The notes below the pieces were generated by a model. It was not told the origin of the DNA. It made no database searches and was given only the letters and a program-made list of their open reading frames with translations. Of a stretch of DNA of 64,000 bases, positions 1-64,000 are shown one piece after another. The stretch lies in contig NC_135240.1 in NCBI RefSeq assembly GCF_947623445.1, forward strand, positions 8,060,001 through 8,124,000, in the 5' to 3' direction. Source of the stretch: Clavelina lepadiformis. Taxonomy: Eukaryota > Chordata > Ascidiacea > Aplousobranchia > Clavelinidae. How positions within the stretch are numbered: position 1 is the first letter of the stretch; the number at the start of each line of letters is the position of its first letter. The position numbers were made by a program, and so were the translations under genes.

Positions 1-3000
1 TTTTTATGTTGGAAATATGGTAAACTGAAGACTATTTTCATAGGCAACGGACTATCAGGTAAAACTAAGAAACTTTTTTCGTTAACATTTGTCACATGCA
101 CACTGACTTTTCCATCAGGTTGTTTTAGAAAAACACGTTCTTTAACAACCACAATTGTATAAAATCTGTAAGAAGTTTTTACAAGGTATAGCGATATTAA
201 TCAAAGTACGATTTAGTCAAAACACAACGACAATAATTTTCCGGTGCGATATTTTTTCTAACTATAGGGTGGTGGGTAATATATACTTGCCGCCAAAGAG
301 CAGCTGATGGATTACGTCCAATTGTATCGTATAAGATATGGCGGAAGTATTAATTAATTATAGAAAACACATCCTACATATGTATAGGCCACTTACATAA
401 CTTACTGTAATTAACTGTTTACACTTCTAGATTCTACAGATTACGTGAAATTAACCCGTAAAAGATGTTTTTGGCGCAAACAATTGTTTCATTGATATAA
501 AACGAAATCATTAATTACCAGTTTTTCAAACGTTAAGAAAGACAGCACTTCACCGTTGTTATGTCTTAATTTCTAAATAAATTTAACGATAAGTATAGAC
601 CTATGCTGTCAAGCAGAAAGAACGTATGAAGAAGTTCGACAAGGTTTTAAGCGCAACCAAGGAAATGGAATAATTAAAAAGACTGGTGTAAATTTACCTT
701 ATTTTTAATTATAACTATAACTATAACTATAACTATAATTATAACTATAACTATAAGCAAATAGGAGACAAGACTGCAAATTTGATTCCTTGTACAATTT
801 ACATGAAAGTTGTTATGTTTGAACCGAGAAAAGAAACTTTTGCGGAACTCGCAGTACCAAAACATCCCTTTTCCGTAAACAAGGAAGTAGCCTATACACT
901 TTTCTCGCAGTAATTTAATAGCTGCATATAATAAAATAATGCAGGCCTGAGGGATGTACTGTATATACCGGCGCTAAATTTCTTTATATTAAAGATCACT
1001 ATAATTGGTTTTGTATTTTTGCTTACTATGCCTATATCGTATCGTACTTCTAATGTTGAAGACCTACAGTATTTGGCAAAAGAACGCATGCTGGAAATAG
1101 GATAAAAAAAGCCATTGATGCCGTAAAAAATAACACTAGATTTGTCGATGTGTGAATCACATCGGCATAAACTTGAATCTATTTCTATAACTTAGTCTTA
1201 GATGAGTTGGTGCAGACTTCAAGCTTACTTGCAAACAGCGTTGTTGAGCGCAGGGAATTAGTTACAATTTATTAGCAATGTCCGCGCTAGAAATTGTTTT
1301 CTTTTTTTGGGTGGGGGGAGGGGGAGGAATTATATTCGCAGAGACTGCCCGTAAACATGTTGGAGCTACCGAACATATAGTTGACTAGCAGCCTAACAAA
1401 CTATACTTCAATATTGCTGAACGTATTCAATTATAAACCAAAATGCTTGTTAAGAAACTTTTTTGACTGAATTATTTGGGTTTATGAGCAACATTTAGGC
1501 TACAACGGCCAAGTTTAAATGGTCTACCGTCTAACATAAAGTCTAACTACAGTATAATTAAAACTTCCAGAAATAAAATTAATTTTTACCAAAACGTTCT
1601 ATTAACCTAATGACCTATTTTAAAAAATGGGTTTATGGCTATCAAACAAGACGCTTTATTGCCTAAGAGCTAGCTTAAAAAACAAATACTGTACAGTACT
1701 ACAGTAACTTATATAAAAGAGGTTTAAACACAGTAGCCTAATTTTGCACAGAAGTAATGTAAATAGATAAGGAAAAGTTAGAATAAAGCAGAAAAGTTTG
1801 TTTTCTCGTTACTTTCTTGAACACATTCAAATTTTCTGCGTCTCTCTTATTCTACGGCGGATCGTTCAAGACCCTGGCAGCAGCTAAGTAAAATATTATG
1901 TCGTCGTATACGTCACGAACCGAGAAAATGGAACTTGCATTAGGTTCTTAGATTAGAATCGCTGAGATCTAGTTATTCATTAGTCGCGCAAATGGTATAT
2001 TCCTTCAATTCTTCTAATATAAAATGGTTTATTCGATTTTTATACAGCCCTTGCGAATCTTTGTTACGAATAAATCGAATACCGGCGATTATGCAAACAT
2101 GTGAGTTCAATTTTTCGGAGTAAATTGTGCATTTTGTTTAAAGAAATTAATTTTTTTTTCATGAAGTACTACGGCATGGACATTTAGTGATTGATTGCTT
2201 TAAGAAAGGAATCGAATTCAAGAAATCGAGTTATGCGATACTTCCAGCTCGAAAACAACTGTACTATACTATAGGACTACTTAACTTGTTAGCCTATAGC
2301 CTATTAGCTTTCAACTTACTGGAAAAATATTAACTAAGCTTAGGCTGAGACTAATTTTATAGATGGACAGCAAACTTATCAAAACACCACGTACACCGCA
2401 ATTTAACGGTCAGATAAATAAACGTCCGCAGACTGTGCTTCTTCTAAAAGTTTTGCTGCTTTTATTCAAAGTTATCCAATATCCAGAAAAGTTGTTAAAA
2501 AGATGTTTGATTGACCATGCAGTTTGTTATCAACTCGATTAGTATTTATTATTTGTCATATCAAATTGCAATCTGCATTGCCGAGTGGTTATAGCAATTA
2601 AACTCGATAATTTATTTAGACATTTTAGGTTGGTTAAAAGCTAATCCCTACAAATGATAGAGAAATCGTTTGCAGTGTGAGTTAAAAGCATTATCATTGT
2701 AAATAAATAGAATATTTTTGTGTCTGGTCACTTAGAAATGAATTAGTCAACCGATCAAGTTACTAAATAGAAAAACCTAAATTTATTGAAATAAAATTCG
2801 ATCACCAAAGAAATACTTGATTACAAATAGACCTAACGATTACGATTACCCGAAACTCTGATTTATTCCGAGATTTTCGCAACATTCTTTATCTTTATTT
2901 AACTTTTTTGTTGAACCGTTTTATAAACATTTGTTTTGCGGTACATATGGAATTTGCAACCATTTGTAACCAAAGTCCAGTTTTGATACCTAGTACCACC

Positions 3001-3613
3001 TTGTACCTTGCATCAGCACTAACCAGAATAGCATGCCTTGTAACTAGGAAGTAATGTTTACATTTTGATGCACGCTGTTTCGTCAATGCTGACTGGCGAT
3101 GGTCATCAGGCAGACCGTAAGGAATTACAGTTGAAAGAACTCAAGGAAATTATACTTTTTGTCTTGTTTGTGCTGTGCGATAGGCTAGCTTATAGTGTTA
3201 GTATAAAACTTTTCAAAGGAAAACAAATTCTATTTTGAGAAAGTAAATTTATGCTGTAAATATCGGTTAAAATGATGAATGAAGTACGGTGGCCTACTTT
3301 TCATCTACCAATAGCAGTAGGCAATATCGTAATTGGTAGTGAATAGTTTTCTGAGGTAGACTTAGATTCCACTTTCCAGTGTGACTTGGCTTGTTTGAAA
3401 CCTTAAACTAGATGATGTAAGGTATATAGCTGTACCTATAGGTAAATTGAAGATTTCCAGCTTTGTAAAGTACATGGTTTAAGCTTTAATTTTATTCAGA
3501 ACTTTCCTTTGAATTTGCCTTGTCGCCGTTTTTAGTTTTTTACCTTTATTTTAAGTTTGTATTAATGCTTAGGATTCACACTTTCAGCATAAGCACTCTG
3601 TTTGATTGTGAAA
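1..3613. other. Non-coding stretch, no gene seen
   Basis: AT-rich sequence upstream of the RING ligase gene. The open frames here are short, lack convincing splice sites and match nothing I recognise. It holds one hexamer microsatellite (about 708-755) and two of the four copies of the AAGAAACTTTTTT 13-mer (67-79 and 1452-1464). Confidence 0.6.
708..755. repeat. TATAAC hexamer microsatellite
   Basis: About eight tandem units of TATAAC, with one or two TATAAT variants. Read directly from the sequence. Confidence 0.9.
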
Positions 3614-6600
3614 ATGGCTGGTACTACATATAGTTTGTTTTGTTTATTATTTGCTTTTAAACTATGTTGGGCGATGACTACAGATGGACCTAGCAGCTCT
3701 TACTATGGCGCTATTGTCTTCTTTAATTATTCAGGCTCACTTGGGGATGGAATGTTGGTATGTTAAGTTATTTCTACCTAACAAAACATCTATTGTTTGC
3801 TTTAATTGCATTACGTTTAAAATTTTGTTGCTTTTCTGTAGGGTTCCCAGTCAACAACTGATGAAATTGGAATATATGGCAGCCATTCTCCAAAGACCAG
3901 TGCGTCAGGGATGATTGTGCATTCACTAGATGAAGTAACTGGGATAAGGGATGGTTGTTCAAGCTTCATGTATCCTGAAATTAACTCATCAACTCCTTGG
4001 ATTGCATTGATTTCTCGTGGAAATTGCACATTTTCGGAAAAGATAAACAATGTATGCTCTACACAGTATTGCGATTTCTTAAACTAGTAATCACTATGAT
4101 CACAAATAACATATAATTGCCAAAATTGGTGTCACTGACATAACTACCCAGTGTAACTTAGTGCTAGGTTGTCAATGCAAATGCACTTAACACCAAAGAG
4201 TAGAGGGCTGGCACAAATATAGTTTACGGAAAGACCAACTAATAAGCATAATATCTTCTGATTAAAGTTTTTCTAAAAAATTGTTGAGTATCGAAAACCC
4301 GTGGTCCAATAATTATGCATCCCCTAGATCTGTCACTTGATGAATCCAGGTGTATGAATCCATTTTATGTGGAGACATTGATTGTTTCAGGCCTACAATC
4401 GAAATGCAACCGGTGTCATCGTCTACAGTGAGGAGAATGACAAGGGCCCCCCTGTAATGAGTCATAAAGGTGCATTACATAAAGCTTCAATATCATATTT
4501 TATAGAATAAATATGTGTTTTAAGCTAATTGACTCTCAGCTAAACGGACCCATTAAATTGCCAGTTAAGTTATCTAAAGTTAAAAATTAATAAATGGTAT
4601 ATAGAATTTAATAGTTCATACACTATGTTAAGTTGCTTTAACTTACCTGGAATTTCTAGTTAAATTGTTGGCGGCGAGTCGTATGGATCAGAAGGGTGAA
4701 TCGCTTAGTATGTTTCTTTATGGATTAACTTATCAAAAAACACTTACCCAAAAATACCAAATTGGACTTCTATAAACTTTGCATATGGATTGAGCATGCC
4801 TGGAACTACCTCATATCGGAATACAGCTAAAATAATTACTTATCTCAAACTACTGTTACAGAGACTCAAAGTCAAAAGCAGAATTTTTGGCTATAAATTG
4901 CATATCTTAAATACTTTTCATTCCACGTTTTTGCTACATTCTTTATGTCCACCTGAAACTTTCTGAAATGCTTAGCTCTGCTAGAGTAAATCCCAGGCTA
5001 AAACATCAATGCCAATTGAGCTGCTCTCTTAATGGTGTAAAGAAATATTTTAAAGGCCTACGTAAGAGTACAACAAAATCATAGAAATCTTAGTTTTTAA
5101 CCTATACGCCTGAAGTACCTAAAATAACATTTCTTTTGAAAAGACAATTTGTTTCCACTGCCTGTATTTGTTGTTTTACTTTTAACCCCTTGGCATTCTA
5201 TCAGATTTATGTATTATTTTACATGCTGCATAATTTTTAATTCTTGGCATCTGGAAAAGACACAAAGTCTCTCACTGGAGCTCCAAAAATGTCTGGGAAA
5301 TGAAATTGTTGCTATAAATGACCACAATTGCAAAACTTTTGTCCTAATTTTGGTATTTTGTCTGGACCTTTGACCTTGTAACAATCAACAGTTAACTGTC
5401 AAGCACATTTGGGTTAAAGAGCTTACACTTCATGTCTATTTTGTCACAGAATTTCAATCATGTAACTTGCTAAATTTGTGTATATATAAAGAAATATGAA
5501 TCGGTATAAAAATTTTCAAAATGAAATTATGATTTTCATAAAGATTTAAACTTCTATATGTACTTACAGTTTATATTAAATGCATCTTGCATATCCTTTG
5601 TTTAACAATGGACATACTTATGTTTTTAAGATGCGCCAAAAATCGTTGCAATCAGCATTCACTACGACCTCGGCAGTGAAGTTGCTGCTCTCGTAAATGA
5701 TGGAAATGTAGTTAGTGCAAGTATTTTGCCTGGAGAGGAACATATTAACTCAAGGTACAATACTTATTTTATTACTGAAGGCAACAGCAAATAGCAATCC
5801 TTGTTTTTCTGTCAACGCAATTAGCCTTTTCAATTGATGAATATGTTTATAGATGTGTAAACGTGCATTGCATTGCTGAATATGTATGGGTTCTATATAT
5901 AACCCCACTTCCCATGTCCTTTCCCCAATATACTGCACATAACACTTCTGCTTTTGAAGTGGAAAGTTATGCAAATAGACATATGTTTGCTGTAATTGCA
6001 CTCCGCCAATGTAAGAATTACGCTACGTATATGGTGGTTACCTTTTAAATTGTTTTTCAGTGGCAGCTTTCAGCTTGAAAAAACTTCGATCATATTTGTC
6101 TCTGTTTCTTTCATGATCTTAATGTTGGTGTCGTTGGCGTGGCTCGTCTTCTATTACATTCAAAGGTTTCGAATGATTCAAACACACAATAGAAGCCAGG
6201 TACGTGTATAGGCTGGCTAAGTTTTTACTTGTACTGATTTCTGGTGTCTCTTTAAGTTGTATTCACGCTGACAAAAAATTGGAATTTCTTTTTATCGGCA
6301 AGCAATGCTCAATTGTGTAACCACACACTACCAAGGTCAAACAATTGTCAACCTGTACAATACCCAAGCACTAGTGCGGTGTATTGATTTTAAGATTGTG
6401 GTAATTTACCTTTCTTAACGGTGGCGTTATAACGTGTGTGTGTTTTACTGAGGAATCAAATTCAAAGATATCAGTTAAGTTTCATTATTGTCCTAACATA
6501 TGTGCTGGTTTGGCCTGACAAAGTCTCTCGGTATGTATGAGATGTGCATTCTGCTGATCAAGTACACTTGGTATTGTTTTATTGAATTTCTCTTAACAGG

Positions 6601-9600
6601 ACAGCTGTAAAAAGTCAATAAGTTTCGTCCACTTAATGGTAGCAAATTATTACTTTCTGTAGCTTGCAGAGTTTGTTGTAAATTTATTGTTACATTTATC
6701 CAATCTTGTATCCACACACTGTCTCGATAAGAATGAGTATCATTTAGTTTCCTGAATTTAGAATTTTTATTGGAAACATTAATAGCCTTTATTGTGGCGT
6801 AGACTTCAACATACCAGCTTAGGCTATGTGGCCATCTTTTTTTTATTTTACTTGAACAACTGTTCGTAATGTTCATTTGAACAAATGCTCATGGTGTTTA
6901 TCAATACTGAGCAAAGACTCTAGAAAGCAGTCTATTGTTGTCATAACTTCATCAAACATTTACCATACTATATTTACTATCATACTTGTTTGCATAGCAC
7001 CATTATTAAAAAATTGGTCTTAGCGAGCAAACTCTTGTTTTATTCATCGGTTAAAATGAAAGAAATTGCCACAATATTTGCCATCCCAGCAAATGTTTTT
7101 AGAAAATATTTTGGATATGTTCGATGGTTTGTTTTTTACTTACGCCCTGTCATATACGATAAATTTCATTTGTGGTTTGTGTTATAAAATAGTGAATATT
7201 ACTTGTGGTCCATAACACAACATAGGCCGTAAATTAATGGAAACGTGGATGCAACTATTTAATTTGAGTTGCATAACTTTGCAACATACAAATTAAAGAT
7301 GAAAATTGTAGCTTGTCTGTGTTTAAGGTTACACATTCCACCAGTCTACCAGGAATTTTCTTCTTTGTTAATATGGCCAGAACATAACTCTAGGATGGCA
7401 ATAGAGCATTTCTGTAGTTAGAAGGGTAATCTATTTTCCTAAGTCATATTATTATTTCAAATCACAAAGAAGAGCTTACCTGAAATTTAATTACATAGTA
7501 ATCTATTGATTGTTTTCTCGCCTAGCCATACGAAGTGTGCTAGCTATTCATTTTTAAAGGCAGTTTTATTTTGTATGTCGAAATTCCTATGCGTTGTCTT
7601 CATGCATATGAGTCGGTACACTCTGTGTTGTTGATCGAATCTTTCAAATATGGCGTCAAGGGTAATTTGTAAATCGTCCTAGCATGACTCTGAAGTTACT
7701 GCAATGTTTAGTTTGCTTTGGTACAAGTTGAAAACAACTGCTTTACTCGGTTTACTGTATCCAGCGGGACTTGAAAGTACCAGTCTTTATAAAGACATGT
7801 TATCTTGTACACGTTTACGTATCCATGAGGTTAATCGTTAATCCATATATTTATTTTTCAGCGACTTCGAGCCAGCCTGGCCCAGAAAGCGCTGGCCAAG
7901 ATACCTGTTTTAACGGTAAAACGCGGAGACAGCGTTATATCGTCTGAGACGATTTGTGCAGTTTGTCTTGAGTCTTATAAGATAGGAGACACTATTCGTG
8001 AATTACCATGCAAGTAAGTGTTTAAAGTTACTGATTCGTACTCTGACGTTTTTGGCACGAATTTTTGACCCCACAGCATGTTTTTCTTACATGTTTCTGT
8101 AATTAGCAAGTGATTCGTGACATGTAGCACATGTATTTTACAAGGCACGGAGTTCCCTTTTTGAAAATATTTATTTTTATACATTCCATTAAATACTTTT
8201 CATAAGAACTACTCAATTTGACATAATGAAAGTCCAGCCTTGCCGTGTAGATCATAACAGATAGAGATTTGCGGAAATTTTTTCTAGCGTTATTATTTCT
8301 TCATCGTCCAGATGTCCACAGCGGTTTTATTTGATTAATTATCGCAGTAGTCTCCAGTTAACGCCGATAATCTTAATAATTAATGTTATATCCGCTTCGT
8401 TAAAAAGCTAAACGTTATTTCGACTTGTACAAAAATGGCCTTTGAAAAATAACAAGTAAATCGACCACATATCTTCAATCAACGTGGTAGTTTTTAAACA
8501 AGTTTTAAAAATAGTGTACCTTTGTCGTGTTTACCATTAAGTAACACTCACATATCTTAATCATCGTGGTGAGTTGAACATGTTACTAACTATAATACTA
8601 TATGCTCTGTGCGTGTCCATGTCGTTTCACGTAAGCTTGTGTTAGTTGGGATACAATAGCCAAATAATATGACGTAATTTTACATTGTGTCACAGGAAAG
8701 CTGTTTGGATTGTTGAACTGAGAACTTGCCGTAGTTAATAAGTTACTTCTATTCACACACGTGCTTTATCTTTTTACACTTCCTCTTTGAGCTATCCATT
8801 CAATTTTGGCAAGTTTGTAAGATGAACTCAATTTTTGTAAGAAACCTTTCACAAGATACTGCACGATCCCTTGCCTAAAAGCCAATAAACAATTTAATAT
8901 CGGACCAACACAAAGTTAAGAAACTTTTTTCGCTTGTACTTGCACCACCGCTTGTCTGTTGTGCTGGCTTTAAATGCATGTTTTTATGAAGCTGTATGAT
9001 TTTGTTCTAAATTTGACAGCAAACTCCAAGCCTTCTGCTTTGTTTGTACTGAAAACGGGAATTCGGTCTTTCCTTAGTAAATTTTAGTAAGCAAGTTCAT
9101 GTCTTGAAATTAAGGAACTCCGCAAGAAACTTTTTTACAACATATTTTGTTCTGATACTTGAAAAGTTAAAGGACAAGTTACCAAAAACGTCAACCCAAA
9201 AGTTTCCTTTAAAAAACCGATTGTATACTTAGCCTTGAAATATCACGGTTACAGACAATTTCTGATTTAATCGTTTAACCAGTTGTTTTGTTCTTCTTTT
9301 TAGACACATCTTCCATAAGAAATGCATCGACCCGTGGTTACAGTCAAAGAGAACCTGCCCGATGTGCAAAGTCAACGTACTAAAAGCACTTGGCCTGGTG
9401 AGGGTTGTAACAGTCTATGGCGCACAATGAAGTTACATAACTTATTCATATCACGCCCTGTAGCGCGTAATACAACGATGCTTCCTGTTCGTATGGAGCT
9501 TTCAGTGTGCGATGCCTACAATAACTGCGGAATGACCTCTTAGGCATGTCCTTCCAACCACATTAATAGTTGACCCATTAATAATTAATTGATGGACACC

Positions 9601-11157
9601 CAAGCGGACTGCTGTGTTTTTCTTGTGTTGGCTTCAATCCATGGCCGAAAGCTATGCATACAGTCGTTGAAGCGAGTTTAGAAAACGGTAGCTTCATTCC
9701 TTTATAGATAATAACCGTTGTAAAATCCCGGAATCTGCACAACTTACGTCACGCGGCCTAAGTTTTCTCGGATATATTCTTATAATTCAGTTCACGTTTA
9801 CAGCCTGGGGCTGCTTCATGGATGATCAAGCATACAAGCACGTTGCATAAATACACAACCTCTGAGATAACTATCGTTTTGAGAAACATTGTAGCCCAGT
9901 CTACACAGCCCATTAATTCGGCCCAGATACGCGCATTGCTGTTTAGTCAACCAGTACAACAAGTCAGGATGTAGTTATGTCATTAGCTCATGCTAATGGC
10001 AGTTGAGTCGATGTTATTGAAATCTAACGTTTACTTCTAATCGTGGTTAAAGGTAAGGTTTATTTAAGAAGCTACAAGCTAAACAACCGCTTCGTTTGTG
10101 CGTTGTCATTGTAGACCCGAGGCTATACATTTTATACGTCATTATAAATCAAACAAGTTATTTTCAAAAGCTTTAAAAATTTCTTCGATGGTCGCAAAGT
10201 CAGGTTTTGGTTCCATTTTTTCACAGTGACGTAAACTTTTCCGAAAGCGCCATTTCCCTAGACCTAGAGCGTTTGTATGTTCTTGTACGACGCTTTTCGA
10301 AAATTCCTGTGAACTTCGTTCAATTTAAACATTTATTCAATCTTAAATTTGCTTTCCTTGTTCAGGAGGAGCATGATAATCCTGCGCTGGATGTGGAGCG
10401 TCATAGTGAAACGGAGGAGACATCAGATGCTCCCGTCGATCAACAAGTGAGTGCTTGTGTATGATCGAACGCAATCACACCTTGTCCGTAGTTTATCTTT
10501 TGTCTTGAACACGCTCGCTTCCGATGTCCCATTACACCATATTTATTTTATTTCATATGTTTAAGACTTATGCACATTGTTGTCAGTTGTTCTTGTCGAA
10601 TTATGTAGAGTTTTATTTATTCTGCGCATAAAGGAATAGTTGTCAGTGCTAAGGAAGGCTTTTTGTATTGCACGATGTGTACAGTTGATGCTTCAGAAGC
10701 AAACGAGTTGCGTTCTATTGATTGAACAATACCTAGAAATTTTATAGCGGGGCCTTCGAGTGGTTGGCTGTGAACGTGGAGAGAACAAAGAAAACTTTCG
10801 CTTGACGCTGTTGTCTGGCACTATTGTTCAGAGCTGTGTGAACTGTTATGCTAAATTTGACTTTTCCAGCATAAACACTGCTTTGTTTATAAGAATGTGC
10901 GTGTGTCAGCCTGGTTGGGTTCGTTAGGGTTTGCGTGTATCAATATTAAATGTAATCAGTATTAAAAGATGGAGGCCTGTTTGCATGATCCCGACATCAT
11001 CTGATGCTTGTATCTCCAGGAACAGGACGTGGCTGAATCGTCTCTCAACATCATCGCCAACAGCAACGAGTCTCCTCCAGAAAGCGATGACCAGCCTCAC
11101 TTTTCGGGCTCCGGTGATGCGTTGAATGGTTCATCAAAGGTTGACCTGTCCGTATAA
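3614..11157 (+). CDS. Goliath/RNF130-like PA-TM-RING E3 ubiquitin ligase
   Basis: Nine exons: 3614-3757, 3842-4051, 4391-4469, 5631-5754, 6061-6199, 7862-8013, 9304-9397, 10366-10446, 11020-11157. All junctions keep frame and give 386 residues. A signal peptide (residues 1 to about 20) is followed by a PA domain containing [14 protein letters not shown] and GVIVYSEEN. One membrane helix lies at about 195-217. A RING-H2 finger spans 264-304, with C264, C267, C282, H284, H287, C290, C301 and C304. The tail is acidic and Ser-rich. The helix, the post-membrane basic stretch and the end of the RING ([13 protein letters not shown]) resemble the vertebrate RNF130/RNF149/RNF150 group more than RNF13/RNF167. 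Family members are endosomal membrane ligases that ubiquitinate cargo captured by the luminal PA domain; that role is inferred here. Which vertebrate paralogue is closest cannot be settled by eye. Confidence 0.9.
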
Positions 11158-12430
11158 ATTCTTTCCCACTTGCACTTACTCAGCACTTGTTCCAAATTCC
11201 TTCACTGTTGTGTGTTCAAATACTGTAGTTACCCGTCAGAACTTTTGCCATTATGAAGACCACGCCACTAAGTTCGTACTGTTGTTGCGATTTTCGTTGT
11301 GTAAGGTGTTCCGTGGCGATCGTCTTTGAGTGTTATTGTTCGTTCGAAATTGCCGCTTACAAAAGCAAAACGTTGAAACGTGAACGATTCCGTGAAAACG
11401 TGTGAGTGTAAGCTGCATAAAATGTGCGTCTCCTTGAAGTTCATTTATGTACAACATTTCGGTTGATTAATTAATTATATATTGAGCTTTTTTTCTTTGG
11501 TATCTGTATGACGTCATATCCAGTTACATATTCGGTACCTCGTCGAAATTTGTTCTTTGCGCACTTGTTAAATTTTTACAATGAATACATCTTATGCGGA
11601 ACGAAGCTTTGTAAAAAGTTGATCATTCGTGATTTATACGTCAAATTAAAGTTTTCTATGTTAAGTCTGCGCTTCATTGTCCAAAATTCTCTGTGCATCG
11701 CTTGTTTGGATTATTGTGAATAAACCCCATGCTGACAACATTACGCCAGGCCTACCCGCGTTCTTTGTGTTACCGAAGCTGACATTCAGTTAAACATATG
11801 AAGAGAAATGCGTCTCAGACTCGTTTTGCAAAGATTGAGAAACCTTCCTTATATGTCAACGTGTGACAAGCTGATATGCGAACTGCCGCGTTATCGATCC
11901 TGTTGCGGCTTGCGCACACTTTGTATAGTTATATTAAACTTCTTGCGTTTGCCCCCTTGGTTATATTTTGTTTCGTGTTCTGCGTCTAGAAGGAAATGTT
12001 CTTGTAAACTTATGTCTGACCTGGGCCTTCTAATATGCCACAACACACAATCGGTTGTTTTAACGATTCGTTAAACATCACTGCATTGCCTCGCAGTGTA
12101 AAGAGTTGCGACCGATCCGCTAAACGTTTCTCTTCCGTTAGGGTAAAACTCAGTTTCTTTTTCAAGGGTAGCAGCGTTGAATGAACACTCAGGGGCCGGT
12201 TTAACACAACGATGCAACCATTAAGCATGTTTTGCTGACAAATGCATTCCATAAACCCGCTATAAACAAACATTAGGGGTTTGATTGTGCGACAACTATT
12301 CACACATTGCCAATAGTTCACAGCCTGACGCGTTTCGTGCAATGCCCTATACCTCGTTAATAAGTGACCAACTGCACTCAGAGTAAAGGCAATTTTCACC
12401 AGATGAGGTTTCGTCACTACGGTAGTCGCT
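11158..12430. other. Intergenic: RING ligase 3' UTR and VSP upstream region
   Basis: No coding exon seen. The first part is probably the ligase 3' UTR, up to an AATAAA at 11719-11724. The remainder precedes the VSP start codon and should hold its 5' UTR and promoter. No spliced-leader acceptor or core promoter was identified with confidence. Confidence 0.5.
11719..11724 (+). terminator. Candidate poly(A) signal of the RING ligase gene
   Basis: AATAAA on the plus strand, about 560 nt after the ligase stop codon and 700 nt before the next start. Position and hexamer fit, but other hexamers could be used. Confidence 0.4.
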
Positions 12431-15400
12431 ATGGAAGGCTTTACCGACTTATCATTTGAACATGACGATGGGTTAATTAACAATAACGGCATCCCAACGC
12501 AGGCAACACTTGTACCGACTGTGACCGACACCATCCCGGTCAACGGGACAGTGCTGAAGCAGGACAGTCAGCATAAGAAGGTACATTGGTCAGAAACAGT
12601 GACAGATTCGAACTCGTCTGGCAGTGTGGTGAGAATCAATGACGACATTACTGAGATCAAGCTGAGAGAGGTTGAAAGCAATAAACGTGGAGACGGGGTG
12701 CAAAACATCCCCGAGATATCGGACCTCTGGTTCCACGACAAGGATCTAGATGACGGTAAAGGAAGAGAGATTCCTGAGAATGACCTCCAGTAAGCCAAAC
12801 CTCATCCAATATACTGGTCACTCACAACTTGTCTTATCTTCCACGTCTTGCAGGAAAGCGCAGCACAAGGTCCGCAATTTTATCGATAACCTTGGAATCC
12901 GCATCTTCGGAGTAATTTTAATCATTCTCGACATCATTCTCATGATCATTGATCTGAGCATCTCGAATAAAACTGAAAGCTCACAGATGTTCTTCGACGC
13001 GATGGCTCTCTTTTTATCCTGCGTTTTCATGCTCGATTTATTCCTGAGGATCTTTGCGTACGGGTAAGGTTGCTGATATAGAGCCTTACGTGGTGGTTGT
13101 GCTCGGGTGTGATTTGGGCCAAGTGTGTTCCTAAGACATTTGAAGATTAATGTGCTCGGCTAGGTGGTGTTTTTGGGTCTTGCAGATTCAAAGCGTTTTT
13201 CACAAATCCTTGGGAGGTGGCAGACGCCATCATCATAGTCTCCACTTTTATTGTGACTCTCATTTACACCGCACTTGACCAGTATGTGGCGCAGCTGGCT
13301 GAGAACGACTACGGAAGGTATAACTCATACAAACCTGCTTGTATTTTGCATTTTTCCTACACTTTTAACGGTGCTGGGTATCCCCAATATATTACCCAAA
13401 GTCCTGATAAGAGAAGTGCGAAGTATTCTTCTTTTCCTTGAGCAGGATAATAGTTTTGGCTCGTTTGCTGCGTGTGATTCGAGTAGCGAGAATAGCGTAC
13501 TCACATCAACAAATGAAGAAATCCAGTCGTCAAACGGTATCCCAAAATAAGAGAAGATACCAGGTAGTTATGTGATGTTTTGATGCTGTATAGCTAGTGC
13601 ACTATCGTGTTCCCATATCGCACGAACCATCTACCTGTTGTTACTATCCTTTTGCTTTATTGGTCGAAAGTGGAATAGACTAATGCTTGTTTTTAGGTTA
13701 TGAGCTTATTATGGTACGGTTTTTGTGCTTATACTGGTCTTAGTAATGTCTTATGTATAATACGTGGTATAGAAAGATGGATTCGATTTGGACCTGACCT
13801 ACGTCACTGATAACGTCATAGCTATGTCATTTCCGAGTAGCGGTATGCAAAGCTTCTTCCGTAACCCAATCGCCGAAGTCAGCCGATTCTTCAAAACGAA
13901 GCATCCAGGAAAATACAAGATTTACAATCTGTGCAGTGAGTTACGACAACAACGGCTACTTATTAGGACTAAAAGAGAACTTTAGTGACAGAAATGGCAA
14001 TCTTGTTTGATATGTTATAATCAGTTTTCTATCACAGTTATAACTGATTATAGAATTCCACATAGCAAATGCTTATCTTGTCCTGTAAAGGATGTCGCGC
14101 AGATATTGCCTGCAAAAGAACTGAACTGCTACTATATTCCGTTATTTCTATCTCTTCAAATCAGGTGAAAGGAGCTACGACGGCAAAATGTTTGACGAAA
14201 GCGTCTATCGGGTCATGATTGATGACCACAACGTGCCAACTATAAAGTATGTGGTTCTGATCGCACTTTGACTTTGACTATCGGATTCTTTTGGTGATCA
14301 GGAGGAAATATTTTTCAGGGATCTCATGAAGTTTATTGAAGATGCAAAGGAGTGGATGTCGCAGGATGAAAAAAACGTTATCGCGATCCACTGCAAGGGA
14401 GGAAAAGGAAGAACCGGAACAATCGTCTGCTCCTGGCTCCTGGAATGTGGAATGTTCCAGAATGCTAAAGTAATAATCGCCTTACTAAGGCATCGGCCTG
14501 ACTGAACGTACAAACAGATTCATTGCTTAATAAACGATTTTTATGACGTTTGTTAATTTTTTCTTTGTATATTAGTTCGAGATATTCAGTCACTTTGGCT
14601 AACCTAACATGGAATCTTGATATCCAAGGATTGCTCATGACGCGCTGTATTTTCCAATTTTTCTTCCGTTGCATAGGACGCTCTGAATTACTTCGGTTTG
14701 AGAAGAACAGACATGGAAGTTGGCCAAACCTTCCAAGGGGTAGAGACCGCATCACAGATTCGTTACGTTGGATATTTTGAAGAAATAAAATACAAATACA
14801 ATGGGGTAGTACCGTTGGAAAGATCCTTGCAAATCAAGTCGGTCACCATCAAATCTATTGCTGGTAAGCTCTGTTTCAAAACACATGTCATGTGGCTTGA
14901 TATTTGATCACACGACCAATAGGAGTCTTTATTAGGTGTCGGAAGAGGAAACGGCTCTGATTTGTCAATGCAAATACTGTCCGATGGTCAAGAAGTGCAA
15001 ATGTGTAAGTTTGCTGAAGAATACAATTGCAAGGTAAATACGGAAGATGCACAATCGTAGCTTGTGAAACCGCGGCTTCCTTCTTACATTTCATTTTACA
15101 ACCTTCATATTCAGGTGCAGCACAATACATCAGAAAACAGTATAAATTGTGACGTAGTTGATTGTCCTTCCTTGGCAGGAGATGTGAAAGTTCGCTTCAC
15201 TTCGACAGCGGTGAGTTATAATTTGGCTGGTAATGGTGGCAGCTATTCTTATAAGCTTGATTCATTTGAAAACGTACCAAGTTGACTTGGACAACTTTGG
15301 CAAAGTGTTAGATAGAAGCGAGATGTAAAATTTTTGTGTGGAATTCTCACGATAATTTAAAACCTTAACTCGTAGCTGCCAAACTCAATTGGTATAAAAT

Positions 15401-16270
15401 AAAAAAAATGATCACAACATGTAGCATTTCGCGCACACTTGTAACGTCCCATTAACAGGCAAAGTCATAAGATATTCACAACCAAGTGTAACTAAGTCAA
15501 TTATTGTCATTAAATCGTAATTTAACTGTGGACTAAACTGCTATTTTACCACTGATTATTGAACACTTTATAAATAGGTACTTTCAACAAGGTGAACTTT
15601 TTTATTAATCTCTAATCCTGTAGATATAGCGATAGAAATTATTCGAGATTAATTTGTGGACAAAAATATTTGGTCGTAAAACTACAGAGCATAAAGTAAG
15701 CAGAAAACATTCTTGCCATGGTACTTGAAGTTACCAAGCACACTATCTACAAGTGTTTTTCAGTTGTTTTTATTCTGATATAAAACGTTAACTTTAAAGC
15801 TATTTTTCTCAATGATGTTTACCTACCATTACCATGGAATATATCGATTCACCTGCACCGGAATAATCCAACTCCCTCGACCTATAGCGGACTAGAAATA
15901 TACATTTGTCGATAATTCCAGAATTTTCTGTTAATTTAGTATTGGGTTTTAGTTGGGCGATGATATCGAGTAAATTTAAAACGTTTGTACAATACCTTTA
16001 GCTAGGACTTTAGATTATACGTTTGATTTATTCCGGCGTTGGAATAAAGGCATAAGTACACCGTAACGCTATAACATCGTTCTATGAATGCAGAAAAATT
16101 TGCCACGCGGCTACGACAACTGTGCTTTTTACTTTTGGTTTAACACGTCATTTGTGGAGGACGACACGTTGAGCTTGTCCCGCGAGGAGCTGGACAACCC
16201 CCACAAGAAGAAGACATGGCACATATTCCAGGAGGACTTTTCGATAGATTTGAAATTCGAAAACGCCTAG
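12431..16270 (+). CDS. VSP: Voltage-sensing phosphoinositide phosphatase (VSP/TPTE family)
   Basis: Eleven exons: 12431-12789, 12854-13063, 13186-13317, 13446-13563, 13773-13935, 14165-14246, 14319-14469, 14677-14863, 14936-15033, 15115-15210, 16094-16270. All keep frame and give 590 residues, against 576 for Ci-VSP. After a cytoplasmic N-terminus come S1-S4. S4 starts at the exon 4 boundary with arginines at 234, 240, 243, 246 and 249, each 17 above Ci-VSP R217, R223, R226, R229 and R232. A basic linker (about 257-274) leads to the PTEN-like phosphatase with [12 protein letters not shown] and catalytic Cys380. A C2 domain ends in NPHKKKTW and [10 protein letters not shown]. Depolarisation is known to switch on 5- and 3-phosphatase activity toward PI(4,5)P2 and PIP3 in the plasma membrane. 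The conserved gating arginines and P-loop predict an active enzyme. The first 110 or so residues diverge strongly from Ci-VSP except for MEGF, KKVHW and IPEIS. The start is the only suitable ATG. Confidence 0.97.
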
Positions 16271-17334
16271 TGACGCGACTTATAACATACACAATAGAAA
16301 ATAACTTATGAATGTGGGGTTTGCTTGCTGGACTACACGTTTAGAATGGATCTGTGAAATCTTGCTCTTTTATTTAGAGAAATTTATTTTAACCTAGTTG
16401 GACTACGTAGCACATACGTAAAACTTCTGCTCTAACACACTGGTTTAATATGTCAAAAGTTCTGTTATCTTTTTTCTACATTACTTTGTAGCTATTTTAT
16501 TCCATAAGGGAAGCGATAGGCATTGGTATTCGACTGCTTGATGCCCAGCTCTATCAAATTAGCCTGGGAATTTGGAGCCTCAAGATTTGTTGTTGACTGA
16601 GGCCTGCAGTAGTCGTTGCTAGTTTTGTCTAAATTATAAATGCTTTTTAAAGTCTATATTCACAAGAAAATTCATATAATATTATCTGTGAATCTTATCA
16701 TTTTCCATTTCTTTCTAGTTCAATTTTTTTATTGATTTTGTATATTAGAATGCAATCAGCTGTCCAAAAAGCTGCAGATGATGATATTCTGTTGCAACAA
16801 TGACTAACTATATTACGAGTCGGTATACCCTACTTGGTAAAAGGCGGCTAAGGCAAAATAAATGTAGTTGGCTGCTTTCCTCACACACTATATTTGAAAT
16901 AAAAAAAAGTTATTATTAATACTATTATTAATCTTGCAATAAAAAAGAACACCTTCGGTTATTGGCAATGAATTTTAGGATTGAAAACAAATTTAAAAAT
17001 AAAAAAACATTACTCGATGATTACAGTATACATGCGCATGCATATAGGTTATTCAAAAGCATTTGTACGAATGCAATTAAGAAATGTTACTAACAGTAGG
17101 CAAATGGCTGAAGTGATTATACATGTGCAATTTAGCCTATTAGGATATTACACTGTCACAAAATAAATCAAACTTCATAATTTACTAAAAAATAAAAGAC
17201 ATCCAGGTAGGCTAACCTTTTTAAGAAACGTAAATTTTCTTTAAAAAACAAGAAAATTGATAACTGAAAAAAAGTAAACCATTTGAAAGTGGAGAAAAAG
17301 TTGCTGCTTCAAAACACTTGCCGCCTAGTTACTT
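16271..17334. other. Convergent intergenic region between VSP and the CAP gene
   Basis: VSP (plus) and the left CAP gene (minus) end toward each other here. It holds two plus-strand AATAAA hexamers, and no coding exon was seen. Confidence 0.6.
16857..16862 (+). terminator. Candidate poly(A) signal of VSP
   Basis: AATAAA 587 nt after the VSP stop. A second AATAAA at 16898-16903 is an equal candidate. Confidence 0.45.
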
Positions 17335-20300
17335 TCATTGTTTGGGCGGTTTTACATTTTTGTAAAACAGTCCTTTGACATTCCCAGCCGGGTAATATTT
17401 TGCAACTGCGTAGATTGTCCCCTCCCCATCGTCGGCCACTCCCACTCCTATTTCCGTTGAGTTTTCCCAAACAATTTGCGTGAAATTCCCTGCCAGCGAC
17501 AGTAATCAAGTTTGCGGTCTGTTAGATGGGTAATACAACCCCGCTAGGTAGGGTCGAATGTATTTGTAATTGACGAAATTTGTAATTGCGATTTTTATCG
17601 AAATTCATGTAATTGTAAAAACGTTAATTATTTTCCACCAACCTGTTTCAGATGAAAATTGCGCCTTTGTAAAGTCGTAATTCCTCAGCCCTTCATACCA
17701 CATGTCAACTATTTCATTACCTGCGATTCAACAACAGAAGTTCTTTGTGCTATGGATAATACACCGGTTGTGCTTTTTTATACGTATACTACTTTACCTT
17801 CAAAGCGACATCTATCCAAGGAAAATTTGTATGCTACGTTCTCGCCATATTCTATGTCGTTGCTGTGCTGCAGTCGCCGTAGACTTAACAAACGTTCGGC
17901 CCATTTCTGTGCTTTTTCCCTTAACTGTCCGCTTCTTCGCAATCTGGGCAAAATAGGCGCGCAATTATGCTCATAAAATTGTATGTGATTAAGATATTAT
18001 TCTTGCGATAATAATTTGGTGGAAAACCAAGGTTTCAAAGATGTTTCGAAAATGACCGGTGGGTGTTAAAATATTTTGATATACACTTACGGAGGAGCTC
18101 CATGAATTTTTCTCAGTTCGTTGTGTCGTTTGATGCTTTGATCTTCAAACGTCTTCCTATCGCTCCCGGACATCTTCTTTGAAACAACCTCATCACTGCT
18201 GTTGCTGCTGCGGCTGCTGCTCCTGCTCCCAATGCTCTCACTGCTCTTCTCGCCTGGAGGTATGCAAATGACATCATCGAATACTTTTCCAACATTATCT
18301 ATAAAATTTTACAAAAGACGCTATAAGAATGATCGTCATAAAAACATTGTGCGATCCTTTAACGGACAGATATTTTCAGTTGATAAACTCTGAAAAACGT
18401 TGAACGTGTAGAAGTTGACATCTTATGACGCATCGTAAAATAAATGATGCCATGACCTTTGCTCCTTCGGAATCCTCGTGTAAGAAATAAATCAAATTGT
18501 GCAAATACACACAGCACAGGAAATATTTACTCCAAACGCTAAACCTTTGCTTGAGTCACTCTCATTTAGATATTCAATGTCGACGTCTGTTTCTACTGAT
18601 GTCGTTTTGGAGTTTCCTTTTGTAGTTGTCGTTGTCGTGGTTTTTACGGTTTTTCGCACTCGGCAGCCTGTTGTTATAGAATATAGCGCATGGATTTAAC
18701 ATGAAAGGCACATTATAACCGCTATATACGTGGCTGCTGTTGTTGTCTGCAGGTATCAGGCTTAAGTAACTCACTGTATTAAACATCTGCTTTCTACTTT
18801 CTCTACGTGAGAAAATAGGCAAAAATACATTGTCGTGGTTTTACCTTTTTCGTCCGTGAACTCCTCCACATCAGTATTGTCTTTTATTTCAGTTTCGGTT
18901 CCGCTCTGCGCTAATTCTGTCACAAAAAAACGTTTATATTTTAAACAAAGTTTAAATTCAAAAATAAAAATGTAGCCTGCACAGATAAAAGCGTTTATAG
19001 CAAAACTGCTTTCTTGTGTTAGACAATGCTGACTTCGGTTTAGTTCAGCTAATCTAGGCTAACTCCTAGGCTAATCTTATCAAGCCTCGACTGCTTTGTT
19101 TATGACCTGGTCTTATAGAAAAAAAGTTGTTTTTTGTTCGCTAAAACTGGGGTAGTTACTCAATGCTTGGCCACAACAGAAAAATATTTGTCATAAGCTA
19201 GTCATCAAAAGCACAAAACTATTGGGAACCCTCGAAATTTGATACGATATAGGTTGATATTTGTTCAGGACTATGCTCACTTTCAACAAACACACTTTCG
19301 TTTTCTTCACTGTTACTTGACGACGGGTCGCTTCTCTTCCTCTCAACTGGACGGACGTTCTTTTCAAAGTATCCCCGGTTCGTGACGTTGCCAGCCGGTT
19401 TGTAATTGGCAACCACAAATGTACCTTTAGCGCCACTAGCGATTCCTATCCCTACGTGGGTTGATTCTTTCCATACAACTTGAGTAAAATTACCTGCGTA
19501 GATAAACGCAACTTGTTTAGTTTGAGAAGAAATATAGATATACAAGTAAACGATCATGCCAAGAATAATCTTTCATATAAATAGTCAATAAATCTATGAT
19601 TTAATTTCTATTGGGACGGAGATAATTACACTTGCCTGTACTTGAACGAAACCCTGGCAAGCAGAAATCGTACTTGGCAATTTGGTCATACCACATGGCC
19701 GTTATCTCGATTGCTTTAGAATAAAATGAACAACGTTTGCATTGACTTGTTATTATCAGTGCAGAAAAATTCAGAAGAATTCATCAGAAAGGAATAAACT
19801 GTTCTAAATTAAAATTTTCTAGAAAACGATATTGCGTTTGCATTTGCAGTTGTTTCATCTTACGGGTGAAATCATAGAAACATCATTTACCAGCTAGTTT
19901 GTGACTTTGTGATCAGGCTTTTATTACAGTCACACCAGCCCAAACAGAACATGGAATGTCAAAGCTATTACCAGTTGGATGTTGGCTGCTTGACATGGCG
20001 ACATTTTCTCCATAATTGCGATTGTTGGAGTTCTTAAGCTCACCTTGAGCTGCCAGCTTATTTGCCCAGTCCTGTGCGTGGCGAGTAAGTTCATCTTTTC
20101 GCTGTAGCGGTTTGGCGCCGTGCTTCTTCCTGTACTTGTTATGTACTTCGATGCAATCTTTTTCGAAACTCTCTTTTGATGACATTTTTAATGCTTTGCT
20201 CTTGGTCTTGACGTAGGCTTCAAACTCTTCGACTCCGAGGTTGTTAGAAGATGACGTTTTGAACAATTCTCTTTTTCTGCCAAAAACTAAGCTTAGAATA

Positions 20301-20368
20301 ACAACTGACAACAGGTTGTTTTTGCTTAATGACGTCCCATTTTGATGACGTTTAAAGATGTGCAGTTC
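17335..20368 (-). CDS. Two-domain CAP (GAPR-1/GLIPR2-like) protein, left copy, start unclear
   Basis: Exons in transcription order: 20368-19972 (5' end unknown), 19713-19636, 19493-19281, 18916-18845, 18667-18545, 18253-18091, 17943-17798, 17720-17643, 17489-17335 (stop TGA). All frames join, and exon sizes mirror the right copy exon by exon. Two CAP domains are joined by a Thr/Ser-rich linker; the product ends VKPPKQ. GAPR-1 relatives are cytosolic, Golgi-associated lipid-binding proteins related to plant PR-1; the role here is unknown. Oddities: the frame is open from a TGA at 20371-20369 with no ATG, where the right copy has one. The first CAP domain has Asn at both usual His positions (LKNS, GNFT), and the second has GNFT. 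Intron 2 begins GC rather than GT. The donor after exon 5 (GTTTAG) is weak. It may use an upstream start exon, or be a young pseudogene. Confidence 0.72.
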
Positions 20369-20371
20369 TCA

Positions 20372-22412
20372 AATAAACCCTCCCTAATTAGCGAAAAAAC
20401 AAGAACTGCTGTTAATTTTTGCTAATTCAGATTACCAGCAACTTACTAGTACATGCGTTTGAAGACAAAACAGACTAAAATACTTTCGAAGCCCTCGGTT
20501 CAGTTTACAACCAGTGGTGGGATTTAAATACTGCAACATCCGGTTCTCTCACTAGCAACATGCCTTATTGACCCGGGGCCGATATACACATAGGCCTAGA
20601 TACATACGCTTGTTAACAATTGGTTCGCGGGGGTTATTAAAATTCCAAGAACCTGTTGAATCCCACCACTGCCTCGGTTACTACATCTCTCATGACAGTT
20701 ATAATTGCAGTTACTTTCCCTCAAAAGCAAGACACTTCCTAAAAATCTTGGGAAAACTTGTAGGCACCATTTGATTTAATAAAGATATTACACTTTCTTT
20801 CCTGCAATTTCTATATCAATGATTATTCGCTGATGTAAGATGGTGAGTCATATGCTATGTGTACACGCTAGCTCACAGATCAGTACACGACAGCTTATTA
20901 ATCATATTGCTCACCGCTCCTATGAATACGATTAGGTATTAACGAGGTTCATGTAAAGTCAATAAGATGCAATTAATGCGTCAAAACTTTTGTGATAACA
21001 GTATGTAGTTTTTGCCTACGGTCTAAATTTTGATGTTACCGTTGGTGTGAAGACGTTCATAGCGTGGCTAAAAAAATCTTTCTACTAAGATGGGTTGTTC
21101 TATGTTTTTGTTTGAAACTGACGCTATTTCTATATGGCTGATACAACCGTAACTTTAAACTTTGAATTATAATAAAGTTAAGGTTAAGAAAAATGGCTTA
21201 TATAGCGCCGTCGAAACCAGTTTGTAAACCATTTAGCACATCCCATACTTGAGTAATATGAATATGAGTGTAATGTCAATGATATATCAAGTGCTGCACG
21301 TGATGTATTAAAATTTGACTCACGTTAGTAAGGGCATATTGCTAATAAGCGCTCGGGTGTGTTGGCAAAAGCTGGAAGAAGACCTCTAATTAATTTCGTA
21401 ACTCATTGCGGATGAGAGAAAGACAAAGAAGCGTCATCACATCCATATCTAAGGTTAACGTTTAACCGACTTACTCGGATTTTGTTTGATGTACCATGGT
21501 TTAAGATAAACATTGACTTATGCAAGTGCACGTCAGTACCTGTACTTCAATCGTGAAATGAACCAAGTGAACTTTACCCCTGATATTTCAGTATCACGAA
21601 GATAATACACTAAAAAACAAAATGGTTTATATGCTTTGTGTCTTTGCTTGGTATTTTTGTTATGATAGTTGGTTTCATTTTAAATGACCGCGTCTTTACC
21701 ATGGCATGTAACGTCGGAAACTAAATGTGACAAAAACAGGCGACTGTGGTAGAGTGCATCCTCATTGCAAGGCGATGTTGCGGTAACTACAGGTCTTCAT
21801 AGCTTTCTATGGAATAGTCCCACCTTCTTTTCGGACACCTTTTAGAGACGTAAATTAGGCAGATCAAAACAACATCAAAACGATCCAACTTCAAAGTACT
21901 TATTTTTGAAATCAGACAAAAAATTCATTTTCATGGTAATATATTGCATACATGACATGTGTGGAATGTAGCCTACTCAGAACAAAATCAACCAAATAGT
22001 TAACTACGTTCGTTAGTCGTGATCTCTTTCGGTTTTATCAAACACAAACTTATAAATACAATACTCGGGAATATTCGGGATACATCTCATACAAAATTAC
22101 TTCTTATTTAAAATGGGTCAAAGGAGTCTTTGAGAGATGCAGAATATAGTCTATACGTATGACTAAAGGAAATCTACTACATAGCACAAAGAAAAAATTA
22201 AAGTAATTAAACAGGTATAATTGAAGCATTTAGCAATCACACACAAACAAAACGATACTGCATTAAGTTATATAATCATTGACAATCAGCAAGCAACAAT
22301 CCTGCGGAAAAGAAAGTATTTTCTGATAAAGGGAAAATAAACAAGGAAGAACTTAAAAATTATTTGGAACTGTCGATTTGAGGTGATTTGACACATTTGC
22401 TGCAAATTTCTT
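20372..22412. other. Spacer between the tandem CAP genes
   Basis: Lies upstream of the left CAP copy and downstream of the right one. No exon recognised. If the left copy has a separate first exon it should be here, but no obvious ATG-plus-donor candidate was found. Confidence 0.5.
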
Positions 22413-25400
22413 TCATTTTTTGGGTGGTTTTACATTTTTCTCGAAATGTCCCATAAAGTTTCCAGCCGGATAATAATTTGCAACGACAAAGATTGTCCCT
22501 TTTCCATCATCTGCAACCCCAACTCCAATTTCCTTCGAGTCCTCCCACACAACTTGAGTGAAATGTCCTGCAAGAAAATCAGGTCAATTAGATCACTGAG
22601 ATTTTGCGACGTTCGTAGCAAGTTTGATATAACAGTTCGGAAGCGTCAAGCCAATAGATTTTAACCAACCTGTTCCAGATGAAAACTGCGCCTTTTTAAA
22701 GTTGTACTTCTGTATCTCATCGTACCACATGTCAGCAATTTCGTTTCCTGAAATAAAAAGCTTAAAGTTATAACATCAAGTTCACTGGACCATGGAATTT
22801 CGTGCACAAGAAAGTTAACCGCTACCGGATTTACATATCCCATCATTTTACCTCCAAAACGTGTTTTGTTGGACGCGTATTTGTACGCAACGTTCTCGCC
22901 ATACTCTTTGTCGCTACTGTGTTGTAGTCGCCCCAAAGATAGTATGTGCTTGGCCCATTTCTGTGCCTTCTCCGTTAGCTTTTTGTTTCTTTTCAACCTA
23001 AATTGCGATTGCGTGTTATATGCTATACTTCTTTAATTATTCTTAAAGTTTATAATTCTACAATAAGGTATTTGAGTGTCAGGAATTAAACATATATTCT
23101 TCAATTTAGGGAAACAAATTTATTTGTCTTCAGTGCGAATAAATTGCACGTAATTGTATAATTAAAAATATGAAGCATTTAAAAGATTTTCGTTGTTTGC
23201 ACTTACGGAGGAGCTCCGTGCCTCTTCCTCAATTCGTTGTGCCGACTGATGCATTCGTCTTCAAACTTTTTCCTATCTTTTTCGGTCATCTTCTTGGTCT
23301 TTTCATCCTCATCACTGCTGCTGCTGCTGCTGCTGCTCCTATCTCGGATCCGCATGCGACCGACGTCACCGACGACTTTATCATGACGATCTGTAAAACA
23401 CATGCAATGTCTTAAACTGTGGTCTTTCATGCCTTTGTTAAAGCATCTAAAGAAAAGAGATTTTACGCAGAGTAGCTATAAGCTGACACGGGAAATCTTA
23501 TGCGATTTCACGTTGCATTTCCTGTCTTACTTGTCAGCCATTGCTGCAAATCCGAGTGGTGGGTTACATTTCTACGCGGTTTCCTGTAAAATCTAGCGGC
23601 TGAATATCTAGTTGCCATCCTAACATTTGCAAGTATATTGCGACTGTTACTTCATTTCATTACCTTATATAAACGGGTGTCGGGCTATTAGCTCTTCCAA
23701 CGTCAATAGATGCATATTGGCTTGCCGTTCAATATGACAGCAGTTTACTTGCAATTATTTAATAGCTGAGTATTCAGCTAGTATATAAACCTCTTGAGGA
23801 AAGTTGAATAGCTGTAGAAGGCTCTGGAAGTTATTTTCAGATCACACCAAAAGAAAGATGTAATAAAGAAATCCAATTCCCAAATGAATTTCTGTTATCA
23901 CTTCAAAATTGTTGTGCAACATTGCTATCTAGTGACCAACATTTAAAAAACGTGGCAACCACATCTGGCGCTCATGTTTGAACCAATGATAAATTCATGC
24001 TGCGTTTTCATATCGTTTTACATCCTAGGTTAAACACACAGCAGTAAATAAAACATGCATTATGTTCATTACAGTGTGTGATAGCAACATAAAACAAAGC
24101 GTACGAGGATTTGTTCAAACTAGTCGCCTTATATGTTACACTCTTCCAACACCATTTACGATATGTAGGGAAAGCTGTGAATTCATTCATAACAGAGAAT
24201 TGAGACTTCTTTGTGTGGAACAAACTTACTTTTGCTTGAGCTAGCTCCACTCAGGTACTCGGTGTTGACTTCGGTTTTTGTTGACGTCGACTTCGAGCCA
24301 CCCTTTGTCGTTATTGTTGTTGTAGTTTTTGTCGTTTTCCTCACTCGACGACCTGGTAAATAGTACGTGGATTATATACAAAAGAAATGCTTGACAGGTC
24401 ACTATTGTGACGTCATCTCTCACTATCGTGACGCGCCACTGACCGACTGTGTTGAGACTTGATCCTACTTTATTAGATTAGCCTGTATCGATTGTGGGCT
24501 CGTTTTATAAATTAGCCGGTACCTTGTGCCTTTGTGGTATAAACACTATACAGTAAAACGTTAAATTTAGCCATCACAGTATATACGCACGAATAATATT
24601 TAATTATATATCTATGGAAGCAGAGTCGTCTGTAGATTCTGATGGACATGGCATACAAGATTCAAGATGTTGTCTCGATCTTAAAGCTTTTAATCTTAGC
24701 ATCCAAAAGAACTCAACCTGTCACACAGGTATCACAGATATCATATAGAATATACCTCCCGACTAGGGTTACGTAATTAACCAAGCGGGTATACTTATTA
24801 TAACAATGAATACCTTTTTCATCCGTGAATTCCTCGACATCGGTTTTCACTTTTGTTTCAGTTTTGGTTCCACCTTTCTCTGCTGGTTCTGTCATAATGT
24901 TGTTTATTATTTAAGCTTGGGTTTAACAGTACAGTCTGCAGTTTGTTCGTAAAGGAATAACGGAAGTTGCGTCACACTGGTTATTTCCAGACGGATAGCT
25001 AATATACTGCAGAAACTGTTAAAGCCAAACGCTCCCGTCGGTGAGACTATATTACAAGTAATGACCAGCATTCGACGGGAAGCTTTACAATCGGCTGACA
25101 GTACGAGCAGTTTTTGTAAAGATATTATAACAACTATAACTACAGGTTTCATTTACAACACTTCACTGAACACCTAAAGAACTTCAACAGTGTGGAAAAG
25201 CGACAAACGTGTTGTCTTTATTATTACATGTGCGTGTATAGGGAAGTGTCGATCGATGCGCTTTATATTAAGGACGCTGCCTTTGGAAAAACTATAGTAA
25301 AGCTAAACAGTCAAACTTATACTCACGCATATGCTCTCTCATTGATTTCTATGTTCTGTATAGTTATCAATACAAAGAGTATTTCGTGTACCAGATAATG

Positions 25401-26431
25401 ACTGCGTTACCACATCACTTACTCTTTACAACCACTCTTTTCCTTTCCTCCTCGTCCGATGATGATGATGATGACGATGAAGAAGAACTGGAGTCGCGTC
25501 TCTTGCTCCCGGCTGGACAAACGTTCTTTTCAAAGTATCCCGGGTTTGAGATGTTGCCCGGGGGTTCGTAATTGGCTACGACAAACGTCCCCTTAGCGCT
25601 GCTAGCGACACCGATTCCCACATGGGTTGATCCCTTCCATACAACTTGCGTGAAGTGACCTGAGAATGGGGTTGCTTATTTTTTAAAGGGTAAAACATCG
25701 ACGGCAAAACTAATAAAATAACTGGGGCCACGATAACCGAAACTTATGATCCATTGTAAAATCGTTTAGCCGTTGTTTAATTTTTGCATTCGCTACGTTT
25801 CTGTACTCACCTGTTCCTGAACGAAACCCAGGAGAGTTGAATCTGTACTTGGCAATTTCATCATACCACATGGCCGTCATCTCCTTTGCTGCAGTATACA
25901 AACAATGCAAATTTTACTCACGGTTTGCTGTCGATGTAAGGGTTAGTTTATTAAGATGTTACTTGAAGAGTTATGCCTTAATACTATTGAAGAATTTTTA
26001 CCGGTAGGATTTTGCCTGCTTGACATGGCGACATTTTCTCCATAATTGCGATTGTTGGAGTGTTTCAGCACACCTTGAGCTGCCAGCTTATTTGCCCAGT
26101 CCTGTGCGTGGCGAGTAAGTTCACTTTTTCGCTGTAGCGGTTTGGCGCCGTGATTCTTCCTGTACTTGTTATGTACTTCGATGCAATCTTTTTCAAAACT
26201 CCCTTTTGATGACATTTTTAATGCTTTGCTCTTGGTGTTAACGTAGGCTTCAAACTCTTCGACTCCGAAGTTGTCAGAAGACGACGTTTTGAACAATTCT
26301 CTTTTTCTTTCTTCGATACTCGGACCCACGTGGCAAGACAGCAGGTCGTCCTCGCTTGATGACGTCACCTTTTGATGACGTTTAAATTTAGACGACTTTT
26401 TATAATTTCTGCGAGAAAACAAACCACCCAT
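22413..26431 (-). CDS. Two-domain CAP (GAPR-1/GLIPR2-like) protein, right copy
   Basis: Nine exons in transcription order: 26431-26002, 25888-25811, 25659-25423, 24888-24814, 24352-24230, 23390-23207, 22997-22852, 22747-22670, 22567-22413. All introns are phase 1 except the sixth (phase 2). The product is 501 residues, against 154 for single-domain human GAPR-1. It starts MGGLFSRR, so Gly2 makes myristoylation possible, as in GAPR-1, but this is unproven. The first CAP domain (about 80-210) keeps the tetrad H124, E132, E147 and H171, in motifs [16 protein letters not shown] and GHFTQVVW. A linker rich in Ser, Lys and Thr, including poly-Ser from TCA and AGC runs, joins a second CAP domain that also has GHFTQVVW and ends VKPPKK, like GAPR-1. 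No signal peptide is seen, so a cytoplasmic protein is expected. The ATG overlaps a pyrimidine-rich stretch ending CGCAG that could instead be a splice acceptor, so the exact N-terminus is the weakest point. Confidence 0.88.
23320..23341. repeat. CTG/AGC trinucleotide run coding poly-Ser
   Basis: About seven tandem CTG units on the plus strand, read as AGC serine codons in exon 6 of the right CAP gene. The left copy has a broken version of the same run near 18195-18225. Confidence 0.85.
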
Positions 26432-29400
26432 GATTGCTGTAAGAGCTCAAACACGAATAACAGGCAAGCGCTGTCCCATCGCGAGTTTTACACTTGTAAT
26501 GCATTTGATGACAGGATGTAATTACGTCAACACCTTCCTGACATTCAGATTTTTCTTATGATACATTCTAAATGGCTTGTGACAACTTACTCTCCGTAGC
26601 GTGAACTTGCTCAACATTTACATAATATACAGTGGACGAAAATAGATCTACAATTCATAGTACCGCTGCCACTCCTGCCAGCTGACTATTCCGGCAATGG
26701 TCTGTGCTATCTTGCGGGGCCATGTTCTTGTGAAAAGCGGTTCCTTGATCATCTCACTTATCGATCCCGACAACGGGATTAACTATTAACCTAAAACAAG
26801 CCGATCAATGAACTAAGAAAACATAATTTCAAAATCTATCCGAGTGACCGATCACATAGTGCCGAGTACGCTTGCCAGGTGATATATAAGAAAACGAGTA
26901 GAATGTGCGTGAAGCTGCTAACGTGAGCGTCTGACGCATCTCACCATTTTCACCTACAAATCCAAACCTGTCGCTTTCCGATGAATTTTTTCAGCTTAAA
27001 TGTGTTGAATATTGATAAATAAAGAAAAGATCATCTATTTGTTGAAATGTTTCATCGTGTCCGATATAACTAACAACTGGAATTATTTACTGATTCTAAA
27101 ATCTAAACTAAATGGCGTTCACAAACGCCTCCTCTCTGCCTACATTCCTATAGCGCTTATATACCATGAACATCTAACATATGAAACATGGAAATAATGT
27201 TTTCGTTCCACTCTTGTTGTTCGTTTGTGGGTTTGTTTGCTTGGTCTACAAAAATACATTGCAAAACAAACAAGCTTTGCCTTTTTGCCGCACTCGATCT
27301 ATGTATTCTGATGCTGTTCCGGTTTCATTTTTCAGCTCTATCAAAAACAGCATTGTCTGCCACTTATATGTGATATTACCAATATCAAATTAAGAGCAAT
27401 ATAGCGGATATCAATATTGTTATTCATCTTTAAGGGATATATTGATGCTTTACCGGTATATGCATCATCGCGTAAGCGCAGTCATAACCAAAACTCATTG
27501 CAAAACGAAACAGTATCTACAAGCTGTTGATCAAACGCACGTAATAAGAATGAGTGGTATGTTTGACTATTTTGACTTGCTATTTGACTTTCCAACGTTC
27601 GCAAAAATGATGGCACGTCATATATTGAAACGTGGGGTAATTTGAACTTTAAACGGGTATTTTACGGCCGATAATTTCAACAAGTTTGCGAGCAAACATA
27701 ACCTAACAACCAACAAGTTAGAACAAGTGGCCTCTGGTTGGAACTAAACAAAAGCACACGACCTGTTGAGTGAAGATATCAAAGCCTAGTCTCCTGGCAA
27801 TGATTTTCTGCTCCCGATAGAAACGGAAATTACCTTATCCCTGATAGGGACTTTTTGTCCTTATTTCTTTGACATGGTTTTGGAGGTTTCCGGTTAAGTT
27901 TGTACCGAATCTCTTGCTTCTGGGCTTTTTTGTTAAACAAAATTCTAAAACAGCTGAAAGTCCCACATTCCGTAACACCTGGTATTTGGCCCCATGTATT
28001 AAGATTTCCTAATGATCGGTTTCAAAATTCGGCACTAAGTTATCATAACATCTTTTTTAATTTTTTAACGTGAATTTAACCTATAGCAGTTGCTGCATCT
28101 GAAAAGAGTTTTAATCCACTCAACCTCGGTTTTCCTTCGATGGCGAAATTATTTTTCGAAAACTACGAAGTGCTAAACTTTACAACTGTCTTTATTTTTC
28201 TTGCTGGTTTATAGATGTCGTTTTTTTGGGCTTATCAAACTCATTCATGGTTCGGTGTGAATCTGCAAAGGTATATCTGCGGATCTTTGTTCAAAAGCAA
28301 ACAATGTTGGCATTCAAAGCACCTCTCTACACTATGCTGTAAAACAGCCAAATTAATAGAATGTTTTTGCCGATTGTTGTGTCCTCACGGCACAGACGCT
28401 TCCGCTTAAACAGCAGCATTATTATTTACAGCTTACTCATCCTGATAGCAGTGATAATTATTGAATGCATTCATCCATCACGATAGCATCGGTGTTGCAA
28501 GCCAGCTAAATTTTGGCATGAAATTGTTCTTTAAATTGTTGTTGATCTCAAGCCTTGCGTTCACGAAATGTTTTAATACATATGTGTTGTTTCAGGCAGA
28601 CCAATATCATGTATTACAGGTTTCAATGATAAAAGTATCAACTTCATGCTCACTTTAACGTCATAGATGAGAAAATAAACATATGTGCTGGACGCCATAT
28701 AGAGTATTAAATAAACCAAAACCGTCGTAAACTGAACAATGTCCACACACGAACCATTCTTTATAACGGTCCGGTTAGTGTCAATATTTGAGCGTGGAGC
28801 AAGGTATGCGGTAATCTACGTATATACTGTTTATGCACAGGCGTGGTTTCTTTCAATCACATTCAATGACGACGAGGTTTGTTGGTTTCAAACTTTGCTT
28901 TTCGTTCTTCATCATAACCAGCACTCACCAACGTCCTGTTCGACCTAAACTTACGCTTGTAAATAGGTTTCATGTTTAACGCTCTAAAAGGTCACCCTTG
29001 GCTCATCCTATTATAACCTTTGTTCACTATAAATCCACAAGTTGCCTAACATTACACTGTAGCTCTTTTTGAGAGTTTTAGAATGTGTTGCAAGTGATGT
29101 TTATGCCTTGTTCGTAATATTGAATATATGAATAATACAAACAGTTGGTTTTGTCATTATGTGTGATTATTTGTTTGAGCTTTGGACACATTTTGTTAAC
29201 GTGATGCTGACAAATGTACATGCAAGGACGATTTGGCATGTGCATTAGCGTCATATAGCGGATATTGAACTAAACTAACACCTCCACTAAGTGACGCGCT
29301 TGAGCAATATCTAAGCACTTCGCATGCTTAATAGAATCCAATTTCCAAGAGATGGCGCATTTTCTTCAATAAACACCCACAAAATAAGGAAGACTTTTAT

Positions 29401-31732
29401 TTTGTTGGTTTTACAATCAAAAATGCAAACGGCACTCGGATAATAACAAGTAATTATTTCAAAATTACAGACGAGATACACGTTAAAAAAAGCAAAATAT
29501 GCAAAATATACAACCTTAACAAGCTCACACACTTTACAGGCAGGAATAAACAAAGCAAATTACAAAGTTCTGCAGCGATTCAATGCTTCACAATGACCCT
29601 TCAAACATTTCCTGTTGTTGTGATTTTGCTTTGATTTTATATGATTTGAGATTAGGAGCGCGACAAAGTATTTTTCTTCGTAACTTTCTTTTTAATTCTA
29701 AGGAAAATACTTAAGTGTTGATATAATAATTGTCATTGTTAGGTGATGTAAAATTTGCTGTTACAAGACCGGAAACGACAGTTATATTTAAACGGTTATT
29801 TTCAGCATCACAAATTCATTGTACTTCACACATGTTCTCTCGCAGGAAATCGGGAATAAATGACACAGCACAGTGAAACACGGCTAATGCGGGAAAGTTT
29901 TAATGGAAAAAGCGTTGGTAAAATTACAAAACGGATCCATAATGTTTTTACCTATCCTATCCACGTGACCTTATAAAATATTAATGACGATCGAAACTAT
30001 ACCGAGCTCTTTCGCGTGTCCCTATGTCGTCATAATTACTAGGGAAAATAACAATGTAGGAAAAAGTTAAGCCGACCTGGCTCGAGTTTGTGTCAAGTTA
30101 CGTCGTACTTAATTTTATCAAACAAACTGACCTTAAACAAGACAGAAATATACTTCGCACAACACTGTACCGGCAATTGCAGCTGCTGAGCTCTCTGTAT
30201 TAGCAAAAGTCTAGTTACATGGTTAAGTGAGTTTTCTCAATCAGCCCGATTGTCGTGAACTATATAATTTCTCAATATGCTGCTGTAATTAACGTAATTT
30301 AAGATGAAAGCAACACCTTCGAATGATGCCTTTAAAAATTCTGCTTTTTTATTATATACCCTTTCCTTTACCTAATCACTTCATTTCTGTCATAGACGGA
30401 GTAATTTATCCAATCAAATTAAGAAAGTGAAGACTTTGCCTGATAACTTTCAGCAGTCTTCGCCGAGACACTTTCCTGTCCGCATTTAAACCAAACTACA
30501 ACTAACGTTTGAATTTAAATCGACAACATTGTTATTTTACAAAGAAAGTAAATGAATGTTTAATGAAAAAAAAAGCGATCAAATATTCAAACTTTCACAC
30601 GGTCCTCAATTTTTAATGAACATCGAGGCATCGGGGCATTCTATAAGGTACAAAACCAATATGTCTGGGATGTGTAGTTTGTTTCCGAGTCAATTGGTGT
30701 CGGATTAGCGCTGAAATCCATTCCGAGGCATTGTTGCAGTTGTCAAAAGTGTTCGACATCACAACACAGGGCAACAAAACGCATATGTTGCATCATAATA
30801 TCGATTTTTGATTGGCTTTATCCTTCCATTAAAACGTACTCTCTTTGTAATTAGCCTTGTCTCGTCCATAATTTCTCGCTCTTCGCACTCACATCTGTCG
30901 CAGCCGCCCATTTTTGCGACGAATTATAGTGGGAGGTGAAACAGTTGACAAAAGTTATTATACCTTGTAAAATTAGTTGCCTTGCTGGCTACCTTTGTTT
31001 CGTATTTTATCGTAAACAACAAACAGTTGGTAGACGACATAGTTTTCTGGAAAAAAGGTTTTAAGACGGTTTTAAAACTTCCGTTCGCGTACGTTTAATC
31101 CGAAAATGAAACGTCATGTCAGGTAGTTTTGTATATTGGAACAAAATTATATCCACTACGGGGCGGTTGTATCATGTTCATAATCCGAAAATTTAACCAC
31201 AGGCATCTATTTTCCACCTGTTTGGATATCACGTGACTAGAGACAGCCAGATGACGCGAGAATACCTTTTATGACGCGACAAAAGAGAGAAAAAGAAAGG
31301 GTCGAAGTTAAAATGGCAAAAATTTTATCCACAAGCGATTCAGTTTGGCCAGTGATGCCGCAAGGACGGCGGTAAATAATTTATTAATCGTTTGGTCCCT
31401 CCAGAGAATATCCAGATTTTATAAAATATTAATATTTTTGGAAAAGTTTTTAGAAATTAATGATATTTGTTTCAAGTTTAATGTGGCAGCTTAAACAGGT
31501 TCAATTCGCAAATTAATTATTTAATCTATTCAGGAATTCATAGCTAAGCGGATTCTGAAAGGCAGCGGCAGCCAACGCTTATTGTAAGAACAGCTATTCA
31601 GGAAAAAAAACAACAAAAGTGAAAAACAAATGTATCAATTTTTTACGTTTTTGGTTAAAAGCATCGCTCATCGTTGTTCGTGTATTTTCAGCCGTTTTCT
31701 TCAAATTTCGAGACAAAAAATTAAATTGAAAA
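26432..31732. other. 5.3 kb non-coding flank between CAP and POU4 genes
   Basis: The two flanking genes are divergently transcribed from here, so it probably holds both promoters. Open frames are short, A/T-biased and lack domain matches. Developmental regulators in compact tunicate genomes often have their enhancers in such upstream gaps; no specific enhancer was identified. Confidence 0.5.
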
Positions 31733-34456
31733 ATGTTCACCAACATGCTCGCCCCCCACCCCCACCATCATAGACCGCCATCGCCTACCTCATCGATGAC
31801 GTCACTAACGACAAGCAACTACAGCAGCGATCAAAAGTACGCTCCGCTACATAACGCGGCTGACGCGATGAGAAGAATGACGTCACCAGTTGCATATTCG
31901 GTGAGAGTTGACGTTTTTTTCGCATCATTACCCAAAATAAAGCATATTTTCATGTCAAAAGTGAGGCACTCTTTTCTGAACATGTCAGTTTTTTCTCGTT
32001 GTTAGACTTAAGTAATGTTCGTGGGAAAGTTGAATGTGCGATTAATGAAGCAAGGGTTCTCGATGAAGTCTAAATAACAATGTTTATAATAGCATGAGTT
32101 AAACAAACAAACCAACGTCGAAATCGGATTACGAAACTTACAAACAATTGTTTACGAATTTGCTCTCTGTGAATCCAAATCTGCCAAGAATGCTTAAAAC
32201 GAAGTCATCAAGCAGCACGAACCCTACGTAACTTGCAAACCCGGTCTCAAGTATGCATAGTGCAAGAAACTGACAATTCAAGAGAAATTTTCTACTGATA
32301 TACGATAGACTATAAATTAGGAAGAGACTTTAATTAGATAATACTGTCTATTGCCACGGTAATTTTTTGGACATCTGTCGATTACACGGCACGACAAAAT
32401 GGCCGCCATCGTTCATACTGCGTGAAATTAGTGAACGGGGACAAAACATTAAAATGCGACTGTGCTGGGCAGATGTTGACTTTATCATAAGTGATTCATC
32501 AGTCATAATATTTTCCATTATTTTTTGCAAAGCACACTTCCATGAGAGAATTTTTCACCAACATAAAAATACACAAGAATTCTTGGCCATTTTATTGATT
32601 TTTGGTTTCGTGCCTTGCAAACTTCTTCGTTCCCTCATCGTTCTTCACAGCATAAGAATTCTTTCACAATACTTTGATTGTTTTGTAAAGTTACGATGAT
32701 TATGTCATTAACCCATATTTGCCTGTATCCAGGGAAATCTATTTGCTGGATTTGACGAAACGTTCTTCGCAAGAGCCGAAGCATTGGCGGCAGTAGACTA
32801 CACAGGAAAAAATCAGTTTAAACCGGAACCAAGCAACCATGCGTACTACGCACCTAGCGCGTCCCATTACGGATCACAACAACACCCAGCGCCTCCAGTG
32901 CCCCCACCAGGTACGTTAAAAAGCTGCGAGGATTTGTTCGTTACCAAATTGTCGCAAGTCACGTCACTAAGTATAGCAGGAAAGAAGAAAATTGGAAAGT
33001 TTTTCCATTTCCTGTTTAACCGACCTTTTATTTCAGTTTACGGTTCAATGCATCCGCCCTCGGCTTTTCATCATACCGCCCTTCAGAGCACCCTCGATTC
33101 CAGTGACGTCATAGATCAGCTGGGATCAAACCACAGGTTAGGAAACCGTTGAAATAAGTTTTGTTGCAGCCTCGAACAGTAAAGATTGTATGTTTGGGCG
33201 CTGTTTGATTAAGGTTTCTTTTACACAAGCATAAACATTAAACCTTTGCAGTGCGCTGTCGCCGTACCAACCGCCAACTTTCAACTCGGCCATGATGTCG
33301 TCGTCAGATTCGCAGTCACCGTACATCGCACATCCAACTCCGACCTACAACCACACAAGTCACTTCCACCCCGTTTCATCAGCAATCCATCCGTCGATTC
33401 CGCCCCCACCAGGCTCCGCTCCGGTTCCTACGATCACAGGTTTGTTGGATGATGCCATTTTGAGGGAGTTTTAGAGGAACAGTTTTTCTGATGCTCCCAA
33501 GTTGCATTAGCTGCAGTTGGCAAGCGAATTGAATTTACATTTTCATGCTTGTCTCATAAAGTAAATTTAAAAGCAAATTAAATTTCTCTTTCAGGTTCGC
33601 CGCCTCCAAACATACCCAACTTTCCGTCGAGTGAATACGACACAGACCCCAGAGAATTAGAAGCTTTTGCAGAAAGGTTAGTCTTGTTTGCACAGACGCA
33701 CATTTCCACAGGTAGCACTTATAAAAAAAAGCAAAAAACATTAAAATGTCCTCGTTTTATCTTGCAGGTTCAAACAGCGGAGAATAAAACTCGGTGTGAC
33801 ACAAAATGACGTAGGACAGGCTTTAGCAAATCTGAAATTGTCCGGTGTTGGATCGCTAAGTCAAAGTACCATTTGCAGGTTTGTGAAAATCTTATTCAGT
33901 TAACACCAGCAAAATGTTACATAATGACTTCGATGCTTTCAGAGGAAAGCTTGCTTGATTGGAATGGATAACGTAGAGTTCCAAAATAATTAAATTTATT
34001 TTATTTTCACAGATTCGAATCGCTCACTTTAAGCCACAACAACATGGTGGCACTCAAACCAATACTAATCACGTGGCTTGAGAAAGCAGAAGAAGAATAC
34101 AGAAGAAAGATGGAGAATGCGGCGCTTGGCGACAAAAAACGAAAACGAACGTCCATCGCTGCTCCTGAAAAACGATCTCTCGAGGCTTATTTTTCCGTCC
34201 AAGTGAGTCGACCGTTTATAATTTTTAATCTAAACAAGTAGTTGTACAGTATGTGGCGATTGGTTGGTAAAAATGGAATAAATTAATCATTTGTGATTTC
34301 TATGTTTTTCAGCCTCGTCCTTCCTCGGAGAAGATCGCTGCCATCGCTGAAAAACTTGACCTGAAGAAGAATGTGGTCAGGGTTTGGTTTTGTAACCAAA
34401 GGCAGAAACAAAAGCGCATGAAGTTCTCAGCGTTTAATGGAGTAGGTTTAGAGTGA
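31733..34456 (+). CDS. POU4: POU class 4 (Brn3/POU IV) homeodomain transcription factor
   Basis: Eight exons: 31733-31900, 32733-32910, 33037-33136, 33252-33439, 33595-33676, 33768-33878, 34013-34202, 34313-34456. All keep frame and give 386 residues. The N-terminal part has [15 protein letters not shown], then the class-4 signature [16 protein letters not shown] at about 63-78. A His/Pro/Ser-rich region follows. The POU-specific domain (about 228-305) contains [20 protein letters not shown] and [20 protein letters not shown]. The homeodomain (about 318-377) runs from [20 protein letters not shown] to the recognition helix [15 protein letters not shown]. Class 4 factors act in the nucleus and specify sensory and other neurons in chordates. 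Vertebrate POU4 genes have only two coding exons, so the eight here reflect intron gain or retention. The assignment is firm because both DNA-binding domains and the POU-IV box are diagnostic. Confidence 0.97.
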
Positions 34457-35027
34457 CAGCACTCATCATTGTTTCTTCCATTTTAAGAACTGTGTTCCAC
34501 GTTAAAAAAAATCAAAAGTAACGCTCCACTAAGAAAAACGACCGTATCTAATCGCAGGTTTTTATTTTATTGCAGGAAGGAATGTAACTTCATTGACACT
34601 TATTTTACAACTGTGATTTTATCGATGCCAACATCGTGTAGGCTACTTGACTCCTCCAAAAATGAAATTGTCTTTGAACGCGAGAGAAGGGAAACGGCGG
34701 AGGAACGGCCGACGTTATCTTGCTTCACTGTTGCATTATTGATGACATCACAGTGACGTATCATATCGCTTTTCACTTGTCATCAAGCATCTTTAATTTA
34801 TTTTTATTTTCCTCTTCGTGCTTTATTGGCTACATCATGTTGAGAAGAATATCGTCAACACCAATCATCGTACTACGTTTATATGATGTCGTCACCGTGA
34901 GCTTATTTCGCGGTATGTAAAATATTCCCGCGAAATAACATTGCACTGAACAAGTTTCTTCAAAATTCTATTGAGGCAAATTCCTGCTTCGTTGTTTTAC
35001 CTTTTTACCAGTTCCAATATGTGTTGC

Positions 35028-35033
35028 AATAAA
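35028..35033 (+). terminator. Candidate poly(A) signal of POU4
   Basis: AATAAA 570 nt after the POU4 stop codon on the same strand. Confidence 0.45.
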
Positions 35034-36372
35034 ACTATATAGTCCCAAAGAAAGGAACTGTTCTAGCTTGTCGAATTAGGTTAGCTTCACAGTGACATGA
35101 TATCATGCTCGGTTTAAATATCTTGCTTCATATATATTGGTTTACGCACAGCAAAATACTTAATTTCTTGTGAATGAAGATAGTCATAAACGTCAAAAGT
35201 CAAGACGTTAGGTTTAAAATCACAGAATTACAAGACAACACAGTTTAACAATAAGACTTCAAGACTTCACTTCAGAAAGGAAATCACATAGTAATGACGC
35301 GAAATAAAACATTTTAAAATAGCTTTCATTCTTGATAACGACAAAGTAATTGTGAATCTTCTAGTAAATTAGAGCTTCACAGATCACTGCCACTTCAACT
35401 ACCATGTACATATATGGCAGCTGCTGTTGACGACGTTCGACCATGGTGTAAGCTCTGGACTGTCCCACCTGGATTTCGAGGTTTGCCCCAGGCTGTGCAG
35501 CTGATAAATGGAATACATTTCAGAATTGCCTTATATTTTACTGTAATAAACCGTATGTGAGGTGGCTCCTGTACTGGTTTCACGGCATGCGCCAGATAGG
35601 CAATGGCACTTGTAAATGCATAATTGCCAGCCAGGAAAGATCATATGTCATAATATTTACGTCTAAGGTCTTATAAAGGGAAGAATGTATAAGCCCTTGT
35701 ACCGGCAATTTTTTGACCAAAACATTCTTGATGAAATTTAAATGAATTAAATATTACAAAGATAACTACAAAGCAAAAACATGATGCGGTTGTATTCTAG
35801 TTTCATTCTTGTTATTTTGAGATGAATTATGTCATTAATTCATGTTTCTTTGTGCTTGAAAAATGTTATGCTTTTCATGAATAAATTCCATGACGGTGAT
35901 GAATTTGGGGATTTTAAACATTTTGGGGATTTTAAACATCACTTTCAAAGTTGTTAAATTCTTCACTTTAATATAGTTCTTTTTTAATTTACTTAACTGA
36001 AAATTTTCCTTTTTACTGCTTTTTATAAACTAAAAATAATTAGGGTTCCTTTGAAAATAACAAATGAGCGAAAAAAATCTTGATCTTTTCCGAAGTAGCG
36101 TAAATCGGCGGATAATTTGTGATCAAAATAAATAAACATATCGTCTTTCCGAGTCTATTTTGTGCTATTTCGGTCAGCTGGAAAACTGCGGAGTTCGGAA
36201 TTCGGAAAACAAAAGCCAATCTAATAAAATATTAAAGCAAGCAATTGAGTCAAGTAATTCATGAATATTCAGGGATTGGCAAATTATCGCCACTTGCAAA
36301 GAGTGAATTATTTATTAAAAAATAAAATATTCAAGAGTTTTCCTCGTTGATGCTCATTACTTATTTATCCAG

Positions 36373-36525
36373 CTTAGGTTGATCGGGAAAAAATCTCTTC
36401 CCGGACCGTGTTTTGGATTTGGAAAACCGGTCAACGACCACTCGCCGGTGCCTAGTATTCCGAGCGATTACATTGGGAAAGCTGCTGACAGAGGGGAGAC
36501 ATGCATGTGCTGTGTTCTAAAATAG
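36373..36525 (+). CDS. Possible orphan terminal exon, unknown protein
   Basis: A 51-codon open stretch follows an acceptor-like TTATTTATCCAG and ends in TAG. It encodes a Gly/Pro-rich peptide containing SLPGPCFGFGKPV and SPVPSIPSDYIGKAADRGE. It is richer in GC than its surroundings. I do not recognise the family and found no partner exon, so it could be chance: a stop-free run this long is not rare. Confidence 0.28.
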   Translation, partial: LRLIGKKSLPGPCFGFGKPVNDHSPVPSIPSDYIGKAADRGETCMCCVLK

Positions 36526-39500
36526 TGAAAACTAATTTCTTAGAATTAAAATTTGCTTACATGTATTTTGAGATGCTTTTAAAAATCAAAGCCTGTCAAG
36601 TTAAACTGAGTTTCGCGTCGTGGTAGGTTTCCCGAAACCACTTTTTAGTAATTTGTTCCATGAAACAGGTCCAATATTTCAATGGGAAATAAACTACAAC
36701 AATTGTTCTTGACTTAAGGCCTGGCCTAAAATACTAAAAGAACATTTTCTCTCCTAAAATCTGTCATTTGTGACCACACAAATCGATTATCTTTCATCTC
36801 GTTAGTAACGATCGCTCCATTATGACGTAACAAAAGCATTAGGAACCCTTGGCCCACGGGTATCGAAGAATTCTTGTAAAGTTTTGAAGAGGTAAAATTC
36901 GACAAATAAATTACCAAATTTTTAAACGAAAGATGTTATATAGACGACCTGTGTAATGACATAATAATGGTCACGTGTAAATTGGAACAACAATGATAAA
37001 GAAGCGATTGACAAAGTTGGAAAAATTGCTAGCGTCCAGGCTTTTTGGTAACTCATTAAATTGCCACGGGCCTTTTGTCGCGTGGATTACTTGGGTAAAA
37101 GTGACTGTTAGCCTTTAGTGCTAAAAGGGGAAGACGTAAAAGTTTCGTGACAGCACTTGTTGAACCTATATGTTTACAATGTAAAAGTCGACAAATTGTT
37201 TCGGAATGTGTCATTAAAATCCACCCAAAACTTCTCGTCTGTAAAATAATGATACCTTTATAATACAAATTGCCTTGTGGTGCAAATGATACCGGGGGCG
37301 GACTTTCATGTACTTTCGCTAAATAACAGTGTAAAATCACTTCGATGGCAAGTGGAATTAATTCAGCCAGACCCGTTGTACTCTGTTAAAAGCTTTGAAG
37401 TTAAGCACGTGTCGATCGTAAATTGTTTCGGGCGAATCAGCAAAAAATAAAAGTAAAAAAATGGCACATAAAAAATAACACTGACCGCGCAGCGTAACAA
37501 AGACAAAAAATGCGTTTCTTAGTGGCCTTAAGTAATCAGGAAACATAAAAGGGACAAATGACAGAATGATTGAATCTTGAAATTTAATTCTATTTGTGCC
37601 GTCGAATTTAAACGCACCTAGCATCACGCCGACTCACAAGAACGCCTGGAATAGAAGTAAGGCCTTTAGGGCATACCGCAGCAGACGGCACGCGAATGTC
37701 ACGTGACCCCACTACGTCTGTGGTCCGAAAGAAAAGAGTTTGATATGTACGACCATAAACATTAAATGCTTTTCGATGACTTCTAGTTTCAGACAATTGC
37801 CCAAAATAAACTTTCCCATGCTTTGCGTGTTTAATATTTCCATCAATTAATTGTTTGTTGTATTTACTTAGATCAGAATGTGCGTTGACGAAGAAATTCT
37901 TATCAGTGCTGTAATAATTTTAACGTTACTATACCGAAAAAGTAAAGTAACAAAGCATGAAAGACCTGTGAAGGCGTTTTAACACTGATGGTTTTCTAAG
38001 CTACAACTACCAGTCAATTTGTAACTGATATTTTCCAGAATATATTTCGCGCTTTAGCGTCATCGACGTTTCAGCCGTTTTTGTCAATGCTTGGCATTCG
38101 TCATCATGCAGAGAGTATCTCGTTGTCGATAAGTCATTTTGTATTCGGATGGCAAAGCACTTAATCCTGCTTGCCGTAAAATCGCAAACGTACGCAAATA
38201 TCCTTGCTGATCAAAAGAAACATTGTCTATAACTTTGCAAAGCTACATCAGATTTATTCCGTAATTTCTGTAAAAAATTGTATTGCTGTACATTAATCCA
38301 TCTATAAAAGACATGAAATGACTTACAGTACATACGTATTTCTCTTTTTACCTGCATTTCTAGCCTTTGAAATTTACAATTTCTTCGTGATAATATCTCA
38401 ATACGAAGCACTTTGTTCGACCAAGTTAATAGATTTATGTTGCTGAATAGTTTTTCCAACACAAATAGGCTATATGGGCATTTTCATGCAGCCTGTTGCA
38501 AACAAACTTTCTAACGATTTGCAAAATGCTTAAATGTGCAAATTTGAATGCTGTGTCCTTCAATATTTTATTAAGTAAATGTTCTATAAAATATTTAAAG
38601 CTCATACGAAATGCATGAACATTTGTAATAAATATTAAATGCTTCTTTGGAAAGGGGGAATCAATTGCATAACGAAAGAAATCTTTTTGTAAAGAAGCCC
38701 ATTACCTCAATAGCTGACAACACCGAATGAAACCCAAACGTTTAAATTAAATGAGATGTACGTGCATGTCTACTATTGTTCGACGCTGTACCACGCCGTT
38801 GTGATGAATGTATTGGAGACGGGAGTGAAAATGTTCGAAAAGAAGTTGAGTTTCTAGTCGTGATTGGACGAAACAACTTTCTCCACAAAAAGCAAAAGTT
38901 TTAACTGCGGTGATGTCGTATAACCTGGAAATCAACATCGCCGCAGAATATTAATTCCCACGAACGCAATTACTGATGCCAGTTGGCTGCGCCCTGCATT
39001 TATCCAATGCATTTCACCGCAGTATAGGAGCTGCACATGCCATTACGTCATAAAACGTTCATCAATAATTAAACGTGATCGATATGATCACGTGATAGCG
39101 GAGAAGGAGGCTACGTTTATTTCGGGGACTTTTTCTGTCGTAGGGCTTATGATGGGGCTTGTTTTCGTCCAGCAAAACATATGTCCCAGTCGCCATGGCA
39201 ATAAATGAAAACTGCATGGAAGCCGATAAATATTTGATGCGTTAACGACAGGTGAAGCCTGTAAAAACTATGCAATATTAATTTTCAAACAAACCGAAAG
39301 CAGGTAAGGTCCCAGTAATCAGCTTTCACTCACTTAAAGTTCATCACGTACGCGAGATGGGATTGGTGATATCCGACATCCTTGGCTCCGATCCGACAAT
39401 ACAGGAACGTTCAAATGACTACTAATTTGATGATTCCGTCAAGTGATAATATCATTTGATGGGCTGAGGAGAAATTTTTAATTCAACTAGACGCCTTAAT

Positions 39501-39629
39501 GCCACAGTACTGACAAATATGCTAAAAAATTATCTTGTTTAACGGAGTGACGTTTTTACGGAAACACGCGTAGTGTCTCAAAAAACTTAAACACTGAATA
39601 GCAAGATGACAAGTAATTGTTCAAAATAT

Positions 39630-39635
39630 TTTATT
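39630..39635 (-). terminator. Candidate poly(A) signal of TTC29
   Basis: AATAAA on the minus strand (TTTATT on plus), 216 nt after the TTC29 stop codon. Confidence 0.45.
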
Positions 39636-39850
39636 TCTGGGTTTACGAGCTTCAAAAACTATATGATTTTGCGTAAACAGAAACTGGACAGAGCGAGGAA
39701 AATTCACTCTTTGGCGCTACCTAGAGCTAAGCTAGTGGAGAGACGAGTAAAGAAAATGTGGAACTGCAAAAAAAAACTTAATAACACTTTCGTAAACGAG
39801 AAAAGGATTGAAAACTACAACGAGATGCTATGAAATTACTAGAAGCTAAA

Positions 39851-42800
39851 TTATGCGTATGATAATGCTTTTTCAGGGTCGGCTTCTCTGTAAGGCTGCG
39901 TTGGATCTGGAACCTTTTCGGGCGACGGCGGAGGACGCACCTGAGCTAAAAGCACAGACAGAAAAGGTCACGGCAAATAAACAATTACGACTATTTAGGC
40001 ATGTACAGTAAATATAGAGATCGCGATACTGTTTATGAGACTCACGCGCAGGGATTGTTTTTCCAAAATCGTTTATTCTTTCATCTTTCCATCCGACAAT
40101 TCGTGCCATCATGTATGGTTCGGGTATTTCCATGTTCCCTTTGAAATCGTTTAGAAGCTGGTTACCCTTGGCAACGCCGAGAAGTACGCTCGATTCTTCA
40201 TTGTTTACTTCAATTTCGTTTGAGGTTTCATATGCGGACGTATAGTGGTTGACTGATTTTTCATAATAACCCTAAAATAACACCGATTGTTTATAACTAC
40301 CCAGAGTTAAATCAATTCTGACACCTAGTGGTGTTTCTATCGTACAGATCATTGCTCGCAAGGGGGCAGAAGTGATTGTAAAATACTGTACTCCACGACA
40401 TATTTCCTAATATTAACACTAGTCTAAAGTTAAAAAAACTTAAACTCATTGCCCCGATACCAGAGTGTTGTATATGGTGCCCAGGCAATTGCACGCATCA
40501 ATAAACTCCCTCTTTCGGTCGTCGGAGCGAGAGGTTTCGACAAAGAGTTCCAGGAATTCAATGGACTTGTTGACATTTCCCTGAGTTTGATGCGATTTGG
40601 CAAGAGCTTCACACGCTTCGCCGATCAAATGTTGGTCCTCAATTGCCTGAGCGGCTTCAAGACAGCTTTTCAGGTACTATAAAAGCAAACATTTAATGCA
40701 CTAACTTTGCTCGAAGGTTGTACCTTCGTACCCTCGTACATTATAAATTTGTAGCTTAACAGTCGACGTTGTTTTCATAATTTGAAGTTCATTTTCATCA
40801 AATTCGGTTTCAATTTCACTTGAACTATTTTCCAAGGATCCAAGAGAATTTTACCAATTAATATAATAAAATGTTCCCGCGTTAAATTCAATTGCTTTGT
40901 ACAGAAATATGATGCCTTTGCTCAGAGAATGCATTGTTACCTCCATAGCAGTTTCTGAGTCTCTTATTTGTTCATAGTTGCGGCCCAGCTTTAGGGCTGC
41001 TTGTGCAATCTGTAAAACGTCGTCACCCTCCTTAGCCATCTCATAGGCTTTGTGTAAAAATGACTGACAGGTTTGTACACTTGGATTGCTTTCAGCAAGA
41101 GTTGTGTAAACTCTGCAAAAGAGACTTGTGATATTTCATTTTTCCTAAAAGCATATTATCAGGCAAATATTAAGTATACTGTTCTCAAAACTTCAAAGTT
41201 TGAAAATATATTTGAAGGTGTTTTTCTGTATGGCTATTTGTGCCATGTTATACAACTACACCACACAAAACTATCATAACTTTCATAGAAATTGATGAAA
41301 CCAGCATACACTATACAGCTTGACAATGAACGATCTTCTATTGGTAAAATACCTCGATAAATGTCTGCAAGCTGTTTGACAGTGTGTGATGTCATCATCA
41401 TTTCTCCAAGCCCTGCCAACACTGAGCTGATGAAATTGTTCCAAGTGACGAGACGCGCCCTCATGATCGCCTATGAAGCTCTACACTTTTAGATGCGATG
41501 ACTAACTCATAGTTATAGCATTAACTTTGGAAAGTTACTCATACTTTGGTTAACGTAACTATTACTAATGGTATATTTAAATTATAGTCATTACACCAGA
41601 TCAGAGCAGAAAACTAGCTAAAGAGCAACCATTAAGGATCGCTGACAAGAAATGTTATATACCGTTTCTCTCGCAAGACAAGCCCATATTACAGTGAGCC
41701 TCCGCCTCACGCTTCCTGCCATCTAATCTGATGTTCAGGCTGGTTTCCAAGGCAGTTTTAAAGAAATGGTCGGACAACCAGCCATCTCCTGTCTCTAGAA
41801 AGTACTGTGCCAACTTGTGTCTGCATGAGTAAACTTCCTCCCATTTTCCTTGTATTGAAAATAAGAAACTTGTGGTTAAAACTACGGTGAAATTGCGAAG
41901 TATTTTAACACGACCGAACAAAACAGTGTTATGTTTGCAAATATTCGCTAATTTTAAAAATTTAATTTGACCTATATGATTAGACTACAGTATTACCTCA
42001 TACATTGCAAGCCAGTATAAAATTGTTTCAACAAGTATACACATCACGTAATTCAATGGGGTAATCTTATGATAGTAACTGAACTGTTTAAGGACTTGTT
42101 AACAAATGTAAAAATCATCTCACCACTTCTTGTTGCAGCTTCAGCTTTTGTGAGATAAACAAGTAACTGATCAAGCTTTTCTTCTTGTACATCGAGAGGT
42201 TTTTCCTGACAATAAATGCAAATTAACATGTCACAACATTGTTTTTAGGAATGACACAATAAAATTAATCTTAAACGCACAGAAATATGTCATTTTTGTA
42301 TTCCTTAAAAGTGTTTTTGAAAATTTCTTCAAGCTTTTATTTTGGGAAATTTATTTAAGCATTAAGTTTGAAGAAACATTTTTGTATTTATTAGAATAAG
42401 GTACATACAGCAGCGTTATGGGTAGCATTGCTCTTACTTGCCACAGGACAGAGTCAATACCCGCTTCCAGACGTTCTTGTTTACGTTGTTCGATGAGACT
42501 AAAGAGTTCTTCAAAAGATTTATGGAAACCTTCTTTCAACATTTGAATGCAGAGATTGTGTTTGTATGAATTTCGATATCTAAAACGCAGATGTAATTGC
42601 ACCATTTGATATTACATTTGCCTGGTTAAAACGCGAAGGTTGGTCGCGTACTTGATTCCAAACATTGGGGGATGAAAAGTTAAGGTTCTCAATGCCCTGG
42701 GTCAATGACACTAATGAGAGTAGGGCGGCCGGTTCCTTTCTCTCGATCGCCTTTTGCCTTCGACAGTATGTCTATCCCGAAACCCATGTTATTTTACCCA

Positions 42801-43390
42801 GGGTATTGAGAGAATTGCCAGGGTATTGTTGACAACCAAACTTGTTTTTGAAATCTTTTAATTCATTATATTTCTTGCACAGCGATATACAGATGGTAGA
42901 TTATGGTAATTGGTAAGTAACACTTCTTATGACGTAAAGCAAATACGTATTACTCTAATTACACTGATGTATCAACTTTGGTCATAGTTGGCATTTCCTC
43001 TCTGATTTTTTGGTGTTTTAAAGTTTCACGGTCCCTCCATGTCATGAAGCGTGTGCTTCTCTGTGCAATTTGTGATGAACCTGGGAGTAATATATTGTTT
43101 ACATTAAAGTTGTTGTTCATATTGCAGGTGAATATATATATATATATACCTTTAAAAGTATGCAATAAAGTTATGGATTGTTCAATAGAGATATTTATTA
43201 AAGTAAGTTGTATAGCGCAGATTTGTAACCACTACAGGTATTATATAGAAAACATATCAAAAATATTTAAACATCCAATATATAAATTTTCTACAAATTA
43301 AGCAATGTTATAAAGCCACTGCTCACCTCTTGATCGGGCCGATGACCGCTTATTTTCATTCCCTTTTCCAATAGCAGGCAGAGTAGTCAT
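39851..43390 (-). CDS. TTC29: Tetratricopeptide repeat protein 29 (axonemal)
   Basis: Exons in transcription order: 43390-43327 (MTTLPAIGKG), 43080 to about 42965, [gap], 42579-42438, 42205-42124, 41848-41663, 41470-41353, 41112-40941, 40676-40461, 40271-40046, 39945-39851. From the third listed exon onward all junctions keep frame. The product is about 440 residues, near the human length of 475. Diagnostic matches to vertebrate TTC29 include the MTTLP start, CIQMLKEGFHKSFEELFSL, EKLDQLLVYLTKAE and the TPR helices around KREAEAHCNMGL, IGEACEALAKSHQTQGN and FIDACNCLGTIYNTL. TTC29 is a ciliary and sperm-flagellar protein whose loss disrupts axoneme structure; its role here is inferred from orthology. 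The second exon ends in phase 0 but the next needs phase 2, so one small exon is missing from this model, probably between 42580 and 42960. The last acceptor was chosen as TTTTAG at 39946-39951 because it reads into PPPSPEKVPDP. Confidence 0.9.
42686..42815. repeat. Short inverted repeat in a TTC29 intron
   Basis: Arms TCTCAATGCCCTGGGT (about 42687-42702) and ACCCAGGGTATTGAGAG (about 42796-42812) are nearly complementary and bracket roughly 95 nt. It could be a small fold-back element. Confidence 0.6.
43136..43148. repeat. Short TA dinucleotide run
   Basis: About six tandem TA units in a TTC29 intron. A simple microsatellite. Confidence 0.7.
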
Positions 43391-44570
43391 GATGACAAGT
43401 TTTACTTGGATCTTAACAGCAGAGAAGATTAAACTGTAACAGAATGTTCCCTACAAATGGTCGTGTTGAATTATTGCTCTTCCTGTTAGAAGTTTAAAAA
43501 CTTAAATTGGAAATAAAGAAATATGGAGTTGTTTGACAAAATAAAAGTTTCAGGTCTCTCATGCTTTCTTCATGTTTATAGAGAGTTGTGCTGTTGTTAT
43601 GATTCCACCAGTCAGTTTCATAATTAAACACCCAAATATAGCACTACCAGGTACCGAAAACTTGCAAAATCAATCAGAGTTGTTCTGTTTTGCAGTCTCA
43701 TCTGGTAATAACGCAATAAACCTTTTTATGCAGCTGTCTACCATATTGAAATAGGTGTACGATTTAGTCTTCTGTCTATTTCTAACAATGAAAAGCTGCA
43801 AAGTTTTTGAACATTTTTCCAAATTGCAAACAATCGTGGGCCGAAACATAAATGATTGTTGCTTAGTTTGTAGCATTGAGCTTCCTGAACTATAATTATT
43901 TGTGTAACAATCAGTCCATGAAGTGTGTATGAACAAAATTATTTTTTGAGGCAGCCTCGAACATTATAATTATTTCAAATTTTACCTATATAATGTAAAA
44001 TGATTACAAAATATATTCGGTTCCTGCTTTTGCTTTCCCGAAAACAACAACGATTTCAAACATTTAAAGATACTATTAAAATTATATATTGCAATTAAAT
44101 ATTTTCTGCATAGAAAGTTTGGCTTGAAAAAATTTCTTTGAGCCGTATCATTCATACAAAACTATTGCTCAACACAGTGCGCATCCAAGATTTGGCGAGT
44201 AAATGAATCCTGCCACGAAATACAGACTTGGTCTAAAGCAACAATTCATGTTAACATACTAACATATGCCTTTCCCATTTGCATCATGCGATATTGTTGG
44301 TTTTTGTAATAGATTACCGGTAAATCAGTATTCAGGCTACTGATAGGTGCGTGCCAGATTGTTAACTTTGAACACCTAATGCTAAGCCTATTACTTGCAC
44401 AGGAAACGTTTTATCTGACCCAAAAACTTCAATTTTGCAGTTGACATAGGACTACCGTTAATGTCTCCGTGTTCATGAACCATCAGCACACAAGCTAACA
44501 CTCAAATACTGCCGTATGTGCTTATTGCTTACCCTTGCCTATTTATTTCATGGCCTAGCAGTAGCCAGAA

Positions 44571-44690
44571 ATGGAAAGACTCGAGTTATTGACTCCGAGT
44601 CTGATTTGAGTGAGGTTTTTGGAAAGACTTGACTTGTGTTTTAATGCTTAAAAAGTCTCGACTTTACTCGTGTTGACATGGTAATTTCGG
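44571..44690. repeat. ACTCGAGT-rich degenerate repeat block (left)
   Basis: Repeated GACTCGAGT, GACTCCGAGT, GACTTGACTTG and AAGTCTCGACTTTACTCGTG strings. This is the kind of degenerate, self-complementary sequence found at ends of invertebrate mobile elements. Confidence 0.55.
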
Positions 44691-44935
44691 TTAACATGAC
44701 TCAAGCCACAAAACAAATTATTTCAAATCATTATAGAATCTGTTGTTATATTATTGAAATAATTTATTCAAAAATCACAATGCAATACATTCTATTGAAT
44801 GTGCAAAAGTGTCAGAAATGGATAAAATCAGATTTTATGCTTATATTTACAGTCGAGCATTCAGAAAGCCGTTTATCATTAACCTAAATCGAAAAATATA
44901 TCTTAAATAGACCCTTTCCGAGTTACTCTCTGGAT

Positions 44936-45612
44936 AGCAAGATTTTTTTTAATCACTGATACTTAACAATGGAAATTGTCAACTGAGTTTGATTCTTTTT
45001 TAAATTGCACATGTTTTAGGCATCGAACTGTAAAGATTTTGTTTAGGCAAATAGCACATGAATTTCTTTTGACGATAAAGAAATACTATTGAATATATGT
45101 TGCCTAGTCCTTGGTTACAGCAGTTTGAATCCTATACACTGGACTTGTCCGAAATGACGTCTAGATACATGGTCAGCAAAGCATGCAACATGAAATGCGT
45201 AAAGGTTTATGTGGTATCTGCAGCGTATGTAATTATGGTAATTCATTTATTATTTACTGCTAGTCTATTTTTTAAAATTTTGCTTGAAATGCAAGGCAAA
45301 ATTACATGTGTACTGCACCGTAGATACAATGCAAACTTTTACGCATTTCGCGTCACATGCTACGCTGGCCACGTAACATGACTTCATGTTGAACAAAACT
45401 AGGTTTGGTCCTGCATAGGATTCAAAGTACTGTAAAAAAGAACTAGACAACTTTTCTTCAATATTCTTCATTTACTGTGTAACGTAATTCATATGCTACC
45501 CATCTAAACAAAACCTTAGCAAGCCGATGCCCAGAACTTTTGCAGTTTGAAAAAGAATCAAAGTGGATCAGAAATTTTCATTGTTAAGTATAGGCAATCA
45601 AAAAGACCTTGC
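44936..45612. repeat. Large imperfect inverted repeat (fold-back element)
   Basis: Two arms of about 320 nt, roughly 44936-45255 and 45285-45612, are imperfect reverse complements centred near 45271. Paired landmarks: TACTTAACAATGGAAATT on the left with AATTTTCATTGTTAAGTA on the right; GAAATGCGTAAAG with CTTTTACGCATTTC; TTTGAATCCTAT with ATAGGATTCAAAG. It looks like a non-autonomous palindromic element with no coding capacity. Some arm divergence suggests an old insertion. Confidence 0.8.
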
Positions 45613-46457
45613 CACTGAAAAGGGCTAGTGCTAGGCCTAGCCTAGCTCTTTCCTATAGGGACTTGGCATGTGTAAAGACCTGGACTTGATAAACGTTATA
45701 GGCTACTGACTAGGCTTGGGAATGTAATTATGAAATGACTCGACTTAGCTTGTGTCACCCCTATTAAGACTTGTTTCCTTCAACGGCGTTAGCTTACCGA
45801 TATATCACGGTAGAAAGTAGTGCATAGGCCTAGGCCTATAACAGTAGTAGGCCTAGCATGTTAATAGGCCAGTTCAGCAGTTATGCTATGTCCAAACAAT
45901 TCTGTACTTAACCAACACGTTAATCAAAACGTAAGCTATTTAACGTCAATGTTTTTGAATCCAAAAGTTTTAAAAAACGTTTGTTAAACTAAATTTTACC
46001 CATTTTTTGGCTGAATTTCCAAAGATAAGGTTTCATCAAGGGAGAAAAGAAAGTCAGTTAAAGAAGTTGTTATGACAACAAAAAATCCCCATTATCGGAA
46101 CTTACCACACGAGGCCACTAAAGTGTTTCGTAAATTAACATCACTCGAGGCTTAATGACTGACCGATCAAATACAGAAACTCTGACTAAACTTAGACTAA
46201 GCTAATCCCAAATTAATTTATAAATCAAGTCCTAACTGAAATGCAAAATGCCGGATTAATGTTTAATTCTCTACCGAATTTTGAATGGTTGAATCACACT
46301 TGCAGCTTGAGAACACACTGTGACGATATTATACTGTTTTGTTTACGGAAACCGCCTTCATGAAACGTGACATAACAATTGTGCATGCCTATATTACTTG
46401 AGTCAGTCGCAGTCATTCAATCAATTCGTGTATTAAGTTATTAGCTGCAACGTGTTT

Positions 46458-46487
46458 GCAGCTACAGCAGCCTTGTGCTGTAGCTGC
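46458..46487. repeat. Perfect 12-bp hairpin
   Basis: GCAGCTACAGCA and TGCTGTAGCTGC flank a six-base loop. It could be part of a repeat or chance; no RNA gene is proposed. Confidence 0.6.
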
Positions 46488-46859
46488 TGAGTCAATGTTT
46501 TATTTAAATGTAATCGTTCAAAGAAGCTTCAATATAATCAGAATATGCCGTTGTCATTCCTGTGTAACCATTCTTGACTTCAATTTGAAGAAGTTCAGTG
46601 TCTAGTTAGACAAATTTGTTGTCACCATCACAAGACAATAATTCGTTAAGGTGAACAATTAATTCTAAGATTGAGAAAAGCAGACAACGACCTTCGAAGA
46701 CTCATATAACATCGAGCGCAATAAACAATTCAACTGACAAACATTGTAGTGAAGTATTCAACCTTACAGGTTAAGGTACCATATACAACCATTTCATTAC
46801 AACACAATTTCGCTTTCTTCTTAGCAAATGGTTGGAAAGAGAAGTTTCAGTTAGCAGTC

Positions 46860-47290
46860 ATTGTCGTAATGAATCGAGTCGGAGTCCAGTTACTTTTTTC
46901 CAAAAATTGACTTAACTCGAGTCCTTTTTTAAGAAAGTACAAATATGGCTTGATTTGACTCCAGTCAGTTCTTTTTGATTAATTATCATTCAGCGAAACT
47001 CTATTCATTGATCGGAATATTGCAGTGTAACTTAAAATGACTTTTTTTGTCTACCAATGCGTACGGTGCAGACAAATGAAGCAAATTTGGTAATATTACT
47101 AAACGTTCGTGTTTGATAGAAATGTTTTCTTGCTATCTGTTTGACTTGGTTTCGAATATTAACGACTCGATTTGATTCGAGTCTTATTAACCAAATGACT
47201 CGAGTTGGCTTGAGTCTTAAAAAGTAAATGACTTGACTTGCGACTCGAGTTCGATGACTTACGACTCTGTGATCTGGTTCTCTTAGCTCC
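46860..47290. repeat. ACTCGAGT-rich degenerate repeat block (right)
   Basis: Multiple GACTCGAGT, AACTCGAGTCC and GATTCGAGTC strings, similar in composition to the block at 44571-44690. The two blocks may mark one composite insertion of about 2.7 kb or separate copies. Confidence 0.55.
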
Positions 47291-48259
47291 TTCGAAACTT
47301 GATCCTCGATATGCATTTGTAAATTTTTGCAACTGTCTGCGATCACAGAGGTTGGATTATAATAAGAATAAAAAAGAGCGCAACCGAGGCGCTAAATATT
47401 AAGATGGTTGCCTCGAGAAACTAAGGTTTCTAGCAGGGGTAATTAAGCTCATTTTGGAAAACTTATTCTAGCGTGAAAAAGCTTGTTTCAAATTCACTTC
47501 CACGCAACTTGCTGTATTTTCTTGGTATCAGTTTTATATTTTTTCGGGATTAGATGATGAGAAACCAGGCAGAGGATGTACAACAGTAGGCTAAATATCT
47601 TCACAGTGAGGCACATGTAGTTTCGCCTGGATGCCAAATCAGGACATAACACCTTCTTTTTTGTATTGATTAAATATTTTATTTACCACACAAAATAACA
47701 GTAATTAACAGTAACAGGCATTGACGACACTTGCTCGTGTTCTGTGGATCTGGTAGACAGTTCTGAATGCGGCCTGTAGCATAAAAAAAAGACGAAAGGA
47801 AAAATATGCAACAATTGGAACTTGCACAAAGGCGCGACCGGTAATCGGAGCTCGAGCGATGAGGAGTCATCGTCGGGTTTAAATAGTGCAAAAACTTTTC
47901 TCAGTACGAGGATAAAAATTAATTATCATTCAATATCAACCTAAGGTAAATGTTATAATATTGCAACCTAAATCTAACTTCTAATTTAAATCTAACTTCA
48001 ATAAAAGAAAAGCTATAATTAACTCTTCGCATACGGATTCTCCTAAACTCACCGTTCAACTTTAAAAACGGGCTGTGTGATCTACTTTCGGTGAAATAGC
48101 CACTGTCAAAAAATTTTGATTTGAAATAGAGAATGGTAATTGGCAACTCTATATTGTATGTTAAGCATTCATGCGGTTATTTGTGTGGATGCTAGTGATT
48201 TATTCAGCAAGTCAAGTTAGACAAATTTATATAACTACGAAATATCGACTATATGGACT

Positions 48260-48430
48260 TGTAGCGCCCCGCTTTGTAGCTACAGCTGTAATTAGTGTCA
48301 CAAACAAGAAGTTACTTCCAAAGATCACTTCAAAAACGCACGACTGCTTACAAACGTTGAGGTGTGAGCTGGCCACATCTCTTTAGTTTAGTTGTAAGTA
48401 GCCAACGACAGGCGAGGATCATCTCCGCTG
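48260..48430. repeat. Direct repeat, copy 1
   Basis: Begins TGTAGCGCCCCGCTTTGTAG, with GAGCTGGCCACATCTCTTTA inside, and ends near GGATCATCTCCGC. About 170 nt, clearly similar in order and orientation to 48654-48818. Confidence 0.82.
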
Positions 48431-48653
48431 CAATGGTAACCACAAGTTGAAATGAACCAGCAGCTTCGCAGCCTGACGCCAGTAAACGGAGACAATCGTC
48501 TGTCGTTTCTGCCTCTCAATCACTCCTGGCGCTGATCATGGAAGCATGTTAGCGGTCCTCCGCAAGTCGCTCTGATAAGTGCTGATGCAGCTCGTCAGCA
48601 ATCCACGGAATCAACACCGTTGGTTACGCCTCCTCTTCGCAAAGGGGAAGTTC

Positions 48654-48818
48654 TGTAGCGCCCCACTTGTCGCTACAGCTATAATTAGTACCACGAATGA
48701 GCAGGTTAGGAGCCGGTTCCAAACATGACTTCACGGCTTCTCACAACCTTTGAGGAGTAAGTTGGCCAAATCTCTTTGGTTTAAGAAGCCAGCCGCAGGC
48801 AAGGACCATCTCCGCGAC
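48654..48818. repeat. Direct repeat, copy 2
   Basis: Begins TGTAGCGCCCCACTTGTCGC, continues AGTTGGCCAAATCTCTTTGG and ends near GGACCATCTCCGC. It starts 394 nt after copy 1. A TG start and a GTGACA string at 48910-48915 recall LTR ends, but no flanking target-site duplication was found. Confidence 0.82.
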
Positions 48819-48972
48819 AGACTAATGCTTCCGACACCATTAAGCCTACCTGCATTTACAAACGAGTTTTTTTGATATTACGAAAGCCGTGCCGTTATTA
48901 ACTGTAGTTCGTGACACCCCCGGCTAAAAAAGTATCAGTTGCAAGGAACCTGTTCATAAAATATTGGTTTAG

Positions 48973-49258
48973 GTTTTGACAAACCTTATCCAAAAATTGT
49001 CTTATCACGTTTGCCACAAACTTACGAGTGGGTGATTTTGCACTTCGCACCCGATATTTTATTGTTGTTGATCTCTATCTGGTTTCTCACTAGTAGCTAC
49101 AGCAGAAGTGCTGCCAGATATCTGCACTATGTCATCGGCGTGCAATGTATTTTACACAACGCAAGTTTTCTAATTCTTTGCGGTTTCACTTTAACACAAA
49201 TGAGTATTAAATATAAAATATTTGAATCGAGCTTTCCTACATCTCATGCATACATAAA
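48973..49258 (+). CDS. Possible orphan exon of a multi-pass membrane protein
   Basis: An acceptor-like TTGGTTTAG precedes, and a strong donor AAA/GTGAGT follows, a 286-nt open stretch (phase 1 in, phase 2 out). It encodes two hydrophobic segments, around APDILLLLISIWFLT and YVIGVQCILHNASFLILCG. No in-frame ATG precedes it within the open region. I do not recognise the family, and no neighbouring plus-strand exon was found. Could be an exon of a dispersed gene, a pseudogene fragment or chance. Confidence 0.3.
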
Positions 49259-51115
49259 GTGAGTGTTACGTTATAAATGTACTCATTTGCTGTTATGACT
49301 TTCATCACAGTGAACATCATTATGGCCAGCCCAGCTAATAGCGTGTTTGTCAAGTCAGGCATCAGCGAGTTTAATTGAAAGTATATTTGACCGCTGCGGT
49401 TTTCCACTTTAGCTATACAGCAAACTTCTGTTTGGTAATTAAAATATTGGTTAAGGTGATTAACGAATTTGAACTTTAAACGATTTTAACGAGTTTTGCG
49501 CGACTTCGTTTACAAAACAAACTACTTTAAATTTCGCTTACCTGTAGGTAATCTGATACCTATTCATAAAAGTCAGGGATTCATAAACATATCGTGGCAA
49601 TACTTATCAGTAAAAATAAAAATTGACAAGGAGGAAACTGCAAATAAAATTTGTTTTTGCAGCAAGCTACTCAATAATATTTACAGCAGAAATCGGAAAC
49701 ATTCGCCAGACGGCATCGTAATCTGTCAATAACAATAACTCTGGTTAGTTATTTTATATGATTAATAATTTGCACCTGCTATAATTTCAAGAACATATCT
49801 TACACGAAGAACACTTTACCGCCTGACCAAACTACACCTGTATGTAAGTCTTAGCTGTTCATATTAGAAATAAGCCAATATCGATGACAGCGCTTAAAAG
49901 ATCAACAGAAATACTTTAACACAACTATAATTAAACAGTCATGAAAACCTTGTCGAATTAAGTGCTTTTTCTCTTTAACTGTTAGATACTGACGTTTGCA
50001 CATCCACGCCTTTAAAATAAATTCCACATAACACAGTCATTGTTACTATGACGCTGTAGTTGGTAAGTGATTCTGGCCTCGAACGATGTTAAGTCCTGCG
50101 TCGATTTGTACCTGTAAACCCTGTCAATTAGTTTTGTGATTTTATCTAAGTTATATGAATGTTATTTTTTTTCGCTGTTATAATCTCACTATACATAACC
50201 GTCTTTGGCACAAAAAAGTGTTTAACAATTTATTGGTCCCCTTAAAAAAGAAGCATCATTATCCACAACCAATAATAAAGCACCTGGTTGGGTCCAAGGG
50301 TTCCATTCGACATGTCAAGATATATTTTAATCAGATGGCGCCTCCGTCCAGAAAACTTCTTCTGTGGTCGTCAGCTTGTCAATTCAAAGCTGCTATTCAC
50401 AAACCATCTTTCTGAAAGGTATTTTGTGGCATTGCCTGACAAATATTGACGGTATTTCATATTTTACAAATGATAAGATAACGCCAGAACAAACACTTTA
50501 GTATTTTGCAAAAAACCGAGTAGTTAGAATGAGGAACGCCAATTCGAATGAACAAATATCGGAAAATCCAACTTGTTCATGTCAATGCAATGACGCGCTC
50601 TGTTGTTCATAAATTGATTGTAAGCCATCTTAAGCGGTTTCGCGTAAATGCCTTGACTGGGCCAAGGAATAACGTTGCGTTTGAAGACTTTTGCCTGTTG
50701 AAGTTGTACTCACAACAAATTAGACGCAAATGCGCTTAATCTTCGGCTGAGACAGAGCCAGTTCGAATTCCTAGAACATTCGTAAAACAACCCAAAAATT
50801 GGCCCAAAACCGACCTTTTGAGACGAGGACGTGTTTATGGCACGACTGGTAGTTTGAACAAGCTGTACAGGCTAAAACAAACTTAGCAGTAACATAAAAT
50901 CATCGCCAGAAACCAAAAAAACTAGAGAAAGTGTATTTCTTCCAAACTACAAAACAACAATAAATAACGATGATATGCTGCAGTAATGGAACGTGGTCGC
51001 CAGGTAAAGACAATAAAAAAAGTAAACGAAAATAAAATTTACGCAAAAATTAAATGGAAAAATAAAAAGGACGACCCAATACTGTATTTTGATAAACTAA
51101 AATAACGCGAAAAAT

Positions 51116-54100
51116 TCAGGTCAAAACAGACTTTATAAAATCGTTTCGTATGGTGTTCCTTTTCGTTCTCCGTCGCGACGAAGGTGCGTAATTGGCATTA
51201 TTTTGAAAATGTTCGTTCGTATGGTGAACCGATTTTTGAGGTTTACGTCTTGTATCATTCTTAGACGGCTTCTTTCTTCTTTTCCTTCCTTTATTGGGCT
51301 GGCCTTTTCTTCCTACAAATAGAGATGGTTATGAGAACACGGTTCGGTATTTTCCCGGCTCCGGCAAGAAAACTGGGCGAGTGTGACTCGGCAACACGAA
51401 AGTTAAGATTGTAGAACAATCGCTGGAACAGTTTTCACCCACTAACTATATTCGCAGTAAGTAACGAAAAGACGATAGAAAAGCACTTGAAAATTCTTAG
51501 CGAGTTCAGTGTTGCAAAATAAAACGCGACCAATTATCATGGACATGAATAATACAGAAAGGTCCATATCCATTGTCATCGGCGATCGACCCTTGCGGAA
51601 ATTGGCAGCAAAGTGGGCCGTTTATTCGTTTGTAACGCTCCGTGTGCCCAGTGCATATAACGAGATTATTTCGTCAGCGATGAAACAGGCTGTCGAATGA
51701 TGTCACGACATTTCACCGCTAGCTTTACGAACCGGCAAAAGTATGCTAATCTGCTTAATCGAAAGCATGGCGAGTGTTAATAAAGCACGATCGGTGCATT
51801 GACTCCTTTAACTGGCATTAACTGGTTAAAGGAGATTCCACACCAATCAAATTACCTGTTTTAACCCGACGGACCGTGAGTTAATTGTGCGGCGATGAAC
51901 CTTGGCAACCCAACGTTGGTATTCTACCATGAACGGATCATGTTGTAAGCTAATTTTCTTTGACATGTTTTCATAGAAGACTGCGTAATTAAAAGACTAA
52001 TTGCTGGACAACAGACCAACCCTTCTGTAGGTGAAGCACGTCACTTTATGAAGTTGTATGTAGTAACGGCGGCGGTATGTACGTTTATAACTAAATTCAT
52101 GTCAAGTCTTCAATGGCCGAATAAAAGTTAATCTATTTCTCTTCTCTTCTATTTTCGTTGGAATAAATATTTATATGAGTCAATTAAAATCGTAAATATT
52201 GTATAGTAACATTTTCCCCGGAATAAAGTCGTACATATTTAACGAGTGGAGAAGTGTAAATTTAGTTTTCGTTTTCTCAATTTTAATTGCTTAAATGTGT
52301 TGTCTTGTTTCACCCAACACCCTGTACCATTTGAGGATATACAACCAGAAGCTCTGTATTTGCTGGACACTCACAGATACATTCTCCTTAGCAAGAATAG
52401 GCTACAGAAAGAAATAATATCTTTAAAGTAATTGACAATTAATTTTGGAAATTGACCGTAAAACCGCAACCAGTTAACCATGTCTACTTACAGCGAGTAA
52501 TGCTGAATATTTTCGGTTAATTAAGGCGTGGACATGTATTGTTCAGACTAATCCTGTGTAATTGGAATACCGATACGATGTATAGAGAACTGAAGCCACC
52601 TCAAGATTCAAGATTTATATATAACAGTAGCTAATGTACCATACTCACTTCTACAGGTTTTATAACGAACTAATCTTTGCCGACAACGACTGTTCGAAGA
52701 CGGTTGCGGCAGGATTCGACGCACTTTCACTTGCCTGCACCTTTTCTTGGTGCACCGACAAGGACCCCACTTGCCCCATCGTGATAACGTGCAATGATGC
52801 CCTGCAACATACGTTCATTTTCGTAAGACAAGTTTCTCGGAGTCGAATTCACACATTGCGCGAGTTGGTTGTAATGCGGTTGGTGATCAAGGATTTCATT
52901 TCTTTCAAGGACTGATTTGCAGAATTTTTCCATACCATTAAATTACACACAAACGCTATTTTAAATACTGTATGTCTCATATATAGGGCAGAGCAGGTGG
53001 TCCATTACGTTTTCGTATTATAGACATGTTGCTGGTAATTTGGCAAACTTTACCTCTTGCACGGCATCTTGAAGTCTTAGCAACTGGGGTTAGGCCTTTC
53101 GGGCACTGAGTGTGACAGTTATTCTTATGTAAGAAATAACCCTGTCTACATCTTAAGCAGTGGTTCTTTTTTGAGCATCGCTTGCATTTTTCGTCGCAGA
53201 CTGCAAGAAAATAGCAACGTTTCACACAACAACCTCAACTGTAAAGATCTGCCTTACTCACTTTAAAACGCGAAGCACTTTTTGAATTATTCACATACTT
53301 CAAATAACAAGACACTAATAGAACTAATAAATCTGACACCTTGTAATTTACACGTAGAAGTCCGTCGGTCTGCCGTCAGACCAATTGGACATTGTTGAAA
53401 ACAACTATTTTCGTGAAGATAACGCCCAAGTGCACATCCGGCGCAAATATTTTCTTCCGTGCAGGTTGTGCAATTGGTGACGTCACAAGCTAGAACAAAA
53501 GTTTCTTTGTTTCATGTATACTGTAAATATTTCGTTTATGCAAAGCTGGCGATTTCAAAGCCGTTCCTTACCTACGCATTGCCCTCTTTCTGCGCTGGCT
53601 GAAAACCCAAGTGGGCAATTCCTTACGCAAGCTCCTTCATATTCGAGGAAGCCAGGGGAACATTGGGTACAGTAATTTTCGAAAGAACATCGTACACAGT
53701 TTTCGTCGTTACAAGCTGTCAATAAAAACATTACTGTTGTAATCGTCATAACTATAATAGGCTAATGATATTACGTCATATATAGTCTAGGTTCGTACAA
53801 CATAATTAAGTTGTCATAAGGCGGAAGGAGCATATATGTACAGTTGTACACACCTAATTGCGCTTTCTATGTAGTGACGTGAATCAACCTGTGACTGTGC
53901 AAGTTACAAACATAGTTTTCGAAAATGCAGTTTGTAATCGGCGAAAATTTTTTGGGATATTGGATTAACAGCGAGATCACAAATCGAAATCATTATAGTG
54001 GAAAAGTTACATAGGGCTAAAGTTACACAATGCATTCTTTGCACCGTGTGAAAATCTAGAACAGTATTTGTCCGAACGTGATTGATAAATCGTTTAAAAG

Positions 54101-56837
54101 TCCGTTAGACGAATATCATTTGTACGTGACTCCAAGTCTATTGAAGCATGTATATTATATGACTTCTCTCGGTAATATGATAGTTCTGTAGAACCAGTGT
54201 GCAATCGACACCTACGGCCTAGGCCCAGCCGAAACCAACACATAGCCTAATCCATAGCTAACAGAGGAGGTTTAAAAAGTAAACAGCAGATCAACCAACC
54301 CGCAAATTTAGCGCAAAATGCTAAAGGCAACTGCAACTAAAGCAGGCTAATAAATACTCTTGGTGTATCCTTTCACTAAGCCAAGGCTTTATGTTACATC
54401 TTCCATGTTTGCTTTTACGCTTCATTTAAAAATAATGAAACAGGAAACAACGTTCGACGACTGAGGCAACCTCAAGGTTGGCATCACTGGCATAGCTTCC
54501 CACCATTACGGATTTATGCAGCTGCTTTTGCTTCACAAAAGAAGTGATTATTCTTGTCCTTGCGAAACAATCCCGCATACGTTTTCAAAGGGCGAGAATC
54601 TAAGCATGCGATGGGTCGCCTAAGCACGAAAGTTTCGAAGTATTTTCAAAATCAACATTGATTAAATCAGATGTGTTCGTGTTCTCTATGTGGAGATATC
54701 ATGTAACTATGTCGCCACATACGGCAATAACCAAGTTCAGACGAAGTTTTTTTTGCGAGAACTGTGAACTTCAGCCACGGGCGATGCGCTGGAAGCCTCG
54801 ACCCCCATGACAAAGTAAATTTGAAGCTTAACTTATTTGGTCCTCGTGGGTGGTGATTTTTAAGGAAATAAGTTCGCCAGCAGACTACTTCGGAAGTTTG
54901 GGGTCGAGACAAGGTAAAAGAAAAGAAATATGGCCAATTTGGGCAATCTCTCTGCAAAACACAAATATTATGCGTCTGCTGGAAAGTATATTTTTTGTTT
55001 ATAGGTTTTTAAAATATTTCCTCCGTTATTTAATGTATCAACAAAAGTTGTCCGTCATTAATACATTGCGTCCACGTAATCACGAAGATATTTCTGGAAA
55101 CTTTTAAGAGTATAATTTAGAAAGCAAGTAGCGCAAATAATTTAGCGGTGTTCAAACACATAATTTACTGGGGGCGTCGACATCAGGGGCTGAGAATCTG
55201 TTTCGCCGTGTCACCAGTCGTGCGTAACCGTAACACTAACCTAAGAAACCACAGTGTAATTATCCAACCTTTATACTCCTTAATTACAGGCGGCCTGTCT
55301 CTGAACAATGCCCCCTCCATAAACAAGGCAAAACGACGGAGAATTTCCCGCGTACGATTAGTCCCTAGCTAAGCAGAGACGCTCAAACGTTGCTTATATC
55401 TGCAAAATTCACGACAAAAAGTTCATTTTGCAGAGAAGACAACGAGCGCTTTTTAGCAGGTTCGTGGTAAATTCCCTCCCATCTTAAAGTTTATATCACC
55501 GTAAATATTGTGGTCCTCAAAGGCGTATTCAAAGCTATGATAATGATCCCTCCCATTAACAATACATTGTCGTTCCCCAGTTAATCAAACGTTGTATGTG
55601 CGACAGTGCATTGTAGCAGCCTAGAATAAAACCAGATCAAAATCAAATTGAAACGCAGGACAGTAGAATAATAAACAACGACTCACGTCTGCAATTATTT
55701 TCTCTGGAAGACCTCTCTTCGTAATATTTTTCTGGACAATCGACGCGGCATACTCCTTGTGTAATGTGAGGTTGTAAAGGATCAGAATAAATGTGAAGAA
55801 AGTATCTCCTCTCACATTCAATGCATCCGTTGCCTTCGCTGCAGCTCCTACACTTTGAATCACACGCTACGAGGGGCGAGGAAGTACCTGAAAACAAAAA
55901 ACTATTGAACGTGCGATACAGACAACTTTGAAAAGGTACACACAGTTGGATGGATCACCGGCGGTAAAGTTGGTAACAGGTTCTCCTGTTGCCCACTTAG
56001 TTACTTGATTTTTTTATTCCGTCACTTTTTGCAGATGAAGTTAGTTACCAACTACTTAGTTGCTTATTCATTTACTTAATCGTAGATGAGGATGTTTAAT
56101 AATTTTTATGACTGAGTTACCAAGGAACCAATAATCAACATCATTACCACTATGTAACACGTAAGCAGACCATATAGTAAAAGCTTTAACAGCTATTTAA
56201 ACTCTCTAGCTAAGCGTAGTTGATTACTTCCCATATCTGTGAATGTTAAGCACAAAAAATAAGATTTAGAAAGTTGCGGGCGAAAATTAATTTTCAGCGA
56301 ACTAAATTCTGTTTTTCATATTTATGCAGGAGCTGGTGGCTGGTGGTTTCCTTGCAGAAAACAGAAGTATATTTTTTTCCTGCCGTTGAAATGAGGAAGT
56401 TTGTATACGGATCTCTCAAACTCGTTTCCTTTTTTAAAGATTTTTCACTTTCAAGTGGATACGGAATTTATCTGGTTTTGTTTGTTTAAGGAGTGAAAAT
56501 TTTATGCAAGTGTGACGAATATGGTACAAGAATAATTTCAAAAAATTCCAAAATTAAATGGTAAATAAAAAGTAACGCTTACAAATTAGACAAACGTACT
56601 AAGCTGGCATCTTTGTAACATTATTTCAACAGCCAAACACTTGACCTTACAACTTGATAAACCAACAACAATAATGTTAAAACAACAGAAACCTCTCAGA
56701 TGGTTGTGTTGGCTCTCAATGAGATTAGGACAGAAGCGATGACGTCTTCCAATTGACCGAGCGTCGACAAAACGCAAAGTGGCGAACACGTAGATCAGAA
56801 AAAATTTAGTAACAAAAGTACCACCAGGATAGGTCAT
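51116..56837 (-). CDS. RSPO: R-spondin-like Wnt agonist with four furin-like repeats
   Basis: Seven exons in transcription order: 56837-56693, 55887-55687, 53715-53572, 53489-53340, 53200-53054, 52801-52649, 51312-51116. All introns are phase 1, and the total is 378 residues, against about 230-270 in vertebrate R-spondins. Exon 1 encodes a signal peptide and a basic GRRHRF site. Four eight-cysteine furin-like repeats follow, one per exon: FU1 at 49-115 (CDSKCRSCSEGNGCIEC, with the long inter-cysteine loop typical of R-spondin FU1), FU2 at 116-163, FU3 at 164-213 and FU4 at 214-262. A thrombospondin type 1 repeat (263-313) has the core WGKWGPC. The last exon encodes a Lys/Arg-rich tail (314-378; GRKRRKKPS). 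Signal peptide, FU repeats, TSP1 and basic region in this order define R-spondins, secreted ligands that boost Wnt signalling through LGR4-6 and ZNRF3/RNF43. Vertebrate members have two FU repeats; the extra two probably arose by duplication of a phase 1-1 exon. The exon 1 donor (GTTTCT) is weak, so that junction is less certain. Confidence 0.9.
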
Positions 56838-58595
56838 ATCTCAAGAAAACACCTAAATTTGAATGGCTGAGACATACTTTTTTAAGATGAAGAACAGCAT
56901 TTACAAGAGTACAGGGAAGGTCCTCACACACACACTGTTTTGCTACACCACCCTCTGTAACTTTAACCTATTAAGTTTCTGTGATTCCATTTGTGTTCGT
57001 CGACAACCCACGACGGGGATCAAAGACTGCTTATAAAAACGATGTTGTTCCTGAGACTGTGCAAATACAGGTGTCGTGCTACCAATGGGCTTGTTGCCAT
57101 CGAGGGTCAGGAAATCTTTTGTCGTTTGGACGCTGCGCAACAGTATTTGTGCAGTTTGTAATACCAAATGATAGCGCAGTCGTTAACTAACATCGTTTGC
57201 CATTAGAAGAATAAGTGGCTCTTATCGGACTAACGTGTTGCGCCCTACGAACAAAAACACAGAATGTCGATCTTTGCTACAAAGTTTTAAGGTCGGAAGA
57301 AGGGCACGCAGACCAGCTCGAACCCATTATCGGATGAAGTTACAACTAGGTACGACACCGGACCACCTAATAATCCGTAATTGTAGCAATTTAGGACGGA
57401 ATCAATATTTTTTTAAATAATGCATTGTAAAAACGCATCTCGACTATTTTAATTGCCTTATGAGCATCTGGACATGTTTGAGTCATTGAGTGGTTTATTG
57501 AGTTTGCGTTAACTGTAAGCAAATTTACATCGGATCACGTCATTTCTGAAAAACGTCTAAACGAGGCACTAAAAGCTTTTAAGTCTCAAATGCTCACATC
57601 ACGCTGAACTCACAAACACCCAAAGAATTTAAATTTTGCATGCGATAAAATTCCACGAACAGGTTAACATTCGTCGCCATACTTTGAAATTGACCGCCGC
57701 AAAAAAGTCTGCAAATTTTTGACACTGCGCAGGTGCGTCATGTTTTGTCTCTGTGCGATGATGTTCATCACAGGGGTAACTTTCATTCAAGAGGAATTTC
57801 AAAGTCGACATTGTACCATCTTTTGCTGACGCACTTGTGTCACGTTATCTGCAGCCGTTCGCATCATGTTTCGTATGTTTCAATTTAAATGGACTAGAAA
57901 GCAACTTAAAAGTTTAAAACTTTGTTTAGAGAAATTTTTCTGAAGCAACCGGCAATCTCACGACCAAATCACCCACCAGCCCTATTAGTTCGGGTATATT
58001 AGGCTGCTGTACATGGCACCAGCTTCATTTTTGGCTTTACATAACATGAAAATTCTCTCTTATGCGCTTGGCTGCGCAAATTGAACGTCGCTTGATGTAT
58101 CAGTTCTCAATCGTCAACTCTCATCATCACTCGACGGCTTATAGCAGTGATCCCTAGTCTTTTTTAGTCATGGGAATTCAAAAATAGTTTTCAAGTCTGC
58201 AGACCGCAACATAGCAGGATTACGGCTCGTATGCTGTGATATATGCATGTAAGTAGCTATAGCTACAGTATAGCAAATCTTTTGCCAAACCTTACAATAC
58301 TATTTTAACCTTTCCAAATCGAACAGTCATGCGCCGCTCCTACAAGATTTCCATTTGGATGTTGTACACGTACCGTACATTAACCACTTTTGGCTCAGTT
58401 TTAATTTAAAAGCTACCCGACCTGACACAGTTCATTCAATGAAAAAAGATAATGTTTTTGAAATTTATTGCCAAATATTTATCATGACCTTTGCGGACCC
58501 CCTGAAAGCTTTCTACAGACCACAGGTTGGAAACTACTACCACGCAATGTCATGTCACGATATATTGACCTGACCCAACAAATGGAAGTATAAGC

Positions 58596-58838
58596 TCAAA
58601 TATTAACAGAGAGTTGAAATATTCCTGGGAAGTACTTTGTTCTGGGACGACAAGCAACGTTTGATATTCCAGAAAAGCGAACTTTTATCGGGTCGTTGTC
58701 ACACACTTCTGACGTCATAATTCTATCTTTCAATTTCATTGTTACATCTCGAACAACGTTTTCGAAATTGTCACGAAACTTTCGTGGACGTGCCTCACCC
58801 GAAAGAAGACTTCGAATGACTTTTGCGCATTTTATTGT
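58596..58838 (-). CDS. Possible unidentified exon, minus strand
   Basis: An open stretch of about 80 codons ends in TGA, with a balanced, soluble-looking composition: RKFRDNFENVVRDVTMKLKD, then DPIKVRFSGISNVACRPRTK. No family recognised. An internal ATG would give only about 44 residues, so an upstream exon would be needed. Its upstream neighbour at 58883-59254 could belong to the same gene, but no in-phase splice pair was established. Confidence 0.25.
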   Translation of the reverse strand, partial: TIKCAKVIRSLLSGEARPRKFRDNFENVVRDVTMKLKDRIMTSEVCDNDPIKVRFSGISNVACRPRTKYFPGIFQLSVNI

Positions 58839-58882
58839 TTACATGACGGGACCTATCGTTTCTTTCATATAAATCTTGAGCA

Positions 58883-59254
58883 CTACGGAAAAATTTTCCG
58901 TAGACAAACGACGTCTGTCCCATAAATTAGCCCATCCGGCAAGCTTTGATTAATCGTTTCTCGTGGACGATCAAGGAGTTTCTTAGACTTAAAAACAATG
59001 CTGACTAATCTTTGCGCTGTCCATAGCAATGAATTAGACATTCGCATATCACTACTTGAAAACAGGAATAGAGTTTGCGAAACTAGTTCAAAAGTGCCGT
59101 TAAAAGCAGGGGTTCTGATTCCAGGAAATTGAATTTCATACCGATATGTAAATCCCGGCGCAATGTACGAATAACCCGGTGACAACTCGATAAAACCAGA
59201 ATCAAACTGCCAAAGACATTTTACAATATACGGGACTTCCATAACTGGCTTCAT
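58883..59254 (-). CDS. Unidentified 123-residue open frame, minus strand
   Basis: Starts at a real ATG and reads MKPVMEVPYIVKCLWQF, then SPGYSYIAPGFTYRYEIQF. The proline-glycine spacing loosely recalls the ASH/PapD-like beta domains of cilium proteins, but this is impressionistic. No splice sites firmly support it. It may be one exon of an unidentified gene or a chance frame. Confidence 0.25.
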   Translation of the reverse strand: MKPVMEVPYIVKCLWQFDSGFIELSPGYSYIAPGFTYRYEIQFPGIRTPAFNGTFELVSQTLFLFSSSDMRMSNSLLWTAQRLVSIVFKSKKLLDRPRETINQSLPDGLIYGTDVVCLRKIFP

Positions 59255-62200
59255 ATCTTAAAAGCATGTCAATTGATAGCGAGTAAAAAGGTAATCGTTT
59301 TCCATCAAAAGAAAACAAAATACTTTAAGGTAATGACATTCTTTCATGCTTTTCGTGTTCGTGGCCATTCTACCACGTTAGATAGCGTCGAGACCAAAAA
59401 ATACAATTCCAGGTAAGACTGTAGATGAAATCATTCGTTTTTTTGCAAGGATCGTCACCAACTTCACTGATCGGCTTCACCGTTCTTTTAAACGGGTTTC
59501 AATGCATGACTCACAGTAGAAATGCGCATTACCCGACAAAACAATCAGGTTCATCGAAAACGAACAAAAACAACGAAAGGTTACCATTAAAATTAAAAAC
59601 AAGAAAAATAACCCGCTTAATTAGCTGTTTGTTACAACAAAACTTCAAGACTATTGAAACCGCAAGAGTGAGCAACCTGTTTACAACCAATGCAAGTGCA
59701 TTGACCAAATGCTGAGAAAATCGCTTCCCGCCACAACGATTGCCACATGGTATAACATAAGGATATAGTGCCTAAAACGGCTCGTAAACGATGGAGACTT
59801 CAGGAAAAGATTTCAGCATAGATTGACTGCTTTCCGGCTCAAGTTGCAGAGCTCCATGAGATAGGTTTTGTTGTGAATAAATAACGTTGTTTGGCGACAC
59901 ATATCGACCACGAAGCGATTGTAATGCATTGTGACGGGATTATATTATAGCCTAAGGCTGACTGAGGAAATCTGAAGAGCAAATACGAAGTACTGTATAT
60001 GTAGATTTGCATTGCATTAAACGCTTTTAATAGATTAGTGTTGGGCGGTTGAACAATGAGTGAAGAACGGCATTTTTGCATCAATCCACAAAAAACGCAT
60101 TTGGCTTGTAGAAACTGGTTACCGGCAAAGTAACCTGCAAAAGTACATTATTCTTCATAGTTTGCTCAAATGTGGCTGGTATGAAAATATCTGCTTGAAA
60201 TAATATTCAGGAATTTGTAAGGTTCGTGTGTATCATTACTGCGGTGCGCATTGTTCACCCGTGATGCCACCGTTTGTTTTTGTATGCCACAGATTTGTTG
60301 GGTTGTTTTGGGGGATAATCCTTCGACTGCCAAATAACGAGGTCTGTGTCATTCGTTTGGTTATAAACAGAACGAACATTGAGGTTTCAGATGGTAAACA
60401 CGCTAGAACGACGAGCTGCAATTTCAAGATTAGGTTATTAGCGGAAAATGGTGGGGTTCTGACGCGAGTTTGTACACTGTATGTTTTTTAAAGTAGCGTA
60501 TAACAGCATTAATTAATTATTGATGCCCTACTTTAAACAACACGCCGACGTGAGTCACTTTGTGGATGTTAATTGCAAAATCGTTTATTCTGGCTTTGAA
60601 AATCGTTTGAAATGGAAGGGAGCAATTGTACTCGACACATGTTTTACTAGATTAGTACCGGTTAACTTTAAACAGTCGTTATCTACAATTCTGTTTTCGC
60701 GTGCATGATGGGTCTATTTTGGAGTAAGTATCCATCACCCTGAAACGCTTTGGTGAACTTGACAAGCGATTGGCCGAACTAATTTTCTAGTTTAAAGGAA
60801 GGTCTTCCATTAATACGCGTAAAATTAAGACAGTAAATTTTCCTCAATGCTATATTAAAAATCACTAACAACAATCTATGAGACATAAATTATGAAGACT
60901 CAAAATGCAGGTGGGAGGTATAGAAACAGTAGCCTATTGTTTGAAATTGGTCAGTTATCCTACCTTGTTGCCAATTAGAAAGATAAAACTGCTTTTATGT
61001 AGTTACAAGTACAAACAAAACCGGCTAAACGCAATCATTCCACGGTAAGGAAAGGTGTGCATTCACTAAACCAGCTATCTCATTAATCTACTTCAAGAAG
61101 TGTAATTAAATCAGTGTGAGTTATTCTATTTAGTGTTGAAAGTACTGTAGAATGACAAATGCGAGGCCGGTTTGCTTATCGATCATTAATTAAGATTGCT
61201 TAGAAAAATGATGCTTAGACACAAACAAGTGCTTTGTATACGTCACGTACATAACTACCGGCATGAGAGCTTACAAAACAACAACGTGAGAAACTGACAT
61301 AGGTTAAATTTTTCAAACCCAAAAACAGAAAATATCAAGACCAATATGTAACAATAAACTAAGCGCTTTTCCACAAACAGCACTGAAAACTATTTCGTCT
61401 ACAGCTGCTATAAGGAAACATTCCAAGACATTAGGTGTAACACGTGTGTGTTTTAAAATAGCTTAATTGTTTCTAACCTCTTCTCGATCTTCGATGTGTC
61501 ACCATGTGACAATCCTTGCAGAGTGCAGCCATCAGCGCAATCAAAACGTAACAGAATGTTATCCAATACCAAACGTAGCCCTTTTTGAAGAGAATTAACA
61601 GCATATCAGGAAAAATGCGATTTTCTTTGGGCATTTTACACAGTACTCGTTTTCCATCGGTTCCACGATCATTCTTAAGCCTTCAGGGCAAGTCCTAATT
61701 GCTGGCAAACAAAACGTTGATGTTACGATGGCACATTATTTCACGTGTACCTTATCACAGCGTGTAGATTAGATTGATTTCGGAAGTAGTGTGTCTGAGA
61801 TGGCCTTTTTGTTAAAAATCTTGAACTTCGCCGGCAAATCTTCTCTCTGTACTTGCTTTATTTCTGTAAACCTTTTTCTGTACTCAGAACCATTTCACAA
61901 ATACTACTGCTAAACAATTATCGTAAACTGAATATACTGAGAAAAGTAATTCAAATGCAGTAGAATTTCTTAGCCTCTGAAAAACAAGCGATAAGGTTGC
62001 AGTCTTTTAACAAGGCAGATAAATCAAAGTAGACAATGATCAGCGATAGCTGATTTCATGAAATCGTGTCCACACCGCACGCTCAATGCTGTGTAAATAT
62101 CCTGCCATTGTGTCAGATCGGCGTGGGTACCTCAACCGTATAAAGTGTACGCACTGAGATATGCCGCAAAAAAGCGGCGTAACTTTTACTCGCCGAGCCT

Positions 62201-64000
62201 TGCACGTTTGTAGACAATACAAGTTTTGCTCATGTTCGTTTTGCTCATTTTCCATTAACCTGCGATGCAAAGTATCAAACTGATTAGCCATGTTAGGATA
62301 AGGTTACTATGTTAGGATATGGTAATTATACACCATGACCTGAAACGCACGTGCTTTAAACCTGCCTTAGCCCATTGTCGGTCGATGTCAAATCCTAATA
62401 TGGGGTTACCTTATGCAACTACTGTACACGGCACGTGTTTCTAATGACACACCTCTCGAACATATATGCACCGCCATCCTTGCACGTCTACTTAAGAATA
62501 AGATAAAAACGCTGATTTTAGCAACGCTCAAGAGGTCAACTTAGTTTGGTAAACTAAGGCAGGAAAAGGATTAAATCGGTTAAGAATTAATACAACCCTG
62601 GCATTGATGGATGGGGACTATACGGTATTAACGTACAAGATTCCTTTTGGTTGTTTTTATTTTGACCTGTCTTGTACATGTTTTAATCGTACTTTTGCTA
62701 TAGTGCTTTCTTTGGTATAGGTAAGATGGCGTTCGCTTCATACTTACATCGGCATCGGTGAATTTTGTGCTTGCAGGCGGTGAAACACAAATTTCCAAGT
62801 TGGCGGCGTTCTGTGAATAACATCAGTGCAAAACGTGCGTCGAGGTCGGGTCGAAAAGTCGTCCGCGGTAACCGGATAAAAGCGGTTTTCATTGCACTCG
62901 TTGCGAAGACGAGCCTTTATACGGTGGTGGAGGAATGTGCGGTTCTTGCTTAACGACATGTAATTAGACAGTTTCTGGCAATAAATGTTGGTGGTACAAC
63001 TGGGCATATCCACGCCCGAAAGACGTTCTTTGTGCGGCATCAAGCAGAAAAAGTACAATATGCGCCGCCATACATTTTATATGCGCTCGAACACCGTAGA
63101 TATTTGTATAGCACTTGTAATTTTACGAAGATATATGCCAATAATCTTTTGAGTTAGATTTGAAAAGGGCAAGGCCTTTATCGCATAAGTCTGATGGTCA
63201 ATATAAATCTTTTGCTGCGTGGACAGGATTAGTAAGAGCGCTTGTCAGGGTCAATTATTGATTTGTTCTGTCAATAAGCTTGTTACATTCGCGAGCGTTT
63301 GTTACGAATGTGAAAAATCTTTCTTAATATATCTTCATGTTTGCTCTGAGATTCTGAAGCATTGCGACATTGATGTGAAAATCTCTCGCAGTTTATTTGA
63401 CCCCCTGACACTCCTGGGTGGTTTTCCCTTCATTTCAACGGCGTGTTTGTTATCTTGTAAAAGCTTTTGCTACTCTACGGCATTTCCTGGGCTACCGTGA
63501 TACTAGACGTTTGATCTTAGGACACTTAAATAAACAAAGATCAACGCAGCGTTAATCTGAACTAAAAAACACACGCACTGACTAAAGCTTTCACCGTTAA
63601 AACTTGTACCCTAAAATTTCTTTTTTGCTGATGCCATTTTTTAAATCAACGAAATTACTTTCCAGCGTACATGCTGGTTCGGTCTACTATCTTCTTACTA
63701 AAAGCCTCGGGCTCGCCGACAAAAACTTTTTTGTTTGCATTATGACGTAAGTATCGCTCGTCTGCGTCAATAGAGAAGAAGGACGGCGGAGCAAAGATAA
63801 ATAATGGGCCACGGCCGAAAACAGAGAAAATTTTGGGCGATCTTATCGTTTGGGATGTTGTGTTTACGTGTTGCTTATCTCTGCGGTACGTTAATCGGTT
63901 GTATCATTACATGTATCAAATTTGCTCCAGTTATTCAAGTTATTTAGCCCGCTGACAATTTTTATCGTCTGCTCCGGCTGGCGACAAAGAAGGTCGAGTC

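Follow-up and report, generated by a model that had tools for sequence, protein, structure and literature searches.

The predicted gene described here is an R-spondin of a tunicate, and it carries four FU repeats as against the two usual for R-spondin. Its product, with one FU1-class and three FU2-class repeats, is probably a secreted protein that potentiates Wnt signalling via ZNRF3/RNF43 and LGR4/5/6. The locus occupies 56837-51116 on the minus strand of the window, the whole 64,000-nucleotide stretch of Clavelina lepadiformis that was analysed (GCF_947623445.1, NC_135240.1, 8,060,001-8,124,000), to which all positions refer. Splicing on the DNA gave 378 codons and a stop from seven exons, all of them where the first-pass annotation had placed them, and the six introns are without exception GT-AG and in phase 1. 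The predicted protein has, in order, a hydrophobic N-terminus, four eight-cysteine FU repeats, every one on an exon of its own, then a TSP1-like repeat and finally a basic tail:

Exon 1, 56693..56837, minus strand: start codon, hydrophobic signal-peptide-like N-terminus and basic stretch; the 3' border is uncertain, either 56693 or, with the other donor, 56651.
Exon 2 (FU1), 55687..55887, minus strand: eight cysteines, long hairpin; 38.3 bits, Furin-like_2 positions 2-55.
Exon 3 (FU2), 53572..53715, minus strand: FU2-class by sequence; 27.2 bits, Furin-like_2 positions 57-102.
Exon 4 (FU3), 53340..53489, minus strand: FU2-class by the same comparison; 27.4 bits, Furin-like_2 positions 57-102.
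Exon 5 (FU4), 53054..53200, minus strand: likewise FU2-class, top scorer against vertebrate FU2; 30.9 bits, Furin-like_2 positions 60-102.
Exon 6 (degenerate TSP1), 52649..52801, minus strand: WxxW kept, CRC after WGP, last cysteine of the human repeat missing.
Exon 7 (basic tail and stop), 51116..51312, minus strand: 21 K/R and 3 D/E in 64 residues.

The ATG of exon 1 has an in-frame TGA two codons upstream, and the N-terminal hydrophobic stretch, read by eye as FFLIYVFATLRFVDA, resembles a signal peptide. Judged by a rough donor table, the GTTTCT that ends exon 1 at 56692 is weak, whereas GTAAGG at 56650 is a stronger phase-1 site, use of which would add 14 residues ahead of FU1; the donor after FU3 (53339, GTGTCA) is likewise weak. 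Counted on the spliced translation, there are eight cysteines in each of the four FU exons, which bears out the earlier claim of four consecutive phase 1-1 exons each encoding one such repeat, and the basic tail claimed with them is clearly basic. As all of the FU exons are phase 1-1, any one could be skipped in frame, and it is conceivable, if improbable, that alternative splicing skips or mixes these symmetric exons and leaves a main protein with two or three repeats. The weak donor after FU3 would suit such a scheme, but all four FU exons retain eight cysteines and an open frame, as expected if all are used. An assembly error or a fusion of two genes is most improbable. Nothing was found in its favour; at 48-59% identity over aligned bases the FU exons differ too much to be an assembly duplicate, and there is a single N-terminal exon, a single TSP1 and a single tail, with continuous phase. 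Repeat finding in 51000-57000 gave just two short, chance-like pairs, and Rfam and tRNA scans of the 64-kb window were empty.

The R-spondin identity first proposed for the gene is well supported. Furin-like_2 (PF15913) matched the predicted protein at 1.3e-28 (99.7 bits, cut-off 28), with residues 59-162, that is FU1 and FU2, as the best stretch, and 13 of the 15 PDB sequence matches at E <=1 were RSPO1 or RSPO2, all at 1.2e-11 or below, with RSPO2 and RSPO1 the best and the remaining two sequences at 0.67 and 0.72. A search of the window's 2468 open frames (18 amino acids or longer), with a profile made of the four window repeats and eight human repeats, gave four matches (4.1e-19 to 1.1e-16; next 0.16), E-values that are optimistic because the window repeats are inside the profile. 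Independently of that profile, Pfam's own model picked out the same four exons, FU2 (27.2 bits) and FU3 (27.4) falling just under the cut-off of 28 when scored alone. The profile search found no fifth FU exon within the window. Genome-wide, the family search returned nine places, with E below 0.01 solely at these four exons, and no convincing second R-spondin was seen among the 11 candidates scored, five weak places lying outside the window (best E 0.02, with an internal stop). An NCBIfam search gave no match. The number of FU repeats is a usual rather than a defining feature of the family, because three-repeat proteins are counted as members (PMC6073468, in the part consulted).

Comparison with human repeats indicates that FU1 is FU1-class and that FU2, FU3 and FU4 are all FU2-class. 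With one profile built from four human FU1 repeats and another from as many human FU2 repeats, FU1 scored 41.7 bits to the FU1 profile and 13.8 to the FU2 profile, while FU2, FU3 and FU4 scored 31.1, 37.1 and 40.1 bits to the FU2 profile and 14.9, 9.9 and 18.9 to the FU1 profile. The halves of Furin-like_2 divide in the same way, the first being matched by FU1 and the second by FU2-4, and a tree of the four window repeats and the human repeats split tunicate FU1 with human FU1 from tunicate FU2-4 with human FU2 (76/81). FU1, which the first-pass annotation had recognised by its longer loop, is thus placed by both profiles and tree. The further suggestion that FU4 is nearest to vertebrate FU2 is weakly supported: it does score highest and has LHK in common with the human hairpin, but its lead over FU2 and FU3 is 3-9 bits (Pfam 30.9 versus 27.4 and 27.2). 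Measured by non-cysteine identity, FU4 comes closer still to RSPO2 FU1 (32%), at half the alignment score (54 versus 107-110).

Exon duplication is the likely source of the extra FU2-class repeats, given that the exons are symmetric (1-1) and that three FU2-class copies are present. This part of the history first suggested by sequence inspection stands, but the other part, which makes FU4 the orthologue of vertebrate FU2 and treats FU2 and FU3 as insertions between that repeat and FU1, seems to us rather doubtful. Apart from its top score by Pfam and profiles, FU4 has much the shortest branch in the tree (0.14 versus 3.5 and 2.52 for FU2 and FU3) and adjoins TSP1. Against this, the pairwise scores of FU2, FU3 and FU4 to human FU2 overlap, and all three lie, in unresolved order, outside the vertebrate FU2 group (89/93) in a tree where 0 of 9 inner branches reached the tool's mark for good support and FU1, FU2 and FU3 drew long-branch warnings. 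Since this poorly resolved tree nests none of them within vertebrate FU2, it is not established that FU2 and FU3 were inserted before a genuine FU2. The FU1-FU2 junction, with two residues between cysteines as in human RSPO1 and RSPO2 (FU3-FU4 has four), also argues against it, as does the extra repeat of fish Rspo3, which according to part of PMC12111769 sits between FU2 and TSP1, the opposite of the proposed order. A many-repeat form might instead be old, of chordate or deuterostome age, with repeats lost in vertebrates, as FU2-4 are about as distant from one another (20-32% non-cysteine identity) as from FU2 of human RSPO1 and RSPO2 (22-28%). Tunicates are fast-evolving, however, and this would mimic age. 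We consider such antiquity improbable. A 430-species survey (PMC12111769) also regards the two-repeat protein as traditional; its main text mentions neither tunicates nor Ciona nor Branchiostoma. A cloned hemichordate r-spondin, GU076102.1, is cited in PMC5786327.

Where TSP1 is expected after the FU repeats there is a degenerate TSP1-like exon: exon 6 with the start of the tail scored 18.1 bits against TSP1_spondin (PF19028; E 0.0033), where the cut-off is 41. PF19028 was not reported for the whole predicted protein, and the locus was absent from the 150 genome places listed for it. In phmmer, FU4, TSP1 and tail aligned to RSPO2 at 35.7 bits. Changes are also found at contact residues. F106 and F110 of RSPO1, a Phe pair on which its LGR binding depends (PMC4548225, PMC5800842, each in part), align to S/Y in FU2, T/I in FU3 and S/H in FU4 and so are absent from all three; the pair is a functional rather than a family-defining feature. 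The first-pass annotation had mentioned neither this absence nor the degenerate TSP1 nor the fish forms with an extra FU exon. In FU1, the ZNRF3/RNF43 contact R66 of RSPO1 aligns to S, and the alignment of Q71 is ambiguous, depending on gap placement beside a three-residue insertion.

Candidate genes for both partners, ZNRF3/RNF43-like and LGR4/5/6-like, are present in the same genome by homology. The former has three collinear ectodomain matches, one of which passes the cut-off and includes a TAG at its edge. A RING pattern search of about 20 kb around them found nothing, but homology search gave a RING piece about 1.5 kb downstream on the same strand, with 68% identity to an RNF43 query across 34 residues. 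In the LGR candidate (C6), four joined exons, with five LRRs between them, gave a best E of 3e-52 and covered LGR4 112-230; LGR4 sequences (179 bits) took the first 11 of 65 places, with the best non-LGR protein at 149, above LGR5 at 144. Its transmembrane exon alone favoured FSHR (78 bits) over LGR4 (61), and one LRR exon favoured unrelated LRR proteins (52) over LGR5 (39); a second LRR exon matched LGR4 at 77 bits, and on this exon and the four joined ones the assignment to LGR4/5/6 is based. Another candidate, C7:13806087, the best match to an LGR5 transmembrane query, was rejected as nearest to glycoprotein hormone receptors (116 bits versus 46 for LGR4). The Trp and Ala of LGR4/5 that we take to be RSPO contacts are R and V in the LGR-like gene, and the Asp residues that presumably also serve as contacts are kept.

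The preferred reading, a Wnt potentiator acting through both receptors, starts from gene structure on the DNA, repeat classes and receptor-like genes, from which we infer secretion, the binding and signalling steps and the duplication history. FU1 would most likely dock on the ZNRF3/RNF43 ectodomain and at least one FU2-class repeat on that of LGR4/5/6, while TSP1 and the tail would keep the ligand on heparan sulphate; with ZNRF3/RNF43 cleared, Wnt receptors would stay at the cell surface. The extra FU2-class repeats, which presumably came from the copying of a symmetric phase 1-1 exon, may act as a spacer, as additional LGR sites, or both. Alternatively, FU2-class repeats that have lost LGR binding could form a stalk, with FU1 and heparan sulphate binding by TSP1 and tail doing the work. 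The model here is the LGR-independent signalling of RSPO2 and RSPO3, which in RSPO3 needs FU1 and TSP/BR and dispenses with FU2. The missing Phe pair, the basic tail (21 K/R in 64) and the altered Trp and Ala positions of the LGR gene fit this, but an LGR4/5/6-like gene is still present, FU4 retains LHK, compensating changes on both sides are possible, TSP1 is degenerate and R66, on which LGR-independent signalling relies, is gone too. We regard this LGR-decoupled reading as rather unlikely. Tentatively, the sequence may also be read as a triplicated LGR module that lost its Phe pair while LGR4/5/6 changed to match; such a Wnt booster would grip LGR differently, bind it with another valency or do without it.

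As tunicates are sister to vertebrates, a tunicate genome with one R-spondin and both receptor-like genes would offer a simple natural test of how many FU modules are needed, as well as of the need for the Phe pair in the FU2 module and of whether the LGR link is ancestral. No four-repeat R-spondin was met in the open-licence papers searched. The 430-species survey demanded a PF19028 match (PMC12111769, in the part consulted), and as this TSP1 falls far below that cut-off, such a survey could drop proteins of this kind.

With vertebrate RSPO1-4 the predicted protein shares a signal-peptide-like N-terminus, FU1-class and FU2-class repeats, a TSP1-like repeat and a basic tail. It differs in having seven coding exons, against five exons in human and mouse RSPO3 (PMC4053527, in part), and four FU repeats, in the loss of the FU2 Phe pair and of FU1 R66, and in a TSP1 that lacks the last cysteine and has CRC. 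The closer parallel is Rspo3 of ray-finned fish (zebrafish, medaka, fugu, stickleback, gar and tongue sole), for which parts of PMC4053527, PMC6073468 and PMC12111769 describe a third FU repeat. As in the tunicate gene, the extra repeat is FU2-like and lies on its own extra exon ahead of TSP1 (PMC4053527, PMC6073468), but the fish have three repeats and the tunicate four, and because the lineages differ the additions are presumably independent. In embryos of zebrafish and tongue sole the three-FU Rspo3 is reported to act as an antagonist of Wnt/beta-catenin signalling. R-spondins with an extra FU exon are thus already known from ray-finned fish, and the tunicate form goes one repeat beyond them.

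The R-spondin gene of Clavelina lepadiformis occupies a single locus in the window:
51116-56837, minus strand, R-spondin gene of seven exons, running from 56837 to 51116

Spliced together, the seven exons give an uninterrupted reading frame of 378 codons, which bears out the exon coordinates of the first-pass annotation. The six introns (805, 1971, 82, 139, 252 and 1336 bases) are without exception GT-AG and in phase 1, and GC content is 45% in the exons as against 38% in the introns. From its hydrophobic N-terminus the predicted product continues into four eight-cysteine furin-like repeats (FU1 to FU4, one exon each), then a TSP1-like repeat, and closes with a tail whose 64 residues include 21 K/R and 3 D/E. 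Two borders, that of exon 1 and that after FU3, are soft. On a rough donor table not trained on this species, both have weak donors; for exon 1 (donor at 56692) a better in-phase alternative lies at 56650. Since all the FU exons are symmetric, repeat number could be tuned by splicing.

The product matches Furin-like_2, the R-spondin furin repeat family of Pfam, at 1.3e-28, and RSPO1 and RSPO2 account for 13 of the 15 distinct PDB sequences with E no higher than 1 (the remaining two have 0.67 and 0.72). With the exons taken one at a time, FU1 aligns to the first half of Furin-like_2, and the other three repeats to its second half. Profiles built from human FU1 and FU2 repeats (four each) gave the same classes, as did a 12-row repeat tree (support 76/81), in which no branch reached the tool's good-support mark and long-branch warnings were raised. 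Because these three approaches agree, the protein is, as judged from its sequence, one with a single FU1-class and three FU2-class repeats. The earlier observation of an R-spondin with four FU repeats is thus confirmed on the DNA, while its interpretation stands only in part. A family search of the genome (209 Mb, 95 contigs; 11 candidates scored, nine places listed at E up to 10) returned the four FU exons (E 1.7e-6 to 0.0033); the other five places, all elsewhere, were weak, the best at 0.02 and with a stop inside, and no second R-spondin gene was visible among them. Spondin-type TSP1 repeats are many and clustered on contigs C4 and C7 (150 of 817 candidates scored and listed).

It had been suggested that FU4 is the repeat most like vertebrate FU2. 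In its favour, FU4 has the highest score with the human FU2 profile (40.1 bits; FU3 37.1, FU2 31.1) and with Pfam (30.9 bits; FU3 27.4, FU2 27.2), and the shortest tree branch of the three. Against it, the human FU2 repeats group together in the tree (89/93) to the exclusion of these three, whose pairwise scores to the FU2 of RSPO1 and RSPO2 overlap (FU2 97/110, FU3 104/105, FU4 107/110). The Cys-to-Cys link between FU1 and FU2 is two residues, equal to that of human RSPO1 and RSPO2; it is two residues between FU2 and FU3 and four between FU3 and FU4. FU3 and FU4 are the closest pair (13/41 non-Cys positions; other pairs 8/40 and 10/39). As sequence comparisons, these data do not choose a vertebrate FU2 counterpart among the three.

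Published contacts of RSPO1 are R66 and Q71 in FU1 for ZNRF3, and F106 and F110 in FU2 for LGR (PMC4548225, PMC5800842, PMC12111769). In our alignment S stands opposite R66, and Q71 is next to an insertion of three residues. F106/F110 are opposite S/Y in FU2, T/I in FU3 and S/H in FU4, so that Phe is kept at neither place in any of the three. FU4 retains LHK in its hairpin; in FU2 the second Phe place is taken by an aromatic, and the human FCTKC reads YCTQC. LGR binding by the FU2-class repeats is plausible, though it cannot be read off the sequence.

Candidate partners are present in the genome. On contig C2, a ZNRF3/RNF43-like gene matches the ectodomain model PF18212 at three collinear places (29.0, 21.1 and 20.8 bits against a cut-off of 26.2). 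The strongest match spans a TAG close to its upstream end, where an intron border may lie. A RING piece follows some 1.5 kb downstream in the same orientation (68% identity over 34 residues to an RNF43 query; best of 12 places). A fourth, weaker PF18212 match (18.7 bits) is on contig C73. An LGR4/5/6-like gene lies on contig C6 at roughly 821546-827273; four of its exons (72, 144, 72 and 72 bases) encode five LRRs and, when joined, align to LGR4 112-230 at 3e-52. The top 11 of 65 sequences are LGR4, followed by the IGF-binding acid-labile subunit at 149 bits and then by more LGR4 and LGR5; the transmembrane exon taken alone is ambiguous. In this LGR4/5/6-like gene certain Asp residues of LGR4 are kept, and one Trp is replaced by R and one Ala by V. 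We take these positions to be RSPO contacts, for which the literature search found no published source. An LGR5 transmembrane query gave 65 genome matches, many of them in long open frames (about 800-850 aa) that lack introns; two of these (on C5 and C3) appear by eye to have LDLa-like repeats followed by a rhodopsin-type core.

Other features were seen in the window:
9290-9379, plus strand, RING-finger piece of another RING gene, 50% identity to the RNF43 RING query over 30 residues
12407-13547, plus strand, voltage-sensing phosphatase-like (VSP/TPTE type) open frames, by eye except 12750-13064, which scores 87 bits with PDB entry 4g80 (Voltage-sensor containing phosphatase)
19222-26446, minus strand, several mutually similar frames, CAP/SCP-like by eye; of two tested, 25946-26446 matches PF00188 at 1.2e-9 and 22664-23032 has no match
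32712-33149, plus strand, open frame without Pfam match, with a 10-residue motif presumably that of POU4/Brn3
39876-41984, minus strand, tetratricopeptide-repeat-like frames; one of three tested (40854-41135) matches TPR-type models, below cut-offs

The VSP exon scores 87 bits with 4g80/4g7v, which we take to be Ciona proteins, against 42 bits with TPTE2. One match to cellulose synthase, a tunicate hallmark among animals, lies in the genome on an open frame of 309 aa (28.7 bits against a cut-off of 24.7); the model used also matches four of 14 control genomes.

We infer the binding, signalling and repeat history of this R-spondin. Most likely, FU1 would dock on ZNRF3/RNF43, one or more of the FU2-class repeats would engage LGR4/5/6, and the TSP1 repeat and tail would bind heparan sulphate. 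By analogy, signalling without LGRs, with the FU2-class repeats acting as a stalk and FU1 and heparan sulphate binding doing the work, would be a real alternative, because human RSPO3 is reported to signal without LGRs, needing FU1 and TSP/BR while FU2 is dispensable (PMC5800842, PMC7239654).

Extra FU repeats have a precedent within this family. Published trees may already include a tunicate R-spondin, since the legend of an R-spondin tree figure names Ciona (PMC5786327) and an RSPO family tree has appeared (PMC6585022). No report of a four-repeat R-spondin was found in the accessible literature, which is weak evidence of absence because open-licence papers alone were searched. In a survey of 430 animals (1496 homologues), three repeats are recorded in RSPO3 of some ray-finned fish (RSPO2/3 in one passage), and the words tunicate, Ciona and Branchiostoma are absent from its main text (PMC12111769). 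That survey required a PF19028 match (PMC12111769), and the TSP1-like repeat here reaches 18.1 bits where the cut-off is 41, so a protein of this kind could well be lost by it. RSPO3 has five exons in human and mouse and zebrafish rspo3 six, the extra exon coding a third FU repeat that is also found in medaka, fugu, stickleback and gar and is lacking in elephant shark (PMC4053527); this third repeat is FU2-like (PMC6073468). Rspo3 of these ray-finned fish has three FU repeats, whereas the Clavelina R-spondin has four.
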